The notes below the pieces were generated by a model. That model made no database searches and was not told the origin of the DNA. It worked only from the letters and a program-made list of their open reading frames with translations. A stretch of DNA of 64,000 nucleotides, from positions 1 through 64,000 of IMG/VR virus record IMGVR_UViG_3300021373_002437. One strand, written 5' to 3'. The DNA comes from a virus. The translations under genes were made by a program, and so were the position numbers. Within the stretch, counting starts at the first letter, position 1. Each line of letters starts with the position of its first letter. This document shows positions 1 to 64,000 of the stretch, in pieces.

Positions 1-573
1 GGGTTGCTAGATAAATCTATTAATAGCTGGGTTATAGGAGAAAGGAGACCTGCGCTCGACGAGATAAAGAGATTTATTAATAATAACAATTTAAATCTAG
101 ACCCGAACGAGGTTTTTACCTTTTCATCGAAAGAAAAAACAGTGGATTCTTCCTTTTTATCACTCAAGACTGAAGGTAATCAAAATGTAATCCCTAAATT
201 TCTACTAGATAAAACAATATTTAGTTTTGTAACAGAGACTCACATTTATCAAAATATAACTTTAGTATCGGAAAAAACTTTTAAACCTCTTTTACAAAAA
301 CATCCTTTCATGGTTTATAGTCATCCTGAACACATGCACTATCTTCAAGAGTGTGGTTACGTCACTTATTCTGAAATGTTCGATGAATCTTATGATTATG
401 AAAATGATGAGAACAAAATAAAAATTTTAATTGATAATTTATTGTCCTTTAAAGATCGTGTAGTTGGCAAGGAACGTATTATCGAAGAGAAGTTGGAATA
501 TAATAGACAGCATTTTTTGACTATACCATGCAAGGAAAAAACAAAAAAGAAACTTTTGGATTTTTTTGAATGA
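1..573 (+). CDS. Glycosyltransferase-like protein, C-terminal part (cut by window edge)
   Basis: The reading frame is open from base 1, so the gene probably begins upstream; the first in-window start-like codon is TTG at 4. The visible ~190 residues contain the stretch SEKTFKPLLQKHPF followed by HYLQECGYVTYSEMFDESYD. This pattern of a conserved Glu-Lys-Thr-Phe, then a Pro-Phe turn, then a Gly-rich strand ending near DESYD recurs in C-terminal domains of GT-B-like glycosyltransferases of phages and bacteria. The family is inferred from motif memory only. Its stop overlaps the next start as ATGA, so it belongs to the same translationally coupled operon. Confidence 0.5.
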   Translation, partial: GLLDKSINSWVIGERRPALDEIKRFINNNNLNLDPNEVFTFSSKEKTVDSSFLSLKTEGNQNVIPKFLLDKTIFSFVTETHIYQNITLVSEKTFKPLLQKHPFMVYSHPEHMHYLQECGYVTYSEMFDESYDYENDENKIKILIDNLLSFKDRVVGKERIIEEKLEYNRQHFLTIPCKEKTKKKLLDFFE

Positions 574-2462
574 AGAAGATAGTATTGGTACAACCAAATT
601 ACAGGCAAGGGCCAAAAGAATTAAATGCATACTACCTCCCATATTCAGTAGGGGTACTATGGGCATATGCTATACAGTTTGAAACTATAACAAAAACCTA
701 TGAATTGGATAAAATTGTCTGGAAAAGGGATTTGATAGATGGTATAATAGATAGTTTCGATGACATAGATGTGGTAGCTTTCAGTACATATGTCTGGAAC
801 AAGAATTATAATTTTGAATTGGCAAGACGAATTAAAGAGCGAAACCCCTCTTGTATTACTATTTTCGGAGGACCAGAAATACAACTACAAAATAAAACGC
901 TCTTTTTACAGAACCCCTTTATGGATTATGTTGTAAAATTGGAGGGGGAATATGTGTTTAAAGATTTGTTGGAAAATTTGGATACCCCAGAACACATTAA
1001 AGGCATACTGATAAACAGGAACGGTGCAGTAATTGATACAGGAGAACCTACCCGAATTACGGATTTGAGTAGTTTACCCAGTCCATATCTTTCTGGTGTT
1101 TTCGATGGTTTGGTTGAAGATTATCCTGACGTTGAATGGAATGCCACATTGGAAACGAATCGCGGGTGCCCATATTCCTGTACCTTCTGCGATTGGGGCA
1201 GTTTAACATATAGTAAAGTTAAGAAGTTTGAATTAGATCGGGTATATGCAGAATTGGAGTGGATGGGTAAAACTGGCTGTGGATTTGTCAGTGTGACTGA
1301 CGCCAACTTTGGAATTTTCTTGGAGCGCGATAATCTAATTGTAGATAAACTTTTAGAAATACAAGAAGAGTACGGCAATCCATACACATTCAGCGTGACA
1401 TGGGCGAAGAACCAGAAGAGCGGGGTTATTGATATTGTTAAGAAGCTTACTGATAGTCCAAAGTCTAATCAGGGACTCACAGTAAGTGTTCAGAGTATGG
1501 ATTTGTCTGTTCTTGAAAACATTAAACGCAAAAATCTTAATCAGCATAAGATAGAAGAGATTTTTGAAATATGTGAAGAACGCAATATACCAACTTACAC
1601 AGAGGTAATATTGGGGTTACCGGGAGAAACCCTTGAGAGTTGGAAGCAAAATTTTTGGGAGTTGTTTGACGCTGGTGCCCACACCGGGTTAAATATTTTT
1701 CAGGCTCAACTACTAGAGAATGCTGAAATGAACTTGGGACAAACAGATGAATTTGAAATGACTTCTCAAGTTGTTTATGATTATATGAGTGGTAGTTATG
1801 ATGAAGACCCGATAAAAGAAGGGGTAAGAGCAGTAACTTCTACTAACACTATGTCTTTTGATGAGATGTTGGATGCACAAATTTTTAGTTGGTTTTTAAA
1901 TACATTTCATGTAAATGGGTTGACAAACTATATAAGTAGATTTTTACACAAAAATACAGATATAAATTATGAAAAGTTCTATGGTGGCTTGTATAAGTAT
2001 TTGCAACATGATAGCTGGTTCAAGGAGCAGGAAGATCAAGTAAGACAGTATTATAGAAAGTGGATGGAATCTGGTTTTATAAATCATCCAAAAATTGCTG
2101 GTGTTGAAATACACGGATGGAATTTAATACACCGTACAATTCTACAGATACATGTAGAAAAGAAAGTTGGTATGGTATTTGATTTGATATATAAATATTG
2201 TGAAAATATTTTTGATGGCGCAGAATTGTTAAATGATATATACAAATTTCAATCTACATATTTTATAGAGTGTGATGATAAGGTAAATTACCCAAAGACT
2301 ATTGATTTTAACTACGATTTTTTGTCTGGTGAATTTAAATTACCTGCGACTTATGTTTTCGATTTTCCAGAAGATAAAAACATGACAGACCAAACCTTTT
2401 TAGAGAATATATATTTTAGAAGGCGAAAAAATTTTGGTAAGGCTGAAATAAAGAAATTGTAA
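570..2462 (+). CDS. Cobalamin-binding-type radical SAM enzyme
   Basis: A 630-residue protein with B12-type radical SAM architecture. The N-terminal ~180 residues look like the Rossmann-like cobalamin-binding domain (VVAFSTYVW near 68-76, TIFGGPEIQ near 97-105). The radical SAM core starts at residue ~190 with RGCPYSCTFCDWG, giving the [4Fe-4S] ligands C200, C204 and C207 (CxxxCxxC). LGLPGET near 350 is the usual later motif of this class. Characterised members do methylations, ring contractions or other radical chemistry; the substrate cannot be told here. The C-terminal ~230 residues are an additional unrecognised domain. The start is coupled by ATGA to the preceding stop. It is the first of seven radical SAM genes in the operon and differs in architecture from the other six. 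Confidence 0.88.
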   Translation: MKKIVLVQPNYRQGPKELNAYYLPYSVGVLWAYAIQFETITKTYELDKIVWKRDLIDGIIDSFDDIDVVAFSTYVWNKNYNFELARRIKERNPSCITIFGGPEIQLQNKTLFLQNPFMDYVVKLEGEYVFKDLLENLDTPEHIKGILINRNGAVIDTGEPTRITDLSSLPSPYLSGVFDGLVEDYPDVEWNATLETNRGCPYSCTFCDWGSLTYSKVKKFELDRVYAELEWMGKTGCGFVSVTDANFGIFLERDNLIVDKLLEIQEEYGNPYTFSVTWAKNQKSGVIDIVKKLTDSPKSNQGLTVSVQSMDLSVLENIKRKNLNQHKIEEIFEICEERNIPTYTEVILGLPGETLESWKQNFWELFDAGAHTGLNIFQAQLLENAEMNLGQTDEFEMTSQVVYDYMSGSYDEDPIKEGVRAVTSTNTMSFDEMLDAQIFSWFLNTFHVNGLTNYISRFLHKNTDINYEKFYGGLYKYLQHDSWFKEQEDQVRQYYRKWMESGFINHPKIAGVEIHGWNLIHRTILQIHVEKKVGMVFDLIYKYCENIFDGAELLNDIYKFQSTYFIECDDKVNYPKTIDFNYDFLSGEFKLPATYVFDFPEDKNMTDQTFLENIYFRRRKNFGKAEIKKL

Positions 2463-3299
2463 ATGGAATTTTTTATTGAATATGAAACATATGAAGGGAA
2501 TTCAGATTCCTTGTGTTATTCTTTGTTTGAAAATGAGGTTGTTGATGCGTGGTTGGAATGTATCCAAATCGGTAGACCAGAATTGAATTTTGGTTTTTAT
2601 GGATTGTCTAGACTTGACATAGCAGAAGTATCTTTAAAATTGGCTGCTGCCTATGAGAAAATATCTGAAAAATTATTAGAAAAAGATCAAAACATCGATG
2701 TAAGTAAAATACTAATTGATGGTGCTGTCGATCAACACTTGTTAAATAGACTTCATGCAATTTTTCATCATTACAAAGATAGGGATTTGCAATATGGTTT
2801 AACCGGTAACACTTATCAAGAAATTCTACAACAATTGAATGGTTTGGTTCATTTACTAGAATCACAACCACACAAGAACTCCTACCAGTTTATAATTAAC
2901 CCGGTTAGAAACTATCGTGGAGTGGAAATTCCTGATCATTGGTATAAAAAATACTTTTCAGGGCCCGAACAACACGGAGATTTGGTTTTGGGGTACGGTA
3001 CTGTCGGCAAGGAATTGTTGGAAATATATAAAACAAAAGATGTAAAAAATTTAAATCTTATTAGCCCACAAAAATATGTGTATGGGGAATTTAGACAAAT
3101 TTTTAATGGAGAGATTAATTACATAAGTACAGAACAGCTTAGACTGTGGTGTGCAGAGAGTGGAAAATCTTCATTACATGAAAGAGAACTCTATACCTTT
3201 AGACCAAAGTTAGGAAAAATAAAAACAGATTTGAGCTTTAAACAATTGAGGCAAAAGTGCTTGACGTTTAAAAAAGTATTAGGAGTTGAGGTAGACTGA
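2463..3299 (+). CDS. Unrecognised family, paralogue A (radical SAM cassette)
   Basis: A 278-residue, apparently soluble protein that I do not recognise. It shares a sparse pattern with the products at 4576-5430 and 8303-9361. The shared pieces are a helix with LNRLHAIFHHY (near residue 94), a helix with LNGLVHLLE (near 125), a strand like NPVRNYRG, a LGYGTVGKELLEIY segment (near 177), and a later YGEFRQIF segment. Paired His residues on two predicted helices suggest a helical metal or cofactor site, but this is inference. It starts immediately after the stop of the B12-type radical SAM gene. Its repeated occurrence next to radical SAM genes suggests it is a partner or substrate carrier; no function is claimed. 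Confidence 0.75.
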   Translation: MEFFIEYETYEGNSDSLCYSLFENEVVDAWLECIQIGRPELNFGFYGLSRLDIAEVSLKLAAAYEKISEKLLEKDQNIDVSKILIDGAVDQHLLNRLHAIFHHYKDRDLQYGLTGNTYQEILQQLNGLVHLLESQPHKNSYQFIINPVRNYRGVEIPDHWYKKYFSGPEQHGDLVLGYGTVGKELLEIYKTKDVKNLNLISPQKYVYGEFRQIFNGEINYISTEQLRLWCAESGKSSLHERELYTFRPKLGKIKTDLSFKQLRQKCLTFKKVLGVEVD

Positions 3300-3332
3300 T
3301 GTAAGTGACTATGGTGTGTCATTGGTGATGTT

Positions 3333-4571
3333 ATGAAAATAGGTTTTATTGGAATCGGAAAACTTGGATTGTCTTGTGCTGAAAAGATTGCGGAATGTGG
3401 GTATTCCGTAGAGGGTTATGATATAACCCAAAAAAATACCAAAAATGTAAGTCAGGTTAGTACCATTGAGGAAGTAGTAGCAGACAAAGAAATCGTATTT
3501 GTGGCTGTCCCGACACCACATGACTCGAATTATGATGGTCGAAACCCCACATCACATCTGCCGCCCAAAGATTTTTATTATGATGTTGTTAAATCTGTTT
3601 TGGCTGAAGCAAACGACCATATGAATGAGAATCAAGTTCTTGTTTTGATCAGCACTGTTATTCCGGGCACCATAAGAAGTGAGATTATCCCTTTAATTAC
3701 TAATACTCAGTTTACATATAATCCTTATCTTATCGCCATGGGTAGTGTGTCTTGGGATATGGTAAACCCAGAAATGGTGATAATTGGAACTGAGACTGGT
3801 TCTAATGATGATGCTGCAAAGAAACTGGTAAATTTTTATAAGACCATAATGCAAAATGACCCAAGGTATGTACTGGGGACATGGGATGAAGCGGAAGCAA
3901 TCAAAATTTTTTACAACACATTCATCAGTACCAAGATTTCTCTTGTTAACATGATACAGGATGTAGCAGAAATTCAGGGAAATATTGATGTTGATGTGGT
4001 CACAGAAGCATTAGCACAAAGCGATATGCGTATCATGGGACCACAATATATGAAAGCTGGTATGGGTGATGGTGGTGGCTGTCACCCCAGAGATAATATT
4101 GCCCTAAGACACATGGCCCAGAAATTAGGTCTTGGGTATGACTTGTTTGCTAGTATAATGGGTGCCAGAGAGATGCAGGCAAAAAATCTTGCAAAATTAT
4201 TGGTTGAGCTTGCAGATACCCACAATAAGAATATATATATTCATGGAAAGTCCTACAAACCTGATGTAGATTTTTTGGATGGAAGTTACAGCATCCTTGT
4301 TGCATATTATTGTGAAGAGATTGGGTTTGATGTGACATACGTAGACCCCTTGACTGGGGATGATAATCAACCTGAAGAGCCATGTGTAATTCTTTTAGCC
4401 CACAGCCCAGCTACAACTTACAGATATACAACTAAGGAAACCGAAAAGGCAGATCAACTGTATTGCAAAATTCCTGATGGTAGTATAGTGGTTGACCCGT
4501 GGAGAAAATATGTTAATGAAAACTGCAAGGTAATACATTACGGCAACACCAGATATAACAGGGGGGGTTGA
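3333..4571 (+). CDS. UDP-glucose/GDP-mannose 6-dehydrogenase-like protein
   Basis: A 412-residue NAD-dependent dehydrogenase of the UDP-glucose dehydrogenase superfamily. Members oxidise a nucleotide sugar twice to a uronic acid. The N-terminal Rossmann motif is G7-x-G9-x-x-G12 (GFIGIGKLG), and VFVAVPTP near 55-62 is the typical strand of the family. The central helix has K191 and N195 (AIKIFYNTF) and the catalytic cysteine is C250 in MGDGGGCHPRDN. The C-terminal domain opens with HGKSYKPDVDFLDGS, close to the usual GxxYKPxxxDxRxS. It is slightly shorter than bacterial enzymes (about 430-450). It may supply an activated sugar acid for the glycosyltransferase-like genes of this genome; the exact sugar is unknown. 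Confidence 0.85.
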   Translation: MKIGFIGIGKLGLSCAEKIAECGYSVEGYDITQKNTKNVSQVSTIEEVVADKEIVFVAVPTPHDSNYDGRNPTSHLPPKDFYYDVVKSVLAEANDHMNENQVLVLISTVIPGTIRSEIIPLITNTQFTYNPYLIAMGSVSWDMVNPEMVIIGTETGSNDDAAKKLVNFYKTIMQNDPRYVLGTWDEAEAIKIFYNTFISTKISLVNMIQDVAEIQGNIDVDVVTEALAQSDMRIMGPQYMKAGMGDGGGCHPRDNIALRHMAQKLGLGYDLFASIMGAREMQAKNLAKLLVELADTHNKNIYIHGKSYKPDVDFLDGSYSILVAYYCEEIGFDVTYVDPLTGDDNQPEEPCVILLAHSPATTYRYTTKETEKADQLYCKIPDGSIVVDPWRKYVNENCKVIHYGNTRYNRGG

Positions 4572-4575
4572 GATT

Positions 4576-5430
4576 TTGTATATTAATGTATCTATATGTG
4601 ATGATGAAAAAGAACATACTTTTAGAATCGACCTGTTGTCTAACAAATATGTTGATCATTTATTTGAAAAACATGAAATATCTGGTAACTGGTCTTGGCA
4701 GAGAGTTGCTGTTCCGTCTGAATTGGATTATGATGCGGATAGAATAAAAGAATTGTGGGATGGGTGCCTTTCTTGTTACTATAAATTTTTAGACTTGATA
4801 GGAGCAAAAGATTTGGCAGCCCCCCCAGAAACTTTTGATTTTACCAATAAACATACGAATACTTTCCATCGAATTTTTACAACATACAACATTTCCTGTA
4901 CATACTATGGGGTTGAGTATGAATTTAAACAAGAAGCGTTGGATGAAGTGGAAGAACTTAATGTTCTTATTCATGAACTTGAAAAATATATTCCAAATAA
5001 AACAATCGATGATTTCAAGAAAGATTTTGGAAAGGTGGCGTGGATAGATATTCAGGGAGACAATCACGAGAAAGAAACTAGATTCAATTTTTATGAATCC
5101 GACAGAGAGTTTGTAAATAATTTTTCTGAGTATTGTAATGTTTTTTGCATCAAACATATATTGGGGAAAGACCATTTGATCGGTTATTTAAATGAAGATG
5201 AAAGTCATCATTGGGATATAACAAATTTTCATTTGGGTTATTGTGGGTTTTGTTTGGATTTCCGGGGCGATTTACAACGGGTGTGGAAATACCCACCGTT
5301 GAAAGATTGGGCTGGAGAGGTTTCTTTATCATATTATCCGGTGGGTAGAATATCCGAAGAAGATATGGATGTAATTAGAGGACTTTCTAGTAATGTGAAA
5401 GTTGTAGGGGTTGAATATATAAATGGCTGA
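4576..5430 (+). CDS. Unrecognised family, paralogue B (radical SAM cassette)
   Basis: A 284-residue protein, probably started at the TTG at 4576, four bases after the dehydrogenase stop; no ATG fits better. It is related by pattern to the products at 2463-3299 and 8303-9361: TNTFHRIFTTY (near 93) corresponds to LNRLHAIFHHY and LNQLHHHFEIL, and ELNVLIHELE (near 126) corresponds to LNGLVHLLE and LNNLVHELQ. The N-terminus is more divergent and the C-terminal part has YCGFCLDFRGDLQ in place of the YGEF/SGEF segment. The end overlaps the first twitch radical SAM gene by 8 bases. Function is unknown. Confidence 0.72.
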   Translation: MYINVSICDDEKEHTFRIDLLSNKYVDHLFEKHEISGNWSWQRVAVPSELDYDADRIKELWDGCLSCYYKFLDLIGAKDLAAPPETFDFTNKHTNTFHRIFTTYNISCTYYGVEYEFKQEALDEVEELNVLIHELEKYIPNKTIDDFKKDFGKVAWIDIQGDNHEKETRFNFYESDREFVNNFSEYCNVFCIKHILGKDHLIGYLNEDESHHWDITNFHLGYCGFCLDFRGDLQRVWKYPPLKDWAGEVSLSYYPVGRISEEDMDVIRGLSSNVKVVGVEYING

Positions 5431-6883
5431 ACAATTCACGGACAATACGAAAAATGAAGATCGTATTAAGATTTTAGAGATAAAACGTGATCAAATCAAT
5501 GAGGTAAGTCCTTCTTTTTGTACTGCCAAATGGTTACAAACGACTCTTTATTTACAGACTGGATTTAATCATTCTTGTCACCACCCATCACCACACAAAA
5601 TACCAGTGAAAGAAGTTCTAGAAAATCCTGCTGCACTTCATAACAGCAAATTTAAAAAAGAACAGCGTGAAAAGATGTTGGCGGGAGAACGACCAAAAGA
5701 ATGTGATTATTGCTGGAATATAGAAGATTTAGATAATAAGTATTTCTCTGATAGGCATTATAAAACGTCCGACTATTGGGCTTGGGATAGGTTCGACGAG
5801 ATAACAAATTCAAATCCAGAAGATGATATTTTTCCTTCTTATCTGGAAGTTTCCTTCTCAAATGCTTGTAACTTTGCATGTTCTTATTGTTCCCCAGATA
5901 TAAGTTCGAAGTGGATGAAGGACATTAAAAGTAATGGCCCATATCCCGTCAAGTTTGGTAGCCACCACCTTTCTTATTTGCGAGAGAGAGAACAGTTCCC
6001 ATACTCACACGATGAATATAATCCATACGTCGAAGCCTTTGACAAATGGTTCCCAGAAGCGTATCCCCATCTAAAAGTTTTTCGTATTACTGGTGGTGAA
6101 CCAACCATGTCAAAAGATTTCTGGAAAACCTTGGATTTTATACTTGAGAATCCAAGACCCGATCTTGAGATTTCAATTAATACTAATCTGGGCACACCAA
6201 AAGAATTGATTGATCGTTTAATTGTTTATGCTAAGAAATTAGATGAGACTTGTAAGGAATGTTTAATATTTACTAGCTGCGAAGCCTACAAAGAGCAAGC
6301 AGAGTATATTAGAGACGGTATGAATTATGACTATTGGTATTCTAATATTGTAAGGTTCCTAGAAGAGACCGATTGTAAAGTTTGTACTATGACAACGATT
6401 AATGTGTTGAGCTTACCATCATTTTCTAGGTGGCTTGATGATATGATGCAGCTACGAATTAAATATGATAAAGACAAATATGCACACCGAACCCCGATAA
6501 GTTTTAATTATTTGAGGTTCCCACCACACTTACAGGTGACCATTCTACCAAGAAAATATAGAGAGCGGTTTGCTAGGGAATTATCGGCTACAGCATTACA
6601 GTGGCATAAGAGAAATACTAGAATTGCCCATGCGAAGATATATCTAGAAGAACAAGATCAGATTGCTAGGTTCTGTGAATATTTGTTGAAAGATACTACT
6701 TCTGGTCCAAAGTACCGGGAAAATTTTATGCAGTTCATACAGCATTATGATTATAGAAGAAATAAAAACTTTACTGAAACTTTCCCGCAATATAAAAAGC
6801 TTTATGGAGAATGGCAAGAAGAATATGCAGAATCTCTATCAGCCGATAAGAGAAATCTTGAGTTAGGTAACCACGTTGAGTGA
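5423..6883 (+). CDS. Twitch-type radical SAM protein (SCHHP subgroup, 1)
   Basis: A 486-residue radical SAM protein with inverted domain order. An N-terminal twitch-like auxiliary cluster domain carries C33 (PSFCTAKW), C52 (SCHHP, 51-55), and C94/C97 (ERPKECDYCW). The core follows with C149, C153 and C156 (NACNFACSYC) and RITGGEPTMS near 220. The end carries YDYRRNKNFTETFPQY, a signature shared by its neighbours. It forms a subgroup with 6876-8306 and 9363-10760, all having HKIP after SCHHP. The chemistry is presumably SAM cleavage to a 5'-deoxyadenosyl radical; the substrate is unknown. It overlaps the neighbours on both sides, indicating translational coupling. Confidence 0.88.
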   Translation: MAEQFTDNTKNEDRIKILEIKRDQINEVSPSFCTAKWLQTTLYLQTGFNHSCHHPSPHKIPVKEVLENPAALHNSKFKKEQREKMLAGERPKECDYCWNIEDLDNKYFSDRHYKTSDYWAWDRFDEITNSNPEDDIFPSYLEVSFSNACNFACSYCSPDISSKWMKDIKSNGPYPVKFGSHHLSYLREREQFPYSHDEYNPYVEAFDKWFPEAYPHLKVFRITGGEPTMSKDFWKTLDFILENPRPDLEISINTNLGTPKELIDRLIVYAKKLDETCKECLIFTSCEAYKEQAEYIRDGMNYDYWYSNIVRFLEETDCKVCTMTTINVLSLPSFSRWLDDMMQLRIKYDKDKYAHRTPISFNYLRFPPHLQVTILPRKYRERFARELSATALQWHKRNTRIAHAKIYLEEQDQIARFCEYLLKDTTSGPKYRENFMQFIQHYDYRRNKNFTETFPQYKKLYGEWQEEYAESLSADKRNLELGNHVE

Positions 6884-8306
6884 TCATTTAATAGAATATA
6901 GAAAACGAGTCCTTGATGCGAAGTCCCCGTCTTTCTGTGGTGCGAAATGGTATAATGCTACTACTTGGTTAGGTAGTGGAACTACTGCATCGTGCCACCA
7001 CCCGACTGCTCATAAAATACCTCTTGTGGAGCTAGAGGCTGATCATACTGCAATACACAACACGAAGCATAAGAAAGCAGTTAGAAAGATGATGCAAGAA
7101 GGCGAAAGGCCAAAGGAGTGTGAATATTGTTGGCGCATTGAGGATATGGGTAAGGATTCTGTTTCGGATAGAGTTTTCAAATCAGAAATCTACAGCGAAG
7201 AAGACCTTCAGAAAGCTTATGAAATGGATTGGAAAGATAGTGTTGATTTAAAGACTTTTGAAATTGCTTTTGATCGAACATGTAACCTAGCATGTTCTTA
7301 TTGCAACCCCTCCTTTTCTTCTACGTGGGCTAGGGACATTAAAAAACTGGGTCCATACCAGAATCTTTTATCTGATGGAGCGGGTGCGTTTGAACAAGAT
7401 GGTTCTTGGACTGAGCCTTATGGTAGAGACGAAGAGAACCCGTATATCACAGCATTTTGGAAGTGGTGGGATGATGGGTTGTCAGATAGTCTAGAAGAAT
7501 TACGTATTACTGGTGGTGAACCCCTAATGTCTGGTAACACTTGGAAGTTATTTGATTGGTTTGAACAACAAGATTCTGACATGAGGTTTGCAATCAATAC
7601 AAATTTCATGGCAAAGGACGAAATTGTTGATCGTTTGATTGAAAAATCTCACCACATAAAACATTTTGAGCTTTATACTAGTGCTGAGTGTTATGGCACC
7701 CAGCAAGAATTTTTACGTGATGGGTTTGAATGGGATACATGGTCGAAAAATATGGACCGATTTGCAGAAGAGGGTAATTATCATAGCATAAATATCATGA
7801 TGACGATCACTGCTTTGAGTGTGTTTTCTATTACAGAATTCTTAGACGAAGTTACAGATATGAAGCAGAGAAGTCGTGCTGGCAAACATCCTGTAATAAG
7901 CGTCAATATTTTGAGGTTCCCTAGCTTCCAAAGCGTTGTGACATTACCAGAACATATAAGAGCATTTTGTAGAAACGAGTTGTTTCTTTGGATTGAAGAG
8001 AATAAAAATTTGCCCTGTTGGTTAGATTTTGAAATCGCCAGCCTGCAAAGACTGGTCGATTATCTGTATTCATACGACTCTCCATTTGAGAAGGCTAGTG
8101 AGTTGGAGGTTCGACAACAAGACTTAAAATCTTTCTTTGATCAATACTGTGATCGTAGAGGTAAGGACATAAACGTATTTCCAACAATTTTTACCGAATG
8201 GTATAATTCTTTGGAAAGTGGGTATAAGAAAGCAGCTTTGAAGTCTGGAGATAATACTAGATTTTTGGATGATAATAGATTAATAGAACTGAGGGACATA
8301 TTATGA
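6876..8306 (+). CDS. Twitch-type radical SAM protein (SCHHP subgroup, 2)
   Basis: A 476-residue paralogue of the preceding protein. The start is the TTG at 6876, overlapping the previous stop by 8 bases; the next in-frame ATG would delete the N-terminal cluster ligands. Twitch ligands are C21 (PSFCGAKW), C40 (SCHHP), C82 and C85 (ERPKECEYCW). Radical SAM ligands are C136, C140 and C143 (RTCNLACSYC), followed by RITGGEPLMS. The C-terminal CDRRGKDINVFPTIF matches the DxRR...FP signature of the group. The region NILRFPSFQSVVTLPEH corresponds to NYLRFPPHLQVTILPRK in the first copy. Divergence between copies is large, so this is an old duplication and probably specialised in substrate. Confidence 0.88.
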   Translation: MSDHLIEYRKRVLDAKSPSFCGAKWYNATTWLGSGTTASCHHPTAHKIPLVELEADHTAIHNTKHKKAVRKMMQEGERPKECEYCWRIEDMGKDSVSDRVFKSEIYSEEDLQKAYEMDWKDSVDLKTFEIAFDRTCNLACSYCNPSFSSTWARDIKKLGPYQNLLSDGAGAFEQDGSWTEPYGRDEENPYITAFWKWWDDGLSDSLEELRITGGEPLMSGNTWKLFDWFEQQDSDMRFAINTNFMAKDEIVDRLIEKSHHIKHFELYTSAECYGTQQEFLRDGFEWDTWSKNMDRFAEEGNYHSINIMMTITALSVFSITEFLDEVTDMKQRSRAGKHPVISVNILRFPSFQSVVTLPEHIRAFCRNELFLWIEENKNLPCWLDFEIASLQRLVDYLYSYDSPFEKASELEVRQQDLKSFFDQYCDRRGKDINVFPTIFTEWYNSLESGYKKAALKSGDNTRFLDDNRLIELRDIL

Positions 8307-9361
8307 CAAAGACTGTTGTAATGACTTTACAAAATCCTCTTGATGAGAGTGATTTGTTGGAGATTGAATATGAAGTATTGGACACCACTATAGGTAACCA
8401 ATGGTTTGATCATTGCATCATGAATCTGAACAAACGACAAAGAGTTGAGAAAAATTTTTGTTGGTTGGGTTGGCCTGATCAAAACAGGACAGTTGAGTTT
8501 CTTGCAGAGCGACTAGAGCGTTGCGTTGATACTATAAATGAATTTGCGGATACTAATAATCCACATTGGAATGGATACCGTATAGAAAAGAGTTGGGAAG
8601 ATATTACCAGTGATGATGCCTTAAATCAACTTCATCACCATTTTGAAATTTTGATGGGACAGGTTTGGGATGTTGCAATCTATATGCGTTCTGCTGACCC
8701 AAAAACCTCCTATGCTATTCGGCAATTGAATAATTTAGTTCACGAACTACAAGCTAGGAAATATGCCAACAAATCTGGTATGACTGTTGTGAGTTATTTG
8801 GACCCGATTAGAGAAGAGTTTGACGAACAGCATTATGACAGCTTTTCTATAAACAGAAATTTTGGTGATATCTTCTTACATTACGCACAAACTGGAAAAA
8901 CACCAATAGAAGCATTTGAGGACAATGATGATTATGTGTTTAATAATAACATAAATGCATTGCGATACATGTCTGGTGAATTTAATATTTGGTGGAATGC
9001 TTCAACCTCTGAATCTGATGTAAATTCAACTAAAGAGAAACTTGGAGCATGGTTAAACGCCAGAGAAGTTATCATGCAAGAGCAAGATGATTTTTGTTAT
9101 TATGTTGACCCTGATGGTAATAAACAGGGTATCGGGTGGCTGACAGTAGCAAAGATAAAAAACCCTTTCGAAACAGAAGACGAATTGGTTGAAGAGGTTA
9201 ATAAGCGTCTTAATATATATAAGCTTGCCTGTTATATTGATGGTGAATTTGTTACTGAAATGCAGTGGGATTATAAGTGGTCTGATGAAGACTATATTGA
9301 AAATGAAGTAGAGTATTTGACTCCACTATTTCCATGCTCACAACCTAACGCTTTGGATTGA
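8303..9361 (+). CDS. Unrecognised family, paralogue C (radical SAM cassette)
   Basis: A 352-residue protein, the longest of three related copies. Its start overlaps the preceding radical SAM stop by ATGA. The shared pattern is clearest against 2463-3299: LNQLHHHFEILMG (near 114), LNNLVHELQ (near 146), VVSYLDPIR (near 162), DIFLHYAQTGKTPIEAFED (near 188), and YMSGEFNIWW (near 220). Its C-terminal ~110 residues, absent from the shortest copy, are acidic and contain YYVDPDGNKQGIGW. The His/Glu pairs on adjacent predicted helices could bind metal, but this is speculative. It sits between two SCHHP-subgroup radical SAM genes, strengthening the link between the two families. Confidence 0.75.
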   Translation: MTKTVVMTLQNPLDESDLLEIEYEVLDTTIGNQWFDHCIMNLNKRQRVEKNFCWLGWPDQNRTVEFLAERLERCVDTINEFADTNNPHWNGYRIEKSWEDITSDDALNQLHHHFEILMGQVWDVAIYMRSADPKTSYAIRQLNNLVHELQARKYANKSGMTVVSYLDPIREEFDEQHYDSFSINRNFGDIFLHYAQTGKTPIEAFEDNDDYVFNNNINALRYMSGEFNIWWNASTSESDVNSTKEKLGAWLNAREVIMQEQDDFCYYVDPDGNKQGIGWLTVAKIKNPFETEDELVEEVNKRLNIYKLACYIDGEFVTEMQWDYKWSDEDYIENEVEYLTPLFPCSQPNALD

Positions 9362-9362
9362 A

Positions 9363-10760
9363 ATGCCACATACATACGATTTAATAAAGGTTAAAGATAT
9401 AACGGAACAATTGAATGAAGTTGGTCCCGGTTTTTGTATGGCTAAGTGGTACCACATTAGCATGCATCTACATACGGGACAAAATCACAGTTGTTACCAC
9501 CCAGCCCCACATAAAATTCCATTGAAAGAAGCACAGGAGAACCCTAATGTACTCCACAATACCCCATATAAGAAACAGGTTCGAAAAGAAATGTTGTCTG
9601 GTGGTAGACCCTCAGAATGTTCTTATTGTTGGGATGTAGAAGACTTGCCCGGAGACCATATTTCTGATAGAATGTTAAGGTCTTCTGAAGAATGGTCTAT
9701 ACCTAAAATTGAAGAAACTTCAAAGATGACCGGGGATGAAGATGTTTATCCTGCATATCTAGAACTGAATTTTAGTAATCGCTGCCAATTTAAGTGTAGT
9801 TACTGCGCTCCTATGGCTAGTTCTACTTGGGTTAATGAAACGGATAAGTATGGTGATTGGCCTTTGGAAAACCCGATCAATGTTAGGCAGTACCAAAACA
9901 TATCATTCCAAAATGAGGGGACTAAACATGGAGAAGAAGATTCGAACCCATATATTAAAGTCTTTTGGGATTGGTTTCCAGAAGCATATCCTCATGTACA
10001 GACACTTAGATTCACTGGTGGCGAGCCTTTATTAAGCCCCAATGTTTTCAAGGTTCTTGATTATGTTTCAGAACACCCAAACCCAGAACTTAAATTTGCT
10101 GTAAACAGTAACATGTCAGTTCCTCAGAGAAACATAGAGCGGTTCATTAATGTCACTAATGATTTGGTGCAAAATAATAAAATCAAGGGGTATGGGGTAT
10201 TCACCAGTGTAGATACGTGGGGGGCACAAGCTGAATGGATACGTAATGGATTGAACATAGAGAAATACGAAAACAATCTTCATTACTACATGCAAAACTC
10301 CGCAACCCCATATATGAGTTTTATGGTCACGTTCTGTTTGCTGGCAATTCCTAGGTTCACGGAATTTTTGGATAAAGTATTGGAATTGAGGAAGCAGTAT
10401 AACGTTTGTAATGATCAGCGCCAAAGAATAAACTTTGATACTCCATACACAGTAGAACCACCACATTTAACCGCTAGAATTGCAGATGATTGGTTTGTGG
10501 AAAGATTAGATCACAACTGTCAATACATTTTAGACAGGGTTGATGACAATGATGTGAATGCGTTTTCCATGGTAGAATATGAAAAGCTTCATCGGGTTTT
10601 GGAGTGGGTGAAGAGAAGTAGATTTGAGGGCGATGAATTGGCAATGAACCGTAGAGACTTTGCTAAATTTGTCGATGAACATGACAGGAGACGGGGCACA
10701 GACTTTCATGCTGCATTCCCTGAACTTAGAGAATTTTATGAGATGTGTAGAAAATCATGA
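9363..10760 (+). CDS. Twitch-type radical SAM protein (SCHHP subgroup, 3)
   Basis: A 465-residue third member of the subgroup, one base after the preceding stop. The N-terminal auxiliary domain has C25 (GPGFCMAKW), C44 (SCYHP, one His replaced by Tyr), C86 and C89 (GRPSECSYCW). Core ligands are C141, C145 and C148 (NRCQFKCSYC), then LRFTGGEPLLS. The C-terminal signature is DEHDRRRGTDFHAAFPEL. In the second core region the protein reads NFDTPYTVEPPHLTARI, less like the LRFP strand of copies 1 and 2, so the substrate pocket may differ. Its end overlaps the next start as ATGA. Confidence 0.88.
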   Translation: MPHTYDLIKVKDITEQLNEVGPGFCMAKWYHISMHLHTGQNHSCYHPAPHKIPLKEAQENPNVLHNTPYKKQVRKEMLSGGRPSECSYCWDVEDLPGDHISDRMLRSSEEWSIPKIEETSKMTGDEDVYPAYLELNFSNRCQFKCSYCAPMASSTWVNETDKYGDWPLENPINVRQYQNISFQNEGTKHGEEDSNPYIKVFWDWFPEAYPHVQTLRFTGGEPLLSPNVFKVLDYVSEHPNPELKFAVNSNMSVPQRNIERFINVTNDLVQNNKIKGYGVFTSVDTWGAQAEWIRNGLNIEKYENNLHYYMQNSATPYMSFMVTFCLLAIPRFTEFLDKVLELRKQYNVCNDQRQRINFDTPYTVEPPHLTARIADDWFVERLDHNCQYILDRVDDNDVNAFSMVEYEKLHRVLEWVKRSRFEGDELAMNRRDFAKFVDEHDRRRGTDFHAAFPELREFYEMCRKS

Positions 10761-12064
10761 AAGATGAAAAAAATGAAATTATGTGCAAAACATTCACCGA
10801 TGATGTTCAGGAGTCATTTTGTGTACTTCCCTTTGTCCACACAAACCTGAACACTGAGGGAGATGTTTACCCCTGTTGTATTTCTTGGGACGCAGAGCGT
10901 TCAAATAAAATTGGTCTTTTAAAAGATAATACTTTAGAAGAATTATTCAACGATGATAAGCTACAACAACTTCGTCGCGACTTGATATCAGGAACGCGCC
11001 GCCCCGATGTTTGTGTTCGCTGTTACACTTCTGAAGACAATGGTTTTCCTGCTGGTAGACATGGCAACAATCGTGATCTGCAGCACATGATTCCTCAAAT
11101 ATTAGAGGACTATTCTGAAACCGGATATATGCCACCGAAAATAAAAAGCTGGGATATTCGTTATAGTAATTTATGTAATTTGAAATGTAGAAGTTGTGGT
11201 GGAATATACAGCACTACATGGTCAAAAGAAGATTCTGAGTTTTATCATGGGATGGAATACCGCGAGATAAAATCATATGAAGGAAAAGACCCTCTTGAGA
11301 ACCAATATGAACACGTAGAAAAAATATATTTTGCTGGTGGTGAGCCACTTATAATGCCAGAACATTTTTCAACCCTGAAGAAGTTGATTGAAATCGATAG
11401 AGCCAAGTACGTTAGATTAGTTTATAATACTAACATGACAAAACTCAATTATGATAGGAACTACTTACCAGATTTGTGGAAAGAATTTAAAGCAGTTTCA
11501 TTGGGGTTGAGTATAGATAATTTTGGGGATAGAGCAAACTACATACGTCATGGAAATATAAAATGGAACAAAATAGAAGATAATATTAAGAAAATGTATG
11601 AATATACAACGACTCCCGGTTCTAATATGGATTACTTTTTTTCACCAACTGTGAGTTTATTGAATGTGTATACTTTAACAGATTTGCATCGCTATTTATT
11701 TGAAAATGGTATGATGGTCCACCCAGACCAAATACTTCTCAACATTTTGTATCACCCACAGGAACTTTCTATCACCATACTCCCTGACCACATAAAGGAA
11801 GAAATATCTGGCAAAATTATTGCACATATAGCGTGGTTGAATTCCTTGGACGGTACTTATGGCAATGCCAAAGGGCAATTTGAAAGTCTATTGTCCTATA
11901 TACATGAGACAATACCGAATGTGGAAGAACATGTTGAACGTTTTGTGAAAAGAACCCAAGAGATTGACCACAGAAGAAATGAATGCTTCCCAGATACCTT
12001 TCCAGAATATGCAGAATGGTGGCAAACTATTACTAAGGACAAAATTTTCGCGGTAAACATATGA
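10757..12064 (+). CDS. Twitch-type radical SAM protein (PCC subgroup, 1)
   Basis: A 435-residue radical SAM protein with the canonical version of the N-terminal twitch domain: SFCVLPF (C22), VYPCCISW (C40/C41), a TLEELFNDDKLQQLRRDL helix and PDVCVRCYTSED (C86, C89). Radical SAM ligands are C140, C144 and C147 (NLCNLKCRSC), followed by YFAGGEPLIM. The C-terminus has EIDHRRNECFPDTFPEY. This Cys-Cys plus Cys-x-x-Cys arrangement is what SPASM/twitch domains use to hold an auxiliary [4Fe-4S] cluster. It differs from the SCHHP group in having a doublet of cysteines. It is coupled by ATGA overlaps on both sides. Confidence 0.9.
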   Translation: MKDEKNEIMCKTFTDDVQESFCVLPFVHTNLNTEGDVYPCCISWDAERSNKIGLLKDNTLEELFNDDKLQQLRRDLISGTRRPDVCVRCYTSEDNGFPAGRHGNNRDLQHMIPQILEDYSETGYMPPKIKSWDIRYSNLCNLKCRSCGGIYSTTWSKEDSEFYHGMEYREIKSYEGKDPLENQYEHVEKIYFAGGEPLIMPEHFSTLKKLIEIDRAKYVRLVYNTNMTKLNYDRNYLPDLWKEFKAVSLGLSIDNFGDRANYIRHGNIKWNKIEDNIKKMYEYTTTPGSNMDYFFSPTVSLLNVYTLTDLHRYLFENGMMVHPDQILLNILYHPQELSITILPDHIKEEISGKIIAHIAWLNSLDGTYGNAKGQFESLLSYIHETIPNVEEHVERFVKRTQEIDHRRNECFPDTFPEYAEWWQTITKDKIFAVNI

Positions 12065-13329
12065 AAGAACTGCCCAAAACTATATGTGCTCACCCGTGGC
12101 AACATTTACATAGTTGGCCTGATGGGAAGGCTATGTTGTGCTGTGTTGCCCATGGGGGAGATAAACACGGTGCTGTTGGTGATTTTTCGGTTAATTCATA
12201 CGAAGAAATTATGAACAGTGATAAAATGAATCAAATCCGAAAAGATTTCTTGAATGGTGAGAAACCCGTTGAGTGTAGTGCTTGTTGGAAAGCTGAAGAG
12301 TTGGGTAAAAGCAGTTTTAGGTTAGATATTGGTCTCAGCGATGAAGTAAGAGATTTGATGGAAAGAACCTCCGATAATGGAGAGCTTCCAGAAACAAAGA
12401 TGTATTACATGGATTACCGATTCAGCAATCTGTGTAACCTTGGTTGTCAAACTTGTGGTAGTCCACTTAGCAGCACAATAGCAAATAAGAGGGAGAATAA
12501 CGAGAGTGAAAATTCTATACTGAGAGACCGAGGGGTTTTATCTGAGAGGGGTACTGTTACATCATTTGTTTATGCCAGACCAGATTTCATGGAAGTTGAT
12601 GTTTATCCATATTTGGATGATTGTCGGAGTTTTTATTTTGCTGGTGGTGAACCGTTAATGCACCAAGAACATCTGGATATACTTAACTACCTAAACGACA
12701 ATAAATTATACAATAAGCACATAATGTATAGTACAAACCTGTCAATTTTATCATGGAAGGGTAACGACTTTATTGATATTTGGAAAAACTTTAGCAACTT
12801 GATGTTTTGGTGTAGTGTAGATGCACATGGCCCCGCATTAGAATATGTTAGGGAATATTCCAACCACGACACGATCTTTAAAAATTTGCAAAAGTTGTTA
12901 GATGCAAAAAAAGATCATCCCCAAATGAAGATAAATATTTGCTGTACCCACAGTGTATATAATGCATATTGTTTTCCAGAATTTATAGACTTTTTGTATG
13001 AGCAGGGATTTCTACAACTGCTGGATGATATTGAAATAAACTATGCTTTTGGAGATTTGAATTCTCCAGCAATACTTCCTAACTTCGCAAAAAAGGAACT
13101 AAAAGAGAAGAGGGCCCTTTGTAGGAACAATGAATCAATTCAATATGCAATGCAAAAATTTGATAAGTTTGAATATTACTATGACACAGTAGATTCTGTT
13201 ATAGACGAACCCAGTCAAAAAAGAGTCTGGGATGATCTGGTCTCAAAAAAATTGATAAAAGATATGAAAAAGCTTGAAAACAGCCTGCCTTGGTTGCACA
13301 GTGTTGTTGAGAGGTATAGAATTGTATGA
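12061..13329 (+). CDS. Twitch-type radical SAM protein (PCC subgroup, 2)
   Basis: A 422-residue protein. Twitch ligands are C9 (TICAHPW), C27/C28 (AMLCCVA), C72 and C75 (VECSACWKAEE). Core ligands are C125, C129 and C132 (NLCNLGCQTC) followed by SSTIANKR, then FYFAGGEPLM. Unlike the others the C-terminus lacks an obvious DxRR...FPE signature and ends SLPWLHSVVERY. Start and stop overlap neighbours by 4 bases (ATGA). The substrate is unknown; the operon context implies it acts on the same product as its five relatives. Confidence 0.88.
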   Translation: MKELPKTICAHPWQHLHSWPDGKAMLCCVAHGGDKHGAVGDFSVNSYEEIMNSDKMNQIRKDFLNGEKPVECSACWKAEELGKSSFRLDIGLSDEVRDLMERTSDNGELPETKMYYMDYRFSNLCNLGCQTCGSPLSSTIANKRENNESENSILRDRGVLSERGTVTSFVYARPDFMEVDVYPYLDDCRSFYFAGGEPLMHQEHLDILNYLNDNKLYNKHIMYSTNLSILSWKGNDFIDIWKNFSNLMFWCSVDAHGPALEYVREYSNHDTIFKNLQKLLDAKKDHPQMKINICCTHSVYNAYCFPEFIDFLYEQGFLQLLDDIEINYAFGDLNSPAILPNFAKKELKEKRALCRNNESIQYAMQKFDKFEYYYDTVDSVIDEPSQKRVWDDLVSKKLIKDMKKLENSLPWLHSVVERYRIV

Positions 13330-14531
13330 CACATTGCATTAACGTATATAAAGGACTTAGATATACCAATAGTGGGGATGTTCAGTTTTGTTGTAAGAGT
13401 GATATGTTTCTAGATGATAAGGATGGGAACAAGGCACAAATTTATACTCACACCCTAGAAGAAGCCCAAAATGGAAATCTTGCTGTCGAAATTAGAGAAG
13501 ATTTGGAGCGGGGGGTAAAACATAAGAATTGCCAGAAATGTTGGGATGAAGAAGAAGCTGGCATTTCTAGTAAAAGAATTTTGGACAACCAAAGAGCTAT
13601 TCGATATTGGGGAGAAAGGTATTTAAATGATAAAGTGGTATCCCCAGAAATAGTTGAGTTTAATTTTGGAACTATTTGCAACCTCAAATGTAGAATATGT
13701 GGTCCGTGGTCGAGCAGTAGATGGAATTCTGAATTTTATGAGTTGCTTGCCGGGGAGGATTATCCAAAAGAACATCACGACAACCAAGTTTCTTTGTGGC
13801 AAGGTAATTGGGAAGATGATAGTCCTGCGTGGGACAATATTTCTAAAAGCATCGGCAACCTAAGACACATTGATTTCTATGGTGGCGAGCCTTTTTTGGT
13901 AGACCGCAATTGGGAAATATTGAAGCAGAATGTTGAAAATGGTAATTCCTCAAACCAATATATCCATTTCAATACGAATGGAACTCGTTATGAGGAAGAG
14001 CATATAGAAATTTTAAAGAGTTATCGTAGAATAAATATAAGTTTATCTATTGACGATATGGGGGAGCGATTTAATTATCAGAGGCATCCGGCTAACTGGG
14101 ATATAGTAAATGAAAACTTAAAGAAATTTAAAGAGCTTGAAGAAGAATTCCCCCAGTTTGAAGTTATGGTCTGTGTGACTGTTAATAATTTAAATTTGTG
14201 GTATATACCGGAATTGGTGAATTATTTTGATAGTATGGGAATACCCTATTATATAAACTATTTACACTACCCCTCCCACTATAACATATCAAATTTAAAA
14301 CAAGATGTTAAGCCTTTGGTGGCGCAAAAATATGATGAAGCCATGATGGAGATGCAATGTAATTATAGTAAAGATAATTTGAAAGCAATAATAAATTATA
14401 TGAATGTTAATATAGGCACCGCTGAACGGTGGAATGAATTTTTAAATAAAACTGAATTCAGTGATAAATATAGAAAACAAAATTTTAAAAGTGTTTTTCC
14501 TGAGTGGGCCGATGTGTTGGGGATTGTGTAA
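13326..14531 (+). CDS. Twitch-type radical SAM protein (PCC subgroup, 3)
   Basis: A 401-residue protein. Twitch ligands are C4, C22/C23 (VQFCCKSD), C69 and C72 (KNCQKCWDEEEAG). Core ligands are C118, C122 and C125 (TICNLKCRIC) followed by GPWSSSRWN, a run typical of this family, and then DFYGGEPFLV. The C-terminus has KQNFKSVFPEWADVLG, a degenerate form of the FPE signature. It is the last of the radical SAM series. The stop is followed directly by the TTG start of the SDR gene, continuing the operon. Confidence 0.88.
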   Translation: MTHCINVYKGLRYTNSGDVQFCCKSDMFLDDKDGNKAQIYTHTLEEAQNGNLAVEIREDLERGVKHKNCQKCWDEEEAGISSKRILDNQRAIRYWGERYLNDKVVSPEIVEFNFGTICNLKCRICGPWSSSRWNSEFYELLAGEDYPKEHHDNQVSLWQGNWEDDSPAWDNISKSIGNLRHIDFYGGEPFLVDRNWEILKQNVENGNSSNQYIHFNTNGTRYEEEHIEILKSYRRINISLSIDDMGERFNYQRHPANWDIVNENLKKFKELEEEFPQFEVMVCVTVNNLNLWYIPELVNYFDSMGIPYYINYLHYPSHYNISNLKQDVKPLVAQKYDEAMMEMQCNYSKDNLKAIINYMNVNIGTAERWNEFLNKTEFSDKYRKQNFKSVFPEWADVLGIV

Positions 14532-15203
14532 TTGAATATAGTTATAGTTGGTGCTGGGAATGACCCGCAAAGATTTGGGGGATATTTCAAACAAGTTGCA
14601 GAAGAAGCGGAACATACTGTTTATACGTTTTCTTATAGACTTGAAACTACCGCTCTTGAGGACGTTCCAGTTATTTTTGAGTTGGATGTTTTAGATCGTA
14701 TACCAGAGGGAGAAACAATAGACTTGTTTCTATACAATTCCATTGGTGGGTTTTATCCGGGTCAACCAAAACATTATTCTTCATTGCACGATGTTAATAT
14801 GTACGAGTGGCAGAAATCTATTCTCATAAACGCAGCAATTCCACACAAACTTTCTACAATGGCTTTAAGAAAAATGGATGAAAACAGTTCTATTGTGTTT
14901 ATGACTTCTTCTGCCTCTTATTTGATAAACAGAGACAATTATTTGGAAATGGCTGGTTACTTTGGCACTAAAGGTGCTATGAATCAACTTATGCGAGCCA
15001 TGGCAGAATATAATGATAAGGGGACTACAGTATATACCATGGCACCGCACATACCATACGAAAATCCAGAACAGGCACGACTCATATTGAAAAAATTGAC
15101 CGATTACATTTTATCTATGAATAAAGAAAGTAATGGAAAAATACTACAGTGTTATCCACCAGATGGTAGAATCTGGCCCCACGAGGGAGGACAACATCCA
15201 TGA
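14532..15203 (+). CDS. Short-chain dehydrogenase/reductase-like protein
   Basis: A 223-residue protein with the SDR fold signature: an N-terminal NAD(P) strand IVIVGAG with G7-x-G9, a VFMTSSAS strand carrying the catalytic Ser, and YFGTKGAMNQL, which is the YxxxK active-site motif. It is at the short end of the family. The start is TTG directly after the previous TAA. It is followed with ATGA overlap by a 42-codon peptide. It could reduce or oxidise a sugar or a radical SAM product; the substrate cannot be inferred. Confidence 0.8.
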   Translation: MNIVIVGAGNDPQRFGGYFKQVAEEAEHTVYTFSYRLETTALEDVPVIFELDVLDRIPEGETIDLFLYNSIGGFYPGQPKHYSSLHDVNMYEWQKSILINAAIPHKLSTMALRKMDENSSIVFMTSSASYLINRDNYLEMAGYFGTKGAMNQLMRAMAEYNDKGTTVYTMAPHIPYENPEQARLILKKLTDYILSMNKESNGKILQCYPPDGRIWPHEGGQHP

Positions 15204-15328
15204 AAGACGAAAAAGATGTAGGAGAAAATGAAAAAGATCAGAAAGAAGTTGAAGAAAAAAAATCTGATGAAACATTGAAAGATAAAATTGATAAGTTGAA
15301 AAAAGAAGACCCGTTTATATATGACTAA
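15200..15328 (+). CDS. Highly charged 42-aa peptide in the radical SAM operon
   Basis: A 42-codon frame, ATG at 15200 and TAA at 15326-15328, overlapping the SDR stop at its start (ATGA) and the oxygenase start at its end. It is almost entirely Lys, Asp and Glu with no hydrophobic stretch, probably one charged helix, and ends DPFIYD. Tight packing with overlaps on both sides argues that it is translated. In an operon of radical SAM enzymes such a peptide could be a RiPP precursor (charged leader, short C-terminal core) or a small assembly factor. It contains no Cys, Ser/Thr-rich or Gly-rich core, so the precursor idea is only a hypothesis. Confidence 0.6.
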   Translation: MKDEKDVGENEKDQKEVEEKKSDETLKDKIDKLKKEDPFIYD

Positions 15329-15926
15329 TTTAAAGATAACAAAACCATTCGAGGGGTGGAAATACCACGGTGATGTTAATAAGGTTCCTTGTTGGTTCTT
15401 TGAGGGTGTTGATGTACCTGACATAGATTTCGATTCGTTAAAATGGAAGTCAAAACAGGGAGATTTTCTACAGGGGTCCGAAACCTTTGCATTGAGGTAT
15501 GAGGTCGAGGATATGTCAGACGCTTTGCAGAGAACATTAAGAGATTTGACTGTTTCTGTTATAAGCGAGATTCGTGAAAATCATTCTGAAAACATGGGAA
15601 TAGATATTTTGTATCCAATTTTTCCATGGAATCTCACTGCTAAGGTTGCTCTAAAAAAAGACATGAAAAGATTTCATATGGGAAAACATCTGGATAATAG
15701 AAATTCTAGATTTACTTTCATTATGAATTTAACTGACAATCTTGATGGCACTACTTTTCACACTGAAAATTTTGCAGAGCCATATAATGAATATGACCCT
15801 GTGTTTGGTCCCACCAAAAAAGGCAGTGGTGTTTTCTATTTCAACCATCACACATTAATACATGATATTGGACCAATAAAGTCAGAGGAACGATACATAC
15901 TTTTTCATCAACAATATATGAATTAA
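15321..15926 (+). CDS. 2-oxoglutarate/Fe(II) oxygenase-like protein
   Basis: A 201-residue protein with a plausible double-stranded beta-helix iron site: H123-x-D125 (FHMGKHLDN), distal H181 (TLIHDIGPI) and an Arg 10 residues later (R191 in EERYILF) that would bind 2-oxoglutarate. GSGVFYFNHHTLIHDI is typical of the C-terminal strands of this superfamily. These enzymes hydroxylate proteins, nucleic acids or small molecules. It is encoded with overlap on the 42-codon peptide and just before the carbamoyltransferase, suggesting a hydroxylation that creates the hydroxyl group to be carbamoylated. That order of steps is inference. Confidence 0.7.
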   Translation: MTNLKITKPFEGWKYHGDVNKVPCWFFEGVDVPDIDFDSLKWKSKQGDFLQGSETFALRYEVEDMSDALQRTLRDLTVSVISEIRENHSENMGIDILYPIFPWNLTAKVALKKDMKRFHMGKHLDNRNSRFTFIMNLTDNLDGTTFHTENFAEPYNEYDPVFGPTKKGSGVFYFNHHTLIHDIGPIKSEERYILFHQQYMN

Positions 15927-15927
15927 A

Positions 15928-17361
15928 ATGATAGCTTGGGGAGTTAGTGCCGGATTTCATGATGCTGCTTTGTCCGTGGTGGACAGCAGGCAGATTCTTT
16001 TTGCCTCGCATTCGGAGCGTTACAGTAGAGAGAAAAACGATAAGAACCTACACTCGGACCTGATACAAGACGCATTACAGTTCGGTTATCCCGAAATTAT
16101 ATTCTGGTATGAAAACCCTCTTTTAAAAGCCACCAGAAGAATCTATGCTGGACAAAGTAACTGGTACACAAATCCAAAGAAGTATTTTACTGAGGCTGGC
16201 TTTGACCCCTGTTGTCATATAGAATGGGGAAACCACCATGAGAGTCATATGGCTGCTGGTCACTACACAAGCCCGTTTGGTTCTTCCGCGACTCTAGTGA
16301 TTGATGCTATTGGGGAGTGGACCACAACATCCATCTGGAAAAACAATAAGAAGATTTGGAGTGCAAACTATCCACGTTCATTGGGACTGCTTTATTCTGC
16401 CTTCACAGATAGAGTTGGACTAAAGCCCAATGAGGATGAATATATCTTGATGGGTATGGCAGCATACGGTGAGCCTAATTATCAGGACGAGATTTATGAG
16501 TTGTCCAGAACAAGAAACTTCCACCGGGGAGCGAGAGACTTCCGACCAAATCTTACCTCAGAACAAGACCTGTTTGATATTGCATGCAGCGTACAGAAAG
16601 TATATGAATCATACTTTCATGCTTTGTTGTATAAGGCTAGAGATTTGACGGGAGAAAAGAATCTTGTGTTCATGGGTGGTTGTGCTTTGAATTGTTTAGC
16701 TAACAGGATGATTCCAAGGTATTTTAAAAAATATTGGATTATGCCCAGCCCCGGTGATGCAGGTTCTTCTCTTGGAGCGGTTCTTGCAAAGACCCGAAGA
16801 TATGTTAAATTTAAATCCCCTTACCTTGGGTACAATATTGAAGGCAAGTACCCAGTCAATGCTGCACTTAAAGAGTTGATGGAAACTGGTATGGTGGGCG
16901 TGGCGAATGGTCGCGCTGAGTTTGGTCCTAGGGCATTAGGTAACAGGAGCTTACTTGCAGACCCTCGTGGTCAAGAAATGAAGGACAAGGTGAATGCAAT
17001 CAAGCAGAGGCAAGAGTTTCGTCCCTTTGCCCCAGTGATACCTCAAGAAAAGGTTTCTGAGTATTTTGATGTACCCGAAGATTTTGAATCCCCCTATATG
17101 CAGGAGGTTGTTCGCTGTAAATACCCAGACGAATTCCCAGCCATTGTACATAAAGACGGTACCAGCCGTGTACAAACTGTAACCAAAAAGCAAAATTCTG
17201 GGTTATATAGATTGCTTACTAAGTGGGAACAGGAGACTGGTTGCCCCATGCTTCTGAATACTAGTCTAAATATTAAGGGACAACCAATTGTCAACAATGA
17301 AAAGCATGCGCGTGACTTTGAGCATAAATATAACGTGAGAGTTTTTACACAAGAGACCTAA
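15928..17361 (+). CDS. Carbamoyltransferase (NodU/CmcH/TobZ family)
   Basis: A 477-residue O-carbamoyltransferase. The N-terminal ASKHA-like domain starts WGVSAGFHDAALSVVD and continues with SHSERYSREKND (the usual ExRxSRxK motif) and MAAYGEP. FMGGCALNCLANR is the conserved Gly-Gly-x-Ala-x-Asn segment. The C-terminal domain has EFGPRALGNRSLLADPR followed by RQEFRPFAPVIPQE, both hallmarks of the family. It is shorter than NodU or TobZ (about 560-600). Family members transfer a carbamoyl group from carbamoyl phosphate, via carbamoyl-AMP, to a hydroxyl on sugars or antibiotics; some viral relatives are reported to act on hydroxymethylcytosine in DNA. Either sugar or base could be the acceptor here. 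It ends the accessory operon. Confidence 0.9.
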   Translation: MIAWGVSAGFHDAALSVVDSRQILFASHSERYSREKNDKNLHSDLIQDALQFGYPEIIFWYENPLLKATRRIYAGQSNWYTNPKKYFTEAGFDPCCHIEWGNHHESHMAAGHYTSPFGSSATLVIDAIGEWTTTSIWKNNKKIWSANYPRSLGLLYSAFTDRVGLKPNEDEYILMGMAAYGEPNYQDEIYELSRTRNFHRGARDFRPNLTSEQDLFDIACSVQKVYESYFHALLYKARDLTGEKNLVFMGGCALNCLANRMIPRYFKKYWIMPSPGDAGSSLGAVLAKTRRYVKFKSPYLGYNIEGKYPVNAALKELMETGMVGVANGRAEFGPRALGNRSLLADPRGQEMKDKVNAIKQRQEFRPFAPVIPQEKVSEYFDVPEDFESPYMQEVVRCKYPDEFPAIVHKDGTSRVQTVTKKQNSGLYRLLTKWEQETGCPMLLNTSLNIKGQPIVNNEKHARDFEHKYNVRVFTQET

Positions 17362-17363
17362 AT

Positions 17364-17371
17364 TATAAATA
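17364..17371 (+). promoter_or_regulatory. T4-type late promoter
   Basis: An exact TATAAATA box 8 bases before the ATG at 17380. With T4 spacing (box at -13 to -6) transcription would begin about 3 bases before the start codon. It marks the boundary between the accessory operon and the next block. A match of 8 bases alone is weak, but its intergenic position supports it. Confidence 0.6.
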
Positions 17372-17379
17372 ATCGTATC

Positions 17380-17676
17380 ATGGGTGATATACTTTTATTC
17401 AAACAAAAACCCAAGGAAAAAGAGCCGCTGCTCTTGGGTTACAAAATATCTTTCTATACTGAGGTAGAGATTGAGATAGCTTTGCTGGCTCTCAATATGT
17501 ATGGATTTGATAAGATCAGATACACCGTAGAAACAATGAAACAGTTAGACCCATTGTACATACGGGACTGCCTGCTAAAACTCAAAATGAGTGATTTGAT
17601 TTCGCGCAAAGGAAAACGTGCGATTAATGTTATTATCGATAATATGGAGGAAATACGTGATGCCAACCAAATTTAA
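17380..17676 (+). CDS. Small protein of unknown function
   Basis: A 98-residue, mostly helical protein that I do not recognise. It contains EVEIEIALLALNMYGF and ends EEIRDANQI. The start ATG lies just downstream of an exact late promoter box, with no clear Shine-Dalgarno sequence. The end overlaps the next gene by 17 bases. A winged-helix-like fold is conceivable from the pattern of short helices, but no motif supports a call. Confidence 0.7.
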   Translation: MGDILLFKQKPKEKEPLLLGYKISFYTEVEIEIALLALNMYGFDKIRYTVETMKQLDPLYIRDCLLKLKMSDLISRKGKRAINVIIDNMEEIRDANQI

Positions 17677-17857
17677 ACCTAGCGTGGTTAACACCGCAAA
17701 AACTTCTAATGGGACTACCTCTCGTAAGACTCAACATTACTACATGAGTGGTATATCCACAAAAGAACTTCTAGAGACGTACCAGAAAAGTAATACTACT
17801 CCCAAGTACAAAGACAAGATTCGAAAGGAACTTGTAAAGCGCGGAGTTGAAGTCTAA
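17660..17857 (+). CDS. Small conserved marine T4-like phage protein
   Basis: A 65-residue basic protein. The start chosen is the ATG at 17660, preceded by GGAGG; the longer upstream extension in frame runs through the preceding gene and is not credible. It begins MPTKFKPS and contains KTQHYYMSGISTKELLE and KELVKRG. I recall similar small proteins (MPTKYKPS...) in marine T4-like phages, always of unknown function. It lies in a chain of overlapping small genes. Confidence 0.75.
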   Translation: MPTKFKPSVVNTAKTSNGTTSRKTQHYYMSGISTKELLETYQKSNTTPKYKDKIRKELVKRGVEV

Positions 17858-18165
17858 TGCCACTGTATACTTTTCAAGATACTGAAACTGGAGAAGTTGA
17901 CGATGTTATAATGAAGTATGAGGACAAGAAAGCCTTTCTTGCAGACAATCCTCACATAACAGAAGTCATGGGAGCACCGGCATTCGTTAAGGGTGTCGGA
18001 GATAGGACAAAGGCCCCTGAAGGGTTTAAGGAGCTTTTGTCTAAAATATCTCAAGCAAATCCTAACAGCAAGCTTGCTCAAGACTATGGTCCTAAAGATC
18101 ATAAATCGGTTAAGATTAGAGAGCTTGTACAAAAACACGCAGCTAAAGCTACAGGAGAAACATAA
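17857..18165 (+). CDS. FmdB-like small protein lacking zinc ligands
   Basis: A 102-residue protein beginning MPLYTFQDTETGEVDD, like the FmdB-type zinc-ribbon proteins whose N-terminus is MPxYxFxCxxCG. Here the cysteines are missing, as I recall for related marine phage proteins. The middle has APEGFKELLSKISQANP, typical of those homologues. Function is unknown. Start overlaps the previous stop (TAATG) and the end overlaps the next start. Confidence 0.7.
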   Translation: MPLYTFQDTETGEVDDVIMKYEDKKAFLADNPHITEVMGAPAFVKGVGDRTKAPEGFKELLSKISQANPNSKLAQDYGPKDHKSVKIRELVQKHAAKATGET

Positions 18166-18311
18166 TGGATTTAATACTTGCCGTATTGGTAATCAGTGCG
18201 GTTGTTGGTTATATTTGGAAACGGAAACAAGAAGGACCGAAGCCAAACACAACCACCCCACCCAATGATACGACTGCACCAGATGATGCAGAAAATTCAG
18301 ACGCTGGCTAA
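18165..18311 (+). CDS. 48-aa single-pass membrane peptide
   Basis: A frame of 49 codons (ATG 18165, TAA 18309-18311) whose start overlaps the previous stop. Residues 2-17 (LILAVLVISAVVGYIW) form one hydrophobic helix, followed by KRK and then a proline, threonine and aspartate-rich tail. The positive-inside rule predicts a periplasmic N-terminus and a cytoplasmic tail. Its function is unknown; small membrane peptides of phages often act in lysis or membrane takeover. Confidence 0.6.
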   Translation: MDLILAVLVISAVVGYIWKRKQEGPKPNTTTPPNDTTAPDDAENSDAG

Positions 18312-18375
18312 AGGAGGACATTTACCCTATATCATGTCAACCCACTAATTTAACAAACCCACATTAGGAAGCACT

Positions 18376-19125
18376 ATGCCTAAAAAGAGTTTACACCTAG
18401 TACAGACTGAACAAGAAAAACCAATATCCAATAGTCTAAAGATGAAGTTGGATGATATGATAACCGTACAAGCCAAGACCGAAGCACAGGGCCAGTTTAT
18501 GTCTCAGTATAGACACAAACCGGCCTTTTTGCTTCATGGGTGTGCGGGAACTGGAAAGACTTTTATCGCGCTTTACCGAGCACTAGAAGAGGTTCTAGAA
18601 AAGACAAGCACATACGATAAGGTCATTGTAGTTCGTTCAGCAGTACCTTCAAGAGAAGTTGGTCATCTACCGGGTGACATTGATGATAAAACGGAAATCT
18701 ACAGCTTGCCATATCAGGCAATGTGTGAAGAATTTTTTCCAAAGAAACAACAGCCCTATAAGCGCCTAGTCGAACAAAAACATCTGGTGTTTATGAGTAC
18801 TTCTTATGTTAGAGGTATCACTTGGGACCATGCTATTGTAATAGTAGATGAGTGCCAAAATATGAACGACATGGAGTTCAATTCAATCATGACTCGTGTC
18901 GGGGTAAATACTAAAATCATATTCTGTGGAGATTTCCGCCAGACTGATCTTGCAAGAAAGTACGACACATCGGGACTTAAGAAATTCATCTACACTGCAG
19001 AGGAAATGAAATCCTTTTGTACAGTTGAATTTGGCACCGAAGATATAGTAAGATCAGAATTGGTGCGGGAATACATAGAAGCCAGAATGCGAGTAGAGGA
19101 CTCGTATGTAGAAAATCCCATGTAA
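18376..19125 (+). CDS. phoH: PhoH-like P-loop ATPase
   Basis: A 249-residue PhoH family protein. Walker A is HGCAGTGKT (G55-T62), Walker B is IVIVDECQN (near 156-163), and the sensor-like region is IIFCGDFRQTDL. VRSAVPSREVGHLPGD is the typical post-Walker A segment. phoH is very common in marine myoviruses; its biochemical role (RNA-related ATPase or helicase) in phage infection is not settled. Here it is followed by a strong host-type promoter. Confidence 0.92.
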   Translation: MPKKSLHLVQTEQEKPISNSLKMKLDDMITVQAKTEAQGQFMSQYRHKPAFLLHGCAGTGKTFIALYRALEEVLEKTSTYDKVIVVRSAVPSREVGHLPGDIDDKTEIYSLPYQAMCEEFFPKKQQPYKRLVEQKHLVFMSTSYVRGITWDHAIVIVDECQNMNDMEFNSIMTRVGVNTKIIFCGDFRQTDLARKYDTSGLKKFIYTAEEMKSFCTVEFGTEDIVRSELVREYIEARMRVEDSYVENPM

Positions 19126-19131
19126 AAAGAC

Positions 19132-19160
19132 TTGACAACCCCCAATTTAATTGGTATTAT
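19132..19160 (+). promoter_or_regulatory. Host sigma70-type early promoter
   Basis: TTGACA at 19132-19137 and TATTAT at 19155-19160 with a 17-base spacer, in the gap after phoH. The expected start of transcription is near 19167, giving a short leader before the ATG at 19193, which has AAAGAGGA as ribosome binding site. Perfect -35 and near-perfect -10 with ideal spacing make this one of the strongest promoters in the window. Confidence 0.8.
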
Positions 19161-19192
19161 ATACACATCAATTACTTAAAGAGGACTTTATT

Positions 19193-19399
19193 ATGACTAA
19201 TCCCACGAATGTTGTGGAAAGCTTCAACGAGGCTGTTACCCGAGACGAGAACTTTGTCGATGGGAAAATACACTGGAATTTCGTAGAAGCTGATGTTTAC
19301 ATGGACTCATCTGAGTTTGGTTTTGCCATTCCAGATGATTTTGATGTGCTTTTTGATACTTTGGCTTCTGAGTTCGAACAGGCCCAGCATGCCGCTTAG
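19193..19399 (+). CDS. Small acidic protein of unknown function
   Basis: A 68-residue acidic protein. The ATG at 19193 is preferred over an in-frame upstream ATG because it follows AAAGAGGA and lies just downstream of the sigma70-type promoter. It is rich in Asp, Glu and Phe (FDVLFDTLASEFEQ). First gene of the transcript, so it may act early; no family recognised. Its end overlaps the next start by 11 bases. Confidence 0.65.
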   Translation: MTNPTNVVESFNEAVTRDENFVDGKIHWNFVEADVYMDSSEFGFAIPDDFDVLFDTLASEFEQAQHAA

Positions 19400-20147
19400 T
19401 ATTGATTGGAAGGGTAAGATTGGATATGGGGATATTGTATCCCCTATCTGCTATGCCATGAACGAAGCAGAAAGGCGGGATGATTCCGTCTTTCTGAACT
19501 TCCATTTCTCACACGAAGATGGGACAAAGTTTAAAGACCGGGATGCTGAGACAATCAATGACCGGGTGGATTTTATCTGGGACCATACAAAGAAGCCCAG
19601 ACAAAAGGTTAGAATGATGCAGATGATGCAATCTAGAATTGCACACGACCACACCAATTATACTCCCACAAACGAAACCTTACCATATCACAACTTAAGA
19701 TTCTCAAACACGTATGCGTGGACTGGTACAGAAGACCACGTTGCAGTAGTTCCCAGTACCCTGAATAAAAAACAGTTTCGGGACTATGCACCTAAAAAGG
19801 CATGGAAAGACCCTCTCGTTGGAGAATGGGATGAGTACATTTCTGGTATAAGTAATAAGGTTGAACAGGTTCACTATGAAACCCCTATTGAGGAAGCCTG
19901 TGAGATTCTTTCAACCGCAAAATTGGTAATAGGGTATCATGGTAGTGCCATGTGGCTTGCTCGTTGGATAGGAGCCCCGATGGTCATCTATTCACACCGT
20001 GACATATCCCAGAAGGTTTTTCCTTGGTGTGTTCCCAATCCAGACCCATTGAGAGTTCTCTTTGCTTTGGATGGAAGTATGCACAAGAAAAACAAAGTAC
20101 TTAGAGATTTGGAGGCTTACCTGAATAATGATTTACATTGGTTATGA
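19389..20147 (+). CDS. GT-B-like glycosyltransferase candidate
   Basis: A 252-residue protein started at the ATG at 19389 (MPLSIDWKGKIGYGD); an in-frame extension to 19293 runs inside the previous gene and is hydrophobic noise. The C-terminal half has AKLVIGYHGSAMWLARWIGAPMVIYS, which resembles the donor-binding region of heptosyltransferase-type GT-B enzymes (a Gly-x-x-x-Met/Ala-His-Leu-Ala-x-x-x-Gly-x-Pro pattern). The N-terminal GKIGYGDIVSPICYAM fits the first GT-B Rossmann strand and loop. Family assignment is tentative. It overlaps the next glycosyltransferase-like gene by 20 bases. Confidence 0.55.
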   Translation: MPLSIDWKGKIGYGDIVSPICYAMNEAERRDDSVFLNFHFSHEDGTKFKDRDAETINDRVDFIWDHTKKPRQKVRMMQMMQSRIAHDHTNYTPTNETLPYHNLRFSNTYAWTGTEDHVAVVPSTLNKKQFRDYAPKKAWKDPLVGEWDEYISGISNKVEQVHYETPIEEACEILSTAKLVIGYHGSAMWLARWIGAPMVIYSHRDISQKVFPWCVPNPDPLRVLFALDGSMHKKNKVLRDLEAYLNNDLHWL

Positions 20148-20790
20148 CCCACGGGAGCAGCAGGCATATAACATCTGCGCGTTCTCTATAAGGAGACGAT
20201 CAAAAATTCCAGTAAAGCGGTTGTTCACTGAAGACATGGATATGTATACCCGTGACACCGGAGAACCACAATCTACGGATTTCACCTTCTCTAGATTTTT
20301 TGTGCCTATGCTGTCTGGGCATGAGGGCTATTCTATTTTTGTGGACTGTGATTTTTTATTTCTAGCAAACCCACTGGAACTTCTTGCACATGCGAGACAT
20401 GATCGATCAAAAGCGGTATGGGTTTGTAAGCACCCTAGGTATATTCCGAACACTGAAATTAAAATGGATGATATACCTCAGAATGCTTATCGCAGGAAGA
20501 ATTGGGCAAGCCTCATGGTATTCAATAATTCACATCCTGCGTGTAAGCGCCTGACCCCGGAATATCTAAATAACCACACACCGGGAATGGATTTTCATCA
20601 GTTTGAATGGGTGGATGATAAAGATATCGGAAGTATTCCGCTAGACTGGAATTGTTTGGATGGGTATTATCACCTTGACAAACCTAAAGCAATACACTAT
20701 ACTGACGGTGGTCCTTGGTTTGAAGGGTATGAAAATACCTTTTACTCGGACTTCTGGAAGAGAGAAGAGAGTATATTTAACCATGGTTAA
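20128..20790 (+). CDS. GT-A-type glycosyltransferase-like protein
   Basis: A 220-residue protein with a GT-A pattern: N-terminal MIYIGYDPREQQAYNI, a DxD metal site in IFVDCDFLFL (near 71-80) and IHYTDGGPWF near the C-terminus, where GT8-like enzymes have a metal-binding His. It probably transfers a sugar from a nucleotide sugar; acceptor unknown. It overlaps both neighbours, which points to co-translation with the preceding GT-B-like gene. Confidence 0.7.
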   Translation: MIYIGYDPREQQAYNICAFSIRRRSKIPVKRLFTEDMDMYTRDTGEPQSTDFTFSRFFVPMLSGHEGYSIFVDCDFLFLANPLELLAHARHDRSKAVWVCKHPRYIPNTEIKMDDIPQNAYRRKNWASLMVFNNSHPACKRLTPEYLNNHTPGMDFHQFEWVDDKDIGSIPLDWNCLDGYYHLDKPKAIHYTDGGPWFEGYENTFYSDFWKREESIFNHG

Positions 20791-20980
20791 GACGAATATT
20801 TGGAGTATTAGCGTAGTGGATGGTATGGCTACCATAGAGGTACACAATGGTACCGGTGGTAATCGTTATAGCCTTTCCATGAAAAACGATGGGTGGCGGG
20901 ATTTGATATCTATATTAGATGCTGCTATGCAAACGGTAGATGACAGAACAATTGAAATGGAGGATTTATGCGAAAATTAA
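20783..20980 (+). CDS. Small protein of unknown function
   Basis: A 65-residue protein started at the ATG at 20783, which overlaps the preceding stop (ATGGTTAA). It contains SVVDGMATIEVHNGTGG and KNDGWRDLISILDAAM, suggesting a short beta hairpin followed by a helix. No family recognised. It overlaps the next gene by 13 bases. Confidence 0.65.
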   Translation: MVKTNIWSISVVDGMATIEVHNGTGGNRYSLSMKNDGWRDLISILDAAMQTVDDRTIEMEDLCEN

Positions 20981-21366
20981 TTTTTACATTATGTCTTATG
21001 ATTCCAGCAATTACATTTGCGGAAGAAATCGAAGTGATTAGTGAGGTTCCTAATTACGTTACAATTTACCATCGACAGTGTGACTTACAACAAGTCTATG
21101 TTGATCAACCATCTTCTGGTGGTATAAATCTATTCGGTACTGCCATTGGTGCATTACTGGGGAATCAGATAGGTGGTGGTTCCGGTAGAGATATTGCAAC
21201 TGTTGTCGGTGGTGTTGTCGGGAACAATGTTTCAAATCGCCGGTCTTATAGACAGCCAAGGTTGGAATATCGTAACATCTGTAATGATGTTCCTACTGTT
21301 ATTCAGCGAGGCACTTTACTGACTTACAAGTATAAAGGAAAGGTTTATACTAGAGTCGTTGACTAG
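20968..21366 (+). CDS. Exported glycine-zipper (2TM/17-kDa-antigen-like) protein
   Basis: A 132-residue protein with a clear signal peptide (MRKLIFTLCLMIPAITFA, likely cleaved before EE). It is followed by GTAIGALLGNQIGGG and VVGGVVGNNVS, a glycine zipper that in bacterial proteins such as the rickettsial 17-kDa antigen and SlyB family inserts into or packs against the outer membrane. There is no lipobox cysteine at the cleavage site. Two later Cys (in RQCDLQ and RNICND) could form a disulphide in the periplasm. In a phage this may alter the host envelope, for example in superinfection exclusion or lysis; this is inference. Confidence 0.75.
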   Translation: MRKLIFTLCLMIPAITFAEEIEVISEVPNYVTIYHRQCDLQQVYVDQPSSGGINLFGTAIGALLGNQIGGGSGRDIATVVGGVVGNNVSNRRSYRQPRLEYRNICNDVPTVIQRGTLLTYKYKGKVYTRVVD

Positions 21367-21924
21367 ATGCGAAAAATTTTATACTTGGACGAAGTAGTTG
21401 TCCGACAGCAGTTAGTTTACGGCATTTCCAAAGAGGAAATGTGTGAGTGGTGGGATGTTCCTGAAGAGTTTTTAGATAATTTCATTGAAAAGAAGAATCT
21501 AAAAAAATATGCGGAAGAGGGATTGACATATCCAGACTCAGAATGTAAAGTCTGTATCTCATGTGGTGTGAAGAAGCACGAATTAAAGTTCCAGAAGGGA
21601 CGGAATCAGTGTCATCTTTGCAGGCGCAAACAGAAGAGCGAACGCTATTACAACATGATTCGTGAAATCTTGATAGAGCAAGGCAGAAACTATGCATGTG
21701 AAGAGTGTGGGTACGATAAGAACCTTTCAGCAATTCAGTTTCACCATAGAGACGAAAAGAAAAAAACCGAATCGATTTCTAGATTGAAAACAAAGAATGC
21801 TGGGAGAGATAAGATAGAAGCAGAACTTGCCAAGTGTGATGTTCTGTGTGCTACTTGTCATTCTGCCATACATAACCCACATTTAAAATCAACAAATTTT
21901 TTTGAAAAGGATAAGGATGAATAA
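21367..21924 (+). CDS. HNH endonuclease with extra zinc ribbon
   Basis: A 185-residue protein. The HNH module is C111-x-x-C114 (ACEECGYDK), H126-H127 (IQFHHRDE) and C161-x-x-C164-H165 (LCATCHSAIHN), where the outer cysteines hold structural zinc and the His pair is catalytic. Before it are two further CxxC pairs, C63/C66 and C82/C85, forming a zinc ribbon. The N-terminal helices may bind DNA. Such free-standing HNH genes in T4-like phages are often homing endonucleases. It lies between an envelope gene and a phosphoesterase, about 550 bases before the tmRNA. Confidence 0.85.
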   Translation: MRKILYLDEVVVRQQLVYGISKEEMCEWWDVPEEFLDNFIEKKNLKKYAEEGLTYPDSECKVCISCGVKKHELKFQKGRNQCHLCRRKQKSERYYNMIREILIEQGRNYACEECGYDKNLSAIQFHHRDEKKKTESISRLKTKNAGRDKIEAELAKCDVLCATCHSAIHNPHLKSTNFFEKDKDE

Positions 21925-21926
21925 AA

Positions 21927-22439
21927 ATGTCACAACCATATTTCTTAGGAGACCCGCATTGGGGCCATAGAAGTATTCTCAAGTACCGGTCTCAGTTCTC
22001 CAGTATTGAAGAACACGATAACACTATCCTTGAGAATATTCTTAGTGTATCGGACAAGAGAGCAGTACTGTACTTGATGGGTGACTGTTTTTTTGACATG
22101 GAGGCTATTCGCTTCCTAGAACAAATTAGACCAAGATTCATGCATGTTCATTGGATTTTGGGTAATCACGATACTGATAGTAAACTCAGGCAGCAAGTTT
22201 TCAGGGAGGTCATTAAGCGTGATCTTGTTGATACCGTGCATAGTCTGAAGAAGTACCATGAATTCTGGCTTTCTCACGTTCCCATGCATGAGAGTGAATT
22301 GAGAGGTCACTTGAATATCCATGGACACACTCATGCCGAATTTGTTGACGATAGCAGGTATATCCCTGTAAGTTTGGAGCATATCGAATATAAGCCGATT
22401 TCTCTACAGCAGATCAGGGACTTGACAAATCGGGAATAG
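21927..22439 (+). CDS. Calcineurin-like metallophosphoesterase
   Basis: A 170-residue protein with all five metallophosphoesterase motifs: D9-x-H11 (GDPHWGH), G-D53 (MGDCF), G-N80-H81-D82, H117 (LSHVP) and G-H134-x-H136 (IHGHTH). Length and motif spacing match the short phage and YfcE-like members that act as phosphodiesterases. Phage substrate unknown. The downstream end contains the promoter for the tmRNA region. Confidence 0.9.
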   Translation: MSQPYFLGDPHWGHRSILKYRSQFSSIEEHDNTILENILSVSDKRAVLYLMGDCFFDMEAIRFLEQIRPRFMHVHWILGNHDTDSKLRQQVFREVIKRDLVDTVHSLKKYHEFWLSHVPMHESELRGHLNIHGHTHAEFVDDSRYIPVSLEHIEYKPISLQQIRDLTNRE

Positions 22440-22455
22440 TTTGCTATTATAAATA
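22422..22455 (+). promoter_or_regulatory. Overlapping early (sigma70-type) and late (TATAAATA) promoters
   Basis: TTGACA at 22422-22427, 17-base spacer, TATTAT at 22445-22450; an exact late box TATAAATA overlaps at 22448-22455. Both would start transcription near 22457-22462. They would drive the 33-aa peptide, the structured junction and the tmRNA in both early and late phases of infection. The -35 box lies inside the end of the phosphoesterase gene. Confidence 0.75.
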
Positions 22456-22476
22456 GTACAAGTAATGGAGGTAAGT

Positions 22477-22578
22477 ATGAGCGATAGACAAGAATTACTG
22501 CCAGTTGTTACACGTATTATAGGCTTGACAGTTGTCATTATTGCAGTATCATATGTAATAGGTAACTGGATAACTTAA
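22477..22578 (+). CDS. 33-aa membrane peptide
   Basis: A 34-codon frame (ATG 22477, TAA 22576-22578) with a good ribosome binding site (ATGGAGGT, 6-7 bases upstream) and its own dual promoter. After a polar N-terminus (MSDRQELLP) the rest is one hydrophobic helix (VTRIIGLTVVIIAVSYVIG). It ends two bases before the long RNA stem at 22581. A toxin-like or membrane regulatory peptide is possible; nothing in the sequence identifies it. Confidence 0.6.
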   Translation: MSDRQELLPVVTRIIGLTVVIIAVSYVIGNWIT

Positions 22579-22580
22579 AC

Positions 22581-22681
22581 ATTGGCCCCCCTTAAAGAGC
22601 ATTGAGCAGTGTGATGACGGTCACAAGGAATGCAGACAGTAGATATGAGCGATCTACCAGTGCTTTTTAAAGGGGGCCAAT
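22581..22681 (+). ncRNA. Structured RNA element: 23-position stem enclosing two hairpins
   Basis: Positions 22581-22603 pair with 22659-22681 over 23 positions, with one C-A mismatch (22591/22671) and two G-U pairs. The enclosed 55 bases hold two further hairpins: 22610-22614 with 22621-22625 (TGTGA/TCACA) and 22639-22644 with 22652-22657 (GTAGAT/ATCTAC, 7-base loop). The whole folds as a three-way junction. It lies directly between the 33-aa gene and the tmRNA acceptor piece, so it is either a processing signal or 5' domain of the tmRNA precursor, or an independent small RNA. It is not a normal terminator because no T-run follows. Confidence 0.65.
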
Positions 22682-22682
22682 A

Positions 22683-22746
22683 AAGAATTCGATGACGCAG
22701 ATCGAAGAACGGACGGACGCGGGTTCAACTCCCGCCGCCTCCACCA
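22683..22746 (+). ncRNA. ssrA: tmRNA acceptor piece
   Basis: Ends in a T arm of five pairs with loop TTCAACT, acceptor strand CGCCTCC and encoded ACCA, nearly identical to the 3' end known from bacterial tmRNAs (GGACGCGGGTTCAACTCCCG). Upstream, TTCGAT (22688-22693) and ATCGAA (22701-22706) form a small hairpin. The 5' boundary is uncertain because the long stem of the preceding element ends at 22681 and may be removed during processing. Confidence 0.85.
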
Positions 22747-22870
22747 AAAGCACACTACATATGGGCGACTGTTAGCTGGACTACATATTGGGTAGTAGAG
22801 TTACCGAGGAAAGAAACCTATTTCTTTAAGCTTGCTTGTTAATGGACAGTGCAAGTAGTGTGTTTTTGAT
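22747..22870 (+). other. tmRNA intervening segment removed on maturation
   Basis: The 124 bases between the encoded ACCA and the G-run of the coding piece. Its ends are complementary: 22746-22758 pairs with 22855-22867 over 13 positions with one G-U, stacking close to the acceptor helix. That presents the pre-tmRNA as one long hairpin suited for excision by RNase P and 3' processing enzymes. No coding frame is evident. Confidence 0.75.
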
Positions 22871-23066
22871 GGGGGCGATACGGATTCGACGGACGGTGAT
22901 AGAGAAGCTGAGAATAGGTCAATGTGAAAGACCTTAAGGACTGGGAGTTCCCGGTTAAAGAAGCAAAAACTATAAACGCAAACGATGACGTTTATCATCA
23001 AGATATTTTGCTAGCTGCTTAAGTCTTGACGGGGTGCGGTGGGAGCCTTGTTAACCAATTCCCACA
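22871..23066 (+). ncRNA. ssrA: tmRNA coding piece
   Basis: Begins GGGGGCGATACGGATTCGAC, the conserved tmRNA 5' end with seven bases for the acceptor helix. Hairpins AGGTC/GACCT (22916-22934) and CTGGGA/TCCCGG (22941-22954) lie where pseudoknot 1 is expected. The tag frame follows, then GTGGGA/TCCCAC (23039-23044 with 23060-23065) near the 3' end. The exact 3' end is not defined by the sequence alone. Confidence 0.82.
22978..23022 (+). other. tmRNA proteolysis-tag reading frame
   Basis: Codons from GCA at 22978 give the tag ANDDVYHQDILLAA, then TAA. The first residues AND and last AA match the usual tmRNA tag pattern recognised by ClpXP-type proteases, while the middle DVYHQDIL and the LLAA end are unlike the common ALAA ending. 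An in-frame GCA also occurs at 22963; the 22978 codon is preferred because the conserved A/T-rich motif lies immediately before it. The appended peptide in the cell would be preceded by the alanine carried by tmRNA itself. Confidence 0.82.
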
Positions 23067-23071
23067 ATTTT
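23039..23071 (+). terminator. Possible terminator at the end of the tmRNA
   Basis: GTGGGA (23039-23044) pairs with TCCCAC (23060-23065), with a 15-base loop, followed by AATTTTT. The stem is short and the loop large, so it may instead be the last structural helix of the coding piece. It could do both. Confidence 0.4.
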
Positions 23072-23097
23072 TACATATAATAATAAGAGAAATCTCC

Positions 23098-23859
23098 ATG
23101 AGTACATTTTTATTTGGTGATGATTGGAAGCTAAACTTAGCTAGAAACAAACTTCGCAACGCAACCTATGTTCATAAGTTTGGAGCGAACCCTACACCGA
23201 CAAATGGAGTTGAAGAATCGGTTTGGGATGGTTCTACTTTGTATCCTTGGTCAACTTGGGATGCGGGTGCTGATAATGTATATTTGAAATCGTCGGATGC
23301 CGGTGATGTTTCAATCACTGTGTTTATTCAGGGTCTTGATGAAAACTACGAACTACAGACAGAAATAGTTACACTTGATGCTACAGACCCTTCAGCAACA
23401 GCAGTAGCTTCTGCCAATACTTACATCAGACTTTTCAGAATGTATAATTCTAGCAGCACCCAAGAGGCGGGTAATATTACAGCACATTATGGGTCAGGTG
23501 CAGGGACTGTGGTGGCACAAATCACTGCAGGTGAGGGGCAAACTCTCATGTCAATTTACACCATTCCTGCTGGGCATATTGGTCTTCTTTTAGGCTGGGA
23601 TTTTTCTGGTAGTGCAAACTCTGCAATGACTTCTAGGTTGATGGTAAGACCTGAAAATAATGTTTTTCGTAATCAGCTTCAGGCTGCATCCTATGGTAGT
23701 AATTATAATAAAGATTTTTCTGTTCCGCTCGGGTTTACTGAGAAGTCTGATATTGATGTTCGGGTGACTGCTGGCACGGGTTCTGCTACGATCACATCTA
23801 CTTTTGGGATGGTCATAGTGAAAGATAATGAGTTTAATCTTTGGTCGCAAGGTTACTGA
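23098..23859 (+). CDS. Putative virion protein of unknown role
   Basis: A 253-residue protein. The ATG at 23098 is chosen; the longer frame to 23026 runs back into the tmRNA and is rejected. The protein begins MSTFLFGDDWKLNLARNKLRN, is rich in Ser, Thr, Gly and aromatic residues, and shows an alternating pattern (ADNVYLKSSDAGDVSITVFIQG) typical of beta-rich capsid or tail decoration proteins. No cysteine or catalytic motif is visible. A structural call is inferred from composition only. Confidence 0.55.
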   Translation: MSTFLFGDDWKLNLARNKLRNATYVHKFGANPTPTNGVEESVWDGSTLYPWSTWDAGADNVYLKSSDAGDVSITVFIQGLDENYELQTEIVTLDATDPSATAVASANTYIRLFRMYNSSSTQEAGNITAHYGSGAGTVVAQITAGEGQTLMSIYTIPAGHIGLLLGWDFSGSANSAMTSRLMVRPENNVFRNQLQAASYGSNYNKDFSVPLGFTEKSDIDVRVTAGTGSATITSTFGMVIVKDNEFNLWSQGY

Positions 23860-23861
23860 CG

Positions 23862-24278
23862 GTGAATTTACCAAAAGCAGTTACAGTCGCGAAAGGACTT
23901 GGTGCCTTGATTGCGGTTATTGCACCAGTGTTTAGTGCGTGGATGTTTATCGATGCCCGATATGCCCACGAACAAGAAATGATTGAAATGCGAAGACAGC
24001 TTGAAATTCGAGATAATGAAAATCACATCTACACACAGAGAGTAGTAACCCAATCCAATATAAACGAAATCTTAGGGACCATCGATAACTATGATACTAT
24101 CGATGCTCTTAATGGCCCTGAAGTGGGACTTTCCCCCGCACAGGTACTCAGGAAAACAAAACTGGAAAGAGCCTTACTAGAGCAGCGACAACTACTTCAA
24201 GACTGGACTGCAGCAGAAAACGCATTAAGGTTGCAGCTATCCCCCGACTACAATAACCCCTCTGATTCAGAGGAATAA
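23862..24278 (+). CDS. Membrane-anchored coiled-coil protein
   Basis: About 138 residues from the GTG at 23862, two bases after the previous stop; a TTG at 23841 would add seven residues overlapping the preceding gene. One membrane helix (GLGALIAVIAPVFSAWMFI) is followed by a charged helical region (HEQEMIEMRRQLEIRDNENH) likely to be a coiled coil. The layout would suit an inner-membrane spanin or another lysis or anchor protein, but no signature is decisive. Confidence 0.6.
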   Translation: MNLPKAVTVAKGLGALIAVIAPVFSAWMFIDARYAHEQEMIEMRRQLEIRDNENHIYTQRVVTQSNINEILGTIDNYDTIDALNGPEVGLSPAQVLRKTKLERALLEQRQLLQDWTAAENALRLQLSPDYNNPSDSEE

Positions 24279-24293
24279 GTAGGAGTATATATT

Positions 24294-24602
24294 ATGGACT
24301 TTTTGAAAAAACTTGCAATAGGTATTTTCGGCTTTTTTACTCTAGCGTATATTTTTGTTGCGCTGTATGCTATTCTTTTCATAGCTGGCTGGGTATTAAT
24401 CGACGCAGAGGAAATCCAAGAAATTGATGAAGAGATAGTCGTGGTTGAAGAGACTGTTTTCAATGTTGATGGTGTTATGTGTTGGGTCGGAAACCATCCG
24501 GTTATTACATATGACACATCAGACCAGACTGTTAAAATGAATATAACATGTGGGGTAGAAGTTTTAGATCATCATCTACCAGCAATTGAACGAACCCAAT
24601 AA
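24294..24602 (+). CDS. Small membrane protein of unknown function
   Basis: A 102-residue protein with a short basic N-terminus (MDFLKK), one or two membrane helices (residues 7-36, very hydrophobic) and an acidic soluble part (AEEIQEIDEEIVVVEE). Two Cys (MCWVG and NITCGVEV) could pair in an oxidising compartment. Follows the coiled-coil membrane protein by 15 bases, so the two may work together at the membrane. Confidence 0.65.
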   Translation: MDFLKKLAIGIFGFFTLAYIFVALYAILFIAGWVLIDAEEIQEIDEEIVVVEETVFNVDGVMCWVGNHPVITYDTSDQTVKMNITCGVEVLDHHLPAIERTQ

Positions 24603-24612
24603 GGAGTGAAGA

Positions 24613-24903
24613 GTGTTAGAAGTACTCGACTTTGATTCAATGAACCAAAAACAAAAACCATCAGACGTATTCCTAATAACAAAAGAATTTAATACTACAA
24701 CTCAGTTCTCTCAGTACATTGAAGAACAGGCAGTTAGGAGTGATTCTACTTGTATGGATATTCTGATTGATTATTGTGCGAAAAATGAAATTGAAATTGA
24801 TAGTGTTGGTAAGCTACTCAGCCCAACACTCAAGGACAAACTGGAAGCAGAAGCCCAGAATCTAAACTTACTTAAGGCGAAAACAACTAAATTACCTTTT
24901 TAA
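24613..24903 (+). CDS. gp33: gp33-like late transcription co-activator
   Basis: A 96-residue acidic protein with a GTG start preceded by AAGGAG. It resembles the T4 gp33 family: a helical middle with CMDILIDYCAKNEIEIDSVGKLL and a C-terminal end KTTKLPF. In T4, gp33 bridges the sliding clamp gp45 and host RNA polymerase carrying gp55, enabling transcription from TATAAATA promoters. Its place just before gp59 and gp32 is the expected order. The match is by pattern, and sequence conservation in this family is low. Confidence 0.75.
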   Translation: MLEVLDFDSMNQKQKPSDVFLITKEFNTTTQFSQYIEEQAVRSDSTCMDILIDYCAKNEIEIDSVGKLLSPTLKDKLEAEAQNLNLLKAKTTKLPF

Positions 24904-24905
24904 TT

Positions 24906-25493
24906 ATGGAACCATTTGAAGTTTACAAACTTTACATGGCACTGAAACTACACTTTACCACAGACACATATGACATTACCGAATACAAAGGTGCAGTTCG
25001 TGCCAAGAAAGAAACCTTCCTCAAGAGAAAAGACCTTACCTCAATCAGAAAGTTAGCCAGAGATTACAAGCGAAAGGAAATAATAGATTTGCTTGTCGCT
25101 AACTTTGTGACCGGTGATAAATGGGGAGGATTGTTTGATCAGTCTTGTGTGGACAACTATAAAAAGTTCTTGACAAGACGCAAGCAAATGTTGTATAATT
25201 TAAATGCAGACTTAGATTTGATTCTCTTCCGCATGGAGAAGGATGGAATTGAGTCAGTACTTAAAGATGAGGGACACCCGCTAATTTTCAGGATGTACAT
25301 GGCGGGTGATATAAAGATTGAATCCCTTGTTATCATTGAAAAGCTTTTTCCTTTCATCGATGCTTATGCAAATGACTTTGTTCTAGAGAGTATATGTCGT
25401 TTGATTAATAAGTACAAGCCCTTTGTCAGATTTGATAAAGATGATGTTAAACAAAGATATTCAGGTAAAATACAGCAATGTCTAAATCAGTGA
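24906..25493 (+). CDS. gp59: gp59-like loader of the replicative helicase
   Basis: A 195-residue basic, all-helical protein beginning MEPFEVYKLYMALKLHF, close to the T4 gp59 N-terminus pattern. NYKKFLTRRKQMLYNL and the late KYKPFVRFDKDDVKQRY fit the two-domain HMG-like/helical fold of gp59, which loads gp41 on gp32-covered forks. Length is close to T4's 217. It overlaps the next small gene and lies before gp32 as in T4-like phages. A consensus promoter is embedded at 25170-25199. Confidence 0.85.
   Translation: MEPFEVYKLYMALKLHFTTDTYDITEYKGAVRAKKETFLKRKDLTSIRKLARDYKRKEIIDLLVANFVTGDKWGGLFDQSCVDNYKKFLTRRKQMLYNLNADLDLILFRMEKDGIESVLKDEGHPLIFRMYMAGDIKIESLVIIEKLFPFIDAYANDFVLESICRLINKYKPFVRFDKDDVKQRYSGKIQQCLNQ
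25170..25199 (+). promoter_or_regulatory. Perfect-consensus sigma70-type promoter inside gp59
   Basis: TTGACA at 25170-25175 and TATAAT at 25194-25199, both exact, with an 18-base spacer, inside the gp59 coding sequence. Expected start near 25206. It would supply extra transcripts of the downstream small gene and gp32 independent of the upstream genes. Both hexamers being perfect by chance is unlikely, though the coding context constrains the bases. Confidence 0.65.
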
Positions 25494-25663
25494 AAGATTA
25501 TCGCGCTGATGAACCAAAGAAAATTCATCGCGTAGGTAAGAAGCGCCCCGAACGCAACATTGATCGGGAATTAAAGCGTATAAATAATGTGGAGGACTTA
25601 GAGGATTTTGATTTCGATGAAATCCACGATGGTTATACTCAACATACTAATAAAACGCATTAA
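25478..25663 (+). CDS. Small charged protein between gp59 and gp32
   Basis: A 61-residue protein, basic in its N-terminal half (KKIHRVGKKRPERNIDREL) and acidic at the end (VEDLEDFDFDEIHDG). It overlaps gp59 by 16 bases. Its stop codon is the first TAA of the TAAAC repeat array that forms the gp32 leader. Unrecognised; the bipolar charge suggests a nucleic-acid or gp32-associated factor, which is speculation. Confidence 0.7.
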   Translation: MSKSVKDYRADEPKKIHRVGKKRPERNIDRELKRINNVEDLEDFDFDEIHDGYTQHTNKTH

Positions 25664-25690
25664 ACTAAACTAAACTAAACTAAACTAAAC
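25661..25690 (+). repeat. Six tandem TAAAC repeats in the gp32 leader (possible gp32 operator)
   Basis: Six perfect copies of TAAAC, then CTAAATAAAC and the ribosome binding site CGGAGA before the gp32 ATG at 25711. T4 gp32 represses its own translation by binding cooperatively to an unstructured A/U-rich leader next to the start. This leader has no G and cannot fold, so it fits the same role. The repeat may also be prone to slippage. Confidence 0.65.
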
Positions 25691-25710
25691 CTAAATAAAC
25701 GGAGATACTT

Positions 25711-26622
25711 ATGTCTTTTAATTCACTATCCGAGTTACGTAGTAATAGTAACATTTCATCCCTTCTCGCGGAAGTAGAGAAGTCCGAGAAAACCCAGTAC
25801 GACAATAACGGTGACAAGATTTGGAAGCCGACTGCAGATGCATCCGGTAGTGGTTCTGCCACAATCCGATTCCTACCAGCCCCACGAGGCGAAGACCTTC
25901 CATGGGTAAAAATGTTTTCACATGGTTTCCAAGGTCGAACCGGTCTTTGGTACATTGAAAACTCACTAACTACGCTTGGTCAACCAGACCCTGTTTCAGA
26001 GTTTAATTCAGAGCTTTGGAAGAACGGTACTGAACAAGATAAGGATGTTGTACGAAAGCAGAAACGAAAGCTTGATTTCTATGCTAACATTCTTGTGATC
26101 GATGACCCCAAGAACCCTGAGAACAATGGCAAGGTTTTCTTGTACAAATTTGGCAAGTCTATCTTTAACATCATTACTGATGCAATGGACCCAGAGTTCG
26201 AAGATGAGACACCAATCGACCCATTTAACTTTTGGGAGGGTGCAGCCTTTCGTCTTAAGTTCCGTCAAGTGGATGGTTATCGCAAGTATGACAAGTCTAG
26301 CTTTGACAGCCCTTCACCGATTTCTGATAACGACGAAGCTATTGAGGCAATTTGGAATCAACAGCATTCCCTTGCCGAGATTGTTGGGGCTGACAAGTTC
26401 AAGCCTTACGAAACTTTGAAGAAGCGTTTTTATGACGTTATTGGTAAGGGTGCCCGAGTTGGTACTGCAGAGAGTGTTTCTGAGATCACTGGTGATGCAG
26501 CAGATGATAACTTTGTTGCAGATGCGGTTGCTCAAACAGCACCACCTGCGAGCGAAGCGCCACCCGTAACGGACGATGAGGATACAATGGCATACTTTGC
26601 CTCACTTGCTGATGAAGATTAG
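25711..26622 (+). CDS. gp32: gp32 single-stranded DNA-binding protein
   Basis: A 303-residue protein with the T4 gp32 layout: a basic N-terminal cooperativity segment (residues 1-25), an OB-fold core with KIWKPTADASGSGSATIRFLPA and a GLWYIENSLTTLG strand, and a long acidic tail ending TDDEDTMAYFASLADED that recruits gp59 and other replication proteins. T4 gp32 is 301 residues. The expected Cys3-His zinc site of T4 is not apparent, as I recall for marine relatives. It is followed by a strong hairpin terminator. Confidence 0.93.
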   Translation: MSFNSLSELRSNSNISSLLAEVEKSEKTQYDNNGDKIWKPTADASGSGSATIRFLPAPRGEDLPWVKMFSHGFQGRTGLWYIENSLTTLGQPDPVSEFNSELWKNGTEQDKDVVRKQKRKLDFYANILVIDDPKNPENNGKVFLYKFGKSIFNIITDAMDPEFEDETPIDPFNFWEGAAFRLKFRQVDGYRKYDKSSFDSPSPISDNDEAIEAIWNQQHSLAEIVGADKFKPYETLKKRFYDVIGKGARVGTAESVSEITGDAADDNFVADAVAQTAPPASEAPPVTDDEDTMAYFASLADED

Positions 26623-26631
26623 CAAGTAATA

Positions 26632-26657
26632 AAAAAGGGCTCTTCGGAGCCCTTTTT
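26632..26657. terminator. Bidirectional rho-independent terminator
   Basis: A-run, GGGCTC, loop TTCG, GAGCCC, T-run: a six-pair GC stem (26637-26642 with 26647-26652) with UUCG tetraloop, extended by five A-T pairs. The A and T flanks make it work on both strands. It separates the converging gp32 (+) and tape-measure (-) transcripts. It is the clearest terminator in the window. Confidence 0.93.
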
Positions 26658-26658
26658 G

Positions 26659-28368
26659 TTATCCAGAGAAACTTTTATCTTCTCTTCGTTGTAATGTACT
26701 ATCACTGTTTCTGACAGTATCACGATTAATCAATATGTTTTCACTAGCACCACCTTGAGTAGTACTGTTATTATTGGTGATATTGTTTATCGTGGTACTA
26801 CCGGAACCAGACTCTTCTGGGATAGTATTTTCAATAGCATTCCCAGTTGGGACTACAGAAGGTATTGCCAGTGTAGGTGCGGTTAAGGCCGCTCTTTGAT
26901 CTGCAACCGATTCAATTTCTTCAGCAGACCTACCAAGAAAACCAAAAGATAATGTATTGAGAGCACTGTTACCGGCATTGAAAAGACGATCTGTTGTACT
27001 GGCTCGCTCATCTGCCATAAATCCTTTACCAGCACTATAACCAGCAGTACCAGCGGTGATCACAGCACCAACCGGTCCAGCAAACCTCGCCAGACGCCCT
27101 GCAGCCCTCCCTGCGCTACGAAAGATTCCACCCCTCTTAGGGACCGTGGTATTCCTTGTCGCGCCTCTGGGACGATCTGGTGAGCTTGTGGGGTTAGAGC
27201 TTCCCGGTGTTCGTGGGTCCATACCACCCGGAGCCCTTGATGGAGGCACTGTAGTAGTTCTTGGAGTCGTGGTAGCTCTACCCGGTCCCGTAGTAGTTCT
27301 TCCGGGTAATCTAGAAGATACTGCATCAGCCAATCCCTTAAGACCAGCCATACCAGCAGCAAGTCCAGCAGTAATAGCGCCGGTAATTGTAGAACCTAGC
27401 CGACCAAATAAAGCACCAAGCCCAGCACCAGCCAGCAAGCCAGCACCACCCCCACCAACACCGATGGTATTATCTGTGATCTTTTCTAGCTCTTTCTTTA
27501 TATCTTCAAGTAACTCTTCTGTTTTTGGGTTATCTCTATCAATACCAGTCTTAAATGCATTATTGTTATTTTTGACATTTTTTTCAGTAGTTTTTGAAGG
27601 TTTCTCTACAATTTCTGTTCGTTTTTCTTCAGAAATTCCGATTTTTTCAATAGTATCTTCTAATGCCTTTGCAGACTCCCCTATCTGTTCTTGTGTGTCC
27701 ATATTACGCATTTGAATTTCTTCTTTGGATTTTGGGCGCAATCCGGGGATTCCTGTCCACCCCAAACCAGCCACACCAGCATCCCCAAACATATTAGTAA
27801 CAGCCTGTCCCGCGCCCTTAGCAATCGGAGCAAGTGTTGGAAGATTCTCTGCGAAAAATTTGTTCTTTGGCTTCAGGTTCTGGTCGATATTCATTGACTC
27901 TTTAAACCTACCCATGCGACTACCAACAGCAGCAGTCATGAGTTTGTTCTGAACGGCATCCAGATCAAGAGCGCCAGATACACCGGGGGAACTTTCTTTA
28001 ATAGTCTCAACGGTCTTTATGATTTCTCTAATTGCAGCAACACTCTTTTTACCCTGCATCTGTTGAGCCGCTGCCAGTTGTTTAACCAGCTTGGTCATTT
28101 CACCTTTCAATTCACTGTTACCTTCATCAATTGCTTTTTGAAGTTCCAGTGTGTTTTTACCAAGATTTTCTGCGAGGGTAGAAGAAGCCCCAACAATACT
28201 TCCTTGTTGCAGTTTGGTGGTTTTAATGTTACCACCAGCCATAGCAGATTTTACAGAATCGACAAGACCCAACGCTCCAAGGTTATCGAAGCGTCCCTTC
28301 TCGTTTCTAAAATTAGTACCACCAAATTCATCATCTAAAATGTTTCTGCCGGTAACCTTGCCTACCAT
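26659..28368 (-). CDS. gp29: Tape-measure / baseplate hub protein (gp29-like)
   Basis: A 569-residue protein close in length to T4 gp29 (590), the tail length determinant. The N-terminal half is helical with coiled-coil character (SELKGEMTKLVKQLAAAQQM). The middle has hydrophobic Gly/Ala-rich segments (GAGLLAGAGLGALFG and GAITAGLAAGMAGL), then a Pro/Gly/Arg-rich linker, another small hydrophobic patch and an Asn/Thr-rich tail (TTINNITNNNSTT). This is typical of myophage tape measures. The gene directly follows a chaperone pair with a frameshift signal, the standard position for a tape measure. SD AGAGAGG precedes the ATG. Confidence 0.75.
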   Translation of the reverse strand: MVGKVTGRNILDDEFGGTNFRNEKGRFDNLGALGLVDSVKSAMAGGNIKTTKLQQGSIVGASSTLAENLGKNTLELQKAIDEGNSELKGEMTKLVKQLAAAQQMQGKKSVAAIREIIKTVETIKESSPGVSGALDLDAVQNKLMTAAVGSRMGRFKESMNIDQNLKPKNKFFAENLPTLAPIAKGAGQAVTNMFGDAGVAGLGWTGIPGLRPKSKEEIQMRNMDTQEQIGESAKALEDTIEKIGISEEKRTEIVEKPSKTTEKNVKNNNNAFKTGIDRDNPKTEELLEDIKKELEKITDNTIGVGGGGAGLLAGAGLGALFGRLGSTITGAITAGLAAGMAGLKGLADAVSSRLPGRTTTGPGRATTTPRTTTVPPSRAPGGMDPRTPGSSNPTSSPDRPRGATRNTTVPKRGGIFRSAGRAAGRLARFAGPVGAVITAGTAGYSAGKGFMADERASTTDRLFNAGNSALNTLSFGFLGRSAEEIESVADQRAALTAPTLAIPSVVPTGNAIENTIPEESGSGSTTINNITNNNSTTQGGASENILINRDTVRNSDSTLQRREDKSFSG

Positions 28369-28373
28369 TATTG

Positions 28374-28553
28374 CTACCTCTCTTTAGCCTGTTCAGCCTT
28401 CTTCTTTAAATGTACTATCAGCATGCTTATGTATACTTCTCTTTCCCAAGGCATCATATTCTCTAGTTGTTCTAAGTCCCACTGATGTTCTTGTATTAGT
28501 AAGAAATTCGTTTTGTAATAATTTTCAATCGAATCTTGAGAAAGAGTTAGACG
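28374..28553 (-). CDS. gp51: gp51-like / T-domain extension made by -1 frameshift from gp26
   Basis: A frame of 59 codons and a stop that begins inside the end of gp26 and lacks an ATG, GTG or TTG start in its first half. At the end of gp26 the zero-frame codons CAT TTT TTC form the slippery heptamer T-TTT-TTC (28559-28553) in correct phase. Slipping back one base continues with CGT CTA ACT and bypasses the gp26 stop two codons later. The product would be gp26 plus 59 residues including WDLEQLENMMPWEREVY, a pattern like the T domain of lambda-type tail chaperones. The frame ends 5 bases before the tape-measure ATG. Confidence 0.7.
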   Translation of the reverse strand, partial: RLTLSQDSIENYYKTNFLLIQEHQWDLEQLENMMPWEREVYISMLIVHLKKKAEQAKER

Positions 28554-29239
28554 AAAAAATGCTCGTACCCATTAATAACAATCTCATTATGGTGCCCACA
28601 TTTTGGACAATCAAATTCGATATTATGTGCAATTGTAGGAATAGCAGAAAGAAACTCTTCAGCTTCTCCATATGCTTCTAGGGGCAAACCATCTACCCAT
28701 TCTACAATCTCTTCTCTGTTATCTTCATCTGGTTTAGTTACTTCCTCATCATCAAAAATGTATTCGATGCAACTAACCAGAATATCAGTATCCGACATGT
28801 TCTCAAAGTTAACCTGAACTTCAGAACTCGGGTACTTCATTACCATCCCAGAAGATTCATTTAATAAAATCTTCTTGTTTGGTTCTGCGGTGTTTCCGAT
28901 CATCTGGAAATCATTCACGCTCATTTCATAACCAATCTTGTTACTACATTCACCACAAATCAATTCAAATGATTGTTGCTCTCCTGTAGATTTTTCCTTA
29001 AGCTTCAGGAAGAGCCATTGTAAAATGTGTAGTGGTAGTTCATCAACGTCAATTCCTTCTACGCAATTCCCAACCACCTGTTTACAAGCAGACAACATTC
29101 CAAGCTTGTCTTCTGATTCTACTGCCAGTGTCAGTATCTTACTTTCTTTTACCAAAAAGGGCCTACACTTGATCACTTCCTCACTTTCAGGAAGAGTTAC
29201 ATCAAACGTAGGCACGACAACTTTAGGTAGTGCCATCAT
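28547..29239 (-). CDS. gp26: gp26-like baseplate hub assembly protein
   Basis: A 230-residue protein that matches the T4-like gp26 family (T4 208 residues). It starts PKVVVPTFDVTLPES and has two CxxC pairs, C95/C98 (LICGECSN) and C211/C214 (FDCPKCGHH), likely to hold one zinc. It ends YEHFFV at a slippery T-TTT-TTC. ATG at 29239 has AGGAG five bases upstream; a second ATG follows directly. Its position before the tape measure and the frameshift signal suggest it acts as the tail-assembly chaperone of this phage. Confidence 0.8.
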   Translation of the reverse strand: MMALPKVVVPTFDVTLPESEEVIKCRPFLVKESKILTLAVESEDKLGMLSACKQVVGNCVEGIDVDELPLHILQWLFLKLKEKSTGEQQSFELICGECSNKIGYEMSVNDFQMIGNTAEPNKKILLNESSGMVMKYPSSEVQVNFENMSDTDILVSCIEYIFDDEEVTKPDEDNREEIVEWVDGLPLEAYGEAEEFLSAIPTIAHNIEFDCPKCGHHNEIVINGYEHFFV

Positions 29240-29255
29240 AATCTCCTATAATAAT

Positions 29256-29912
29256 TTAACCGTTCGGGTCACGGTCACCAAAAATGTTATAAAAATTCTG
29301 GAAAAAACCAGCGTCCGTGTCGATTACTTCATTCTTTAAATCAGCAATACGATCAGCAACGTCTAATCTAGGTTGTTCATAATTGCTGTAATTGTTCTTC
29401 CATCTCTTCGCAGACATGGATAGTGATGTTCTAAGTTGTTGAGTGTTGCCCCAAGCAACTGGTGTGATATTTAGCAGCTTCGGCATACACTCAATAAAAT
29501 GCCATTCACCCACAACATTGTCAGCAACATCCAAAGAACGCACCTTAACATCAGCAGTAATATCGCTGTAAAAAGAAACCTCTTTGGTTTTCATATTTGA
29601 AGACAGATTAATCCAGCTTTCAAAATATGATCGCAGACTCCAGTTATAATCTACCAGAAAGGTAAATACTATTTCGGTTGAAAGGAACTCTACATTTTGA
29701 TTTCGGTATTCTGTCCACGGACCAATTTTGTATGGGACCGTAGTCGCGGATAGGCCCGGTATCTGAGCCTCTTCACACATTAGAGTGGTGAGAAAATTTG
29801 ACCCCAACTTCTTACAACCACCAATCTCTACTTCGAACCTGTCAGAACGAGGTAGGTGGGTGGTTCTCATCCGATGTAAGAACTCTTGATAGTTAGTCAT
29901 TGACTTAGGCAT
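29256..29912 (-). CDS. gp54: Tail-tube initiator-like protein (gp54/gp19 fold)
   Basis: A 218-residue protein with the tube-protein pattern SDRFEVEI, LTTLMCEEAQIPG, PYKIGPWTEYRNQNVEF, then FTFLVDYNWSLRSYFESWI, as in the T4 gp19 tube fold and its baseplate adaptors gp48 and gp54. The true tail tube gene would be expected beyond gp18, outside the window, so this copy in the hub cluster is more likely the tube initiator gp54, though shorter than T4 gp54 (320). It overlaps the upstream gene by 8 bases and precedes gp26. Confidence 0.65.
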   Translation of the reverse strand: MPKSMTNYQEFLHRMRTTHLPRSDRFEVEIGGCKKLGSNFLTTLMCEEAQIPGLSATTVPYKIGPWTEYRNQNVEFLSTEIVFTFLVDYNWSLRSYFESWINLSSNMKTKEVSFYSDITADVKVRSLDVADNVVGEWHFIECMPKLLNITPVAWGNTQQLRTSLSMSAKRWKNNYSNYEQPRLDVADRIADLKNEVIDTDAGFFQNFYNIFGDRDPNG

Positions 29913-30480
29913 TGATCATTTCCTTGCTCTTTGTGTATACTTTCCTATCAGACGCACCAACAAATTTTTGTGTTGGTAGAAAGATTGCCGCCTTCCAGTG
30001 CTGGGGGTCTACCAGTAAAAACCGACTCTTCACATGAGAGTATAGGTATTTCTTTACTGTAGGCTGTACACCGGGAAAGCGTGAAAAGTTGCTTAATAGT
30101 TCCCAACTAAGTTGGAATTTACTGTCTGAATCTATCGGCTTACTGGCAAAATCTATCAAAGACCCCAAAAGCCTAGCTCTCATCATGGGAGCCAGATAAT
30201 GTAAATTCAATCCAGTAAAGCCCCTGCTGTTGCTATCAAACGGAAGGCATAGGGGAAACCGGTCATAGTAAGGCAGTTCTTTCTTGTACTTCGGGTCATA
30301 TACATACATGTACATATTTCCCGGCTGCAACTCACTAGTCAACTCTCCCAGATCAGATCGGGATATTGGACCATATGAGTTTAAGTCTTTGGCGAATTTG
30401 TTGACCGCATGGATATACCATCTAGAAGATCGGTCTTGATCACCACGACTGCCTCTTAAATTTTCAAAAGGATTTGACAT
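29905..30480 (-). CDS. Conserved T4-like phage protein of unknown function
   Basis: About 191 residues from the ATG at 30480; a frame extension to 30552 overlaps gp4 by 64 bases and is less likely. The protein contains LQPGNMYMYVYDPKYK, LPYYDRFPLCLPF and GFTGLNLHYLAPMMRARLL, which I recall as conserved in T4-like phages without a firm role. Some homologues may be annotated as DNA-end or packaging proteins; I cannot confirm this. An exact late promoter box lies five bases before the ATG, so late transcripts could be leaderless. Confidence 0.7.
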   Translation of the reverse strand: MSNPFENLRGSRGDQDRSSRWYIHAVNKFAKDLNSYGPISRSDLGELTSELQPGNMYMYVYDPKYKKELPYYDRFPLCLPFDSNSRGFTGLNLHYLAPMMRARLLGSLIDFASKPIDSDSKFQLSWELLSNFSRFPGVQPTVKKYLYSHVKSRFLLVDPQHWKAAIFLPTQKFVGASDRKVYTKSKEMINA

Positions 30481-30485
30481 AACAG

Positions 30486-30493
30486 TATTTATA
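30486..30493 (-). promoter_or_regulatory. Late promoter placing +1 at the start codon
   Basis: TATAAATA on the minus strand (30493 to 30486), overlapping the gp4 stop codon. Five bases (CTGTT) separate it from the ATG at 30480, so with T4 geometry (box -13 to -6) the A of the ATG is the predicted first base of the RNA. Confidence 0.6.
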
Positions 30494-30947
30494 ACTCCAA
30501 ACCAAGTTCTTTCTCGGTCACTATCATAAATTTCCAGCCACGGTCCAGACAAAACTCTTCAGCGGCTTCCCACTTTGCTCTATTCACACCCCACTGTGCA
30601 ACCTCTTGTAAGAACCGTTTGGTTTTTCTCTTAGGTATCTTTGGTTCTTGGGTATATCGATATGGCTTTACTTCCACCAGACGGGTAGTGATTTTCCCAG
30701 TATTCTTATCTCGAACCTTAACAATGAAGTCTACAAAATACCTGTGCATACGACCATCCACGGGAGAGCGGTAAGGAATTACTACTTCCTCACTGCCCCA
30801 CTGCACCACATCAGAGTTAAGATCACACCAGTTCATGAATTTTAGTTCATAACTGGACCTATAAATAATATTTCTACGATCACCCAAGTATTTCTTGGGT
30901 GATCGGGGTGGGAATTTACCTGAATAAATTTCTTTACTGTAAGTCAT
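30489..30947 (-). CDS. gp4: gp4 head completion protein
   Basis: A 152-residue basic protein matching T4 gp4 (150 residues): KYLGDRRNIIYRSSYELKFMNWCD, DVVQWGSEEVVIPY, HRYFVDFIVKVRD and LVEVKPYRYTQEPK. The E...D...ExK arrangement is that of a TnsA/restriction-endonuclease-like fold. In T4, gp4 acts with gp50/gp65 and gp2 in finishing DNA-filled heads before tail joining. First gene of the minus-strand operon. Confidence 0.92.
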   Translation of the reverse strand: MTYSKEIYSGKFPPRSPKKYLGDRRNIIYRSSYELKFMNWCDLNSDVVQWGSEEVVIPYRSPVDGRMHRYFVDFIVKVRDKNTGKITTRLVEVKPYRYTQEPKIPKRKTKRFLQEVAQWGVNRAKWEAAEEFCLDRGWKFMIVTEKELGLEL

Positions 30948-30954
30948 TAAGCCT

Positions 30955-30962
30955 TATAAATA
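30955..30962 (+). promoter_or_regulatory. Late promoter for gp48 and baseplate operon
   Basis: Exact TATAAATA; predicted start near 30968. It lies 33 bases before the gp48 ATG at 30995 and drives the rightward baseplate genes. It faces, with overlap, the leftward late promoter at 30988-30995. Confidence 0.75.
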
Positions 30963-30987
30963 CATGTAAGTATAACCAACTATCAGG

Positions 30988-30995
30988 TATTTATA
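30988..30995 (-). promoter_or_regulatory. Late promoter for gp4 operon (minus strand)
   Basis: TATAAATA on the minus strand (30995 to 30988), predicted start near 30982, 35 bases before the gp4 ATG at 30947. The box overlaps the first base of the gp48 start codon on the other strand. The leftward RNA would begin inside the rightward RNA's first bases. Confidence 0.72.
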
Positions 30996-32221
30996 TGAAC
31001 GACATAGTAGATTCAGCAGGTAAGTTAAAGGATGCTTTAACAGATACTACCATCACTGCAAGAGAATCCTACGACACAATGAACCCGGAGCTTCGACAAA
31101 AGCTTCAGAAGAACATTGCAGAAAGTCCATCAGTATACAGTTACCCATCTGACTTAAATGTTTCAGGTGGCGAAACTGAGTTGGTCCACAGTGTAGTTTT
31201 CAATATTTTGGCTAGAGAGAATAGCCGTGTAGCACAAATCAGGGAAGCTATCAGTGCGGTAAGAGACGGTTTTGAAAACACTCCAGTTGACAATACGGAA
31301 CAAAACAGAACCACTGGAGAGAATGCTAAATTTTATTTGGGGTCTCTGGCAGCGGTTGCTGGTGGTACCGTTGCTTATGCAAGGGTCAAGAGGGCTGGCA
31401 GGATTGCATTGAACGCTGGTGGACAGGCTGCTAACGCTATCGGTGGAACTGTTCAAGTTGCGGGGTTGGCTGCTGCAGGAGCGGCTGCTGCTTCTTTAAC
31501 TGCCGAGAACGTGACAACTGTGAATATCAACACGGCAATTGAGCTTTATGTAACACAGCCCCCAATCGCTGAATATAGTGCCAATTGGGAAAATGAATCT
31601 TTGGGTGCTCTGGGTGGCAAGGTGGCTAATGCTAATTTGAGTCAAGCCGACCTCTCAATAGAGGGTGTGCTTCGATCTGCAACTGGTATTGGTGAACTTG
31701 GTGCTAGAGGTATCATTGGTGCTGCTGCATCCATACCATCTGAACTAGGTCTTACTGGAGACCTTGCTGCTGGCATTGAGGCAACCAGTAAAAAAGTTGC
31801 AAACCCATACAGAGAACAACTATTCAAAAGAATGGGTTTTCGAAAATTTGCATTTTCATATAAATTTGCTCCCAGAAACAATACCGAATTGCAAACTGCC
31901 ATGGGAATCATACAACAGTTTAAATACCACATGCACCCAGAAAACGACATTAACAATTTGTTTCTAGAATATCCTTCTGAGTTTGATATTGAATATCGGT
32001 ATAGGAAAAAAGATGGGACCACAGAGCGAAATAAATATCTTAGCAGAATATCTACCTGTGCATTGACAGATATGAAAGTTACTTATGGTGGTCAGGATGG
32101 GTTTACTTCATTCATCGATACTGATGGCGCTCCATCCGAGATACAAATGGATTTGGTCTTTGCAGAACTAGAGACACTTACCAACGACAGAGTTGGATTA
32201 GATTACGGGGATAGCCTATAA
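30995..32221 (+). CDS. gp48: gp48 baseplate tail-tube cap
   Basis: About 408 residues from the ATG at 30995 (MNDIVDSAGKLKDAL), which follows the late promoter; upstream in-frame residues lie in the gp4 region. The central part has Ala/Gly-rich segments (QVAGLAAAGAAAASLT). The C-terminal ~140 residues have the tube-like fold: GFRKFAFSYKFAPRNN, IIQQFKYHMHPE, YPSEFDIEYRYRKK and SEIQMDLVFAELETLT. T4 gp48 is 364 residues and caps the hub with gp54 to seed tube assembly. The stop overlaps the gp53 start (TAATG). Confidence 0.85.
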   Translation: MNDIVDSAGKLKDALTDTTITARESYDTMNPELRQKLQKNIAESPSVYSYPSDLNVSGGETELVHSVVFNILARENSRVAQIREAISAVRDGFENTPVDNTEQNRTTGENAKFYLGSLAAVAGGTVAYARVKRAGRIALNAGGQAANAIGGTVQVAGLAAAGAAAASLTAENVTTVNINTAIELYVTQPPIAEYSANWENESLGALGGKVANANLSQADLSIEGVLRSATGIGELGARGIIGAAASIPSELGLTGDLAAGIEATSKKVANPYREQLFKRMGFRKFAFSYKFAPRNNTELQTAMGIIQQFKYHMHPENDINNLFLEYPSEFDIEYRYRKKDGTTERNKYLSRISTCALTDMKVTYGGQDGFTSFIDTDGAPSEIQMDLVFAELETLTNDRVGLDYGDSL

Positions 32222-32748
32222 TGTTTTTTAAAAGTATGCCCACGATTCGGTACACTGCAGATGACCGGCCTAGAATTGTAACTGATATATTCAGACGAAT
32301 AATCTTTACAAATTTTCAAAACTCTAAACTTGCGCTCGAAGAATACTATGTTCAAGAGGGGGAAACCCCGGAAACAGTATCATATAATTTCTATGGTACT
32401 TCTTATTACCATTGGTTGGTTCTTGCTATTAATAACATTGTAGATATTCCTAATGAATGGCCCAGACCAACGGCTGCGCTTTTTGACTATGTTGAAAATA
32501 AGTATGGTCAGAATAACGCATCTGATGTACACCACTACATTCTAAAGAGAGATGTTAATGGCAACGAGGTAGAAGAAGAAATTATAGTTGACTATGATGC
32601 TGCCAAACTCGCCAGTGGTGATATAGAGGTCGTTACTAATTATAATTATGAACTAGCTTTGAATGATGATAAGCGCCAAATTTTTCTACTACTCCCAGCA
32701 TATGTTGGTGAGGCTATTACAACATACAAGAGATTAATGTCGCAGTAA
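32221..32748 (+). CDS. gp53: gp53 baseplate wedge
   Basis: A 175-residue protein with the gp53 pattern: IFRRIIFTNFQNSKLALEEYYVQEGETPETVSYNFYG and YYHWLVLAINNIVD, PNEWPRP. This is a LysM-like wedge subunit in T4 (196 residues) that closes the wedge ring. Gene order gp48-gp53-gp27-like-gp5 is coherent. Confidence 0.9.
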   Translation: MFFKSMPTIRYTADDRPRIVTDIFRRIIFTNFQNSKLALEEYYVQEGETPETVSYNFYGTSYYHWLVLAINNIVDIPNEWPRPTAALFDYVENKYGQNNASDVHHYILKRDVNGNEVEEEIIVDYDAAKLASGDIEVVTNYNYELALNDDKRQIFLLLPAYVGEAITTYKRLMSQ

Positions 32749-32749
32749 T

Positions 32750-34147
32750 ATGCCAGAACCAAATAGCGAAATATTAATTAAAGCTGGAGACTATGAATTA
32801 GAGTCTTTGCTTATCCATACAGTTGGAGCCAATGGGATTGTTGATCTTAGAAACTTCATGCTGGAGATGCATCTGTATGAAGATATTTTTTCCAGCACTC
32901 TTAGCGGAAATGTTATTATTGCAGACGCAGTAAACTTGATATCTTCTCTGCCGATTTTTGGTGATGAAGCAATCACTATGAAGATAAGAACCCCGACTCT
33001 GGAAGATGACTCTTACAACATTATAGAAAAGACTTTCAACATTTATTCTATACAAGATAGAATGTCAAATACAGAAGGTTCTCAATACTACAAGCTGTGC
33101 TTTACTTCAATTGAAAACTATGTAGATGCTGCTGCTCCAATATCAAAGACGTTTCGCGGAACAACTGATGAGGTTGCCGCTAAAGTTTTTGAAGACTATA
33201 TTCAGACCGAAAGAGTTATTGGTAGTCCAGATAAAACCCAGATGGTGATCACAGATGCCCCACATAAGAGCAACATCACCTATACGTCAAACTTCTGGTC
33301 CCCTATTAAAAACCTTAGATTCATTTCTAAGCGGGTTCGCGGTAACCAATTAAATGGTTCTGATTATCTTTTTTATGAATCTAATAAGAGATTTTATTTT
33401 GCCAGTATGGAATCCATTATCCAAGGACAAGTAGAATCTGCCATCTTTGAAGAGTATGTTGTTGAGCGAGATTCACAAAACATTCCACGAAGAAAAACAG
33501 GTCTTCAGTATTACGGCAAACCAATGCCAAATGAAATGACCCGCATTGAAGATTTGAAACAGGTGAAAAACATCGACCTGTTAGAGAGCCAAGAAAAGGG
33601 GATACTTGCTAGTAGTATTTATGGTTACGATCTATCAACTAAAAAATTCGTACAGCGCAATTTAGATTTTGTTGACGAAAGCAAAAAGTTTTATAGAACT
33701 TCTGGTGGTAACCAGTTTTCCCAAACCATTCCAAGAAACCCTAGGGCTAAAGTAGATTTTGTCATGTACAACTCTTCGGTTTTTAACGGGTATGGGATTA
33801 CAGATAACGACAACTTACCTTCAGGGCACCCAGCAGAGCAGTATAGTGACAGAGTTTTGTTTCGAAATTCTTATCTAAATAGTTTAGGACAAAATGTTTT
33901 TGAAATGGTTGTTCCCGGTAGAACTGATATAGAAGTTGGTTGTTTAATCAATGTTCTCTATCCTACATCAGCGATACATGATTCTAAAACAAAAGAAATA
34001 GATACTATATTTGACCCCTATTTGAGCGGTGTCTTTTTGGTGACTGCGATACATCACAAATTTAATAGGGACCGGCATGTAATGACTTTGGAAATAGTGA
34101 AGAATGGTTTAAATTATGACATGGGAGTAATTGCAGATGAATCCTAA
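32750..34147 (+). CDS. gp27: Central baseplate hub protein (gp27-like)
   Basis: A 465-residue protein placed directly before gp5, the position of the hub torus. N-terminal AGDYELESLLIHTV and LEMHLYEDIFSSTLSG fit the first tube-like domain of gp27/VgrG hubs, and EVGCLINVLYPTS plus YLSGVFLVTAIHHKF near the end fit the second. T4 gp27 has 391 residues, so this copy is larger. Assignment rests on domain pattern and neighbours. Confidence 0.72.
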   Translation: MPEPNSEILIKAGDYELESLLIHTVGANGIVDLRNFMLEMHLYEDIFSSTLSGNVIIADAVNLISSLPIFGDEAITMKIRTPTLEDDSYNIIEKTFNIYSIQDRMSNTEGSQYYKLCFTSIENYVDAAAPISKTFRGTTDEVAAKVFEDYIQTERVIGSPDKTQMVITDAPHKSNITYTSNFWSPIKNLRFISKRVRGNQLNGSDYLFYESNKRFYFASMESIIQGQVESAIFEEYVVERDSQNIPRRKTGLQYYGKPMPNEMTRIEDLKQVKNIDLLESQEKGILASSIYGYDLSTKKFVQRNLDFVDESKKFYRTSGGNQFSQTIPRNPRAKVDFVMYNSSVFNGYGITDNDNLPSGHPAEQYSDRVLFRNSYLNSLGQNVFEMVVPGRTDIEVGCLINVLYPTSAIHDSKTKEIDTIFDPYLSGVFLVTAIHHKFNRDRHVMTLEIVKNGLNYDMGVIADES

Positions 34148-35600
34148 TTTTGTATGGTGGACTGGTGTTGTTGAAGATCGGGCTGACCCAGAAAAGATGG
34201 GTCGATATCGTGTTCGCATTTTAGGATTTCATACTGAGGACAGAACAGAGCTTCCTGTTTCTGATCTTCCGTGGGCTACTCCAATCATGCCTGTAAGTTC
34301 ATCTAGCAACACTGGGGTTTGCGAGACTCCTTCTTTGGTCGAGGGTACTGCTGTAATTGGATTTTTTAGTGATGGTGTGGATGAGCAACTACCCATTATA
34401 GTTGGCTCCATCCCCGGCATGCCGCAGCAGAAAATCGAAGACCCAAATGTGGGATTCTCAGACCCCACTGGAGAATATCCACGTTACTTAAATGAACCAG
34501 ACATATCTAAGCTGGCGCGTGATAGTGCTGCAGAAAACCATGAGTCTCTAATATCAAAAAGAGAAACCCGTATTGGCGTAGAAGGGCCTATAGTAACGGC
34601 TAAGGCCCCTTCGGTTTCTACCATGTTGCCTGACAAGTCTGGAAAAGATTATGATGGGGCTACTTGGGAAGAGCCACATCCAAGATTTGGTTCGACTGAT
34701 CAAGGAACCTATACTGAGGCTGGTCAGGCCCCAACCTTTGATGAAGGAGTTACTTCTGTTTATCCTTTCAACCAAGTAAAAGAAACTGAGTCCGGTCATG
34801 TTTTTGAAACTGACAATACCCCAGCCAACGGAAGAATACACGAATATCATAATGCAGGAACCTTCAGAGAAATTCAGGCAGACGGCAAAAGAATTACTAA
34901 AGTTGTGGGTGCTGATTACGAGGTTATCCTAGAAGGTAAGAATGTTTATATCCAAGGTGGGTGTAACGTTAACATTGTTGGCGATTGTAAGATGCGGGTG
35001 GACGGTGATTTCTATCAAGAGATAGATGGAGATTATTTTATGACTGTAACTGGTGATCGCATCGCCAAAATCAATGGTAATGATATTGCTGAGATAGGTA
35101 CAGATCAGGGAATAAATATTAACGGTAATAGAACTTCTCGTGTGGGTGGAGACAACACAGATTCTATTGTGGGTACCGACATACGAACTATCGGCAAAGA
35201 CAAGATTCTAACCGTCAACCAAAAACTACAAGAACAAATTAAAGGAAAGGCGTACAGGCTCGTGGAAAAATCAAGCAATGAAGTAGTACTCGGAGACCGT
35301 AATACCCTGTCTGGAGCAGGAATTTATTTTGGTGCTGATGGTATAATCAGTGCTAAATCTGGTGGAGATTTTAACATCACTTCTGACGGCGCACATACGG
35401 TAACGGTTAACGGGGTACACACAATAGAAGCTGGTGGTGAGTCGTTCATCAACAACAACTTGACGGTTGACGGAACTATAGATGCGACTGGTGATGTATC
35501 TACTGATGCCGGTGCTGGTGTCACGTTGGCTACCCATACACATATCGGTTCACCAACAGCCGGTACAGGACCAATTTCTGATACAGGAACACCTAAGTAA
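34137..35600 (+). CDS. gp5: gp5 baseplate hub spike without lysozyme domain
   Basis: 487 residues from the ATG at 34137. The N-terminal OB-fold has WWTGVVEDRADPEKMGRYRVRI, PVSSSSNTGVCETPSLVEGTAV and PIIVGSIPGMP. The C-terminal part, from ~250, is the repeated octapeptide-like strand pattern of the trimeric beta-helix needle (NVYIQGGCNVNIVGDCKM, VDGDFYQEIDGDYFMTV). Between them lies a Pro/Glu-rich linker of ~130 residues with no lysozyme-like sequence (no catalytic E...D...T pattern). T4 gp5 (575) has lysozyme there. Peptidoglycan degradation must come from elsewhere. Confidence 0.88.
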   Translation: MNPNFVWWTGVVEDRADPEKMGRYRVRILGFHTEDRTELPVSDLPWATPIMPVSSSSNTGVCETPSLVEGTAVIGFFSDGVDEQLPIIVGSIPGMPQQKIEDPNVGFSDPTGEYPRYLNEPDISKLARDSAAENHESLISKRETRIGVEGPIVTAKAPSVSTMLPDKSGKDYDGATWEEPHPRFGSTDQGTYTEAGQAPTFDEGVTSVYPFNQVKETESGHVFETDNTPANGRIHEYHNAGTFREIQADGKRITKVVGADYEVILEGKNVYIQGGCNVNIVGDCKMRVDGDFYQEIDGDYFMTVTGDRIAKINGNDIAEIGTDQGININGNRTSRVGGDNTDSIVGTDIRTIGKDKILTVNQKLQEQIKGKAYRLVEKSSNEVVLGDRNTLSGAGIYFGADGIISAKSGGDFNITSDGAHTVTVNGVHTIEAGGESFINNNLTVDGTIDATGDVSTDAGAGVTLATHTHIGSPTAGTGPISDTGTPK

Positions 35601-35612
35601 TAGGAGACTATA

Positions 35613-36209
35613 ATGAGTTGTGGTGCAGCGGAAGAACTTCTAAAGTTAGCAGACCAGTTTGATGAGGTTGAGTCCCGAATAGATGGTATGATTGGTGACG
35701 TTGAGGGGCAGGTTGGTCAAATACAATCTATTGTACAAGCCGAAATAGACAAGCTGACGGAGACTCTTACTGGGTATATACCTGAAATCGATATTCCAAT
35801 AGAAATAGATTCCCTTCAGGGAGATGTTGCTGGCATTTTGGAAAAGCTTATAGCAGGTCAGATTATTGCTGAAGACATTGCACAGGAAGTAGCCATACTG
35901 GAGGCGAAGTGGGGTGGCCTTGATCTTGGTAATATCAACTTCACAGATATCCCGAGATTGATTAGATCGGGGGCATTGGACCTTCAAAATTTGTGTCAAG
36001 TTCTGCCAAATTATCAAAATTCGGGGGCTGAAGTTACCCTAAAAGGGACTCCAATATCTTTCCCAGAGATAAACGTACCAGACATTATTAAGGGCGGCAG
36101 TATCCCAAGAATCAATAAGCCAGAGTTCAGAGTTGACATAAACAGGAGAATATCTAATGGGACAAATAAGTTCTTAAATATAAACATCCCAGACCTTTAT
36201 GTGGGGTGA
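35613..36209 (+). CDS. Baseplate-cluster protein of unknown function
   Basis: A 198-residue protein between gp5 and gp25. The N-terminal 110 residues look like a coiled coil (EVESRIDGMIGDVEGQVGQI), then SFPEINVPDIIKGGSIPRINKPEFRVDINRRI, short beta strands spaced by prolines. Possibly a spike-tip or hub-associated structural protein; no PAAR motif is visible. The stop is followed eight bases later by a late promoter box. Confidence 0.65.
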   Translation: MSCGAAEELLKLADQFDEVESRIDGMIGDVEGQVGQIQSIVQAEIDKLTETLTGYIPEIDIPIEIDSLQGDVAGILEKLIAGQIIAEDIAQEVAILEAKWGGLDLGNINFTDIPRLIRSGALDLQNLCQVLPNYQNSGAEVTLKGTPISFPEINVPDIIKGGSIPRINKPEFRVDINRRISNGTNKFLNINIPDLYVG

Positions 36210-36216
36210 GATGAGT

Positions 36217-36224
36217 TATAAATA
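36217..36224 (+). promoter_or_regulatory. Late promoter placing +1 at the gp25 start codon
   Basis: Exact TATAAATA followed by five bases (GAACT) and the gp25 ATG at 36230. With T4 geometry transcription starts on the A of the ATG. No Shine-Dalgarno would be present on such an RNA. Confidence 0.65.
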
Positions 36225-36229
36225 GAACT

Positions 36230-36637
36230 ATGACTATACAAAAGTTAAAAGTTTCTCGTTTATACAAAGACTTGGATTTGGACATGAGTGCTCCAAATCC
36301 GGTCACTGGTGATGCTCCAAAGAAAACTGATGTGAATGCGGTTAAGCAATCCATTAAGATTTTAATGCTTACTAATTTTTACGAGCGCCCCTTTGCCCCA
36401 AAGAAAGCGGGTAATATATCAGGGCTGCTCTTTGAACCTATGTCTCCTTTGGTTTCAAGTACAATGTCAAAGGTGATAGAGAAGCTGCTACAGTCATATG
36501 AACCAAGAGCAAATATTCAGTCTGTAACGGTGGAACCAGATTTCGATAATAACGCATACACAATCAATATCACTTTTTACGTGGTGGGTATCAATAAGCC
36601 CCAATCACTGACAACCAGATTAAAGAGAGTAAGGTAA
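36230..36637 (+). CDS. gp25: gp25 baseplate wedge
   Basis: A 135-residue protein like T4 gp25 (132), the sheath-like initiator of the wedge. KKTDVNAVKQSIKILMLTNFYERPFAPKKAGNISGLLFEPM is the signature region (EFRP-like LTxxGERPF in other contractile systems, here TNFYERPF). It is one base before gp6 and has a late promoter immediately upstream. Confidence 0.93.
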   Translation: MTIQKLKVSRLYKDLDLDMSAPNPVTGDAPKKTDVNAVKQSIKILMLTNFYERPFAPKKAGNISGLLFEPMSPLVSSTMSKVIEKLLQSYEPRANIQSVTVEPDFDNNAYTINITFYVVGINKPQSLTTRLKRVR

Positions 36638-36638
36638 T

Positions 36639-38546
36639 ATGGCGCAGTTAAATGTAACAGAACTGGACTTTGACGAATTAAAACAGAGCCTGAAGACCTA
36701 TTTAGAGGCTCAGTCTGAATTTGATTCTTATGATTTCGAAGGTTCAGCCATGTCAGTGCTGCTGGATACTCTTGCATACAACACACACTATAATGGTATG
36801 TTGGCCCATCTTTTGGCTAACGAGTCCTTTCTGGACACTGCGATTAAAAGAACCTCAGTTGTATCCATAGCAAAAGCATTGGGCTATACCCCAAGGTCAC
36901 GCAGAGCTTCGCTGGCGCAGGTAGATTTTTCGGTAGTTCCTGATTCGGGTTATACACAAACTACATACACACTTTCCCGTGATACCTTTTTCAATGGAAC
37001 TGTAAACGGAACAACTTATACGTTCTATCCACAGGAAGACGTTACAGCCATTCTACAGAATGTAGAAGGAACCTCTACATTCGTTTTCCCCGAATTGAAT
37101 ATTAGGCAGGGTGCCCGAGTAGAGAACAGTTTTCTAGCAGACGCTCAGAGCTTGTCTGGACCATTCACACTGCCAAATCAGAACATCGACACTACAACAT
37201 TGAGAGTTCGAGTGACAACTTCTGTAACAGACTCTACTACTGAGACATTTACCATCCAAAGCAGCCTTCTTGACGTAGATGAAAATTCCAAAATTTATTT
37301 CTTGGAAGAAAATATTGATGGTCTTTACGTTATTCGATTTGGTGATAACGTAATTGGTAAGCAGCTTACAGTAGGTAACATCATCAGTGTTGATTATCTA
37401 GTGACCGATGGTGAAGATGCAAATAAGATCGCGACCTTTTCTTGTCCAAATACTCTGACAGGTGGCAATGAAGTAAAATCTTTTGCCAACGTTTCTACGT
37501 CATCTGGTGGCGCTGAAGCGGAATCTATTGACAGCATACGTAGAACTGCCCCTAGATATAACGCAGCCAAAGAACGGGCTGTCAGTGCGTCTGATTACAA
37601 GAGTTTGATTCTGGCTAGGAATGCAAACATCCAATCGGTTGCGGTTTGGGGTGGTGAAGATAATGACCCACCAATTTATGGTAAGGTTTTCATCTCGTTG
37701 GACCCAGTTGACGGACAGATTATTACAGATGCTATCAAAGATGATATAGTAATCAATATCATTGAGCCTCGTTGTCCAGTTGGTATTTTACCAGAGTTCG
37801 TTGACCCAGAATATACCTACGTGGGAATTCGTGTAGGCATTGTTTATAATCCAAACAGCACTAGCTTTAGTGCCGGACAAATTTCAAACTTGGCAATAAC
37901 CGCAGTCAATGATTTTTTCAAAAACAATCTCAATCAACTGAACAAAAACTTTTATTATTCAAAGATTCACGATGCGGTAAAGGCTACATCAAACGCAATC
38001 ATTTCTGTGAACATAACGCCTACCGTACAAAAGAGACTCACTCCAGATGTTTTGGGTGGTAACTCTAGTTACACATTGTTCTTTAATAGTAGGGTTCAGC
38101 CGAGAGAACTACATAGTACATTTTTTGATACTACTATTTCAGGTGCTTCCTATAAAGTTAAATTACAGGATGTTCCTGATGCGGGGGTTGTTCCTCCAAA
38201 GTATAACGGCACCGGAACAGTTTTCCTACAGGATACAAATGGTACTAATGTTGCCAATGTAGGAACCATAGATTACGACACGGGAAAAATTACAATACCT
38301 ACTCTGAACATCAATGCTTTTTATGGTAGCGAAACTTTCCTGAGAGTTCAGACTAGACCACATGATGATTCAAAGGACATATTAACAAATATTTTGAGAA
38401 CATCTACTGACCCAAGCGTTGCTGCAGTTTTTCCTAAGCCTTCTAAAAATACAGTGTTGGCTTTGGATGACAGCATACTCGACGCAGCTACAGGAGCAAG
38501 GGCAGGTTTAGAAGTTGTCGTAACTACGGATGATATAACCAACTAA
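36639..38546 (+). CDS. gp6: gp6 baseplate wedge
   Basis: A 635-residue protein (T4 gp6: 660). The N-terminal LDFDELKQSLKTYLEAQSEFDSYDFEGSAMSVLLDTLAYNTHYN is characteristic, as are AIKRTSVVSIAKALGYTPRS and the J-like APRYNAAKERAVSASDYKSLILA in the middle. gp6 dimers form the inner baseplate ring. Start is one base after the gp25 stop; the stop overlaps the next start (TAATG). Confidence 0.93.
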   Translation: MAQLNVTELDFDELKQSLKTYLEAQSEFDSYDFEGSAMSVLLDTLAYNTHYNGMLAHLLANESFLDTAIKRTSVVSIAKALGYTPRSRRASLAQVDFSVVPDSGYTQTTYTLSRDTFFNGTVNGTTYTFYPQEDVTAILQNVEGTSTFVFPELNIRQGARVENSFLADAQSLSGPFTLPNQNIDTTTLRVRVTTSVTDSTTETFTIQSSLLDVDENSKIYFLEENIDGLYVIRFGDNVIGKQLTVGNIISVDYLVTDGEDANKIATFSCPNTLTGGNEVKSFANVSTSSGGAEAESIDSIRRTAPRYNAAKERAVSASDYKSLILARNANIQSVAVWGGEDNDPPIYGKVFISLDPVDGQIITDAIKDDIVINIIEPRCPVGILPEFVDPEYTYVGIRVGIVYNPNSTSFSAGQISNLAITAVNDFFKNNLNQLNKNFYYSKIHDAVKATSNAIISVNITPTVQKRLTPDVLGGNSSYTLFFNSRVQPRELHSTFFDTTISGASYKVKLQDVPDAGVVPPKYNGTGTVFLQDTNGTNVANVGTIDYDTGKITIPTLNINAFYGSETFLRVQTRPHDDSKDILTNILRTSTDPSVAAVFPKPSKNTVLALDDSILDAATGARAGLEVVVTTDDITN

Positions 38547-41383
38547 TGTCACACGAAATACCAAGCTATTACAGGTATGTCTCCAACATCAATATTGATG
38601 ATGCTGGTAGTGGGTACCCGTCTGGTTCTAATCCAGTAGTAACAATTACCGGTGGTGGTGGAACTGGCGCTGCGGCTGTGGCCGAAGTTCTTCCCGGCAC
38701 AGACAAAATAGCAAGCGTTACTATTACAAACATTGGTAGTGGGTATACCTCCACCCCAATCGTCACCGTAGAAGGTAATGGACAACTAAGTGCAGAAGTC
38801 AGTTTTGCCAGCGCAACCCCAAGTTCAGTCACCAGAACTGCAAGCCCAAATATCAAATGGACTGTTCCTGAGTTTATCCGAAATGACTATTCCGGTGCCA
38901 CGTCCTTTCTTGGGTTCATAGAAAAATACTATTCGCATCTGGATGAGCCGGGTAATGCTATCCATGAACTTTTGAATAAAAGATACTTTGATATCGATGA
39001 CGCCGAGGGTGATATCCTTGATGCATGGAGCAGAGAATTAGCCTATAACTTCCCAAGAACAACGGAGCTTGATAGGCTAACCCTTTTCAAATATTTAAAG
39101 AGCATCTATGAGTCCAAAGGTTCAAAGCGATCTATAGAAGCATTTTTCAAGATTGTTTATGATGAAGATGTTGAAGTCACCTTCCCAAGTCAGTTTGTTC
39201 TTAGAGCATCTGATGGTCAATGGGTTGAAGAAAGATCAGTAAGAGCATTCGCTGGGTATCAAGACTACGAAGTTCTTAATATCGAAGGTACTCTGGTAGA
39301 CATTGTTTATTACGAGACTACTGGTTCTGTAACCATTGCTAAACGTGTCCAAACATCAGTACCAAAGGTATTGAAGATTTCTTATACGTCTCCGCAAAAA
39401 TATGAAATTGTTTTAGACGTACCAAAGGGAACCGTGATACCGGGTCCCGGCGCACAGGCTTCAGCAACACCAGTTATTGTTGGTGGTGTTATAACCGATT
39501 TTACGATATCAAATGCTGGATATCAATATACCGCTGCCCCAACAATACAGATTTTTGATATTAACGCAAGCCCCGGTTCTGGTTTTGAGGGAAGGGCTGT
39601 TGTGGAGAACGGACAAGTCACCGACATTGTTATCAGTGATGGTGGTAGTGGATATAATGATGGCGATACTTCAATCGTTTTCAATACAGACTCGGTTAGA
39701 ACTATAATTGTAGATCGCGGTGCCACTGCTGAAGAGGAAAATGTTCGTGCATACCTAGATCGAACTTTGGACACGATTACTTCAGGTACATATGTCGGTT
39801 CTGATGCTGGTTTCAAAGTGGGAGATACTTTCATTATCAGTGAGACTGGTGATGACGGTAGAGGATACGCTCTTGATTATTTTGCACAGGATTATGTTTT
39901 CATTGGTGGCGGTAACGATGCGATTATTCGAGTTGTTGCTGTTGATGCAAATAATGTACCCACGGCATGGGAAATTGTGAATCCGGGTAACGGGTTTATT
40001 AATTCAGTTACAACGATAACCATTACATCAGATACTGGTGAGGATTTAGATGTTGTAATTACCACCAATTACCTGTACGAATCCCCCGGAAAATATAAAG
40101 ATGACCGAGGATTCTTGTCTGATGTAAATAGGTTACAGGATAATGACAAATGGCAAAGCTACTCTTATATCATTCAATCAAACAATCCAAAGAGCCAGTG
40201 GGAGGATTCGTTTAAGGAATCCGCTCACATCGCTGGCATGGAAGTTTTTGGGGATATTGTAGTACAGTCCGAATTAAATTATGGACCAAATATTTCTATT
40301 GTTTCTATACCATATGGTCTGGTGTTGTTTGTGGTCGATACTATTAATATTGATGATAGCACTATAGTATTTGCTGTAGATAAGGTATTGGCTGATACTG
40401 CAACAACCTCTGACTCTACAGCAATAGCAACTGCAATTGCCCTTGCTGATGCGACCTCTGGCGCTACAGATAATGATTTTGATGTCGCGATGGGTCTGAG
40501 TAAAACAGATACAGTCACTACTAGTGATGCTGATATTTCATTTGTTACTTCTTATGCGTATTCAGATTCAGCAACGGTAGCAGAGGCACCAGTTTTTGAT
40601 GTTTCTAGGCCGCTTACAGACAGTGCAACAGCATCTGAAAGTGCCAGTATAAATACAAGTATAGTAAAATCTGACTCAGCTACTGCAATTGACTTGTTAG
40701 GTGGTTTTGTCTTTGGTAAGGGACTGTTAGACACAGTAACTACCTCTGACGTATTGATTACATTTGATGTTTCTATACTTCTGACAGATAGTGCTGATGC
40801 ATCCGAATCAATAAGCTTTCAGCCTGAGTTGAATATTTCAGACTCGACTGGTGCATTTGAGAATATAAATCGATTTGATATTGATAAGCCGTTTACAGAT
40901 TCGGCTAATGCAACCGAATCCATCAGTTTACATCCCAATAAGGTTAGAGGGGATTCGGTAACTACATCAGAAGCAATTGATGATTTCTTTGTTGGAAAGG
41001 CATTATTTGATACCGGTACTGCGACAGATGAAATCAATTCTTTTGATGTAGATTATACGCTGGCTGACTCAGCGGCGAGTAGCGATTCGGAAGTTTTCGA
41101 TTTTTCTAAATCGCTTACAGATACTGCCAGTCCATCAGAGAGTCTAGTAGTATCTGGGTTTGAAAGACCCTTAACAGACTCTGCTACTGCGTCAGAAAGT
41201 GCTAGTATAAATACAGGTATAACTCTAACAGATTCTACAACAAATGCAGAATCTGTTGTTAAAGCAATTTCATCAAATCCAACTAATTCTGTAAGTACTT
41301 CAGATGTTGGTTTAATTAACGTTCAAGACTTTGCCGGTGATTTTTTTGCCGAGGATTATGTCGGAACAAACTATATACTTTAG
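38546..41383 (+). CDS. gp7: gp7-like baseplate wedge with C-terminal repeat tail
   Basis: A 945-residue protein in the gp7 position (T4: 1032). Residues ~15-85 are two GSGY-type beta units (DAGSGYPSGSNPVVTITGGG, IGSGYTSTPIVTV). Residues ~105-260 carry the conserved wedge region (WTVPEFIRNDYSGATSFLGF, YLKSIYESKGSKRSIEAFFK, a P2 gpI-like motif). A further GSGY unit lies at ~310-385. From ~600 to 925 the chain is a run of ~20-residue repeats around LTDSATASES. The latter suggest a flexible surface tail not found in T4 gp7. Confidence 0.75.
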   Translation: MSHEIPSYYRYVSNINIDDAGSGYPSGSNPVVTITGGGGTGAAAVAEVLPGTDKIASVTITNIGSGYTSTPIVTVEGNGQLSAEVSFASATPSSVTRTASPNIKWTVPEFIRNDYSGATSFLGFIEKYYSHLDEPGNAIHELLNKRYFDIDDAEGDILDAWSRELAYNFPRTTELDRLTLFKYLKSIYESKGSKRSIEAFFKIVYDEDVEVTFPSQFVLRASDGQWVEERSVRAFAGYQDYEVLNIEGTLVDIVYYETTGSVTIAKRVQTSVPKVLKISYTSPQKYEIVLDVPKGTVIPGPGAQASATPVIVGGVITDFTISNAGYQYTAAPTIQIFDINASPGSGFEGRAVVENGQVTDIVISDGGSGYNDGDTSIVFNTDSVRTIIVDRGATAEEENVRAYLDRTLDTITSGTYVGSDAGFKVGDTFIISETGDDGRGYALDYFAQDYVFIGGGNDAIIRVVAVDANNVPTAWEIVNPGNGFINSVTTITITSDTGEDLDVVITTNYLYESPGKYKDDRGFLSDVNRLQDNDKWQSYSYIIQSNNPKSQWEDSFKESAHIAGMEVFGDIVVQSELNYGPNISIVSIPYGLVLFVVDTINIDDSTIVFAVDKVLADTATTSDSTAIATAIALADATSGATDNDFDVAMGLSKTDTVTTSDADISFVTSYAYSDSATVAEAPVFDVSRPLTDSATASESASINTSIVKSDSATAIDLLGGFVFGKGLLDTVTTSDVLITFDVSILLTDSADASESISFQPELNISDSTGAFENINRFDIDKPFTDSANATESISLHPNKVRGDSVTTSEAIDDFFVGKALFDTGTATDEINSFDVDYTLADSAASSDSEVFDFSKSLTDTASPSESLVVSGFERPLTDSATASESASINTGITLTDSTTNAESVVKAISSNPTNSVSTSDVGLINVQDFAGDFFAEDYVGTNYIL
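40360..41310 (+). repeat. Degenerate tandem repeats coding DSATASES-type units
   Basis: About 14-18 units of roughly 19-24 codons within the 3' third of the gp7-like gene. The core reads (L/K)xDSATxSES or DxVTTSD, alternating with short FDVxxxL strands. The unit ASESASINT recurs nearly exactly at 40630-40660 and 41190-41220. Units differ at DNA level, so the array is old rather than freshly expanded. Confidence 0.8.
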
Positions 41384-41392
41384 GAGATTAAA

Positions 41393-41845
41393 ATGATTGA
41401 TCAGAAAGATAAAGCGGGTGCTACTGGTGTAGTAAATCTCGTACTTAAAGACGAATTTGGCAACGTAAAAGAAGATATCAGTGTCCCCAACCTCGTTGTG
41501 GACACTGGTCTTGACTTTATCGCAGACCGAATGGAAGGCGTGGGCACAAATGTAATGTCCCACATGGAAGTTGGTACCGGTGGTACTGCCGCTGCTTCTG
41601 GTGACACTACACTAGAAACCGCTGTTGGTAGTTCACGTACTGCCCTCACTTCCACAACAGTCACTAACAACACAGTAGAGTACGTATGTACTTTTGCTGC
41701 TGGTACTGGTACTGGTGCTCTGGTAGAAGCTGGCATTTTTAATGCAGGTGCTTCTGGTGACATGCTTTGCCGTACAGTGTTCTCTGTTATTAACAAGGGC
41801 GCTAACGATAGCATGACTATCACTTGGACAATTACTATTTCTTAA
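41393..41845 (+). CDS. Small structural protein between gp7 and gp8
   Basis: A 150-residue beta-rich protein: GATGVVNLVLKDEFGNVKED, NLVVDTGLDFIADRM, MEVGTGGTAAASGDTTLETAVGS, EAGIFNAGASGDMLCRTVF. This layout (a short strand pair, then vDtGxxxIa, then MxxGTGxxAA) recurs in phage tail and fibre-associated proteins. It is preceded by a good SD (TAGGAG). Exact place in the baseplate unknown. Confidence 0.7.
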   Translation: MIDQKDKAGATGVVNLVLKDEFGNVKEDISVPNLVVDTGLDFIADRMEGVGTNVMSHMEVGTGGTAAASGDTTLETAVGSSRTALTSTTVTNNTVEYVCTFAAGTGTGALVEAGIFNAGASGDMLCRTVFSVINKGANDSMTITWTITIS

Positions 41846-41857
41846 TAGGAATAACTC

Positions 41858-43453
41858 GTGTCACTAATACTAACAAGAGAAGGTAGGGTACAAATTGCTC
41901 GTTCGATGTTGAGAGACATTCAAAACGAGAACGACTATTATTACTTTACCATAGGCAGAACGGAAGCTTGGTCGGACGAAGAATTGCCCGATACTCCTTT
42001 GGACTCCCCAGAGTCTTTGAATGAGTATCGACGCAGAATTATGTTTGTCCAACGAGTTACCGGTGCCGATGTTTGTCACTTAGTGACACGAATAAACTGG
42101 GTGTCTGGTACTGTATATGACCCATACGATGACAATTACAGTGCCAGCAATCCAGCGTATTCTGAGGCTACCACACTTGCCGATGCAAACTTTTATGTGC
42201 TAACTGATGAGTTTAAGCTTTACAAGTGCATCGACAACAATAACAACGCTCAGAGTACAGTAAAACCAACCACAACCAGCACAGATACGGTCACTCTAGC
42301 AGACGGGTATGTATGGAAATTTCTTTTGCAAGTCACTTCGGCTGACCAGACAAAATTTCTAAATTCATCCTACATACCGGTGCGGAAGCTTACGGGCAAC
42401 CCTACCTTTGATGTGAATGGAGAGGTTGATTCTGTAAGTGTTGTTAGTGGTGGTAGTGGTTATACCACCGCGTCAGTAACTATCAGCGGTGACGGGTCTG
42501 GAGCCACGGCAACTGCCACGATTGTTGGTGATGCCGTTGATTCTATTAATGTCACCAGTGAAGGTAGTGGGTATAGCTTTGCAATCGCCTCTATAAATGG
42601 AGACGGGACTGATGCAACGGCTGATGTAATTTTGGGTGACGCAGACAGTCTACCAGCACTCCAATCTGCAGTAGAGGCTGCGGCAAGTGCTGTGGGTGGG
42701 GGTATAGATAGAATTGTTGTTACTGATGTAGGACAAGACTACAGTGAAGGAGATGTTGAAGTAGTTATCACAGGTGATGGAACTGGCGCAGAAGCAACCG
42801 CAACCGTATCAGCTAATACTGGTGCTATTACTGGAATAACCGTAACATCACCGGGCACTGGATATACTTTTGCAGACATTACATTTACTCAGGCTATTGG
42901 TATTGGTACCGGTGGAACAGCCAGAGCGGTGATTGGTCCTATTGACGGACATGGAGCAAATTCAGTTAAAGAACTTTTTGCAAACAACCTTGCTTTGGTA
43001 AGTCCATTGGCAGACCCAAATAACATCGATCTTATTGTGGATAACGATTTTAGACAAGTTGGGCTTATAAAGAACATACAAAATTTTGCAGAAGATGCCA
43101 ACTGGACAGAATCAACCGGTTCGGCTACCTTTGTAATAGATGTAAACGATGCTAATGATTATGCTGTTGATGATGTCATTACTACTGATGAGGGTGGAAG
43201 TTTTAGGGTGTCCCATTTATCAGATGATAATAGTGGTACTTTTCAGGTACATTTGATACCAGTCATACCATCAATTACTGCGAGTAGTGTTCTGACAAAT
43301 GTTACTCAAGGTTTGACTCCACTGAGTATAAATAGTGTAACCTCTCCAGAAATAAGCAATACTACAGGCGATATTTTCTATATTGAAAACATTGTAAGTA
43401 TTACGAGACAAGACAATCAAGTAGAGACAATTAAGGTACTGATCACTTTTTAG
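41858..43453 (+). CDS. gp8: gp8-like baseplate wedge with inserted GSGY repeats
   Basis: A 531-residue protein, GTG start. Residues ~25-165 match T4 gp8: YYFTIGRTEAWSDEELPDTP, RRIMFVQRVTG, YVLTDEFKLYKCIDNNNN and DGYVWKFLLQV. From ~190 to ~350 there are three to four GSGY-type units (GGSGYTTASVTISGDGSGA, EGSGYSFAIASINGDGTDA) absent from T4 gp8 (334 residues). The remaining C-terminal part resumes gp8-like sequence (DLIVDNDFRQVGLIKN). The insertion explains most of the extra length. Confidence 0.82.
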   Translation: MSLILTREGRVQIARSMLRDIQNENDYYYFTIGRTEAWSDEELPDTPLDSPESLNEYRRRIMFVQRVTGADVCHLVTRINWVSGTVYDPYDDNYSASNPAYSEATTLADANFYVLTDEFKLYKCIDNNNNAQSTVKPTTTSTDTVTLADGYVWKFLLQVTSADQTKFLNSSYIPVRKLTGNPTFDVNGEVDSVSVVSGGSGYTTASVTISGDGSGATATATIVGDAVDSINVTSEGSGYSFAIASINGDGTDATADVILGDADSLPALQSAVEAAASAVGGGIDRIVVTDVGQDYSEGDVEVVITGDGTGAEATATVSANTGAITGITVTSPGTGYTFADITFTQAIGIGTGGTARAVIGPIDGHGANSVKELFANNLALVSPLADPNNIDLIVDNDFRQVGLIKNIQNFAEDANWTESTGSATFVIDVNDANDYAVDDVITTDEGGSFRVSHLSDDNSGTFQVHLIPVIPSITASSVLTNVTQGLTPLSINSVTSPEISNTTGDIFYIENIVSITRQDNQVETIKVLITF

Positions 43454-43462
43454 GAAAAAATA

Positions 43463-46400
43463 ATGGCACTAGATTTAAATACTTCCCCATATTATGATGA
43501 TTACGATGGTGACAAAAACTACAATCGGATTTTATTTAAACCGGGTGTTGCTGTGCAAGCAAGAGAACTCACACAGCTTCAGACTGCACTTTCAAATCAG
43601 ATTGGTCAATTAGGCAGCTTCACTCTTAAAGATGGTGCAATCATCAGTGGCTGCGAAGAAACCCTCACTCCACTGAAGTATGTGAAGATTATTGACACCG
43701 ATGCCGGTGCTCAAACCGTTGAAAATGCCAATCTAACAAACTATGTGGGTGCTACCGTTACTGGTGGGACCACAGGACTGACTGCTCAAATCGTGGCAGT
43801 AAAGCCGGGAACCACTGGAAGTTCCCCTGATCTCAAAACTCTTTATCTGGTTTACACTGGTCGAAACAATGGAGATACCCGAGTTTTTGATCGAACAGAA
43901 ACCCTTACCGTGTCTTCTGAGGATTCTACCATTCAGGGCGATACCTTTGTAACCCACGATTCTGGAACTGACGCTGCTGCGCCTCCGGGTGATCGCACTC
44001 GATATGAGGGCACTGCACCAAAACTTCAACTTTCAGAGGGAATAATTTTTGCCCGTGGTGCTTTTGTAAGAACAAAGGCGCTTTCTGTTTTTATAGACCC
44101 ATACACATTCAATGCAAACAAGCGAGTAGGGTTTTATGTAACTGAAAATATTGTCGGCTCTACTGATGACCAGACTCTCTTAGACCCGGCTGGCGGTTCT
44201 TTTAATTTCAATGCTCCGGGTGCTGATCGTTTGCAGTTGCAGGTATCTTTACGTTCATATTCCGAAGATGTCACTCTACCAGAAAACTTTTACCAGTACG
44301 CAAGCTTCCAGAACAGAAAAATTTATCGTTCGGACATAAAGACAGACCCATTGCGTGGTCTTGGTGACATTCTTGCTCAACGAGCATATGACGCCAACGG
44401 TAGTTATAATATTTCTGGAATGCATGTCTCTATTCAAGAAGATTTGAATGATGGTTTTAACAAAGGTCTTAAGGGTGCAACACAGGGTGGTGATGCCACA
44501 AAACTCAATTTTATAGTTAGTCCCGGTAAAGCCAATCATATGGGTTACCCGGTTGAAATTCGGGCCCCATCATACTTTCAAGTTAGTAAGCCAACTACAT
44601 TTGATACCGTAGATGATATAACACAGTCAACTGCTTATGGAAACTTTGTTGTTCTTGACGAACTTTGTGGTGCGTGGGATATAGATGGTGGTGATAGCAC
44701 TGCTGGTGATGGTATTGTAGACCTATACGATACTGCCCAGACCGCAGTTACCTCTGCAACATATTCTGGTACCTCTTTATCTGGTACCAAGATTGGTAGA
44801 GCAAAAATCCGACAAATAGTTCACCGCTCTGGAACCCAAGGTGCGGCTGCTGCAGAATACGAATTGTATCTATATGATATTAAGATGGACTCTGGAGTTT
44901 TTGCTGATGTTCGTTCGGTGTCTTATCAAAATAATAATGCCGTTGGTATCGCTGATGCCGTTTTAGAAGGTGGTGCTGCAATTCTGAAGGAGCCAAACTT
45001 CAATAAGTTATTCTGGCCCCTCCCATACGCCCACATGAAAACATTGGCACCAAGCGCAACATATGATTATAGTTTCGTCTACCAAAAAGAATTTGACACA
45101 TCAGCAACCGGTGGTGGAGTCATTACTTTAGATTCTGCTCTATTACAAACCGGGCAGACATTTACTTTTGGTAATGGTGTTCTGTCAGACTCACAAATTT
45201 TAGCCAACATTAACGTGGTTGCTATAGACCCGTTCACTGCAGCAAATACTTATGTTGCTGGCGAGCATATTGATCTTACTGATGCGAGTGTTACAGTAAC
45301 CCAAAACAGTACAACATCACTATCAATCGATCTGGGTGGCACTATTGCCGCATCAAACCGTGATGTGCGGGTGTATTGTAATGTTCAATATGCAGACATT
45401 ACTCCAATAGCAAAGACTCTCAACGAAGATCGTCTTGTTAAGATTGATGCAACTACAAACGAAGAAGGCGCTTCAAGTGGAAAATATTGCTTGGGTGTAA
45501 CCGATGTATTCCGAGTAGTACAGATTACTGCAACAGATAATGCAGATTATGAAACAAACATCCGAAACGTCACAGATGAATTTTTGTTGGACAATGGACA
45601 GCGCGACAACTATTACGGTCTTGCGTCTATTAAGCTTAAGGCATCAAGCACATTCGATTTGTCAACATATAGATATGTCACAGTAAAACTGGATTTCTTT
45701 ACCCACAGTGTAAATGGTCCTACTTTTTCTGTTGTTGATTCTTATCCAATTGACGATACTGGTGCCACTGGAATTAAGACTGAAGAGATTCCGGTGTTCG
45801 CTTCTTCAAGAAATAAGATTTACGATCTTAGGAATGTGATTGACTTTCGACCTTACATGGAAAACACTGCAGCAAATACAAGTGTTATTGGTTCTGCTAC
45901 AGAAAATCCATCTAACACACAGGTTGTTGATCGTCCATCAAATGGGTTAACAAACCCATCCCCAGTGAACAGCATGACTACTGACCTAGAGTATTATCTC
46001 GGTCAGGGATATAAAGTATTTATCGCGGCTGATGGTAAAATTCGCGTCGATTTGGACACACCAAAGGCGCTACCCAAGATTCCTGTCACTCCACCAAATT
46101 CTTTGGTGTTGGCGAAAGGTATTCTTACACCATATCCGTGTCTGTCTCCAAACGCAGCAAACTACTACAATAGAGAAGACCTTGCTGCTGATATTGAACA
46201 AGTCAGAACCAAGCGTTACACCATGCGAGATATTGGTGGGCTTGAAAAGCGAATCGAAAACCTTGAGTATTACACTGCACTCAGTCTGTTAGAAACTGAG
46301 GCGAAGAATAAAGTTATTCTTGATTCAACTGGCACAGTAGATAGATTTAAAAACGGTCTTATGATCGATGCCTTCAAAGGTTATAGTGTTGCCAACGTTG

Positions 46401-49400
46401 CATCTGATGACCACAATTGCTCAATTGACCGTAAGCGTCAAGAGTTACGCGCACCGTTTGATCACAGCATTGTAGAGTTTAAACCGATCACCGGCTCTAC
46501 TGTGGGTCAAACTGGAGAAATGTTTCACGTAACATACCAAGATGCTGTTTATACTAAGCAGATGCAGGCGAGTAGCTTGCGTAACGTTGTGGGTGAACTA
46601 CTATACGCTGACCCAGATGCGAGCAATCCATTAATTCAAACCTCAGATGAGGTTGAAGCCTTAGCAATTATTGATCGGGTAAATGAGTCTTGTGTTACCC
46701 CATACACCACACCACCAACGGCTTCAGGAAAAACCTATAGCCTGTTCCGTTCACATCAAAGCATAAACGAAGGTCAGACTTTAACTATCCGTCTGGAAAC
46801 CCGTAATGTAACTGAGAATACAACTGTAGGTTATACGATTACGGGTATTGCAAGTGCAGATATTGATGGGGCACCTTTAACTGGAAACTTCACAGTAGAT
46901 GCGACTGGTGATTCAGTAGCCACCTTTAACATTACAGCAGATGGTAGTACAGAAGGAACAGAAACACTCACTCTTACGTTGGATGCTACTGATAGCCTTG
47001 GCAATTCCACAGGCTCTACTGCACCGGCTACTGCTGTAACTATCAACGACACAAGTACTTCAGTAACCCCACCGGTTTCTCCATATGGCCCATATGCTGG
47101 TAGTCTCAACATTGTCCCCAATGAGGACAGTTGGTATGATTTGGATTACGCAGAACCGGCCTACGATAATGTTGTTGGTGAATGGGACAATCTGAACATC
47201 AGCGGTAACTGGTCTGATGAGTGGGGTTCTTGGGAAGAGGTTAGTCGAGATATCATTTCACCATTCTCCACAAATACAAGCACTATTGTAGAAGAAGGAA
47301 ATGAAGTTCTAGACTCTCAATCAACCACTACGGAAAAAGTTTCTGGTGGTACTAACACTATTTTGGTTAAGAACTACTATACACCAATTACTACTTACGA
47401 TGAAACCACCACGATTAATGCTACTGTTTTGGTACAGGAACAGCGTACTGGTTTGCGTTACATCGACTATGGTTCAATCCCAGAAGAAACTACAGTAGAG
47501 TCTGAAGAAGTTCTTTCTGTTGTTGCGGCTACATTTGTACGCCCACAAGCGATTTCTGGTACCGCGACTGGTTTGATTCCAAACACGCTTCACCACGTTT
47601 CTATGGGTGGCAATAAGAAGGCAGAAGTGACCACAAACAGTCAGGGCAATGCTTCTTTCTCATTCAACATCCACCGTGGAGAGTTTGAGTGTGGCAACAT
47701 TCTTGTGACTATCAGTGATGCAAATCACTTCGATTCCATTGAATCTGCTGCATCTACTTATTTCTCTGCTAATGGTGAAAAGAGAACATTACAAAAAACC
47801 TATACTACAACCAAGTGGACTCCACCATCAACAGCAGTTCCTTTGTTCGATACTAGAGACAGAACTGAAGGTGGTGGTAGCGGCATTTCATTACAAACCA
47901 CTCCTACTGTGGATAAAATTTGGAGAACCACTACTGAGGTTACTGGTTTTGAGCCAGACCCAGAACCAGTTGTTTATGAAGACATTCTTATTTCTCAGGT
48001 TTGTAATGTTCCCGCAGATGGAACCGCAACACAAACTTGGCAACGTGGTGGCTCTTCTGGGGACACATACACAATAGAGATTTCAGACTCTGGTTGTCAG
48101 CCAGAAGTTACTGGTGCGAGCGGCGAAACCGAATGTGGAGATGGATATTACTACAACTCTACCTTGGGGATTTGTGTTCAGGCTGATGCTAACATCACTG
48201 ACATTGTAATGTATGACGAAATTGAAAACACCAGTACAGTTTCTGGTTCACAAAACGTTGCGGTGGCTAGTTTTACAAATGATGTATTAACAACTTTTGT
48301 AGAGACTACTCGTGGCGATACATATGGTGATGGTGATATTGATACGGAAGGTGTAACGGAAGAAATCATTGAGTTGATGGTTCAGGAAGATTTGGGTTAT
48401 CTGCCATACACAGAAACTATTAACGATGTTACTACTGACCCAGCAATCACCACCAAACTGGAAACTGCTGCCACATTTGATTTTTCATATGACTTTGATA
48501 TCTATGAAGAGTGGAACTATTGTTTCTGGGGCAGAGACCCAATCGCTCAAACATTCCTCGTAACAGGAATGGAAGGTGGTATGTTCGTTCCTAGCATCAA
48601 CGTTTATTTCAGACATGTTCCTGCAGAGGGTAACAACAATGGTATCACCATGCAGATTCGTGAGGTTGTTAATGGGGTTCCGGGTCCAGATACGGTCCCT
48701 AATGGAACCAGACATTTAAAGCGTTCAGAAGTTTTCTGTTCGTCTACTAACCCAGATGGAACTCATAATTATATTGCGACTAAATTTAAGTTTAGGAATC
48801 TTGTACACCTAGAAAATAACAGAGAGTATGCTGTTGTTCTTCTTCCAGACGCAGATGACCCAAATTATGTTGCGTATACTGGGGTTCTTGGTGAAACCAC
48901 TTTTGGTACTACTACTAGAATAACTAAGCAAGCACACGGTGGTATCTTTTTTACTTCCGCGAACAACAGAACTTGGACTCCTCATCAAGACGAAGACCTG
49001 ATGTTTGTTGTACATCGTTGTAACTTTAAGACCGACGAAGCACAGACCCTACTTACTGCCAATAAAAACTTTGATTGGCTATCCTTTACTGCTGATGGAT
49101 GGGAAACTGGGTCTCGTTCTGGATTCGTAGTTGGTGATGAATTGAACAGCATGACCTTTACAATTACAGATGGTGGAACCGGATATGGCTCCGACCCGAC
49201 AGTTACAATTACCGATAACAATGGTCTGGGAACGGGTGCAACCGCAACCGCTCAGAGAAGTGGTGGTGTGGTTACAAGCATTACGCTAACAGACCCCGGC
49301 TCTGGTTTTACTAGTGAATCTGATATCAGTGTAGCATTCTCTGGTGGAAGCCCGTCCACAACTGCTGTTGCAACGGCTACTCTAAACAGAGGTATTATCC

Positions 49401-50536
49401 GATACATCGAAGACGGTCCTTCTTACAAGGTCGAGGTTACTGATGGTCGCTTTTACGATACCAATACAGCAGCAAACCCAGCAAGAACTCTTGTTGGTGG
49501 TGTAGAAACATTTGGCACAGTTTCTGCAATTGGTGATCGGGTTGTTAGTGCTTATGTACTAAAATCTTCAGAAATAAATCCAGCCAGTTTTGGTTCGATT
49601 ACAAAGACCATAGCACTCACTGATACTGGTGCAGGTGCTGCTGGTTCAACTTTCGTGGACTTGGATACCAATACCACGGTTGAGCTTGAAACAGAGAAAA
49701 CTATTTACAGCTATTCAAATGAGGCAGATAGTTATTCTGGAAACAAGACAGCAAACGCATCATTTGTTCTTCAAACAAACAAGAATAATCTTTCGCCAAT
49801 GATAGATTTGGCGTCACTGTCAATGGGTGTTTTTAAGAACAATATCAATAATGATGCCTCTACTGAAGAAGTTCGTTTTGGTGGGGACTCAACTATGAAG
49901 TATATCTCCAAGACGGTCATTCTTGCCGATGGTCAGGATGCGGAAGACATGCGAGTATATCTGGATAACCAAATCCCAACCGGTTCTAGTGTTAATGTAT
50001 TTGGTAAGTTCATGGCGAAAGAAGATGACGGTGAAATTAATGACGATATTTTCTGGAAAGAACTTGAACTTGAAACCGGTCCATTGGTCGCTACAGAGAG
50101 TTTTGCCGAATACGTGTATAAGATTCCAGACAAAGCAAGCAGTTCTGGCTTGAATGCTGGTGTCTTCGAATATGATGTTGATCGTATTTCTGCAATAGGT
50201 ATTTCTGCAGGTGGTAGTGGATATGGTTCTGCTCCAACGGTAACCATTTCACACACTGGAGATGGGTATGGAGCAACAGCAGAAGCTATCATCTCTGGTG
50301 GTGTAGTTACTGAAATCCGAATTACAAATCCGGGTCGTGGATATACTGGTGGTGTTATTACTGCTACTCTAACCGGTGGTTCACCTTCAGTGGCAGCTAC
50401 TTTGAACACACCCACAACCAACACAGTGACCTATAGCACTTATAAATATTTTGCAATAAAGATTGTTCACACTAGTCCAAATACAACGCAAATTCCAAAA
50501 TCATCTGGATTGAGGGCGTTTGCATTGCAGGCATAA
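43463..50536 (+). CDS. Giant baseplate/fibre structural protein (DUF4815-like N-terminus)
   Basis: A 2357-residue protein, the largest in the window. The N-terminal ~950 residues begin [36 protein letters not shown], which I recall from marine phage structural proteins carrying a DUF4815-type domain. A Calx-beta-like unit lies at ~1100-1195 ([20 protein letters not shown] ... [14 protein letters not shown]). The region 1250-1700 is Thr/Glu-rich with DPEPV-type linkers and a short Cys cluster ([20 protein letters not shown]). GSGY units appear near 1900-1970 and at ~2255-2335. It may be a wedge-linked long fibre. Confidence 0.75.
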
Positions 50537-50538
50537 AA

Positions 50539-50811
50539 ATGAACTTAGAAAAAAAGGCAAAAGAACTTAAATTGGGTGATATACATGTTGCTACCGAGGC
50601 ACCGGGGTTTCATAGGAGTGTAAAAAACAAGGCACTTTTAAACACGGACTCTCGTGGGTTGGCTGAGTATAAAGCCCAAAGAAAGGTTCGTAAAGAACAG
50701 CAAAAGAGGCTTGATAAATACGAGCAAGACGTTGAAGAAATTAGAGATGACGTTACTGAAATTAAGGATGCCCTTAGAGCCATTCTTAATAAAATGTCTA
50801 ATGAAAATTAA
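50539..50811 (+). CDS. Small coiled-coil protein
   Basis: A 90-residue highly charged protein two bases after the giant structural gene. The C-terminal half (QKRLDKYEQDVEEIRDDVTEIKDALRAIL) shows heptad spacing and is probably a coiled coil. The N-terminal KAKELKLGDIHVATEAPGFHRS is less regular. A chaperone or fibre connector would fit the location; unproven. Confidence 0.7.
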   Translation: MNLEKKAKELKLGDIHVATEAPGFHRSVKNKALLNTDSRGLAEYKAQRKVRKEQQKRLDKYEQDVEEIRDDVTEIKDALRAILNKMSNEN

Positions 50812-50815
50812 CAAG

Positions 50816-50823
50816 TATAAATA
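50816..50823 (+). promoter_or_regulatory. Late promoter for fibre genes
   Basis: Exact TATAAATA directly after the preceding stop; predicted start near 50829, leader of ~22 bases with AAAGGAGA before the ATG at 50851. Conventional spacing, unlike the leaderless cases elsewhere in the window. Confidence 0.78.
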
Positions 50824-50850
50824 GTTGTACATATATAAAAGGAGAACTTA

Positions 50851-51330
50851 ATGTCAACTTTAACCCTTCGATCTGTTAAAGGTAGTCCCTTAACAAATAC
50901 AGAGGTCGATGATAATTTCACAAACCTGAATACTGATAAGTATCAGTCGGGGGATTCTCCTAGTTTTGCTGCATTAACATTGACTGATTCACACACCGCT
51001 GCGGCTGAATTGATAGTTGCTGCTGGTTCTGTTCAGGGTGATGCGGCTGCAATTACTAAAACGCATGCCATAGTCACCACTGCCACTGCTGATCAGGGAG
51101 TCCAATTGACCGCAGCAGCACTAGGGCTGACACATGAAGTAACCAACGAAACTGCTGTTAATGTTAAGGTTTATCCACAAACTGGAGAAAATATCAATGA
51201 TCTTGCATCCAACATTGCAATTGATCTAGCTCCCGGTGCGACTTTAAAATTCGTAGCACGAGACGGTACTGAGTTTAGAACTCGGGTCGATGTAGTAATT
51301 TATGACGAAGGCGGCAACCGTCTAAACTAG
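50851..51330 (+). CDS. Fibre-type structural protein
   Basis: A 159-residue protein starting TLTLRSVKGSPLTNTEVDDNFTNLNTDK, a very common N-terminal segment of phage tail fibre proteins, which attaches a trimer. It continues with an Ala-rich beta region (HTAAAELIVAAGSVQGDAAAI, LTAAALGLTHEV) and ends shortly after. It may be a short fibre or an adaptor for the next gene product. Confidence 0.75.
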   Translation: MSTLTLRSVKGSPLTNTEVDDNFTNLNTDKYQSGDSPSFAALTLTDSHTAAAELIVAAGSVQGDAAAITKTHAIVTTATADQGVQLTAAALGLTHEVTNETAVNVKVYPQTGENINDLASNIAIDLAPGATLKFVARDGTEFRTRVDVVIYDEGGNRLN

Positions 51331-51339
51331 AGTATTTAA

Positions 51340-52446
51340 ATGCGCCCATTACGAATTAAAGCGTCAGGTACACCTATAGCCTCTGATAATTTTCAGGGTC
51401 TGCAGGCAATGACCGATGCAGAGATTAATGAATATCTGTCTTATGTTGTAACTAATAAATTTGCTACAGATACTGACGGCACCGGTGCGGGTGAGCTAAA
51501 CGTAGATACAGCAAACCTTCTTACCGGCTCCGCAATCGGTACTTTCATAGATACAATTCGTGATGAGACCATTGGTACGCATCCAGCTACGGGGGCCACT
51601 ACCCCTACAACCTATTATTTTAAGCAAGTCACCGCTGCAGTCGCAGAAAGCATAACCAATCGTCCAGTCGGTTGGGATAATGGCGTCAATGAGTTTACCG
51701 ATGCTGAATTGGATGTTGATATTCTGGATAAAATTATTCAGGATATGGTAACAGAAACAGACTATACTGTTGGACAATATCAACTTAAGGCAACTTCTCC
51801 TGTTGGTGGTACTTGGACTTCTAGGTATACAATAACAGATACTAGACAGTCTGGAAATCTCACCACAACACTTTGGCAGAAAACCGCCCCAACATCTTCA
51901 GCAAATGCTGATTTAACCGCTTTGAAAATTGAGAATCAAACTTCATTGAGAGGAATGACTGCTGCTGAGATTGAACAAATTGTACCAAATTTCAGAAATA
52001 GAATTGTTGAAGATTATGGTACCACGCCGGGGGTTGGGTGTTACCTTGTACAAGCTACTGCTCCTACCGAAACCGGCACTTGGGTCCAAATGGGAGATGA
52101 CCTTATCGATACCAGACAAGAAAATCTGGACGATGCCTACGCAGGAAATTTCGATCAAGCTTTTACTGGTGCTTACACCGGAACACAAGACTATACTGGT
52201 GCTTATACTGGAACATTTACTGGTGTATATACTGGTGATTACGATTTTTCATACTCTGGTTTTACTGCGGTATTTACCGGTTCATATACTGGTGGGTATG
52301 ACCAAACATTCACGGGGCCATACACTGGCGAAGCAGATTTCACTGGTGCCTACACAGGAACCTTCACTGGTGCTTATTCTGGACTAACGATACAAGCGAC
52401 TACTGAAGACGTAACTAATCTGAAGCTTTGGTTACGAACAGCTTAA
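51340..52446 (+). CDS. Fibre protein with YTG repeats
   Basis: A 368-residue protein. The N-terminal ~265 residues contain two similar units (LQAMTDAEINEYLSYVV and LRGMTAAEIEQIVPNF, each followed by ...GCYLVQA/QYQLKATxPxGTW). The C-terminal region 265-350 is a run of 5-10-residue units built on TGxYTG (TGAYTGTQDYTGAYTGTFTG), probably an extended beta structure. Such repeats are known in marine phage tail proteins. Likely receptor-facing. Confidence 0.72.
   Translation: MRPLRIKASGTPIASDNFQGLQAMTDAEINEYLSYVVTNKFATDTDGTGAGELNVDTANLLTGSAIGTFIDTIRDETIGTHPATGATTPTTYYFKQVTAAVAESITNRPVGWDNGVNEFTDAELDVDILDKIIQDMVTETDYTVGQYQLKATSPVGGTWTSRYTITDTRQSGNLTTTLWQKTAPTSSANADLTALKIENQTSLRGMTAAEIEQIVPNFRNRIVEDYGTTPGVGCYLVQATAPTETGTWVQMGDDLIDTRQENLDDAYAGNFDQAFTGAYTGTQDYTGAYTGTFTGVYTGDYDFSYSGFTAVFTGSYTGGYDQTFTGPYTGEADFTGAYTGTFTGAYSGLTIQATTEDVTNLKLWLRTA
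52155..52385 (+). repeat. Tandem ACTGGTG-type repeats coding TGxYTG units
   Basis: Some 18-20 short in-frame units coding (Y/F)TGxYTG in the 3' part of the fibre gene, with DNA forms such as GGTGCTTACACCGGAAC repeated with variation. Related arrays in fibres are substrates for recombination and length change. Confidence 0.8.
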
Positions 52447-52452
52447 GCTGTT
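52437..52452. repeat. 16-base perfect palindrome over a stop codon
   Basis: AACAGCTTAAGCTGTT spans the TAA of the YTG-repeat fibre gene. It can form a hairpin or be a protein-binding site; A/T-rich sequence (TATATATAGTATTATAAT) follows with no long T-run. Role unproven. Confidence 0.45.
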
Positions 52453-52489
52453 ATATATAGTATTATAATTTATTTTATGGAGTGTTATC

Positions 52490-52972
52490 ATGACAGACAT
52501 GACTGTTCCTGCAGATAATGTATCTGTGGAAATTCCCCCCGAACCACCAAAAAAAGAATATCTAAATCCCTACTGGTCCAACAAGGAAAATCGTCACCTT
52601 ATAGTTACGATTAAATTCCCCAATGGAAAAACTTCCACTGCATCTATTCAAGACACGGATGGTAGTAACCCAGACATGAAAGAAATTATGAAGGTTTATA
52701 CCGAGGAAGACATTGATGCTAATACACAAAAGGGTCTTGATGTCCGTAATGAAAAAATCCGAAAACATGCAGAGAGAAAAGAATCGCAAAAAGCAAGGGC
52801 AAAGCAAGAGGCGCTTTTTGCAATTAAGCTTGAGATGTTTGAAATCGATACAATCAAAAATTCAGAAAATAAAGAATTGAAAAGACGCATTAGAAAAGCG
52901 AAGACCATTCCTGAAGCACAAGCCTACTGTACAATTTTGTTAATGAAAGAGATGGAAAATGAGTCAAAGTAA
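52490..52972 (+). CDS. Helical protein of unknown function after fibre gene
   Basis: A 160-residue protein. The N-terminus is proline-rich (VSVEIPPEPPKKEYLNPYW), followed by a small beta part (HLIVTIKFPNGKTSTASIQDT) and a long Lys/Glu-rich helix (NEKIRKHAERKESQKARAKQEALFAIKLEMFEID). It could be a fibre assembly factor; no motif proves it. Preceded by a 16-base perfect palindrome over the previous stop. Overlaps the next gene by 14 bases. Confidence 0.65.
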   Translation: MTDMTVPADNVSVEIPPEPPKKEYLNPYWSNKENRHLIVTIKFPNGKTSTASIQDTDGSNPDMKEIMKVYTEEDIDANTQKGLDVRNEKIRKHAERKESQKARAKQEALFAIKLEMFEIDTIKNSENKELKRRIRKAKTIPEAQAYCTILLMKEMENESK

Positions 52973-53657
52973 AGGATTTGTAATAGTAGCTTCCAAGAAA
53001 AAAGCATTCTACAAGTATGCAAAAATTCTAGCAGAATCTGTTAAGGATTTTTATGAGGACGCGAACATAACTTTTTTTACCCATGCAAACTGGATTGAAG
53101 AAGAAGACCTTGAATTGTTTGATAATATAGTTTTCGAGGGCATTCCAGACCACCCAAGAGCAAAACTTTGGGCACTGAATAAAACACCATACGACATAAC
53201 GGCATATCTCGATGCAGATATGATTTGTGAACATGAAGATATAAGAAATGTATTCGATCTTTTACCAGAAGACAAGGATATTGTATTCACAAAGAACCGA
53301 CCTTATAACGCCGCCTTGACTAAGTTATCGGAATCAGAAGAAATGACATGTCATTGCGGCTTTTTTGTTTATAGAAAAAATGATGAAACAATGTCTCTGA
53401 TGGGTGCTTGGTGGACCGAGTATTGTAAACAGTGGGAACCCGACTATGATATGATGCACTATCCAGAAAGTGCTAGGAAGTGGGACACCTTCACTATGTG
53501 GAGGCTTCTTGAATATGGGCATCAAAAAGTAGATTGGGGATATATAGAAGAGCCTGATGCTCGTTGGAATTTTGTTAATGGATACCACTACGAAGAATTG
53601 CAGGGTACCGAAATCGTTCTGTACCACCATACCATACCAAAGGACGAACTCATTTGA
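52959..53657 (+). CDS. GT-A-type glycosyltransferase-like protein
   Basis: A 232-residue protein with a Rossmann-like N-terminus (GFVIVASKKKAFYKYAKILAESV), a DxD site D85-A-D87 (ITAYLDADMIC) and a late GTEIVLYHHTIP with a His near the C-terminus, as in GT8-like enzymes. It starts the accessory island between fibre and neck genes and overlaps both neighbours. Donor and acceptor unknown; the virion fibres are possible acceptors. Confidence 0.7.
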   Translation: MSQSKGFVIVASKKKAFYKYAKILAESVKDFYEDANITFFTHANWIEEEDLELFDNIVFEGIPDHPRAKLWALNKTPYDITAYLDADMICEHEDIRNVFDLLPEDKDIVFTKNRPYNAALTKLSESEEMTCHCGFFVYRKNDETMSLMGAWWTEYCKQWEPDYDMMHYPESARKWDTFTMWRLLEYGHQKVDWGYIEEPDARWNFVNGYHYEELQGTEIVLYHHTIPKDELI

Positions 53658-54295
53658 AATGGGTAGACATACATAACCAAGAGTTACTTGATATACTCAC
53701 TGCTTATAGTGACTGGTTTTTCACGACTGATCTAGAACCACTGGAAAAGGTGTGTGATAATCCTAAGCGACATTGTGATACTAAAATTGACGATGGGTGT
53801 AGTCATAAGTACCTTTTGGAGATTTTGAATAAGCGAGAAGAACATATTGGATTCCCAGAGAAAGCATTCAGTGTCGATTTAGCCCGAGAAGAAAGGGTTC
53901 CCTCTGAACACAAGAAAAAGCGTCTGGAGATATGCACTACCCTTTGTTCGTATTTGGGGGCTCGCAATCAAGCAGTCAATGTTTTCTATCCAGCCGGTGG
54001 ATATATGGGATGGCATACCAACTGGAATGCCCATGGCTATAACATATTGCTTTCATATTCAAAAACAGGCAATGGGTTCTTTCGATACAAAAACCCATTA
54101 CTGAACCGAAAAATCGTAACCATGGATGACAGGCCGGGGTGGTCTTGTAAGGTTGGATATTTCGGAAACAAACAGGAGCACAGCGATATCTATTATCACT
54201 GTGCCGGTTCTTATGAGCCTAGAATTACATTAGGGTTCATAGTTCCTCACAAAGAAATGTGGGAAGACATGATTGAAGACATTTCTGGAAACTAG
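53654..54295 (+). CDS. 2OG-Fe(II) oxygenase-like protein (prolyl-hydroxylase type)
   Basis: A 213-residue protein with an oxygenase-like C-terminal half: FYPAGGYMGWHTNWNAHGYN with H121 and N123 in place of the usual HxD, then YYHCAGSYEPRITLGFIV with H182 and R190. An H-x-N ligand set would be unusual, since Asp is the normal iron ligand; N123 may weaken or change activity. Fold placement is from spacing only. Its stop TAG shares the CTAG palindrome with the stop of the converging gene. Confidence 0.6.
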   Translation: MKWVDIHNQELLDILTAYSDWFFTTDLEPLEKVCDNPKRHCDTKIDDGCSHKYLLEILNKREEHIGFPEKAFSVDLAREERVPSEHKKKRLEICTTLCSYLGARNQAVNVFYPAGGYMGWHTNWNAHGYNILLSYSKTGNGFFRYKNPLLNRKIVTMDDRPGWSCKVGYFGNKQEHSDIYYHCAGSYEPRITLGFIVPHKEMWEDMIEDISGN

Positions 54296-54306
54296 CTCTT
54301 AGTTCC
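54287..54306. terminator. Small hairpin at convergent gene ends
   Basis: GGAAACTA and TAGTTCC flank GCTCT at the junction of the converging oxygenase-like (+) and methyltransferase-like (-) genes. Six to seven pairs with one bulged A. It could limit read-through between the strands, but lacks a T-run, so activity is doubtful. Confidence 0.3.
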
Positions 54307-54954
54307 AATCACCATAAACCTATCAAATTCATTTAACCCGTCGAAAGTCCAGTACTTCTGTTTAATAGAACCTTCATAGTATGGGTTACTGATACCAGTA
54401 TTTTTCTTGTGCTCTTCAATACTATCTACGCAATTGATACCGTACATTTCTTTGATCACGTTTGAGTTTTGAATGGCGAAAACACAATCTGGATTGGCTG
54501 TGGTTAAATCTTTCAGTGGGTACATTGTTTCCGCACACATTGAAATTACAATATCAGTTTCCAATGCATTGATATCATGAAAGGCGAACGGTACGTCCCA
54601 ATTTAGGTGAGATAAATCAGTTCCTTCATCAACGTAGTTCTTATTAAAAATTTTAGATAGTTCTAACGCATCTTTATCAACGTCGATAAGATTGATTTTA
54701 GCAACATCAAAATTTTCACACAGCATGGGAACTAGTGGAAAACCAAGCCAAGAATTTAAGATGGTTATATTTAGACCCACATTCTTTTTGGTTGGCATGT
54801 TTGACAAAGTTTCACACAGCCAAATGGTAGCCTCCATGGAATTGGGGTTCAAAGATTTTCTGAAATCCTCATGTTTATGTGGCATTTCATGATGTATTTT
54901 GTCTAGAGCATTACCCCAGTGGGCAAAGTTGTTTAAAAAATCAAAGCTTAACAT
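54292..54954 (-). CDS. Class I methyltransferase-like protein
   Basis: 220 residues from the ATG at 54954 (SD GGAGAG); an ATG at 54978 would add eight residues inside the upstream gene. NITILNSWLGFPLVPML followed by INLIDVDKDALELSKIFNK looks like strands 1 and 2 of a SAM-binding Rossmann fold with the acidic D at the end of strand 2. FHDINALETDIVISMCAETM fits strand 4. The Gly-rich loop is degenerate (NSWLGFP). Last gene of a five-gene minus-strand operon; the target is unknown. Confidence 0.6.
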   Translation of the reverse strand: MLSFDFLNNFAHWGNALDKIHHEMPHKHEDFRKSLNPNSMEATIWLCETLSNMPTKKNVGLNITILNSWLGFPLVPMLCENFDVAKINLIDVDKDALELSKIFNKNYVDEGTDLSHLNWDVPFAFHDINALETDIVISMCAETMYPLKDLTTANPDCVFAIQNSNVIKEMYGINCVDSIEEHKKNTGISNPYYEGSIKQKYWTFDGLNEFDRFMVIGTKS

Positions 54955-55630
54955 CTTCAGGTCTCTCCATAGAGTCATATAATCTTACAAGTGGGTCTTC
55001 CCGTATTACTCTCTCTTCAATATCTGAGGGCCAGACAAAGCCATTGTTGAAGCTATATACCCAGCCAGACGGGAAGAAATCAAAATTGAGCAATCGTTCT
55101 CGTTGGTGACCAAACATATTGTCCAGCCCCCGGTAATAAAAAAACATTTGTGACGGATAAGACTTGACAAAGTGTGTGAGTTTGTCAGAATCAAATCGGT
55201 CATTCCATCTTAGGATAGAGGAATTGAACTCGGTGTATTTCCAAGGAGTGTCTTTCACATCCTCTTTCATTTTATTAAGGTTGTGCCACCAAGTCTTGAT
55301 AAAAACTAAATTGTTACCGGGTTCATAATCAACAATACAATCTATATTCTTCTGGATAAAAACATCAAGATCAAAGAATAACTTTTCACCTTTCTGTGTT
55401 ACCACGCTTCGATCAAATAGATGAAGTTTATTCCACCATTTCTCATAATAGCTATTTTCTGGTATCGGAATTACTTCAATTTCTGGCCTCAATCCAAAGG
55501 GCATTTCTGTCAAACAGAAGAACTTAAAATCCCCTGTTATGTGCTCTTCGCACATCCTATAGATTTCATTCACATGATCGTGGGAATATTTCTGCCCCCA
55601 CTTCACTGTATAGATATTAATCATCGCCAA
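54941..55630 (-). CDS. Glycosyltransferase-like paralogue 4 of the island
   Basis: A 229-residue GT-A-like protein with IYTVKWGQKYSHDHVNEIYRM, FFCLTEMPFGLRPEIEVI and the metal site KLFFDLDVFIQKNID. Related to the three genes upstream on this strand. LDNMFGHQ corresponds to TDNYHSW/YHYW in copies 2 and 3. It overlaps its neighbours by 10 and 14 bases. It probably adds a sugar to a virion or host surface acceptor; this is inferred from family only. Confidence 0.72.
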   Translation of the reverse strand: MAMINIYTVKWGQKYSHDHVNEIYRMCEEHITGDFKFFCLTEMPFGLRPEIEVIPIPENSYYEKWWNKLHLFDRSVVTQKGEKLFFDLDVFIQKNIDCIVDYEPGNNLVFIKTWWHNLNKMKEDVKDTPWKYTEFNSSILRWNDRFDSDKLTHFVKSYPSQMFFYYRGLDNMFGHQRERLLNFDFFPSGWVYSFNNGFVWPSDIEERVIREDPLVRLYDSMERPEDVKL

Positions 55631-56451
55631 TGCTCCAATAAATCTGGGTCAGCCAGATCATCTTGTTTGGTGCTACCCCTACTAGAATCTTCAAAAGGTA
55701 GTAAATCAATATTAAACACACATAGAATTGAGTCCGGTCTATATTTATCTACTTCCAAATCCCTCGCACCCCAATCTCTTCCCCGGTTGTAAGAATACGC
55801 CATGTGGCTGGGGAAGTGTCCCCAAAGTTTATTCTCACTAAAGTCTCCCCACCTCCAACTGTGGTAGTTGTCTGTACCATCTGTAAATGTGAACCAGATT
55901 CTTTCTTGATGTTCCAACACATCTTTCCAGATCACCTCGCACTGGTCATCGCTCCAGACCTGACAGCTTCCGTTGGTGTATGCACCATGCGCCAGCTTAA
56001 AATTGCGTGACTTCATGGGTCTCGGGTCTTGCCACCAACTTCTAAGCTTCGTCGGCCTATCCAGATCGTACATGATGATAGGCTCCATGTCGTTCTGAAT
56101 GATTACGTCAAGGTCGAGAAATACAAATCTGCCAGTAGGTTTATCATCAGCAAAATTATGAGTATTAAAGACAAAAGTTTTAGGCCGGTCCCAACAACGA
56201 GCCATACCGTACTTGAAGTTATCAGAGCCAAACCAATACTTAGGATGAATATCGGGAATATCAGGAAACTCAATGACTTTAATTTCAGGTTTAAGACCTT
56301 CAGGCAAATCGGTATAGCAATAAAAGTGAACATCAAATTTATCTGGATTGGTATTGCGGAGGGCCATGTTATAAAGCTTGTTAACAAAGTGTGGTCCATA
56401 CTTAGTTCCCCATTTACAACAGACGTAGTTGACTCGGATTAAGTCCCCCAT
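55621..56451 (-). CDS. Glycosyltransferase-like paralogue 3 of the island
   Basis: A 276-residue member, the longest. Signature segments: VNYVCCKWGTKYGPHFVNKLYNMA, YCYTDLPEGLKPEIKVIEFP, HPKYWFG, RFVFLDLDVIIQNDME (DLD at the active site) and FTDGTDNYHSWRWGDF. The ending YRPDSILCVFNIDLLPFE is shared with copy 2. Overlaps adjacent genes by ~10-13 bases. Confidence 0.75.
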   Translation of the reverse strand: MGDLIRVNYVCCKWGTKYGPHFVNKLYNMALRNTNPDKFDVHFYCYTDLPEGLKPEIKVIEFPDIPDIHPKYWFGSDNFKYGMARCWDRPKTFVFNTHNFADDKPTGRFVFLDLDVIIQNDMEPIIMYDLDRPTKLRSWWQDPRPMKSRNFKLAHGAYTNGSCQVWSDDQCEVIWKDVLEHQERIWFTFTDGTDNYHSWRWGDFSENKLWGHFPSHMAYSYNRGRDWGARDLEVDKYRPDSILCVFNIDLLPFEDSSRGSTKQDDLADPDLLEHWR

Positions 56452-57191
56452 AATGTTAACAACCTATCGTCTTCAAGTTGGTCAAGTTTGATTTGAGACT
56501 TTGCCCTTGGGTCTGGTGTCAGATCGGTGTTAAAAATACATACCTTAGCATCCGGTCTGTATGTAAATGGTTCTAGATCATTTGGATACGTCATGCCCCG
56601 ATTGTAACTATACACCCAATCGTATGGTATGTTTGCCCAGAAATCTCTTTGTCTCCAATAATGGTAGTTGTCGGTGCCTTTGAAAAAAGTTTTGAAAATC
56701 ATTTCCGAGTTTTCTAGTGCATCATGATATATGTGCTTTGTTTGTTCACCATACCATAACATCATACTTGAGTTATAAAATGTTCCTCGCATGTCAATGA
56801 AAAGTCTTTCATGTTTTTGTTTAGGGTTTTGCCACTGAACATGAATAAGTCTGGGTTTGATTGCGAGGGCGTCTAGCTCATCCAAATTGTTTTGTATGAT
56901 CACATCAAGATCAAAGTAGCACCATTTTCCTGTGTGTCCAGTCCACTCTTGGGAATTAAACACCAAAAATTTAGCCCGGTCCCAACAATACCCTTCTTCC
57001 CCAAACCAATATTTTGGGTGTAGTTCACCATCATCAGGGATTGGAAGTGTGTCACACTCAATACCTTCAGGGTCATCTGTAAAACAGGTGAATGTAAATT
57101 CTTTTGTGTAGTTCTTTCGGACCATGTTGAATAGGTTATTCACATAATCCGGGGTGTACTTATCTCCCCATTTGAGGCACACAAAATTCAT
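56439..57191 (-). CDS. Glycosyltransferase-like paralogue 2 of the island
   Basis: A 250-residue member very similar in layout to copy 3: FVCLKWGDKYTPDYVNNLFNMV, CFTDDPEGIECDTLPIP, HPKYWFGEEGYCWDRAKFLVF, CYFDLDVIIQNNLDEL, FKGTDNYHYWRQRDFW and YRPDAKVCIFNTDLTPD. The two must be a recent pair relative to copies 1 and 4. It overlaps the upstream gene by 32 bases. Confidence 0.75.
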   Translation of the reverse strand: MNFVCLKWGDKYTPDYVNNLFNMVRKNYTKEFTFTCFTDDPEGIECDTLPIPDDGELHPKYWFGEEGYCWDRAKFLVFNSQEWTGHTGKWCYFDLDVIIQNNLDELDALAIKPRLIHVQWQNPKQKHERLFIDMRGTFYNSSMMLWYGEQTKHIYHDALENSEMIFKTFFKGTDNYHYWRQRDFWANIPYDWVYSYNRGMTYPNDLEPFTYRPDAKVCIFNTDLTPDPRAKSQIKLDQLEDDRLLTLWGT

Positions 57192-57807
57192 ATTCTTTCT
57201 CTATGTTAGGAAAATCATCTTGACCATTTAGCAAAGCTATCCTATACTCTGGTTTGTACTCACTACCGGAGAACTTGAAGGAGTATATCATTTCTTCAGG
57301 CCAGTGTTCAAAGGTAAAACTTTCATGAAATAAAAAGCGATCATCCCCGGCATACTTGACCATGAAATAATCTTGGTCCTCTAGCCAGTGATCGTATATA
57401 TATTTAGCATCTTCCCACAGCATCACGCTGGAGTTGAAGTTGCTCAAATAATTGTAAGACCACCTATCATCCACATGGTATGGAAATTCGGTAGGTTTCC
57501 AATAAGTATAGCAAATCACAGGGGTCTTGTCAAGAGCATCGAACAAAATATCTATATCTTGTTGAATCCGCACATCTAGGTCTAGATATAGTATTTTTCC
57601 TAGATTATCATACTGAAATAGCTTGATTTTTTCCCAGTGACCCTCAATTTCCCAGTCTATGTCAATTATCTGGATGTTTTCATTGATTCCTGATGGATTA
57701 TCGGTCACACAGACATAGTTATACTTCCCACCGGTAGCCTCGTATATCCGATTCACATCTTCGTGGGAGTACTTATCACCGTACTTCAATGTCAAAATAG
57801 TCTTCAT
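57160..57807 (-). CDS. Glycosyltransferase-like paralogue 1 of the island
   Basis: 215 residues from the ATG at 57807 (MKTILTLKYGDKYSHEDV); longer in-frame residues upstream lie in the promoter region. It has YVCVTDNPSGINENIQII, WEKIKLFQYDNLGKILYLDLDVRIQQDID (DLD) and YRIALLNGQDDFP. First gene of the operon. A TATAAGTA box on this strand (57851 to 57844), one mismatch from the late consensus, could be its promoter. Confidence 0.75.
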   Translation of the reverse strand: MKTILTLKYGDKYSHEDVNRIYEATGGKYNYVCVTDNPSGINENIQIIDIDWEIEGHWEKIKLFQYDNLGKILYLDLDVRIQQDIDILFDALDKTPVICYTYWKPTEFPYHVDDRWSYNYLSNFNSSVMLWEDAKYIYDHWLEDQDYFMVKYAGDDRFLFHESFTFEHWPEEMIYSFKFSGSEYKPEYRIALLNGQDDFPNIEKEYEFCVPQMGR

Positions 57808-57821
57808 TAGATTATTGATTG

Positions 57822-57829
57822 TATAAATA
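57822..57829 (+). promoter_or_regulatory. Late promoter for neck/terminase operon
   Basis: Exact TATAAATA, predicted start near 57835, leader of about 28 bases before the ATG at 57863. It lies in the divergent gap between the glycosyltransferase operon (-) and neck genes (+), next to a near-consensus box on the other strand. Confidence 0.75.
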
Positions 57830-57862
57830 ATGTAATACACCAATACTTATAAGACTTTTCAT

Positions 57863-58198
57863 ATGACTCTAACAAAAAATCTCGTACTGAATCAAGGCGC
57901 ATCTTTCAGCCAAGAATTCATCATTACTGATTCTGCTGGTGCTGTCCGTAACCTTACTGGGTACACGGCAACTGCTCAGATGCGAAAAAGTTATTTCACA
58001 CAAACCAACGTGGTGTTTACCGTTGCACAAGTGGATGTTGAGGGGAAGATTACAATTAGTCTAGATGACACAGCAACCGCTGCACTTTCAATCATACCAT
58101 CTAATAGATACGTGTATGACGTTGAGATAACGGATGGTTCTAATGTAGAGAGGGTCAGAGAAGGTATCATAACAATTAAGCCAGAGGTTACGAAATAA
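57863..58198 (+). CDS. Small Ig/BppU-like structural protein
   Basis: A 111-residue all-beta protein: KNLVLNQGASFSQEFIITDSAGAVRNLTGYTATAQMRKSY, like BppU-type N-terminal domains that begin with 'G d t ... dLtG'. VRNLTGYTATAQMR and GKITISLDDTATAAL support the fold. Probably a neck or head decoration protein. Its stop overlaps the gp13 start. Confidence 0.65.
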   Translation: MTLTKNLVLNQGASFSQEFIITDSAGAVRNLTGYTATAQMRKSYFTQTNVVFTVAQVDVEGKITISLDDTATAALSIIPSNRYVYDVEITDGSNVERVREGIITIKPEVTK

Positions 58199-59166
58199 TG
58201 GCGCTATCGACTAGACAAGAGCTAATAGAATATTGTCTTCGAAGGCTTGGTTTCCCTGTAATTGAAATCAACGTTGATGAAGATCAGATTAGTGATCGAA
58301 TTGATGACGCTCTCCAGTATTGGTATGAGTACCATTTCGATGGTAGACAAAAGATTTTTATAGAGCACAGGGTATCAGGTGATACACTGACTCTTGCTGC
58401 ACCAGAAGCAGATAACTTTACTATTGGCGAAAGGTTGACAGGGGATGTCTCTGGAGCCACCACGATATACAAAGTAAAAACTTCAGACACAGAACTTGAA
58501 GTGGAAGGCACACGAGGAACATTCCAAGACGGTGAAACCATAACCGGTACAAACGGTGGAGGCTCTATACTAGCTGGTGCGAGTGCATTCACTGCAGGTG
58601 ATATGTCAAACAAGTATGTCCCCGTTGGTGACGGTGTGTTGTTTGTCAATCGCATGTTTAACTTCGGTGGGGCTACAAACTCAACCAGAAGCGGTTCGGA
58701 AATTTTCGATGTGATGTACCAGTTCCGACAGAACGATCTTTACAACTTGCTTGGTGCAGATATGACTTACTATGCAGTAGTTCAGTCACATCTATCGACA
58801 CTTGAGCAGTTGCTGGTTAGTCAGAGACAAATAAGATTTAATCGAAAGATGAATCGAATCTATGTAGACACGGACTGGGACAAGACATTCAACCCCGGTG
58901 ACTATGTGGTGTTTGAGGCATATGCGACAGTAGACCCAACGGAATTTTCTGAAGTCTATGATGACATGTTCCTGAAAAAATATGCCACAGCACTTATCAA
59001 GAGACAGTGGGGCAGTAACATGAAGAAGTTCGGCGGGATTCAATTGCCCGGTGGAGTTACTTTGAATGCAGATCAAATTTTTGAAGAAGCCAATGTGGAG
59101 ATATTGCAGATAGAAGAGGACATGCAGCAGAAGTACGAGTTACCCCCAAGATTTATGATAGGGTAA
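58198..59166 (+). CDS. gp13: gp13 neck protein
   Basis: A 322-residue protein (T4: 309). The start ALSTRQELIEYCLRRLGFPVIEINVDEDQISDRIDDALQYWYEYHFDG is characteristic of gp13. The FNPGDYVVFEAYATVDP and EDMQQKYELPPRFMIG segments also fit. gp13 and gp14 complete the neck so that heads join tails. An internal ~70-residue part (TIGERLTGDVSGATTIYKVKT) is a beta insertion common in marine phage homologues. Confidence 0.9.
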   Translation: MALSTRQELIEYCLRRLGFPVIEINVDEDQISDRIDDALQYWYEYHFDGRQKIFIEHRVSGDTLTLAAPEADNFTIGERLTGDVSGATTIYKVKTSDTELEVEGTRGTFQDGETITGTNGGGSILAGASAFTAGDMSNKYVPVGDGVLFVNRMFNFGGATNSTRSGSEIFDVMYQFRQNDLYNLLGADMTYYAVVQSHLSTLEQLLVSQRQIRFNRKMNRIYVDTDWDKTFNPGDYVVFEAYATVDPTEFSEVYDDMFLKKYATALIKRQWGSNMKKFGGIQLPGGVTLNADQIFEEANVEILQIEEDMQQKYELPPRFMIG

Positions 59167-59170
59167 TACC

Positions 59171-59920
59171 ATGCCTACAAATCATTATTTCCAATCAGGC
59201 AACACCAGTGGCACAACTGCTGAACAGCGACTAGTTGAAGACTTGGTTATTGAGAGTTTAAAAATTTACGGACACGATGTTTACTACGTGCCCCGGACTC
59301 TCGTGGATGAGGATGAAATTTTTGACGAAGATACTCTGTCCGAATTTAATCAAGCATATCCACTAGAAATGTACCTAGAGAACGTAGAAGGGTTCGATGG
59401 GGACGGTGACCTGTTCAGTAAATTTGGTATAGAGGTTAGAGACAAAGCAACCTTTGTAATGGCGAAACGCAGATGGGAAGATAATGTAATCACATCTGGT
59501 GGAACTTTTACTCAGGACTCAAGACCATCTGAGGGTGATCTTTTATTTTTTCCTAAGACTGGTTCTCTGTTTGAAATCAAGTATGTGGATTTCCAGAATC
59601 CTTTTTATCAATTGGGTAAAATCTACACCTTCAAATTGGAATGTGAATTGTTCGAGTACAGTTCAGAGAGATTCAACACTGGTATTGAAGACCTTGACAA
59701 CATCTATACTGATCAGAATCTTGACATGCTGCAATTTGAATTTTTACTGGAAGACGATACCAAACTTCTTCTGGAAAATTCCAGCAACTTGATACTAGAA
59801 GAATATGCTGCAGTCAAGTCTACAGAGAATACCGACAACATTAACTTCACCAATACTGATGAAGCAAGTGATATATTGGATTTCACTGAGATTAATCCAT
59901 TCGGGGAAATAAGAAACTAG
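59171..59920 (+). CDS. gp14: gp14 neck protein
   Basis: A 249-residue protein (T4: 256) starting MPTNHYFQSGNTSGTTAEQRLVEDLVIESLKIYGHDVYYVPR, the gp14 signature, with EVRDKATFVMAKRRW and PKTGSLFEIKYVDFQNPFYQLGK. Acts with gp13 in the neck. Four bases after gp13. Confidence 0.92.
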   Translation: MPTNHYFQSGNTSGTTAEQRLVEDLVIESLKIYGHDVYYVPRTLVDEDEIFDEDTLSEFNQAYPLEMYLENVEGFDGDGDLFSKFGIEVRDKATFVMAKRRWEDNVITSGGTFTQDSRPSEGDLLFFPKTGSLFEIKYVDFQNPFYQLGKIYTFKLECELFEYSSERFNTGIEDLDNIYTDQNLDMLQFEFLLEDDTKLLLENSSNLILEEYAAVKSTENTDNINFTNTDEASDILDFTEINPFGEIRN

Positions 59921-59921
59921 T

Positions 59922-60935
59922 ATGTTTAAGAATAAGCAATTTTATCACCAGCACGTAAAGAGAGCAATCGTTGCTTTTGGTATGATATTCAATAATATCA
60001 ATATCAATCGTGTGGATGGTAGTGGCATAACCCAACAGGTGATGCGGGTTCCTTTGGCGTATTCTACCAAACAGAAGTTTCTGTCTCGTATAAGATCGGT
60101 AACAGATACTGAATCCCGTGGTGAGGTTGCGATCAATCTGCCTAGGATGGGTTTCGAGATTACGAGTCTGGACTATGACTCTACAAGAAAAATCTCCCCC
60201 ATACAAAAGAACAAGGTAACCAACAACAGTTCCCTTAACGTGTCTCGGGCATACGTATCTACACCCTACAACATGTCCCTGTCCCTGTATGTTTTTGCTA
60301 AGAATCAGGAAGACGGTCTTCAGATCATTGAGCAGATTCTTCCATTCTTTAACCCAGATTTTAACGTGACAGTCAATGAGTTGCCTGAGTTGAATATTAA
60401 AAGAGATATTAAAATTACTCTGGACAATATAGGCTATGATGATTTGTACGAAGGGCCATTTGCCGAGAGACAGAGCATCATGTGGACATTGAACTTCACA
60501 ATGAGACTCAACTTCTTTGGATTTGTTTCTAATGAGAACATCATTAAAGAAGCGATTGCCAAGACGTATGATGATACGGATAGTTCGAACATTAAGTCTT
60601 ACTCACAAATCACTGCCAGTGTTGCGACCACCAATGCTACGGCTACTGCTGTTACCGATGGTGATGCTATCACAAATGTATTAATCGACCATATAGGTAG
60701 CGGATACATCAACGCACCAAACATCACAATTTCTGGTGGTGGAGGTTCTGGTGCCACGGCTGTAGCCACAATAGAAGATGGTTCGATAAACACCATAACT
60801 GTTACTGCGGGCGGTACAGGATACACCACAGCCCCAACAGTGACTATCGATGCACCACCAGACATAGTTGACCCACCGGGACCAGATGACCCGTTCAGGT
60901 TCTTACTGGAATTTGAAAATGTTATTGAGGATTAA
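59922..60935 (+). CDS. gp15: gp15 tail terminator/sheath stabiliser with GSGY extension
   Basis: A 337-residue protein. Residues 1-215 match gp15 (FYHQHVKRAIVAFGMIFNNI, QKFLSRIRSVTDTESRGEV, LPRMGFEITSLDYDSTRK, WTLNFTMRLNFFGF). T4 gp15 has 272 residues. After residue ~240 two GSGY units are appended (HIGSGYINAPNITISGGGGS, AGGTGYTTAPTVTID), then a Pro/Asp linker and a C-terminal strand RFLLEFENVIED. gp15 caps the tail and stabilises the sheath. Confidence 0.88.
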   Translation: MFKNKQFYHQHVKRAIVAFGMIFNNININRVDGSGITQQVMRVPLAYSTKQKFLSRIRSVTDTESRGEVAINLPRMGFEITSLDYDSTRKISPIQKNKVTNNSSLNVSRAYVSTPYNMSLSLYVFAKNQEDGLQIIEQILPFFNPDFNVTVNELPELNIKRDIKITLDNIGYDDLYEGPFAERQSIMWTLNFTMRLNFFGFVSNENIIKEAIAKTYDDTDSSNIKSYSQITASVATTNATATAVTDGDAITNVLIDHIGSGYINAPNITISGGGGSGATAVATIEDGSINTITVTAGGTGYTTAPTVTIDAPPDIVDPPGPDDPFRFLLEFENVIED

Positions 60936-60937
60936 AA

Positions 60938-61384
60938 ATGAGCACTTTCGATAAACTGGATGAAACATTTAATACAGAGTCTACTGAAGAACTTCCTATT
61001 GAAACTAAGGTTGAAGAGGAAAATCTTCCAGTTGTGGCTTCTGAAGACCTTCCAGAAAAAGAGTTGGAGGATGACTATCAGTCAGCAAGACAGACTCTGA
61101 AAGACGCTGAGAGCTTTACTAAAGAAGCCATACAGGGCATGATGAAGGTTGCTAAGAATAGCGATCAACCCCGAGCATGGGAAGTGACTGGACAACTCAT
61201 AAAAACCCTGCAAGATAATGCAGGAGCTATGATGGAAGTCCAAGAGAAAAAGAAAAAGGTTACTGGAGTCACGCCAGCAGCACCCAATAAAGTCACCAAC
61301 AACATTTTAATGGCAGGGACAACAAAAGAATTGCTGGATGCCTTGAATAAAAAGGACGGTCCCGTAACAATCGATCATGAGTAA
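60938..61384 (+). CDS. gp16: gp16 small terminase subunit
   Basis: A 148-residue protein (T4: 164). Acidic N-terminus, then a helical pair DDYQSARQTLKDAESFTKEAIQGMMKVAKNSDQPRAWEVTGQLIKTL, which is the central coiled-coil motif of gp16, and a C-terminal GTTKELLDALNK. It forms a ring that recognises concatemer DNA and stimulates gp17. It overlaps gp17 by 8 bases. Confidence 0.9.
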   Translation: MSTFDKLDETFNTESTEELPIETKVEEENLPVVASEDLPEKELEDDYQSARQTLKDAESFTKEAIQGMMKVAKNSDQPRAWEVTGQLIKTLQDNAGAMMEVQEKKKKVTGVTPAAPNKVTNNILMAGTTKELLDALNKKDGPVTIDHE

Positions 61385-63029
61385 AGCACTAAATTCCTAT
61401 CATGGAAATCCTAACCTAAAAGGTCTTGGATATCAACATGAGTTTACGGAAGACGAATTAAAAGAATACGTTCGATGTAAGAACGACCCAATCTATTTCA
61501 TAGAGAATTACTGTAAGATTGTAACTCTAGATGATGGTCTTCAATACTTTAAATTATATGAGTGTCAAAAGAAAAAAGTTGACCTCATCTTAAATAATCG
61601 AAAAGTAATCTTGATGGAAGGTAGACAGCAGGGTAAGACTGTAACTGCCGCAGCCTGTATTTTGTGGTACACCATTTTTGACTCAGATAAAACTGTTGCC
61701 ATCATGGGTAACAAGACTGCCTCTGCTCGTGAGGTATTAAATCGTTACCAGATCATGTATGAAAACCTACCTCTGTGGATGCAGCAAGGTGTTAAGACAT
61801 GGAACAAAGGTGACGTTGAATTAGAAAACGGTTGTAAGATTTTCACTGCTGCGACCACCGCTTCTGGTATTCGTGGTAAGTCTGTTAACTGGCTGTATAT
61901 CGATGAGGCTGCAATCATTCCAAACAATGTCGCAGATGAATTCTTTGCTTCAGTATACCCCACGATTTCAGCGGGTGAGACTACTAAGATTCTTCTTACG
62001 TCTACTCCACTTGGTTACAACCACTTCTGGAAGTTCTGGAATGAGGCAGAGAAGGGTCATAATGGTTTCGTACATCACTTCATCCCGTACACTGAGATTC
62101 CGGGCAGAGATAAGGCGTGGGCTGATGAGCAATTCAAGCTACTTGGTGAGCTTAAGTTTAACCAAGAGGTACTTTGTGAGTTCCTTGGTTCTGCCAACAC
62201 CCTCATTAGTGCTCGTACAATTGCGAACCTTAGCTCTAAGGAGCCAATCTTTTACAACGATGATGGTCTCAACATATATAAGGCACCAGAAGAAGGTCAC
62301 TTTTATACCATCATTGCAGACACTGCGAGGGGTATTGGTGGAGACTACTCAGCCTTCGTGGTTATTGACATAACTGAAATGCCTTATCAAGTTGTGGCTA
62401 AGTACCGGAACAATAAAGTCGCTCCGATGCTATATCCAGAGATAATAAATAAGATAGGGGTGGATTATAACAATGCGTTTGTCCTGATTGAGAACAATGA
62501 TATTGGTGGGCAGGTGGTAGAAATTCTTCATGAAGAAATTGAGTATGAGAATATCTTCCAGACAGCCACAGAAAAATCTCGACAGTATGTAACAGCGGGA
62601 TTTGGTAAGACTAGTAGATTGGGGGTCACCACTTCCAAACAAGTTAAAAGGCAAGGATGTTTTTCCTTTAAGTCACTTATAGAGGAACAGAAGCTTCTCC
62701 TTTTTGATGCAGATATAATCCATGAAATTTCTACCTACATTGAAAAGGGACAGACCTATCAGGCCGATGAAGGATATCATGACGATCTGGTAATGTGTTT
62801 AGTTTTATTTGGGTGGCTTTCCACGATGCCTTTCTTCGCAGACCTTGTGAATGTTAATACAAGGGAAGAATTGTATAACCAGATGGCACAAGAAATACAG
62901 AAACACATGACTCCATATATAAGAAATGATGGAAATACCCCAGCACCGGCAATGGTTGCTTCAGGAGATTATTGGATAGAAGATGAAAAATTTGATGACC
63001 ACTACAGAAAAGCCTTCAACCTCGACTGA
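61377..63029 (+). CDS. gp17: gp17 large terminase subunit
   Basis: A 550-residue packaging motor. Walker A is GRQQGKT (82-88), Walker B NWLYIDEAAII with D176/E177, and the coupling motif ILLTSTP follows. The C-terminal nuclease has IIADTARGIGGDYSAF (first Asp), FVLIENNDIGG (second acid) and YHDDLVMCLVLFGW (third Asp). Length is slightly below T4's 610. The C-terminal end overlaps the next gene by 47 bases. Confidence 0.96.
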   Translation: MSKALNSYHGNPNLKGLGYQHEFTEDELKEYVRCKNDPIYFIENYCKIVTLDDGLQYFKLYECQKKKVDLILNNRKVILMEGRQQGKTVTAAACILWYTIFDSDKTVAIMGNKTASAREVLNRYQIMYENLPLWMQQGVKTWNKGDVELENGCKIFTAATTASGIRGKSVNWLYIDEAAIIPNNVADEFFASVYPTISAGETTKILLTSTPLGYNHFWKFWNEAEKGHNGFVHHFIPYTEIPGRDKAWADEQFKLLGELKFNQEVLCEFLGSANTLISARTIANLSSKEPIFYNDDGLNIYKAPEEGHFYTIIADTARGIGGDYSAFVVIDITEMPYQVVAKYRNNKVAPMLYPEIINKIGVDYNNAFVLIENNDIGGQVVEILHEEIEYENIFQTATEKSRQYVTAGFGKTSRLGVTTSKQVKRQGCFSFKSLIEEQKLLLFDADIIHEISTYIEKGQTYQADEGYHDDLVMCLVLFGWLSTMPFFADLVNVNTREELYNQMAQEIQKHMTPYIRNDGNTPAPAMVASGDYWIEDEKFDDHYRKAFNLD

Positions 63030-63585
63030 CTTTATTACTAAGTTGGATTTTAAGTTTGATGTGGCTGCTCTGAGAGAGGATATGGATGACTTTACATTTA
63101 TGCTGGACGATTACAGCAGGAATGAGTGTACAGTCTATAACCAAATGGGATTGAAGCACAGGAAGGGTGCTGAGAATGTCCATATAGATTCCATGGGGAG
63201 TTTATATGACCGTGAAAAAAAGGAAGTCATATCAAAAGAAAGTGACTTCTCAGAGTACAATCCGAATATCGGAATGTACACTAAGTCTGTTATAGAAAAA
63301 ATAGAAGAAGAACAAAAAATAAGAATAGGTAGAGCCAGATACATGACCCTACTACCCAAGACGGGGCTAAGTGTACACTTCGATATAGAAGAGAGGCTAC
63401 ACTTAGTATTGAAAACCAACAAGACTGCGTTCATTGCGAACTATACAGGGGATGAAGGTTGTGAAGCTATTTGTACCCATTTACCAGCAGATGGTTACGT
63501 ATACAAAGTAGATACTACCCGAAACCATTTTGTATATAATGGTGGTTGGGAGGACCGCATTCACTTAGTTCTATGCATTACTTGA
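62983..63585 (+). CDS. Aspartyl/asparaginyl beta-hydroxylase-like oxygenase
   Basis: About 200 residues. The start is the ATG at 62983 or at 62995, both inside gp17. The C-terminal half has the cupin-type iron site: GRARYMTLLPKTGLSVHFDIEERLHLVL with H132 and D134, R138/H140, then TRNHFVYNGGWEDRIHLVL with H182 and R192-x-H194. The N-H-x-x-x-N-x-x...D-R-x-H-L pattern is the signature of this family. It sits between terminase and tail sheath genes, so hydroxylation of a virion protein is possible; the substrate is unknown. Confidence 0.78.
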   Translation: MKNLMTTTEKPSTSTDFITKLDFKFDVAALREDMDDFTFMLDDYSRNECTVYNQMGLKHRKGAENVHIDSMGSLYDREKKEVISKESDFSEYNPNIGMYTKSVIEKIEEEQKIRIGRARYMTLLPKTGLSVHFDIEERLHLVLKTNKTAFIANYTGDEGCEAICTHLPADGYVYKVDTTRNHFVYNGGWEDRIHLVLCIT

Positions 63586-63597
63586 ATTTCTGTTATT

Positions 63598-63605
63598 TAT
63601 AAATA
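63598..63605 (+). promoter_or_regulatory. Late promoter for tail sheath gene
   Basis: Exact TATAAATA within ATTTATAAATA; predicted start near 63611, leader of about 46 bases with TAAGGAGA before the gp18 ATG at 63657. On the minus strand the same sequence also reads TATAAATA (63601 to 63594). Confidence 0.8.
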
Positions 63606-63656
63606 TTCTAAGTAATTTACAGAAAAACGCAGTAATTTTTAATAAGGAGAAAAGAT

Positions 63657-64000
63657 ATGGCTTTTCAGCTATCACCGGGAGTACAGGTAACAGAAAAAGA
63701 CCTAACTTCAGTTGTTCCCGCAGTGGGAACTTCCATTGGTGGTTATGCAGGCGATTTCCCATGGGGGCCTTGCAACGAAGTAACCACAATCACAAGTGAA
63801 AACGAATTAGTAAGACGTTTTGGTAAACCCCCTGCTACTGCTTATGAGGGTTGGTATTCCGTGGCGTCTTTTCTAGCTTACACTGACAACTGTAAGGTGG
63901 TTCGTGCAGTAGATACTGCTGCTGCTCTTAATGCCACATCAGATGGTGCAGGGGTTCTGATTACAAACGAAGACGATTACGAGAACAACCATGAAGCTGG
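63657..64000 (+). CDS. gp18: gp18 tail sheath, 5' part (cut by window edge)
   Basis: The frame is open to the last base, giving 114 residues. It begins MAFQLSPGVQVTEKDLTSVV and has GTSIGGYAGDFPWGPCNEV, ENELVRRFGKP and WYSVASFLAYTDNCKVVRAVD, all matching the N-terminus of T4-like contractile sheath proteins. Its SD is AAGGAGA and it has its own late promoter. The tail tube gene is expected downstream, outside the window. Confidence 0.95.
   Translation, partial: MAFQLSPGVQVTEKDLTSVVPAVGTSIGGYAGDFPWGPCNEVTTITSENELVRRFGKPPATAYEGWYSVASFLAYTDNCKVVRAVDTAAALNATSDGAGVLITNEDDYENNHEA

What the first reader, a model, noticed from the sequence alone, without database searches (positions are those of the whole stretch)
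570..14531. Seven radical SAM genes in one coupled phage operon
One cobalamin-type and six twitch-type radical SAM genes lie in order on one strand, most overlapping by 4-8 bases. All seven keep the CxxxCxxC ligands (for example C200/C204/C207, C149/C153/C156, C140/C144/C147). The six twitch proteins split into two subgroups by their auxiliary cluster domain (SCHHP-HKIP versus PCC). A phage paying for about 9 kb of radical chemistry suggests a multi-step modification of a phage component or a small molecule. I know of no described system with this composition.
Basis: partly seen in the sequence, partly recalled or inferred. Interest (0 to 1): 0.9.

Follow-up and report, generated by a model that had tools for sequence, protein, structure and literature searches.

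The report
Radical-enzyme sugar-coat island in marine phage
An uncultivated T4-like marine phage carries a block of seven radical-chemistry enzyme genes, six of them in an order shared with other phages and related to genes that sit beside cell-surface sugar-export genes in Bdellovibrio-like bacteria, so the phage probably uses them to build or alter an unusual surface sugar chain.

Summary
One cobalamin-type and six twitch-type radical SAM genes lie on one strand at 570-14531, tightly coupled, ligands intact. Corrections: four other genes are interleaved; the unit continues upstream past the contig edge and downstream to a carbamoyltransferase (17361); the cobalamin gene is not part of the conserved core.

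All six twitch proteins belong to a named family, N_Twi_rSAM (NF033640), and multi-radical-SAM marine T4-like phages were reported in 2017 and 2020. Not found described: (i) T1-T2-u7-T3-T4-T5-T6 keeps its order in three phages; (ii) SCHHP-type genes precede PCC-type genes in all 30 viral array loci; (iii) T2, T6 and two further groups are shared with Bdellovibrionota chromosomes, which can hold up to 19 full-length copies; (iv) in 15 of 82 bacterial loci, mostly Bdellovibrionota, a Wzm-type surface-polysaccharide exporter lies within 10 kb (about 0.6 expected).

Best explanation: a glycan-tailoring island that makes an unusual surface sugar, more likely on the infected host than on the virion. 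The glycan context is supported by gene neighbourhoods; the chemistry, order of steps and target are inferred.

The parts
4..573 (+). C-terminal part of a putative glycosyltransferase-like ORF (gt0), cut by the contig edge; first visible gene of the unit
   Evidence: overlaps the B12 gene by 4 bases; relatives recur beside twitch arrays; no Pfam match, so the glycosyltransferase label is a guess from motif and context
570..2462 (+). B12: cobalamin-binding radical SAM protein, TokK/CysS/KedN5-like methylase (630 aa), C200/C204/C207
   Evidence: PF04055 and PF02310 over cut-off; TokK E 6e-78, CysS E 3e-57; NF033712 237.6 bits, below its cut-off of 700
2463..3299 (+). u2: companion protein, distant homologue of u7
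   Evidence: phmmer to u7 E 4e-8; no close viral relative found
3333..4571 (+). UGD: nucleotide-sugar dehydrogenase homologue, catalytic-type GGGCHPRD motif kept
   Evidence: PF00984 E 5e-20, PF03721 E 4e-16; TIGR03026 173.5 bits against cut-off 189.8
4576..5430 (+). u4: unknown, 284 aa; only a visual motif likeness to u2/u7
   Evidence: no significant phmmer link to u2/u7; sub-threshold RRM_3 hit regarded as chance; no viral relative
5423..6883 (+). T1: N-twitch radical SAM, SCHHP type, C149/C153/C156; auxiliary Cys 33, 52, 94, 97
   Evidence: NF033640 319.8 bits; AlphaFold model pLDDT 91.4; PDB neighbours SkfB, BlsE, DesII, MoaA
6876..8306 (+). T2: N-twitch radical SAM, SCHHP type, C136/C140/C143
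   Evidence: NF033640 297 bits; T2 clade with Bdellovibrionota members, support 96-99
8303..9361 (+). u7: conserved partner protein, cyclophilin-like barrel with helical hairpin carrying N108/H111 and N143/H147
   Evidence: model pLDDT 77.6, VIA Z up to 10.5 over about 140 residues, no significant Foldseek match; homologues beside twitch genes in phages and Bdellovibrionota
9363..10760 (+). T3: N-twitch radical SAM, SCHHP type, C141/C145/C148
   Evidence: NF033640 306.3 bits
10757..12064 (+). T4: N-twitch radical SAM, PCC type, C140/C144/C147
   Evidence: NF033640 354.9 bits; Pfam SPASM at residues 22-90, over cut-off
12061..13329 (+). T5: N-twitch radical SAM, PCC type, C125/C129/C132
   Evidence: NF033640 285.7 bits; Pfam SPASM at residues 9-76, over cut-off
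13326..14531 (+). T6: N-twitch radical SAM, PCC type, C118/C122/C125
   Evidence: NF033640 307.2 bits; T6 clade with Bdellovibrionota members, support 99
14532..15203 (+). SDR-family oxidoreductase
   Evidence: PF00106 31.7 bits, over cut-off; lies between T3 and T4 in L009 and after 2OG in L081
15321..15926 (+). 2OG-Fe(II) oxygenase-like protein
   Evidence: weak PF13640, E 0.0045, below cut-off; follows T6 in L009 and L081
15928..17361 (+). CarbT: NodU/TobZ-type O-carbamoyltransferase, last gene of the unit
   Evidence: PF16861 E 2e-54, PF02543 E 2e-37; adjacent to twitch genes in many phages
17364..17371 (+). T4-type late promoter motif TATAAATA directly after the CarbT stop; marks the start of the next unit
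   Evidence: 17 such motifs in the window against 5 expected; none between 2198 and 17363

Best explanation
A phage glycan-tailoring island. Shown by sequence: six paralogous N-twitch radical SAM enzymes, a cobalamin radical-SAM protein, a nucleotide-sugar-dehydrogenase homologue, an SDR, a 2OG-oxygenase-like protein and a carbamoyltransferase in one tightly packed unit. Inferred mechanism: the dehydrogenase supplies a uronic-type nucleotide sugar. The twitch enzymes cleave SAM, and the 5'-deoxyadenosyl radical abstracts an H atom from a ring carbon of a sugar residue; the auxiliary 4-Cys cluster takes or gives the electron, so that each paralogue epimerises, dehydrogenates or deoxygenates a different residue or position in turn. 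The SCHHP-type enzymes may act before the PCC-type ones. u7 serves as a partner or substrate-presenting protein. The cobalamin protein, where present, adds a C-methyl branch. SDR, 2OG-oxygenase and CarbT reduce, hydroxylate and carbamoylate. Phage or host glycosyltransferases assemble the product. The glycan most likely ends up on the infected cell's surface, changing receptor structure and blocking superinfection; display on tail fibres is the alternative.
For: A twitch gene (T1-type in most) lies within 10 kb of a Wzm-type permease in 15 of 82 bacterial genome-contig loci, mostly Bdellovibrionota, while five sampled genomes carry 1-2 such permeases and one carries none; about 0.6 expected (relatedness not corrected). 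In 8 loci a GT1 gene directly follows the T1-type gene. The permease and ATPase match Wzm (6m96), Wzt (6amx, 8dku), RfbE and TagH best. Neighbours of viral arrays: GT7 domains in 19 of 127 proteins, carbamoyltransferases 4, NAD epimerases 3, a dTDP-sugar isomerase and a UGD; bacterial neighbours include GT2 in 5 of 134. The B12 gene's relatives follow glycosyltransferase-like genes in L070, L071, L075 and L077 (labelled by eye). Pelagimyophage host-recognition regions mix radical-SAM cassettes with glycosyltransferases (PMC7029224). Order is kept: T1-T2-u7-T3-T4-T5-T6 in window, L009 and L081; SCHHP-before-PCC polarity in 30 of 30 viral array loci. Structural neighbours of T1 include BlsE and DesII, which act on a sugar nucleoside and a nucleotide sugar (general knowledge). 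Four phage relatives encode an A-type Fe-S carrier.
Against: No substrate or reaction is shown, and no member of NF033640 with a known activity was found. The window's own unit holds no recognisable complete glycosyltransferase. Most bacterial twitch loci (67 of 82) have no Wzm homologue in the stretch held. The nearest structure, SkfB, modifies a peptide. Host surface versus virion cannot be decided from sequence. G000 itself shows no Fe-S carrier in the 96 kb held.
Confidence: 0.55

Rival explanations
1. Virion glycosylation: the same enzymes decorate a sugar that is attached to tail fibres or other virion proteins of the phage rather than to the host surface.
For: Neighbours of viral arrays include many LamG-type lectin/fibre-like proteins (22 of 127) and GT7-type glycosyltransferases (19 of 127); in L140 and L153 the arrays start shortly after fibre-like genes.
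Against: Bdellovibrionota homologues sit with a polysaccharide exporter, which points to a cell-surface glycan. The window array itself is not next to tail genes; PhoH follows it and the baseplate genes are about 13 kb away.
Confidence: 0.2
2. Peptide or protein maturation: the twitch enzymes install cross-links, epimerisations or other changes on a ribosomally made peptide or a phage protein, with u7 as the binding partner.
For: Best structural and sequence neighbours include the RiPP maturases SkfB and SuiB; u7 looks cyclophilin-like, a fold known for peptide binding (binding from general knowledge).
Against: No room for a precursor gene: within 570-14531 the largest gap is 33 bases, and up to 17361 it is 117 bases. 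Neighbours are sugar enzymes.
Confidence: 0.15
3. Nucleotide or nucleic-acid modification: the enzymes make altered nucleotides (viperin-like) or hypermodified DNA bases.
For: Weak viperin-profile matches (T4 5.5e-8) and viperin among structural neighbours; glycosyltransferases and 2OG oxygenases also occur in DNA hypermodification (general knowledge).
Against: T4 scores 32 bits against the viperin cut-off of 180; polysaccharide-export context in bacteria. The genome was not searched for DNA-modification genes.
Confidence: 0.07

Closest known systems
Radical-SAM cassettes in the host-recognition cluster of pelagimyophages (PMC7029224) and T4-like TARA_ERS488813_N000010 with 12 radical SAM genes (PMC5332604)
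   Same: T4-like marine phages; several radical SAM genes; mixed with glycosyltransferases and sugar genes in the hypervariable region; Fe-S assembly genes in some
   Different: The passages read give counts or cassette differences only; no ordered six-gene N-twitch array, u7 partner, SCHHP-before-PCC polarity or Bdellovibrionota orthologues
NCBIfam NF033640 N_Twi_rSAM
   Same: All six twitch proteins score well over the curated cut-off
   Different: A family name without an assigned function; gene order, phage arrays and polysaccharide-export linkage are not part of the model
TokK / CysS / KedN5 cobalamin radical-SAM methylases
   Same: B12 gene: TokK E 6e-78 and CysS E 3e-57 over most of the protein
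   Different: Below the KedN5 family cut-off (237.6 against 700 bits); phage setting with sugar genes rather than an antibiotic cluster
BtrN (twitch radical-SAM dehydrogenase acting on an aminocyclitol)
   Same: The auxiliary-cluster domain of the twitch proteins matches BtrN's twitch domain (E 0.0015)
   Different: Here the twitch domain is N-terminal to the radical SAM core; in BtrN it is C-terminal
Serotype-converting phages (e.g. Shigella flexneri SfV/SfX)
   Same: Working idea: phage enzymes alter the host surface glycan and exclude other phages
   Different: Those use glucosyl- or acetyltransferases in temperate phages; here radical chemistry in a T4-like phage, effect unproven

Membership tests
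N_Twi_rSAM (NF033640) | score over the curated cut-off of 170 bits | tested here: met
   T1-T6 score 285.7-354.9 bits
N_Twi_rSAM (NF033640) | CxxxCxxC radical SAM motif | tested here: met
   present in all six and in 52 of 52 relatives
N_Twi_rSAM (NF033640) | N-terminal twitch/half-SPASM domain with four Cys ligands | tested here: met
   four Cys invariant in 52 of 52; Pfam SPASM at the N-terminus of T4 and T5 over cut-off; BtrN twitch match E 0.0015
KedN5-family B12 radical SAM C-methyltransferase (NF033712) | score over the curated cut-off of 700 bits | tested here: not met
   237.6 bits, profile positions 16-385 of 624 only
Cobalamin-dependent radical SAM superfamily (class B) | B12-binding domain plus radical SAM core | tested here: met
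   PF02310 32.3 bits against 32.1; PF04055 45.4 against 29.5; TokK E 6e-78
Pelagimyophage host-recognition-cluster cassette | T4-like phage of the HTVC008M group | tested here: inconclusive
   baseplate gp6 nearest to HTVC008M but only 39% identical; cyanophages follow closely
Pelagimyophage host-recognition-cluster cassette | position beside tail-fibre genes | tested here: inconclusive
   contig begins inside the unit; the right neighbour is the PhoH region; relatives' arrays do lie beside LamG/GT7 genes
Nucleotide-sugar dehydrogenase (TIGR03026) | score over the curated cut-off of 189.8 bits | tested here: not met
   173.5 bits; Pfam UGD N-terminal and central domains over cut-off
RiPP biosynthetic cluster | precursor-peptide gene next to the maturase | tested here: not met
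   no intergenic gap over 33 bases within 570-14531, 117 bases up to 17361
Viperin (NF038283) | score over the curated cut-off of 180 bits | tested here: not met
   best 32.3 bits, T4
Serotype-conversion system | altered host surface glycan during infection | not testable with these tools
   needs LPS/glycan chemistry of infected cells

The most novel reading that the evidence does not exclude
An exchangeable radical-SAM pathway for assembling an unusual polysaccharide, shared by marine T4-like phages and Bdellovibrionota, in which a series of paralogous N-twitch enzymes each modify one position of a growing surface glycan: polymer editing by radical chemistry, used by phages to change the surface of infected cells.
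Probability: 0.25. Interest if true: 0.85.

Novelty: new variant of a known kind. Interest (0 to 1): 0.62.

Why it matters
Radical SAM enzymes are rarely tied to surface-glycan assembly, and the radical-SAM expansions seen in marine phages have had no function attached. The conserved order, the u7 partner and the exporter-linked homologues in Bdellovibrionota make the function directly testable. If right, it would reveal new sugar chemistry, a phage strategy for changing host surfaces that depends on iron, SAM and in some phages cobalamin, and gene traffic between marine phages and Bdellovibrionota.

Tried and rejected
Viral scans for u2 and u4 found no relatives. PHROGs gave only generic radical-SAM families. 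Cultured phages have no close homologues: the best for T1 is Vibrio phage K566 at 26.5%, for T4 24%. A mixed 33-row alignment was too diverse for the genome scan; a 12-row SCHHP-type alignment worked, so the bacterial sample leans towards SCHHP types. u7 gave no significant Foldseek match, and its cyclophilin-like assignment rests on VIA Z 9-10.5 only. L119 has u7 beside a twitch gene but in a chemotaxis context, which does not support the glycan reading. Viperin-like nucleotide chemistry and a RiPP cluster were considered and rated low. The T4 orthology between phages and bacteria is not firmly supported in the mixture-model tree, so the shared-group claim rests on T2, T6 and groups X and Y. 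L140 and L153 are listed as Pelagibacter/Rickettsiales MAGs but look like phage contigs and are not counted as bacterial evidence for the shared groups. DNA-modification genes were not searched for.
Full report
WHAT IS THERE. The window is bases 1-64000 of a 95,980-base linear IMG/VR viral contig. It is a T4-like marine myovirus: gp32-like protein, PhoH, gp6-type baseplate wedge, tail lysozyme and large terminase; the gp6 homologue is nearest to Pelagibacter phage HTVC008M at 39% identity. The seven reported genes are present at the reported coordinates with intact ligands. The block is tighter and longer than reported: from the truncated ORF at 4-573 to the carbamoyltransferase ending at 17361, junctions range from -8 to +33 bases except one of 117. 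The T4-type late promoter motif TATAAATA occurs 17 times in the window against 5 expected. It is absent between 2198 and 17363 and reappears at 17364, directly after the carbamoyltransferase stop. That fits one transcription unit that ends there; the upstream start lies beyond the contig.

THE TWITCH FAMILY. T1-T6 all exceed the NF033640 cut-off. In 52 non-redundant relatives the auxiliary cysteines, the CxxxCxxC motif, GGEP and several further residues are invariant. Pfam SPASM matches the N-terminus of T4 and T5, and the profile's N-terminal part matches the BtrN twitch domain, which is C-terminal in BtrN, so this is a displaced auxiliary domain. T1 folds with high confidence (pLDDT 91.4) onto SkfB, BlsE, DesII and MoaA. 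The trees split SCHHP (T1-T3) from PCC (T4-T6) with full support. The paralogues compared are 18-34% identical, so they are old and not recent tandem copies.

RELATIVES. A scan with T1 found 61 viral contigs. Arrays vary: of twelve records searched whole, eight hold 4-8 full-length copies and four hold 1-3. L009 (contig G001) keeps T1-T2-u7-T3-T4-T5-T6, with the SDR inserted between T3 and T4. L081, found independently with u7 as query, has exactly T1-T2-u7-T3-T4-T5-T6. In all 30 viral array loci that contain both kinds (several are overlapping or near-identical), the SCHHP genes precede the PCC genes. The cobalamin gene is not upstream of T1 in L009 or L081. Its relatives in other phages follow glycosyltransferase-like genes.

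BACTERIAL HOMOLOGUES. The genome scan returned mostly Bdellovibrionota. Six genomes reached through those loci hold 4 to 19 full-length copies over cut-off each (7-33 matches counting partial ones and other radical SAM proteins); in an even sample of 39 genomes of the phylum, 10 have the family over cut-off, with 1-9 copies. Viral and bacterial sequences interleave in the trees; the T2, T6, X and Y groups contain both with support of 96 or more. On a Bacteriovoracaceae contig (L109, with ObgE beside the array) the order is T2-X-Y-T4-T6.

CONTEXT POINTING TO GLYCANS. In 15 of 82 bacterial loci, mostly Bdellovibrionota, a homologue of the L132 ABC-2 permease lies within about 10 kb of a twitch gene, and in 8 loci a GT1 gene directly follows the T1-type gene, often with two further conserved ORFs. 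The permease and ATPase match Wzm, Wzt, RfbE and TagH best. The sampled genomes carry 0-2 such permeases, so about 0.6 co-locations would be expected by chance; relatedness between the loci is not corrected. Neighbours of viral arrays are rich in GT7 and LamG domains, with carbamoyltransferases, epimerases and a UGD. Published pelagimyophage work places radical-SAM cassettes in a region rich in glycosyltransferases and proposes O-chain modification for the latter (PMC7029224).

THE PARTNER u7. u7 is homologous to u2 (E 4e-8) and has homologues beside twitch genes in phages and in Bdellovibrionota L132 and L119. Its model shows a cyclophilin-like barrel with a helical hairpin that carries invariant Asn/His residues. 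The fold assignment is tentative and the function unknown.

HOW IT PROBABLY WORKS. See Best explanation. Shown: gene content, coupling, conserved order, intact ligands, shared groups and exporter linkage in bacteria. Inferred: that the substrate is a sugar, the type of radical reaction, the order of steps, and display on the host surface.

WHAT IS KNOWN. Multi-radical-SAM T4-like marine phages (PMC5332604) and radical-SAM cassettes in pelagimyophages (PMC7029224) are published, and the protein family is named. I found no description of the ordered array, the u7 partner, the polarity or the Bdellovibrionota polysaccharide link; the literature tool holds only open-licence papers, so this is not proof of novelty.

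Noticed in passing
window 22654-23113 (+): Permuted (two-piece) tmRNA encoded by the phage: ARAGORN tag ANDDVYHQDILLAA, Rfam RF04321 94.7 bits against a gathering score of 47. Points to a host lineage with permuted tmRNA such as Alphaproteobacteria or cyanobacteria.
   Followed up: partly
window, whole: TATAAATA late-promoter motif is over-represented (17 against 5 expected), often just before structural genes.
   Followed up: partly
L165-L166 (G016 C1 745-775 kb): A Bdellovibrionota chromosome with 13 N-twitch radical SAM genes within about 30 kb, interspersed with unknown ORFs.
   Followed up: partly
L070, L071, L075, L077: The TokK-like gene in other phages lies in a region with QueD/QueE-like genes, DegT-like aminotransferase, SDR, GT-like and nucleotidyltransferase-like genes (labelled by eye).
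   Followed up: no
L018, L020, L024, L029: In other phages a single T1-type gene is followed directly by a carbamoyltransferase, a minimal pair that could be a simpler test system.
   Followed up: no
L086 8096-8701, L081 3379-3984, L082/L085/L083: A conserved protein of about 202 aa (FWxxQxxSK motif) sits directly before T1 or near twitch genes in several phages; no NCBIfam match.
   Followed up: no
L140 and L153: Contigs binned as Pelagibacter and Rickettsiales MAGs look like T4-like phage with the ordered array.
   Followed up: partly
window 19293-20147 (+): GT61-like glycosyltransferase, below the Pfam cut-off, next to PhoH.
   Followed up: no

What the first reader, a model, noticed from the sequence alone, without database searches (positions are those of the whole stretch)
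2463..9361. Three paralogues of an unrecognised family interleaved with radical SAM genes
Products at 2463-3299, 4576-5430 and 8303-9361 share two helix motifs, (L/T)NxxHxxF(H/E/T) and (E/Q)LNxLxHxLE, and in two of them a Y(A/G)xTxGK strand-loop and a (Y/S)GEF segment. Each sits directly next to a radical SAM gene. Retained duplication suggests a partner, carrier or substrate role paired with individual enzymes. The paired His/Glu positions could form a metal site.
Basis: partly seen in the sequence, partly recalled or inferred. Interest (0 to 1): 0.78.

Follow-up and report, generated by a model that had tools for sequence, protein, structure and literature searches.

The report
Unnamed phage family in radical-SAM islands
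Three distantly related copies of a protein family that none of the reference libraries searched recognises sit among radical SAM enzyme genes in a marine T4-like phage; the family is common in uncultured marine phages and keeps an active-site-like set of invariant residues, but what it does is not known.

Summary
The genes at 2463-3299, 4576-5430 and 8303-9361 belong to one protein family: profile-profile E-values are 5e-14, 1.5e-8 and 4e-5, far above shuffled controls. The family matches nothing significant in Pfam, PHROGs, NCBIfam or PDB sequences. It has hundreds of relatives in uncultured marine phage contigs and none in the cultured phages searched. Its only two hits in bacterial or archaeal genomes are on contigs whose genes match the phage loci. 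Across 36 members less than 60% identical, two His, one Asn and one Gly are invariant, and an Asn and a Lys nearly so.

The three copies are ancient. Each groups with its own orthologue in other phages, and a second phage (275 kb) also carries all three among radical SAM genes.

The proposed one-to-one pairing with radical SAM enzymes fails. In that second phage the radical SAM order is kept but copies 1 and 2 have moved to other neighbours; only copy 3 keeps its neighbour. Adjacency to radical SAM genes is at the island's background level. Adjacency to GDSL/SGNH-type genes is enriched, though that test was post hoc.

Best reading: soluble pathway enzymes or ligand-binding proteins of a surface-modification or small-molecule island.

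The parts
2463..3299 (+). P1, family member, short form (278 aa); N95 H98 F101, N126 H130 E133, G182 K183, D193
   Evidence: orthologue L312:9001-9858, 49%
4576..5430 (+). P2, divergent family member, short form (284 aa, TTG start); N95 H98 F101, N129 H133 E136, G197 K198, D208
   Evidence: orthologues L086:2973-3812 (41%) and L312:11085-11945 (22%)
8303..9361 (+). P3, family member, long form (352 aa); N108 H111 F114, N143 H147 Q150, G198 K199, D209
   Evidence: orthologues in L003, L086-L090
570..2462 (+). B12-binding radical SAM protein, KedN5-like (below the curated cut-off), directly upstream of P1
3333..4571 (+). UDP-glucose dehydrogenase family protein between P1 and P2
5423..6883 (+). 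N-terminal-twitch radical SAM protein 'a' (NF033640)
   Evidence: 319.8 bits against cut-off 170
6876..8306 (+). N-terminal-twitch radical SAM protein 'b' (NF033640)
   Evidence: 297 bits
9363..10760 (+). N-terminal-twitch radical SAM protein 'c' (NF033640); downstream neighbour of P3 in the loci tested
10757..12064 (+). N-terminal-twitch radical SAM protein 'd' (NF033640)
12061..13329 (+). N-terminal-twitch radical SAM protein 'e' (NF033640)
13326..14531 (+). N-terminal-twitch radical SAM protein 'f' (NF033640)
14532..15203 (+). short-chain dehydrogenase-like protein of the same island
   Evidence: conserved in L003, L086, L088
15928..17361 (+). NodU/Nol-like carbamoyltransferase at the end of the island

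Best explanation
The three genes encode old paralogues of a phage-restricted family of soluble proteins, most likely enzymes or ligand-binding proteins. The site is built from two neighbouring helices that carry N-x-x-H and L-N-x-x-x-H-x-x-E, plus a G-K loop and an Asp. They would work as separate steps in the pathway encoded by the island (B12 radical SAM, six twitch radical SAM proteins, UDP-glucose dehydrogenase, short-chain dehydrogenase, carbamoyltransferase), probably making or modifying a surface glycan or a small molecule in the infected cell, rather than as fixed partners of single radical SAM enzymes. Shown: homology, ancient paralogy, invariant residues, island membership, lack of fixed pairing. 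Inferred: that the invariant residues form one site, that it is catalytic or metal-binding, and what the pathway makes.
For: H, N, H and G are invariant and N and K nearly invariant in 36 members under 60% identity, and in 122 non-identical members, while the rest of the sequence drifts to 14-20% identity. The residue three after the second His is E, Q or H in all 36, compatible with a ligand role. The paralogues are separate supported groups shared with other phages. The 275-kb contig L312 carries all three among orthologous radical SAM genes and also has the B12 radical SAM (74%) and UDP-glucose dehydrogenase (67%), so the island travels as a set. The genes overlap or nearly touch, as in a co-translated operon. 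The published interpretation of glycosyltransferase-rich regions with radical SAM cassettes in pelagic T4-like phages is host-surface modification (PMC7029224).
Against: The island's product is unknown and the function of NF033640 proteins is unknown. The largest subfamily lies outside radical SAM islands, between a QueD/PTPS-like gene and a glycosyltransferase-like gene, so the shared pathway may be broader than this island. Invariant residues could also be a binding site without catalysis.
Confidence: 0.47

Rival explanations
1. They are partner or adaptor proteins (substrate-presenting or activating subunits), each bound to a particular radical SAM enzyme.
For: In the window all three touch a radical SAM gene. 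P3 keeps radical SAM 'c' downstream in all seven loci seen (identity checked for L086, L088, L089, L312; gene order for L003 and L087). 23 of 36 non-redundant members have at least two radical SAM genes within six genes, though many of these loci were fetched with radical SAM bait.
Against: P1 and P2 have different radical SAM neighbours in the orthologous island of L312. Adjacency is not above shuffled gene order (18 vs 16.7; 21 vs 24.0). Records with 5-21 N_Twi radical SAM genes and no member exist. Most loci of the long subfamily have no twitch radical SAM gene within several genes.
Confidence: 0.2
2. They work with the GDSL/SGNH-type proteins of these islands, for instance as the partner of an acyl-ester transferase or hydrolase acting on a glycan.
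For: An SGNH-like gene is the direct neighbour of 9 of 36 non-redundant members against 3.6 expected (p 0.002; earlier set 10 of 41 against 3.6). It lies directly beside P2's orthologue in L086 and P3's orthologue in L090/L312. It is also beside members outside dense radical SAM islands (L166, L321).
Against: No SGNH-like gene was found in the window, or among the genes of at least 80 aa called in the rest of this record. The link was noticed before it was tested, so the p-value is post hoc. SGNH assignment rests on motifs and one sub-threshold Pfam match. The long main subfamily has none nearby.
Confidence: 0.17
3. They are substrates or carrier proteins modified by the radical SAM enzymes.
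For: Several radical SAM enzymes and several paralogues in one operon; many known radical SAM/SPASM enzymes modify peptides (general knowledge).
Against: 280-350 aa with no leader/core layout and no repeated or hypervariable core. The invariant residues are spread over two helix-like stretches and a loop, not one modification site. Members also occur without twitch radical SAM genes nearby. No carrier motif matched in Pfam or NCBIfam.
Confidence: 0.1
4. They are virion or tail-fibre-region structural proteins.
For: The main subfamily lies a few genes upstream of a gp9/10-like structural gene.
Against: No PHROG structural match. Active-site-like conservation. In the window they sit among metabolic genes, well apart from the structural module.
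Confidence: 0.06

Closest known systems
Pelagimyophage host-recognition-cluster cassettes with radical SAM genes and glycosyltransferases (PMC7029224)
   Same: T4-like marine phage, variable region with radical SAM genes, UDP-glucose dehydrogenase and glycosyltransferases; same kind of island
   Different: That paper does not, in the passages read, single out this protein family; cultured HTVC008M has neither the family nor NF033640 proteins
T4-like environmental phage genomes with up to 12 radical SAM genes and an A-type Fe-S carrier (PMC5332604)
   Same: Marine T4-like genomes rich in radical SAM genes; the main subfamily of this family has an IscA/A-type carrier gene a few genes downstream
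   Different: The paper concerns Fe-S supply, not this family
NF033640 N_Twi_rSAM (twitch domain-containing radical SAM protein)
   Same: The neighbouring enzymes are clear members
   Different: The three proteins themselves are unrelated to it

Membership tests
NF033640 N_Twi_rSAM (neighbour genes a-f) | NCBIfam score above curated cut-off 170 bits | tested here: met
   six proteins at 286-355 bits
NF033640 N_Twi_rSAM (neighbour genes a-f) | Radical SAM CxxxCxxC cluster motif | tested here: met
   the three cysteines of the CxxxCxxC motif are invariant in the alignment of a, b, c and their orthologues
Any Pfam / PHROG / NCBIfam family (P1-P3) | Significant profile match | tested here: not met
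   single proteins, 74 members and consensus sequences; only scattered sub-threshold chance hits
Protein with a solved structure (by sequence) | Consistent profile match to PDB sequences | tested here: not met
   only inconsistent weak hits to helical proteins (FliG, IFT57), not reproduced between alignments
Common family of P1, P2, P3 | Full-length profile similarity above shuffled controls | tested here: met
Common family of P1, P2, P3 | NxxH ... LNxxxH ... GK signature | tested here: met
Dedicated radical SAM partner | Conserved pairing with one enzyme across phages | tested here: not met
   met for P3-c, not met for P1 and P2; not enriched overall
Metal-binding protein | Invariant ligand set in space | not testable with these tools

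The most novel reading that the evidence does not exclude
A new enzyme family with a new fold and an Asn/His/Lys site, widespread in uncultured ocean phages, that performs non-radical steps between radical SAM reactions in a phage-encoded pathway making an unknown glycan or small molecule on the infected cell.
Probability: 0.2. Interest if true: 0.85.

Novelty: new variant of a known kind. Interest (0 to 1): 0.58.

Why it matters
Radical SAM-rich islands are a conspicuous and unexplained part of marine T4-like phage genomes. A recurrent, unnamed family with a clear invariant signature gives a defined handle on what these islands make, and names residues to mutate. It is also common: a single pattern scan found 557 encoding stretches in viral contigs, against none in the cultured phages searched.

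Tried and rejected
PDB sequence-profile hits to FliG and IFT57 were rejected because they cover only helical parts and change with the alignment. The RRM_3 hit of P2 (4e-4, below Pfam's cut-off) was rejected because no other member shows it. HEPN-like and HNH-like readings of the N/H motifs were considered from general knowledge and dropped: no catalytic Arg before the N-x-x-x-H, wrong spacing, no profile match. A scan for P1-type relatives found only the 275-kb phage. Scans with the full alignment failed for lack of conserved stretches. Co-occurrence in records not chosen for either gene: 4 of 5 members' records against 5 of 14 others have over-threshold NF033640 genes (terminase-chosen G001-G014 plus five cultured or single-cell T4-like records), Fisher one-sided about 0.12 by hand, so only a trend. 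Cultured-phage searches with seven family members at E limits of 0.01-1 gave nothing credible.

Full report
WHAT IS THERE. The window is the first 64,000 bases of a 95,980-base virus record. It carries T4-like genes: PhoH, single-strand DNA-binding protein, baseplate wedge, tail-sheath stabiliser and terminase. The terminase is about 46% identical to cyanophage homologues. At its start lies an island in one direction: B12 radical SAM gene (570), P1 (2463), UDP-glucose dehydrogenase (3333), P2 (4576), radical SAM a and b (5423, 6876), P3 (8303), radical SAM c to f (9363-14531), a short-chain dehydrogenase and, further on, a NodU-type carbamoyltransferase. Genes a-f are all clear members of NF033640, the twitch radical SAM family (286-355 bits against a cut-off of 170). 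Gene junctions overlap or nearly touch.

ONE FAMILY. P1 and P3 match by BLASTP (E 9e-8), and P2 is linked to them through orthologues. Profile-profile comparison gives 5e-14 (P1 group vs long group), 1.5e-8 (P2 group vs long group) and 4e-5 (P1 vs P2 groups) over 198-265 columns. Sixty column shuffles for each pair never exceeded a score of 26.4, against 41-102 observed. No Pfam, PHROG or NCBIfam family and no PDB sequence matches credibly, whether single proteins, 74 members or consensus sequences are used.

DISTRIBUTION. One degenerate pattern scan of IMG/VR found 557 encoding stretches, mostly of the long subfamily and including near-identical contigs. In GTDB genomes only two contigs matched, and their genes match the phage loci. 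Nothing credible was found in 50,697 cultured-phage records, nor with the profile in the six phages checked by record: HTVC008M, P-SSM2, S-SCSM1, P-TIM40, AG-345-L05 and Vibrio phage K566. The family therefore appears restricted to phages, mostly uncultured marine ones.

CONSERVED RESIDUES. In 122 non-identical members the weighted frequencies are H111 1.00, N143 1.00, H147 1.00, G198 1.00, N108 0.96, K199 0.96 and F114 0.92 (P3 numbering). In 36 members under 60% identity, including the most divergent ones found in terminase-selected records, H/N/H/G remain 36 of 36, K 35 and N 34. The residue three after the second His is E 30, Q 3, H 3. In ten short forms an Asp (D193 of P1) is invariant too. 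This looks like an active or ligand site. Whether a metal is bound is unknown.

ANCIENT PARALOGUES. In a maximum-likelihood tree P1 groups with L312/L090's second copy (100/98), P2 with L086 and L090's third copy (97/96), and P3 with L089 and L090's first copy (100/100). The duplications therefore predate these phages. The 275-kb contig (L090/L312, record G029) carries all three among radical SAM genes, so the interleaved arrangement is recurrent.

NO FIXED PAIRING. In L312 the radical SAM orthologues c, d, e, f keep their order, and the B12 radical SAM (74%) and UDP-glucose dehydrogenase (67%) orthologues lie side by side without P1. P1's orthologue sits between d and e, P2's between e and f, and P3's in front of c. 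Only P3-c is stable. Over 36 non-redundant members, adjacency to radical SAM genes is 18 against 16.7 expected under shuffled local gene order, and adjacency to GDSL/SGNH-like genes is 9 against 3.6 (p 0.002). The second test was made after the pattern was noticed, and the SGNH assignment rests on motifs plus one sub-threshold Pfam match. Records with 5-21 NF033640 genes and no family member exist. The largest subfamily lies between a QueD/PTPS-like gene and a glycosyltransferase-like gene, with an A-type Fe-S carrier gene a few genes downstream. In the three records of over 100 kb that were checked for it, 9-12 NF033640 genes are present elsewhere in the record.

READING. The evidence fits members of a shared pathway better than dedicated partners or substrates of single radical SAM enzymes. 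The pathway's product is unknown. Surface glycan modification is the published reading of glycosyltransferase-rich regions of this type (PMC7029224) and is taken over here as inference.

LIMITS. Many loci were fetched using radical SAM or family bait, so context frequencies are not population estimates. In records not chosen for either gene the co-occurrence is only a trend. SGNH and glycosyltransferase labels of neighbour genes are partly motif-based.

Noticed in passing
window 22686-23022 (+): A permuted (two-piece) tmRNA gene, Rfam RF04321, 94.7 bits against a gathering score of 47; ARAGORN gives the tag ANDDVYHQDILLAA. From general knowledge this tmRNA form is typical of alphaproteobacteria, which would fit a SAR11-like host.
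   Followed up: partly
L023:4625-6724: A 699-aa reading frame joins a twitch radical SAM protein and a GDSL/SGNH-like protein directly in front of a family member; either a real fusion or a lost stop codon.
   Followed up: no
L086:3805-4599, L017:14402-15229, L014:13153-14037, L039:14819-15682, L093:9124-9687: Divergent GDSL/SGNH-like proteins recur beside family members and radical SAM genes in these islands; most of those scanned match no Pfam family.
   Followed up: partly
window 54941-57843 (-): Tandem genes of one glycosyltransferase-like cluster on the minus strand; the same cluster lies directly downstream of the family's long subfamily in other phages.
   Followed up: partly
L091:7077-8207 and many similar loci (L094-L231): The long subfamily is syntenic across a large group of uncultured phages: HIT protein, QueD/PTPS-like gene, family member, glycosyltransferase-like gene, sometimes a SPASM radical SAM gene, then an A-type Fe-S carrier gene.
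   Followed up: partly
L166 (NZDU01000042.1, labelled Pacearchaeota MAG) and L165 (NZHE01000018.1, labelled Rickettsiales MAG): Both contigs hold genes matching the phage loci, L165 throughout, and look like phage contigs binned into marine MAGs.
   Followed up: yes

What the first reader, a model, noticed from the sequence alone, without database searches (positions are those of the whole stretch)
22683..23066. Phage-encoded circularly permuted tmRNA with an unusual tag
A complete tmRNA is present in permuted order. The tRNA-like 3' end (T arm, CGCCTCC, ACCA at 22743-22746) lies upstream of the 5' end (GGGGGCG... at 22871). The seven-pair acceptor helix, the conserved CGGATTCGACGG and a 14-residue tag frame (ANDDVYHQDILLAA, stop TAA) are all visible. 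Permuted tmRNAs are established in alphaproteobacteria and a few other lineages; one in a lytic phage block with its own early and late promoters is striking. The phage could rescue ribosomes during host shut-off, or mark host or phage proteins with a tag ending LLAA rather than the common ALAA, which might change protease choice.
Basis: partly seen in the sequence, partly recalled or inferred. Interest (0 to 1): 0.92.

Follow-up and report, generated by a model that had tools for sequence, protein, structure and literature searches.

The report
Phage-encoded two-piece ribosome-rescue RNA (tmRNA)
A T4-like virus of bacteria carries its own two-piece copy of the RNA that frees stuck ribosomes; the gene is real and conserved in related marine phages, but this kind of phage gene has been described before.

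Summary
A circularly permuted (two-piece) tmRNA gene lies at about 22686-23066 (Rfam RF04321, 94.7 bits against a cut-off of 47; ARAGORN also calls it). The acceptor helix has 7 of 7 pairs including G3·U70, the T arm 5 of 5, and the tag is ANDDVYHQDILLAA. The genome is a 96-kb record of a T4-like myophage without SmpB. The type is known. Methylophilales phage Melnitz has a permuted ssrA in the same order (PhoH – ssrA – gp33 – gp59 – gp32), and its authors listed 53 phage two-piece tmRNAs. I found about 26 relatives in IMG/VR, mostly 1.7-4.6 kb upstream of gp32. They show compensatory changes in the acceptor stem, a P2 helix in one register, a covarying 10-14-bp stem around the excised segment when that is long, and often a composite sigma-70/T4-late promoter. 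The LLAA tag end is not special: LAA is kept and the residue before it varies (A/S/Q/K/L). Peculiar to this phage: its composite promoter sits about 226 nt further upstream, behind a 33-aa ORF and a strong 101-nt hairpin (z -7.4), and P2 is four G-C pairs around a tandem G·A. Expression, two mature pieces and function are inferred.

The parts
22422..22455 (+). Composite promoter: sigma-70-like TTGACA-N17-TATTAT overlapping T4-type late element TATAAATA (22448-22455)
   Evidence: in many relatives the same composite lies at -93 to -100 from the discriminator base
22477..22578 (+). 33-aa ORF MSDRQELLPVVTRIIGLTVVIIAVSYVIGNWIT, with GGAGG upstream; putative membrane peptide, no family match
22581..22681 (+). 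Strong three-way-junction hairpin (-47.1 kcal/mol for 22578-22684), found only in this phage; possible 5' processing or insulation element
   Evidence: z -7.39; no Rfam match; no homologue in fetched loci or by apical-loop scans
22686..22746 (+). tmRNA acceptor (3') piece: local hairpin TTCGAT/ATCGAA, P2 strand 22710-22715, T arm 22719-22735, acceptor strand 22736-22742, A73 22743, CCA 22744-22746
22747..22870 (+). Intervening segment (124 nt), closed by stem 22747-22758/22855-22866, then leader UGAU (22867-22870) before G1
   Evidence: 13 pairs, none of 500 shuffles equals it; stem of the same position but different sequence in the other long-segment family members
22871..23066 (+). tmRNA coding (5') piece: acceptor strand 22871-22877, GGATTCGAC region, P2 strand 22890-22895, tag frame, 3' pseudoknot/hairpin
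22978..23022 (+). Tag reading frame ANDDVYHQDILLAA plus stop TAA; resume codon GCA
23030..23065 (+). 3' structure: CGGGG (23030-23034) can pair with CCTTG (23046-23050), and stem GTGGGA (23039-23044)/TCCCAC (23060-23065)
   Evidence: sequence reading; similar CGGGG...CCTTG layout in several relatives; not tested by covariation count
24613..24903 (+). gp33-like late-promoter transcription regulator, part of the conserved neighbourhood
   Evidence: phrog_254, 4.6e-19
24906..25493 (+). gp59 helicase loader, part of the conserved neighbourhood
25711..26622 (+). gp32 single-strand DNA-binding protein, part of the conserved neighbourhood

Best explanation
This is a working two-piece (circularly permuted) ssrA gene of a T4-like phage, orthologous by position to ssrA of phage Melnitz. 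A transcript from the overlapping early/late promoter folds so that CCA and G1 are brought together across an excision hairpin. Host tRNA-processing enzymes cut before G1 (after UGAU) and after CCA, remove the 124-nt segment, and leave two RNAs held by the acceptor helix and P2. Host AlaRS charges the RNA through G3-U70 and host SmpB escorts it to stalled ribosomes. The 14-residue LAA-ending tag marks the stalled product for host proteases, which keeps ribosomes and amino acids available during infection. Shown by sequence: gene, structure, tag, conservation, neighbourhood and promoter motifs. Inferred: transcription, processing, charging, tagging and benefit.
For: Model and ARAGORN calls; compensatory acceptor changes with invariant G3-U70; P2 in the same register as relatives, mean 6.1 own versus 3.9 cross-paired base pairs across the family, the window's duplex at -6.2 kcal/mol against -5.2 to -8.4 in seven relatives tested; excision stem at the same place with different sequence in the long-segment members; relatives over the cut-off in 8 of 50, 9 of 50 and 10 of 50 phage records, most at the same place upstream of gp32; same order in Melnitz; composite promoter directly upstream in many relatives; T4-like genes in the record.
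Against: No expression data. No SmpB in the 96-kb record, so it must rely on the host. This gene's P2 is only four G-C pairs plus a tandem G-A mismatch, with no clear outer helix. It scores below the alpha, beta and cyano model cut-offs. The host is unknown.
Confidence: 0.85

Rival explanations
1. The RNA acts mainly as a decoy or inhibitor of host trans-translation, by titrating SmpB, rather than as a tagging tmRNA, as reported for a molecule like the tag-less tRNA-like domain of mycobacteriophage DS6A.
For: DS6A precedent in the literature (PMC4131195); no phage SmpB.
Against: The tag frame, resume region and 3' structure are kept in nearly all relatives examined, which a decoy would not need.
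Confidence: 0.08
2. A decaying copy that no longer works in this phage, although relatives' copies do.
For: Weak P2 with a tandem G-A mismatch and no outer helix; promoter displaced by an ORF and hairpin.
Against: Acceptor, T arm, G3-U70, tag frame, excision stem and UGAU are all intact; the P2 duplex energy is within the family range.
Confidence: 0.08
3. The RF00023 match 22672-22746 (GGGGGCC...CCACCA) is a second, tag-less one-piece tRNA-like RNA competing with the permuted form.
For: Local model match of 43 bits, just below the cut-off of 47.
Against: GGGGGCC gives only six acceptor pairs, belongs to the upstream hairpin arm, and is absent from relatives, which keep the TTCGATGA-like element without it.
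Confidence: 0.03

Closest known systems
ssrA of Methylophilales phage Melnitz (MZ577097; PMC9004378)
   Same: Permuted tmRNA, T4-like phage, order PhoH-ssrA-gp33-gp59-gp32, 142-nt intervening segment with closing stem and UGAU, composite TTGACA-N17-TATAAATA promoter
   Different: Melnitz tag is ANDNYVPVDYALAA; its authors report a glutamine riboswitch at the gene; its promoter is directly upstream. The window has a 33-aa ORF and hairpin between promoter and tmRNA, tag ANDDVYHQDILLAA, and no riboswitch match
Rfam RF04321 tmRNA_permuted (bacterial alpha, beta and cyano two-piece tmRNAs)
   Same: Full-length model match, tRNA-like domain in permuted order, tag frame
   Different: Below the cut-offs of the three lineage models; long intervening segment
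One-piece phage tmRNAs (Mycobacterium phage Bxz1 group, phage G) and tag-less DS6A (PMC4131195)
   Same: Phage-borne ssrA
   Different: Gene is not permuted, or lacks the tag

Membership tests
Permuted (two-piece) tmRNA | 3' acceptor piece encoded upstream of 5' coding piece, full match to RF04321 above cut-off | tested here: met
   94.7 bits, cut-off 47
Permuted (two-piece) tmRNA | 7-bp acceptor helix between the pieces, with alanine identity pair G3-U70 | tested here: met
Permuted (two-piece) tmRNA | Helix P2 joining the pieces | tested here: met
   CGGACG/CGGACG in the family register, four G-C pairs plus tandem G-A, -6.2 kcal/mol; the weakest continuous helix of the 25 members scored, so met only marginally
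Permuted (two-piece) tmRNA | Tag reading frame with stop | tested here: met
Permuted (two-piece) tmRNA | Transcript cut into two mature RNAs | not testable with these tools
   needs RNA data
Alpha/beta/cyano tmRNA lineages | Score above the lineage model's cut-off | tested here: not met
   38.8/50, 39.6/84, 20.9/70
Melnitz-type phage ssrA | Position PhoH - ssrA - gp33 - gp59 - gp32 in a T4-like genome | tested here: met
Melnitz-type phage ssrA | Glutamine riboswitch at the gene (reported for Melnitz; the paper itself says it is not a defining feature) | tested here: not met
   No glutamine riboswitch match in 22440-23110 even at E 10, nor in the whole window at gathering threshold

The most novel reading that the evidence does not exclude
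A conserved clade of marine T4-like phages makes its own two-piece tmRNA throughout infection from an overlapping host-sigma/phage-late promoter and a precursor whose excision hairpin presents both cleavage sites together. In this phage a 33-aa ORF and a strong hairpin have been inserted between promoter and tmRNA, adding a processing or coupling step.
Probability: 0.4. Interest if true: 0.5.

Novelty: new member of a known kind. Interest (0 to 1): 0.36.

Why it matters
It shows that phage two-piece tmRNA is not a sporadic capture: it is kept at one place in many T4-like marine phages with compensatory changes, so it is probably under selection. That makes the old question of why phages carry ssrA testable in an isolate with the same arrangement (Melnitz on its methylotroph host). 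The conserved excision stem and the UGAU leader are concrete predictions about how permuted tmRNA precursors are cut.

Tried and rejected
(1) Second, one-piece tRNA-like RNA starting at GGGGGCC 22672: rejected, no support in relatives. (2) Loss of P2: first suspected from mismatches in the RF04321 alignment, withdrawn after finding CGGACG/CGGACG in register with a tandem G-A. (3) Longer P2 with the upstream hairpin (9 bp 22579-22587/22917-22925): by a rough estimate about one such helix is expected by chance, so not used. (4) Homologues of the upstream hairpin: none; 19 hits of its 16-base apical core share no flanks with the window. (5) Relatives of the downstream gene 23098-23859: ARAGORN finds no tmRNA in these loci; the gene sits in other neighbourhoods there. 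(6) Exact 5' tRNA-like segment in bacterial genomes: two MAGs only, uninformative on the host. (7) Tag-pattern scan of viral contigs: none.

Full report
Observation. The tmRNA is real. RF04321 (tmRNA_permuted) matches 22686-23022 end to end at 94.7 bits, cut-off 47, and ARAGORN reports a permuted tmRNA with tag ANDDVYHQDILLAA. The general model RF00023 sees the 3' and 5' halves separately, below its cut-off. The alpha, beta and cyano models all find the place but stay below their cut-offs.

The genome. The window is part of a 95,980-base IMG/VR virus record. It encodes T4-type gp17; gp20, prohead protease, UvsW and UvsY; gp32, gp59 and a gp33-like late regulator; and tail and baseplate proteins. 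No SmpB was found; the record may be incomplete. TATAAATA, the T4 late element, occurs 25 times on the + strand against about 3 expected from dinucleotide frequencies.

Prior knowledge. PMC9004378 describes phage Melnitz with a two-piece ssrA, says that of 133 unique phage tmRNA structures 53 were called two-piece, 50 of them from marine or aquatic phages, and proposes roles in maintaining the translation machinery or recycling host protein. In the Melnitz record the order is PhoH..., ssrA, late-transcription coactivator, gp59..., gp32. The window has PhoH 18376-19125, tmRNA 22686-23066, gp33-like 24613-24903, gp59 24906-25493, gp32 25711-26622. So this is the positional orthologue of a published gene.

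Relatives. Phages reached through the baseplate wedge, portal, gp32 and 23098-23859 proteins were searched whole with RF04321: matches above the cut-off in 8 of 50, 9 of 50 and 10 of 50 records. From the coordinates, those reached through gp32 mostly have the tmRNA about 1.7-4.6 kb upstream of gp32 on the same strand; the window has 2.6 kb. Of the 20 closest gp32 relatives, 13 of those searched had at least 3 kb of upstream sequence, and 12 of the 13 carry it; the exception is L210. Records are fragments, so absence elsewhere is not informative.

Structure. In the 25 family members scored, the acceptor helix has 7 of 7 pairs; pairs 4-69, 5-68 and 6-67 change on both sides, and G3·U70 never changes. 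The T arm has five pairs in each IMG/VR member tested. An inner P2 helix starts at the GGAC/UCGAC junction in most: own partners give a mean of 6.1 contiguous pairs, partners swapped between members 3.9. The window's P2 is CGGACG (22710-22715) with CGGACG (22890-22895): four G-C pairs around a tandem G·A, in the same register, -6.2 kcal/mol, within the range of relatives.

Intervening segment. Members fall into two classes, short segments (8-32 nt) and long ones (60-142 nt). All 11 long ones, Melnitz included, can form a 10-14-bp stem that begins at or within one base of CCA and ends four to six bases before G1, with the leader ending UGAU; each stem is unusual against shuffles (p 0 to 0.014), and its sequence differs widely between members. 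This is the layout expected of a precursor that presents both cleavage sites together. That RNase P cuts after UGAU is inference.

Promoter. In the L113 group, L114, L115, L117, L118, L119, L289, L290 and Melnitz a composite element, TTGAC followed after about 17 nt by a TATAAATA-like box, lies about 93-100 nt from the discriminator base (L113 itself has a duplicated box), which would put the start site near the 5' end of the acceptor piece; most contain TATAAATA. The window has the same composite (TTGACA-N17-TATTATAAATA) but at -322, followed by a 33-aa ORF and a 101-nt hairpin of -47 kcal/mol, z -7.4. I read this as an insertion between promoter and tmRNA; the long stem could be an RNase III site that makes the 5' end of the acceptor piece. 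That is inference: neither part has a relative in what I searched.

Tag. Tags in the family include ANDDYFTQDLKLAA (L112, closest in form), ANDDVYQLAA (L117), ANDEVFALAA, ANDEVFSLAA, ANDDVYALAA and ANDNFAFEDYALAA. LAA is kept in every member with a readable tag (the tag of L300 is unclear); the residue before it varies. LAA is the usual C-terminal motif (PMC9382460). From my own knowledge, E. coli ClpX reads the last three residues while ClpA also contacts the preceding one, so LLAA should keep ClpX recognition; nothing here indicates a new protease choice.

Verdict. A real, conserved, probably functional phage two-piece tmRNA; a new member of a known kind, with interesting precursor and promoter anatomy.

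Noticed in passing
window 22581-22681: Strong three-way-junction hairpin between a 33-aa ORF and the tmRNA; not in Rfam, not in relatives.
   Followed up: partly
window 22610-22625: TGTGATGACGGTCACA inside the hairpin matches the CRP-site form TGTGA-N6-TCACA; the same 16-mer also stands in A+T-rich sequence of some unrelated viral contigs (L312, L315, L324). Probably chance or an RNA stem here.
   Followed up: partly
window 570-17361: Block of probable sugar/surface-modification genes: radical SAM with B12 domain, UDP-glucose/GDP-mannose dehydrogenase, carbamoyltransferase.
   Followed up: no
L003:12187-12699 and L003:5088-5828 (rest of the record): Peptide deformylase and fatty acid desaturase genes carried by the phage.
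   Followed up: no
L303 (Stenotrophomonas phage Marzo) 3952-4326; L304 (Brevundimonas phage Bajun) 1450-1882: ARAGORN calls permuted tmRNAs also in isolate phages of Stenotrophomonas and Brevundimonas, beside tRNA genes.
   Followed up: partly
L300 (246-kb viral record): Permuted tmRNA with an 8-nt intervening segment, no encoded CCA and an unclear tag end, next to a tRNA cluster.
   Followed up: no

What the first reader, a model, noticed from the sequence alone, without database searches (positions are those of the whole stretch)
28374..28560. Programmed -1 frameshift joining gp26 to a gp51/T-domain frame before the tape measure
gp26 ends CAT TTT TTC GTC TAA. The T-TTT-TTC heptamer is in the correct phase for -1 slippage, and a 59-codon frame in the -1 phase, without a usable start codon, continues to 5 bases before the tape-measure ATG. 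Lambda-like and many other phages make G and G-T tail chaperones exactly this way, at exactly this position. T4 itself is not known to do so, where gp26 and gp51 are separate. This suggests gp26/gp51 are the T4-like counterparts of G/GT.
Basis: partly seen in the sequence, partly recalled or inferred. Interest (0 to 1): 0.82.

Follow-up and report, generated by a model that had tools for sequence, protein, structure and literature searches.

The report
Frameshifted tail-assembly chaperone gene, T4-like phage
This marine T4-like phage very probably makes both the short and the long version of its tail-building helper protein from one gene by letting some ribosomes slip back one base, at a slippery sequence followed by a conserved RNA hairpin, whereas T4 itself keeps two separate genes for the same job.

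Summary
Confirmed, on the minus strand. gp26 (29239..28547) ends CAT TTT TTC GTC TAA. The heptamer T_TTT_TTC (28559..28553) is in phase for -1 slippage, and a 59-codon -1 frame without a start codon runs to 5 bases before a tape-measure-like ORF. The heptamer alone is not unusual (32 in the window, 26 expected); comparison makes the case. In 250 related loci the T domain always lies in the -1 frame. At 60% gp26 identity 90 of 93 lineages keep an in-phase T_TTT_TTN, while other Phe-Phe pairs in the same loci are slippery in 11 of 257. The -1 frame is under purifying selection. The gp26 model's best solved matches are three known tail assembly chaperones. T4 gp51 is a gp26 paralogue plus T in one frame, so T4 gp26/gp51 correspond to G/GT; that pairing is already published (Vladimirov 2022, known here only through citing papers). 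Not found in the papers I could search: a covarying 10-12 bp long-range RNA helix whose 5' arm starts 6 nt after the heptamer, kept beyond protein constraint in this phage's clade and largely absent in cyanophages. It probably stimulates the shift. No wet evidence exists.

The parts
28547..29239 (-). gp26 / short tail assembly chaperone (TAC-N, G-like), 230 aa, with two CxxC pairs
   Evidence: phrog_150 E=8e-54, PF12322 T4_baseplate E=1e-50; AlphaFold2 pLDDT 93.6, N-terminal part matches HK97 gp13, YqbN and RBSTP2171
28553..28559 (-). slippery heptamer T_TTT_TTC in the gp26 phase
   Evidence: in-phase T_TTT_TTN in 90 of 93 lineages, 11 of 257 other FF dipeptides
28547..28549 (-). 0-frame stop codon TAA of gp26, one codon after the heptamer
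   Evidence: its distance from the heptamer varies among relatives (0, 1, 2 or about 8-9 codons) while the heptamer stays
28374..28553 (-). -1 frame encoding the T domain, 59 codons plus TAG, no own start codon
   Evidence: phrog_634 E=2e-24; dN/dS about 0.09-0.17; hhalign to T4 gp51 200-249 E=3e-6
28535..28546 (-). 5' arm of the long-range RNA helix (CTCTTTCTCAAG), starting 6 nt after the heptamer, directly after the TAA
28439..28450 (-). 3' arm of the long-range RNA helix (CTTGGGAAAGAG), in the codons for P-W-E-R
26659..28368 (-). tape-measure-like ORF, 569 aa, starting 5 bases after the T stop
   Evidence: position and length; a long ORF (300 aa or more, or running off the locus) follows T in 221 of 245 relatives; the syntenic ORF of HTVC008M is annotated putative tail tape measure; no family hit here, so the identity is inferred
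29256..29912 (-). tail-tube-like protein upstream of gp26 (syntenic with the gp54-type baseplate tail tube initiator)
   Evidence: phrog_45 tail tube E=5e-20; same position annotated tail tube initiator in HTVC008M and Mosig

Best explanation
gp26 is the short tail assembly chaperone (G-like). Most ribosomes stop at the TAA and make the 230-aa protein. A fraction slip one base back on T_TTT_TTC (tRNA-Phe re-pairing in both the P and the A site) and read 59 more codons, giving a 288-aa gp26-T fusion (GT-like). A 10-12 bp long-range RNA helix that begins 6 nt after the heptamer, directly after the stop codon, and encloses about 84 nt very probably slows the ribosome at the slip site and raises the shift rate. 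Many short chaperones would coat the tape-measure protein encoded immediately downstream, and the few T-bearing copies would bring in tail tube protein. Shown here: frame, heptamer, conservation, selection on the T frame, RNA covariation, predicted chaperone-like fold, paralogy with T4 gp51. Inferred: that shifting occurs in cells, its rate, the effect of the helix, and the chaperone function.
For: T domain always in the -1 frame in 250 loci, none in +1. In-phase T_TTT_TTN in 90 of 93 lineages at 60% gp26 identity, against 11 of 257 background FF dipeptides. The last heptamer base varies (C, T, A, G) and the stop position moves, but slipperiness stays. T-even phages with a separate gp51 mostly keep 'EFF' encoded as GAR TTC TTT, which is not slippery. 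dN/dS about 0.09-0.17 for the -1 frame. No start codon in 40 of 90 lineages, and none conserved. The window's record (96 kb held) has only this T domain and no second chaperone copy. Helix: best-ranked synonymous-synonymous pair of 820, UA 33 / CG 29; covariation score 0.217 against 0.127+-0.009 shuffled and 0.06-0.11 slid; 9.16 of 10 pairs against 6.96+-0.15 after amino-acid-preserving recoding; independent contrasts on the tree agree, 9 of 11; present in the isolate Mosig, which was not in the discovery set. The gp26 model's top three solved matches are tail assembly chaperones, Z 7.0-7.9. T4 gp51 = gp26-like + T.
Against: No experiment. Some lineages have an ATG in or near the junction that could start a free T peptide (27 of 90). 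Ackermannviridae keep a -1 T frame with no canonical heptamer. RNAalifold predicted no consensus structure, and the window's fold is only modestly better than shuffles (z -1.7). The helix is largely absent in cyanophages and incomplete in HTVC008M, so it is not needed for the shift in general. Structural Z scores are below 8, and the gp51 model did not match chaperones.
Confidence: 0.9

Rival explanations
1. Separate gp51: the T frame is translated as its own small protein by reinitiation or coupling at the gp26 stop codon, as most genome annotations imply; the T run is incidental.
For: 27 of 90 lineages have an ATG near the start of T; KVP40-like, Rhizobium and phiM7 phages have TAATG or TGATG; records annotate gp51 as a CDS.
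Against: No ATG, GTG or TTG in 40 of 90 lineages, nor in the window; annotated starts fall at different, often internal places; the slippery heptamer is kept in all lineages but Ackermannviridae and the two-gene phage; T4 gp51 shows that the T-bearing product there is a gp26-like + T fusion.
Confidence: 0.05
2. Transcriptional slippage: RNA polymerase adds or drops a U in the T6-T7 run, so some mRNAs encode the fusion in frame.
For: All canonical sites are T runs; T7 variants occur.
Against: Runs of 6 are short for polymerase slippage (own knowledge); the base after the six T may be C, A or G, without lengthening of the run; a covarying helix sits at the spacing typical of ribosomal stimulators.
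Confidence: 0.04
3. The RNA helix serves something other than frameshifting, for example mRNA stability or hiding the internal ATGATG; the shift needs only the heptamer. (This rival concerns the helix only and is compatible with the frameshift.)
For: Cyanophages with the same heptamer largely lack the helix; the 3' arm lies just after an internal ATG pair.
Against: The 5' arm keeps a fixed 6-nt distance from the heptamer even where the stop codon lies elsewhere.
Confidence: 0.25
4. Artefact: a sequencing indel in the T run split an in-frame fusion gene.
For: Homopolymer runs are prone to indels.
Against: The same -1 arrangement in 250 loci from many projects and in isolates, never 0 frame or +1 outside the two-gene phages.
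Confidence: 0.01

Closest known systems
Lambda-type G/GT tail assembly chaperones made by -1 frameshift (Xu 2004 and related work; reviewed in PMC5009743)
   Same: Short protein plus a -1-frame extension near its 3' end, no own start for T, tape-measure gene immediately downstream; predicted N-terminal fold like HK97 gp13
   Different: Heptamer T_TTT_TTN instead of lambda's G_GGA_AAG (own knowledge); the short protein carries an extra beta-rich part with two CxxC pairs (residues 88-230); a covarying long-range helix after the heptamer; contractile T4-like phage
T4 gp26 and gp51 (tail assembly chaperones of T4-like phages, Vladimirov et al. 2022)
   Same: gp26 homologue (E=4e-22), T domain homologous to the gp51 C-terminus
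   Different: T4 uses two divergent paralogous genes, gp51 being gp26-like plus T in one frame, with a non-slippery EFF; here one gene and a frameshift
gp26 and gp51 as annotated in Kyanoviridae, Pelagibacter phages, KVP40-like, Emdodecavirus and Rhizobium phages
   Same: Same gene order, heptamer of the T_TTT_TTN type and -1 T frame
   Different: Records treat gp51 as a separate CDS or leave it out; most cyanophages lack the helix
TAC locus of Vandenendeviridae and Andersonviridae (phage Adele, PMC12846349)
   Same: -1 frameshift at a poly-T site at the 3' end of the short chaperone
   Different: Invariant GTTTTT motif; no long-range helix is described in the passages read
Downstream RNA stimulators of -1 frameshifting (general class)
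   Same: Helix about 6 nt after the heptamer (usual spacer 5-9 nt, own knowledge)
   Different: About 84 nt enclosed, helix split between two conserved coding blocks; effect untested

Membership tests
Frameshift-expressed tail assembly chaperone (G/GT type) | Extension frame in -1 relative to the short chaperone, overlapping its 3' end | tested here: met
Frameshift-expressed tail assembly chaperone (G/GT type) | In-phase slippery heptamer conserved near the 3' end | tested here: met
   90 of 93 lineages; background 11 of 257
Frameshift-expressed tail assembly chaperone (G/GT type) | Extension has no start codon of its own | tested here: met
   None in the window; none conserved across lineages, although 27 of 90 have an ATG nearby
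Frameshift-expressed tail assembly chaperone (G/GT type) | Gene lies directly upstream of the tape-measure gene | tested here: met
   ATG 5 bases after the T stop; same in relatives. Identity of the 569-aa ORF as tape measure is by position and length only
Frameshift-expressed tail assembly chaperone (G/GT type) | Short protein has the tail assembly chaperone fold | tested here: inconclusive
   Top three solved matches 3fgx, 2ob9, 3klu (Z 7.9, 7.7, 7.0 over 82-85 residues; then 5.3 and 4.8), all called tail assembly chaperones in PMC9603447; Z below 8 by itself could be a common arrangement
Frameshift-expressed tail assembly chaperone (G/GT type) | Both products made, short one in excess; binding to tape measure and tube protein; absent from the virion | not testable with these tools
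   needs expression, mass spectrometry and binding assays
T4 gp26/gp51 two-gene chaperone system | gp26 homology | tested here: met
   PF12322 E=1e-50; hhalign E=4e-22
T4 gp26/gp51 two-gene chaperone system | Separate in-frame gp26-like + T gene (gp51) | tested here: inconclusive
   None in the 95,980 bases held, but the record may be a fragment; all 250 relatives use the -1 layout
-1 frameshift stimulatory RNA structure | Base-paired element 5-9 nt after the heptamer with compensatory changes | tested here: met
   RNAalifold found no consensus
-1 frameshift stimulatory RNA structure | Raises the shift rate | not testable with these tools
   needs a reporter assay

The most novel reading that the evidence does not exclude
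In one large clade of marine T4-like phages, including this one and the Pelagibacter phage Mosig, the G:GT ratio of the tail chaperone is set by a long-range RNA helix that starts 6 nt after the slip heptamer and encloses about 84 nt, written into synonymous codon choices of two conserved protein blocks. Related cyanophages with the same heptamer lack it, and T-even phages have two paralogous genes instead of slippage, so three ways of setting one protein ratio exist among related phages.
Probability: 0.65. Interest if true: 0.6.

Novelty: new variant of a known kind. Interest (0 to 1): 0.5.

Why it matters
Reviews list T4 as the exception to the otherwise general tail-chaperone frameshift (PMC5009743). 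The data show that the gp26 family across cyanophages, Pelagibacter phages, KVP40-like, Aeromonas, Sinorhizobium and Rhizobium T4-like phages carries the frameshift signature, and that T4's gp26/gp51 pair is the same G/GT pair kept as paralogues. [quoted passage not shown] that link is already published. It also bears on hundreds of annotations that omit gp51 or start it at arbitrary codons, and it adds a covarying stimulator candidate that can be tested by compensatory mutation.

Tried and rejected
Heptamer count alone: not significant in the window. RNAalifold consensus: no structure; the helix came from a pair-wise complementarity scan and was then tested with shuffles, slides, synonymous recoding and tree contrasts. 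Sequence search of solved structures with gp26 and gp51 profiles: no relatives. Structure comparison of T4 gp51: no chaperone match (shallow alignment, inconclusive). Family search for the 569-aa ORF: none. Reading Vladimirov 2022: not held, so exactly what it says about frameshifting in non-T-even T4-like phages is unknown; PMC12846349 cites it for poly-T slippery sites in T4-like chaperone genes. Initiation from an upstream start in the -1 frame was rejected: the frame opens only a few codons before the heptamer in the window. Caveat on counts: some loci come from the same contig, so cluster counts, not locus counts, should be used.

Full report
WHAT IS THERE. The junction lies on the minus strand. 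gp26 runs 29239..28547 and ends GAG CAT TTT TTC GTC TAA. The heptamer T_TTT_TTC is 28559..28553, in the phase needed for simultaneous -1 re-pairing. A frame of 59 codons continues in -1 to TAG at 28374; five bases later begins a 569-aa ORF. There is no ATG, GTG or TTG in that frame between the preceding in-frame stop and the MMPW core. gp26 matches phrog_150 (E=8e-54) and PF12322 (E=1e-50). The -1 frame matches phrog_634, annotated 'baseplate hub assembly catalyst' (the gp51 family; E=2e-24), and also the C-terminal end of phrog_150 (E=2e-6). The motif alone is common in this A+T-rich window: 32 TTTTTTC against 26.3 expected. The case therefore rests on comparison.

CONSERVATION. Scans of IMG/VR with gp26, with a gp26 alignment and with the T frame gave about 230 loci; named phages were added from the phage collection. 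Profile searches of all six frames found gp26 and T together in 250 loci with T in -1 every time and never in +1; T4-type gp51 genes were the only same-frame cases. One further record, Vibrio phage TDDLMA (L026), has tandem gp26-like genes, the second ending in T. After clustering at 60% gp26 identity, 90 of 93 lineages have an in-phase T_TTT_TTN within 45 nt of the stop; the last base is mostly C, but also T, A or G. The exceptions are two Ackermannviridae and TDDLMA. Among all other Phe-Phe dipeptides in ORFs of the same loci only 11 of 257 have this slippery coding. The stop codon follows the heptamer directly, or after one, two or about eight to nine codons, so it is the heptamer and not its neighbourhood that is held. 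In Tevenvirinae, where gp51 is a separate gene, most gp26 genes keep the residues E-F-F but encode them GAR TTC TTT, which does not slip.

THE T FRAME IS CODING AND NEEDS THE SHIFT. dN/dS between the window and its nearest relatives over the -1 frame is about 0.09-0.17 where dS is not saturated. A possible start codon is absent in 40 of 90 lineages, present as ATG at scattered places in 27, and as GTG or TTG only in 23. KVP40-like, Rhizobium and phiM7 phages carry TAATG or TGATG at the junction, so a free T peptide is possible there in addition; they keep the heptamer all the same. The 96-kb record that holds the window has no second gp26-like gene and no second T.

A LONG-RANGE RNA HELIX. Fold energies around the site dip in the first 20 nt after the heptamer (mean z about -1.1 over 90 lineages). 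A scan for complementary blocks pointed to positions 13-24 after the start of the heptamer pairing with positions 109-120. In the window this is CTCTTTCTCAAG (28546..28535) with CTTGGGAAAGAG (28450..28439), twelve pairs; the minimum-energy fold contains it. The 5' arm starts 6 nt after the heptamer. Because third codon positions pair with third codon positions, synonymous covariation can be read directly: in the clade defined by the protein motif LS[HQN], the pair 14-119 is UA in 33 and CG in 29 of 75 sequences clustered at 70%, with few mismatches, and ranks first of 820 third-third pairs (z 5.1). On a 62-sequence alignment the named helix has 88.6% paired cells against 43-66% when slid, and a covariation score of 0.217 against 0.127+-0.009 in shuffles (0 of 500). 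Recoding both arms with synonymous codons gives 6.96+-0.15 of 10 pairs against 9.16 observed (0 of 1000 simulations reach it), and 1% perfect helices against 63%. Independent contrasts on a gp26 tree agree (9 of 11, p about 0.02, for 14-119; 6 to 0.5 for 17-116, p about 0.06). The Pelagibacter isolate Mosig, not used to find the helix, has 11 of 12 pairs; HTVC008M and the cyanophages P-SSM2, S-PM2 and P-RSM6 have it partly or not. RNAalifold by itself predicts nothing. The spacing makes a frameshift stimulator the likeliest role; this is inference.

WHAT THE PROTEINS ARE. AlphaFold2 models gp26 with mean pLDDT 93.6. The three best solved structures by VIA-align are RBSTP2171 (3fgx, Z 7.9), HK97 gp13 (2ob9, Z 7.7) and YqbN (3klu, Z 7.0), all within residues 1-94; a PICI-like protein follows at 5.3 and then 4.8. 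All three are described as tail assembly chaperones (PMC9603447). Z below 8 is modest, but three of three top rows from one family among the Foldseek candidates drawn from 350,000 chains is telling. Residues 88-230 form an additional beta-rich part with two CxxC pairs. Profile comparison shows T4 gp26 and gp51 to be paralogues over about 180 columns (E=9e-12), this gp26 family to match both (4e-22 and 1e-10), and the -1 frame to match T4 gp51 200-249, the part beyond the gp26-like region (3e-6). So T4 gp51 is colinear with the frameshift product. The ORF behind T is long in 221 of 245 relatives, and its counterpart in HTVC008M is annotated putative tail tape measure.

MECHANISM. Best reading: translation to the TAA gives the abundant short chaperone; slippage on T_TTT_TTC, probably aided by the helix, gives a minority with T. 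By analogy with lambda (PMC5009743) the short form coats the tape measure and T recruits tube protein. T-even phages have two paralogous genes instead of slippage; TDDLMA shows a tandem version of the same solution. Which state is ancestral is not proven here.

WHAT IS KNOWN. The frameshifted chaperone is a classic theme, and the 2016 review names T4 as the exception (PMC5009743). [quoted passage not shown] citing papers report that some such phages carry one short and one longer fused gene (PMC10885494) and that poly-T slippery sites occur in T4-like chaperone genes (PMC12846349). I could not read the original. So the G/GT identity is known and the frameshift in marine T4-like phages may be known too. 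I found no report of the covarying helix in the library searched.

Noticed in passing
28547-29239 (-), gp26: Two CxxC pairs (CGEC and CPKC) about 115 residues apart look like a split zinc ribbon; T4 gp26 and gp51 keep similar cysteines.
   Followed up: partly
L006, L016, L018, L276-L290 (Ackermannviridae): A T-like domain sits in the -1 frame right after gp26, but the junction reads NTT TTC AT[TC] TAA (15 of 15 further loci GAR ATT TTC ATT TAA), with no canonical heptamer. Either a single-tRNA slip or another route; unexplained.
   Followed up: partly
L026:1311-2653 (Vibrio phage VB_VaC_TDDLMA): Two tandem gp26-like genes, the second ending in a T-like domain in frame: a differently arranged two-gene solution beside T4's divergent pair.
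   Followed up: partly
570-2462 and 5423-14531 (+): A B12-binding radical-SAM protein and six more radical-SAM or SPASM-type proteins, with a carbamoyltransferase (15928-17361) and a UDP-sugar dehydrogenase-like protein (3333-4571) nearby: unusual cargo for a T4-like phage.
   Followed up: partly
background FF dipeptides in related loci: Slippery T_TTT_TT coding of Phe-Phe is rarer elsewhere (4%) than base composition predicts (about 25%), suggesting avoidance outside the programmed site.
   Followed up: no
54941-57843 (-): Four neighbouring minus-strand ORFs that look by eye like related glycosyltransferases (with a similar one at 52959-53657 on the plus strand), next to tail genes; not tested.
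   Followed up: no
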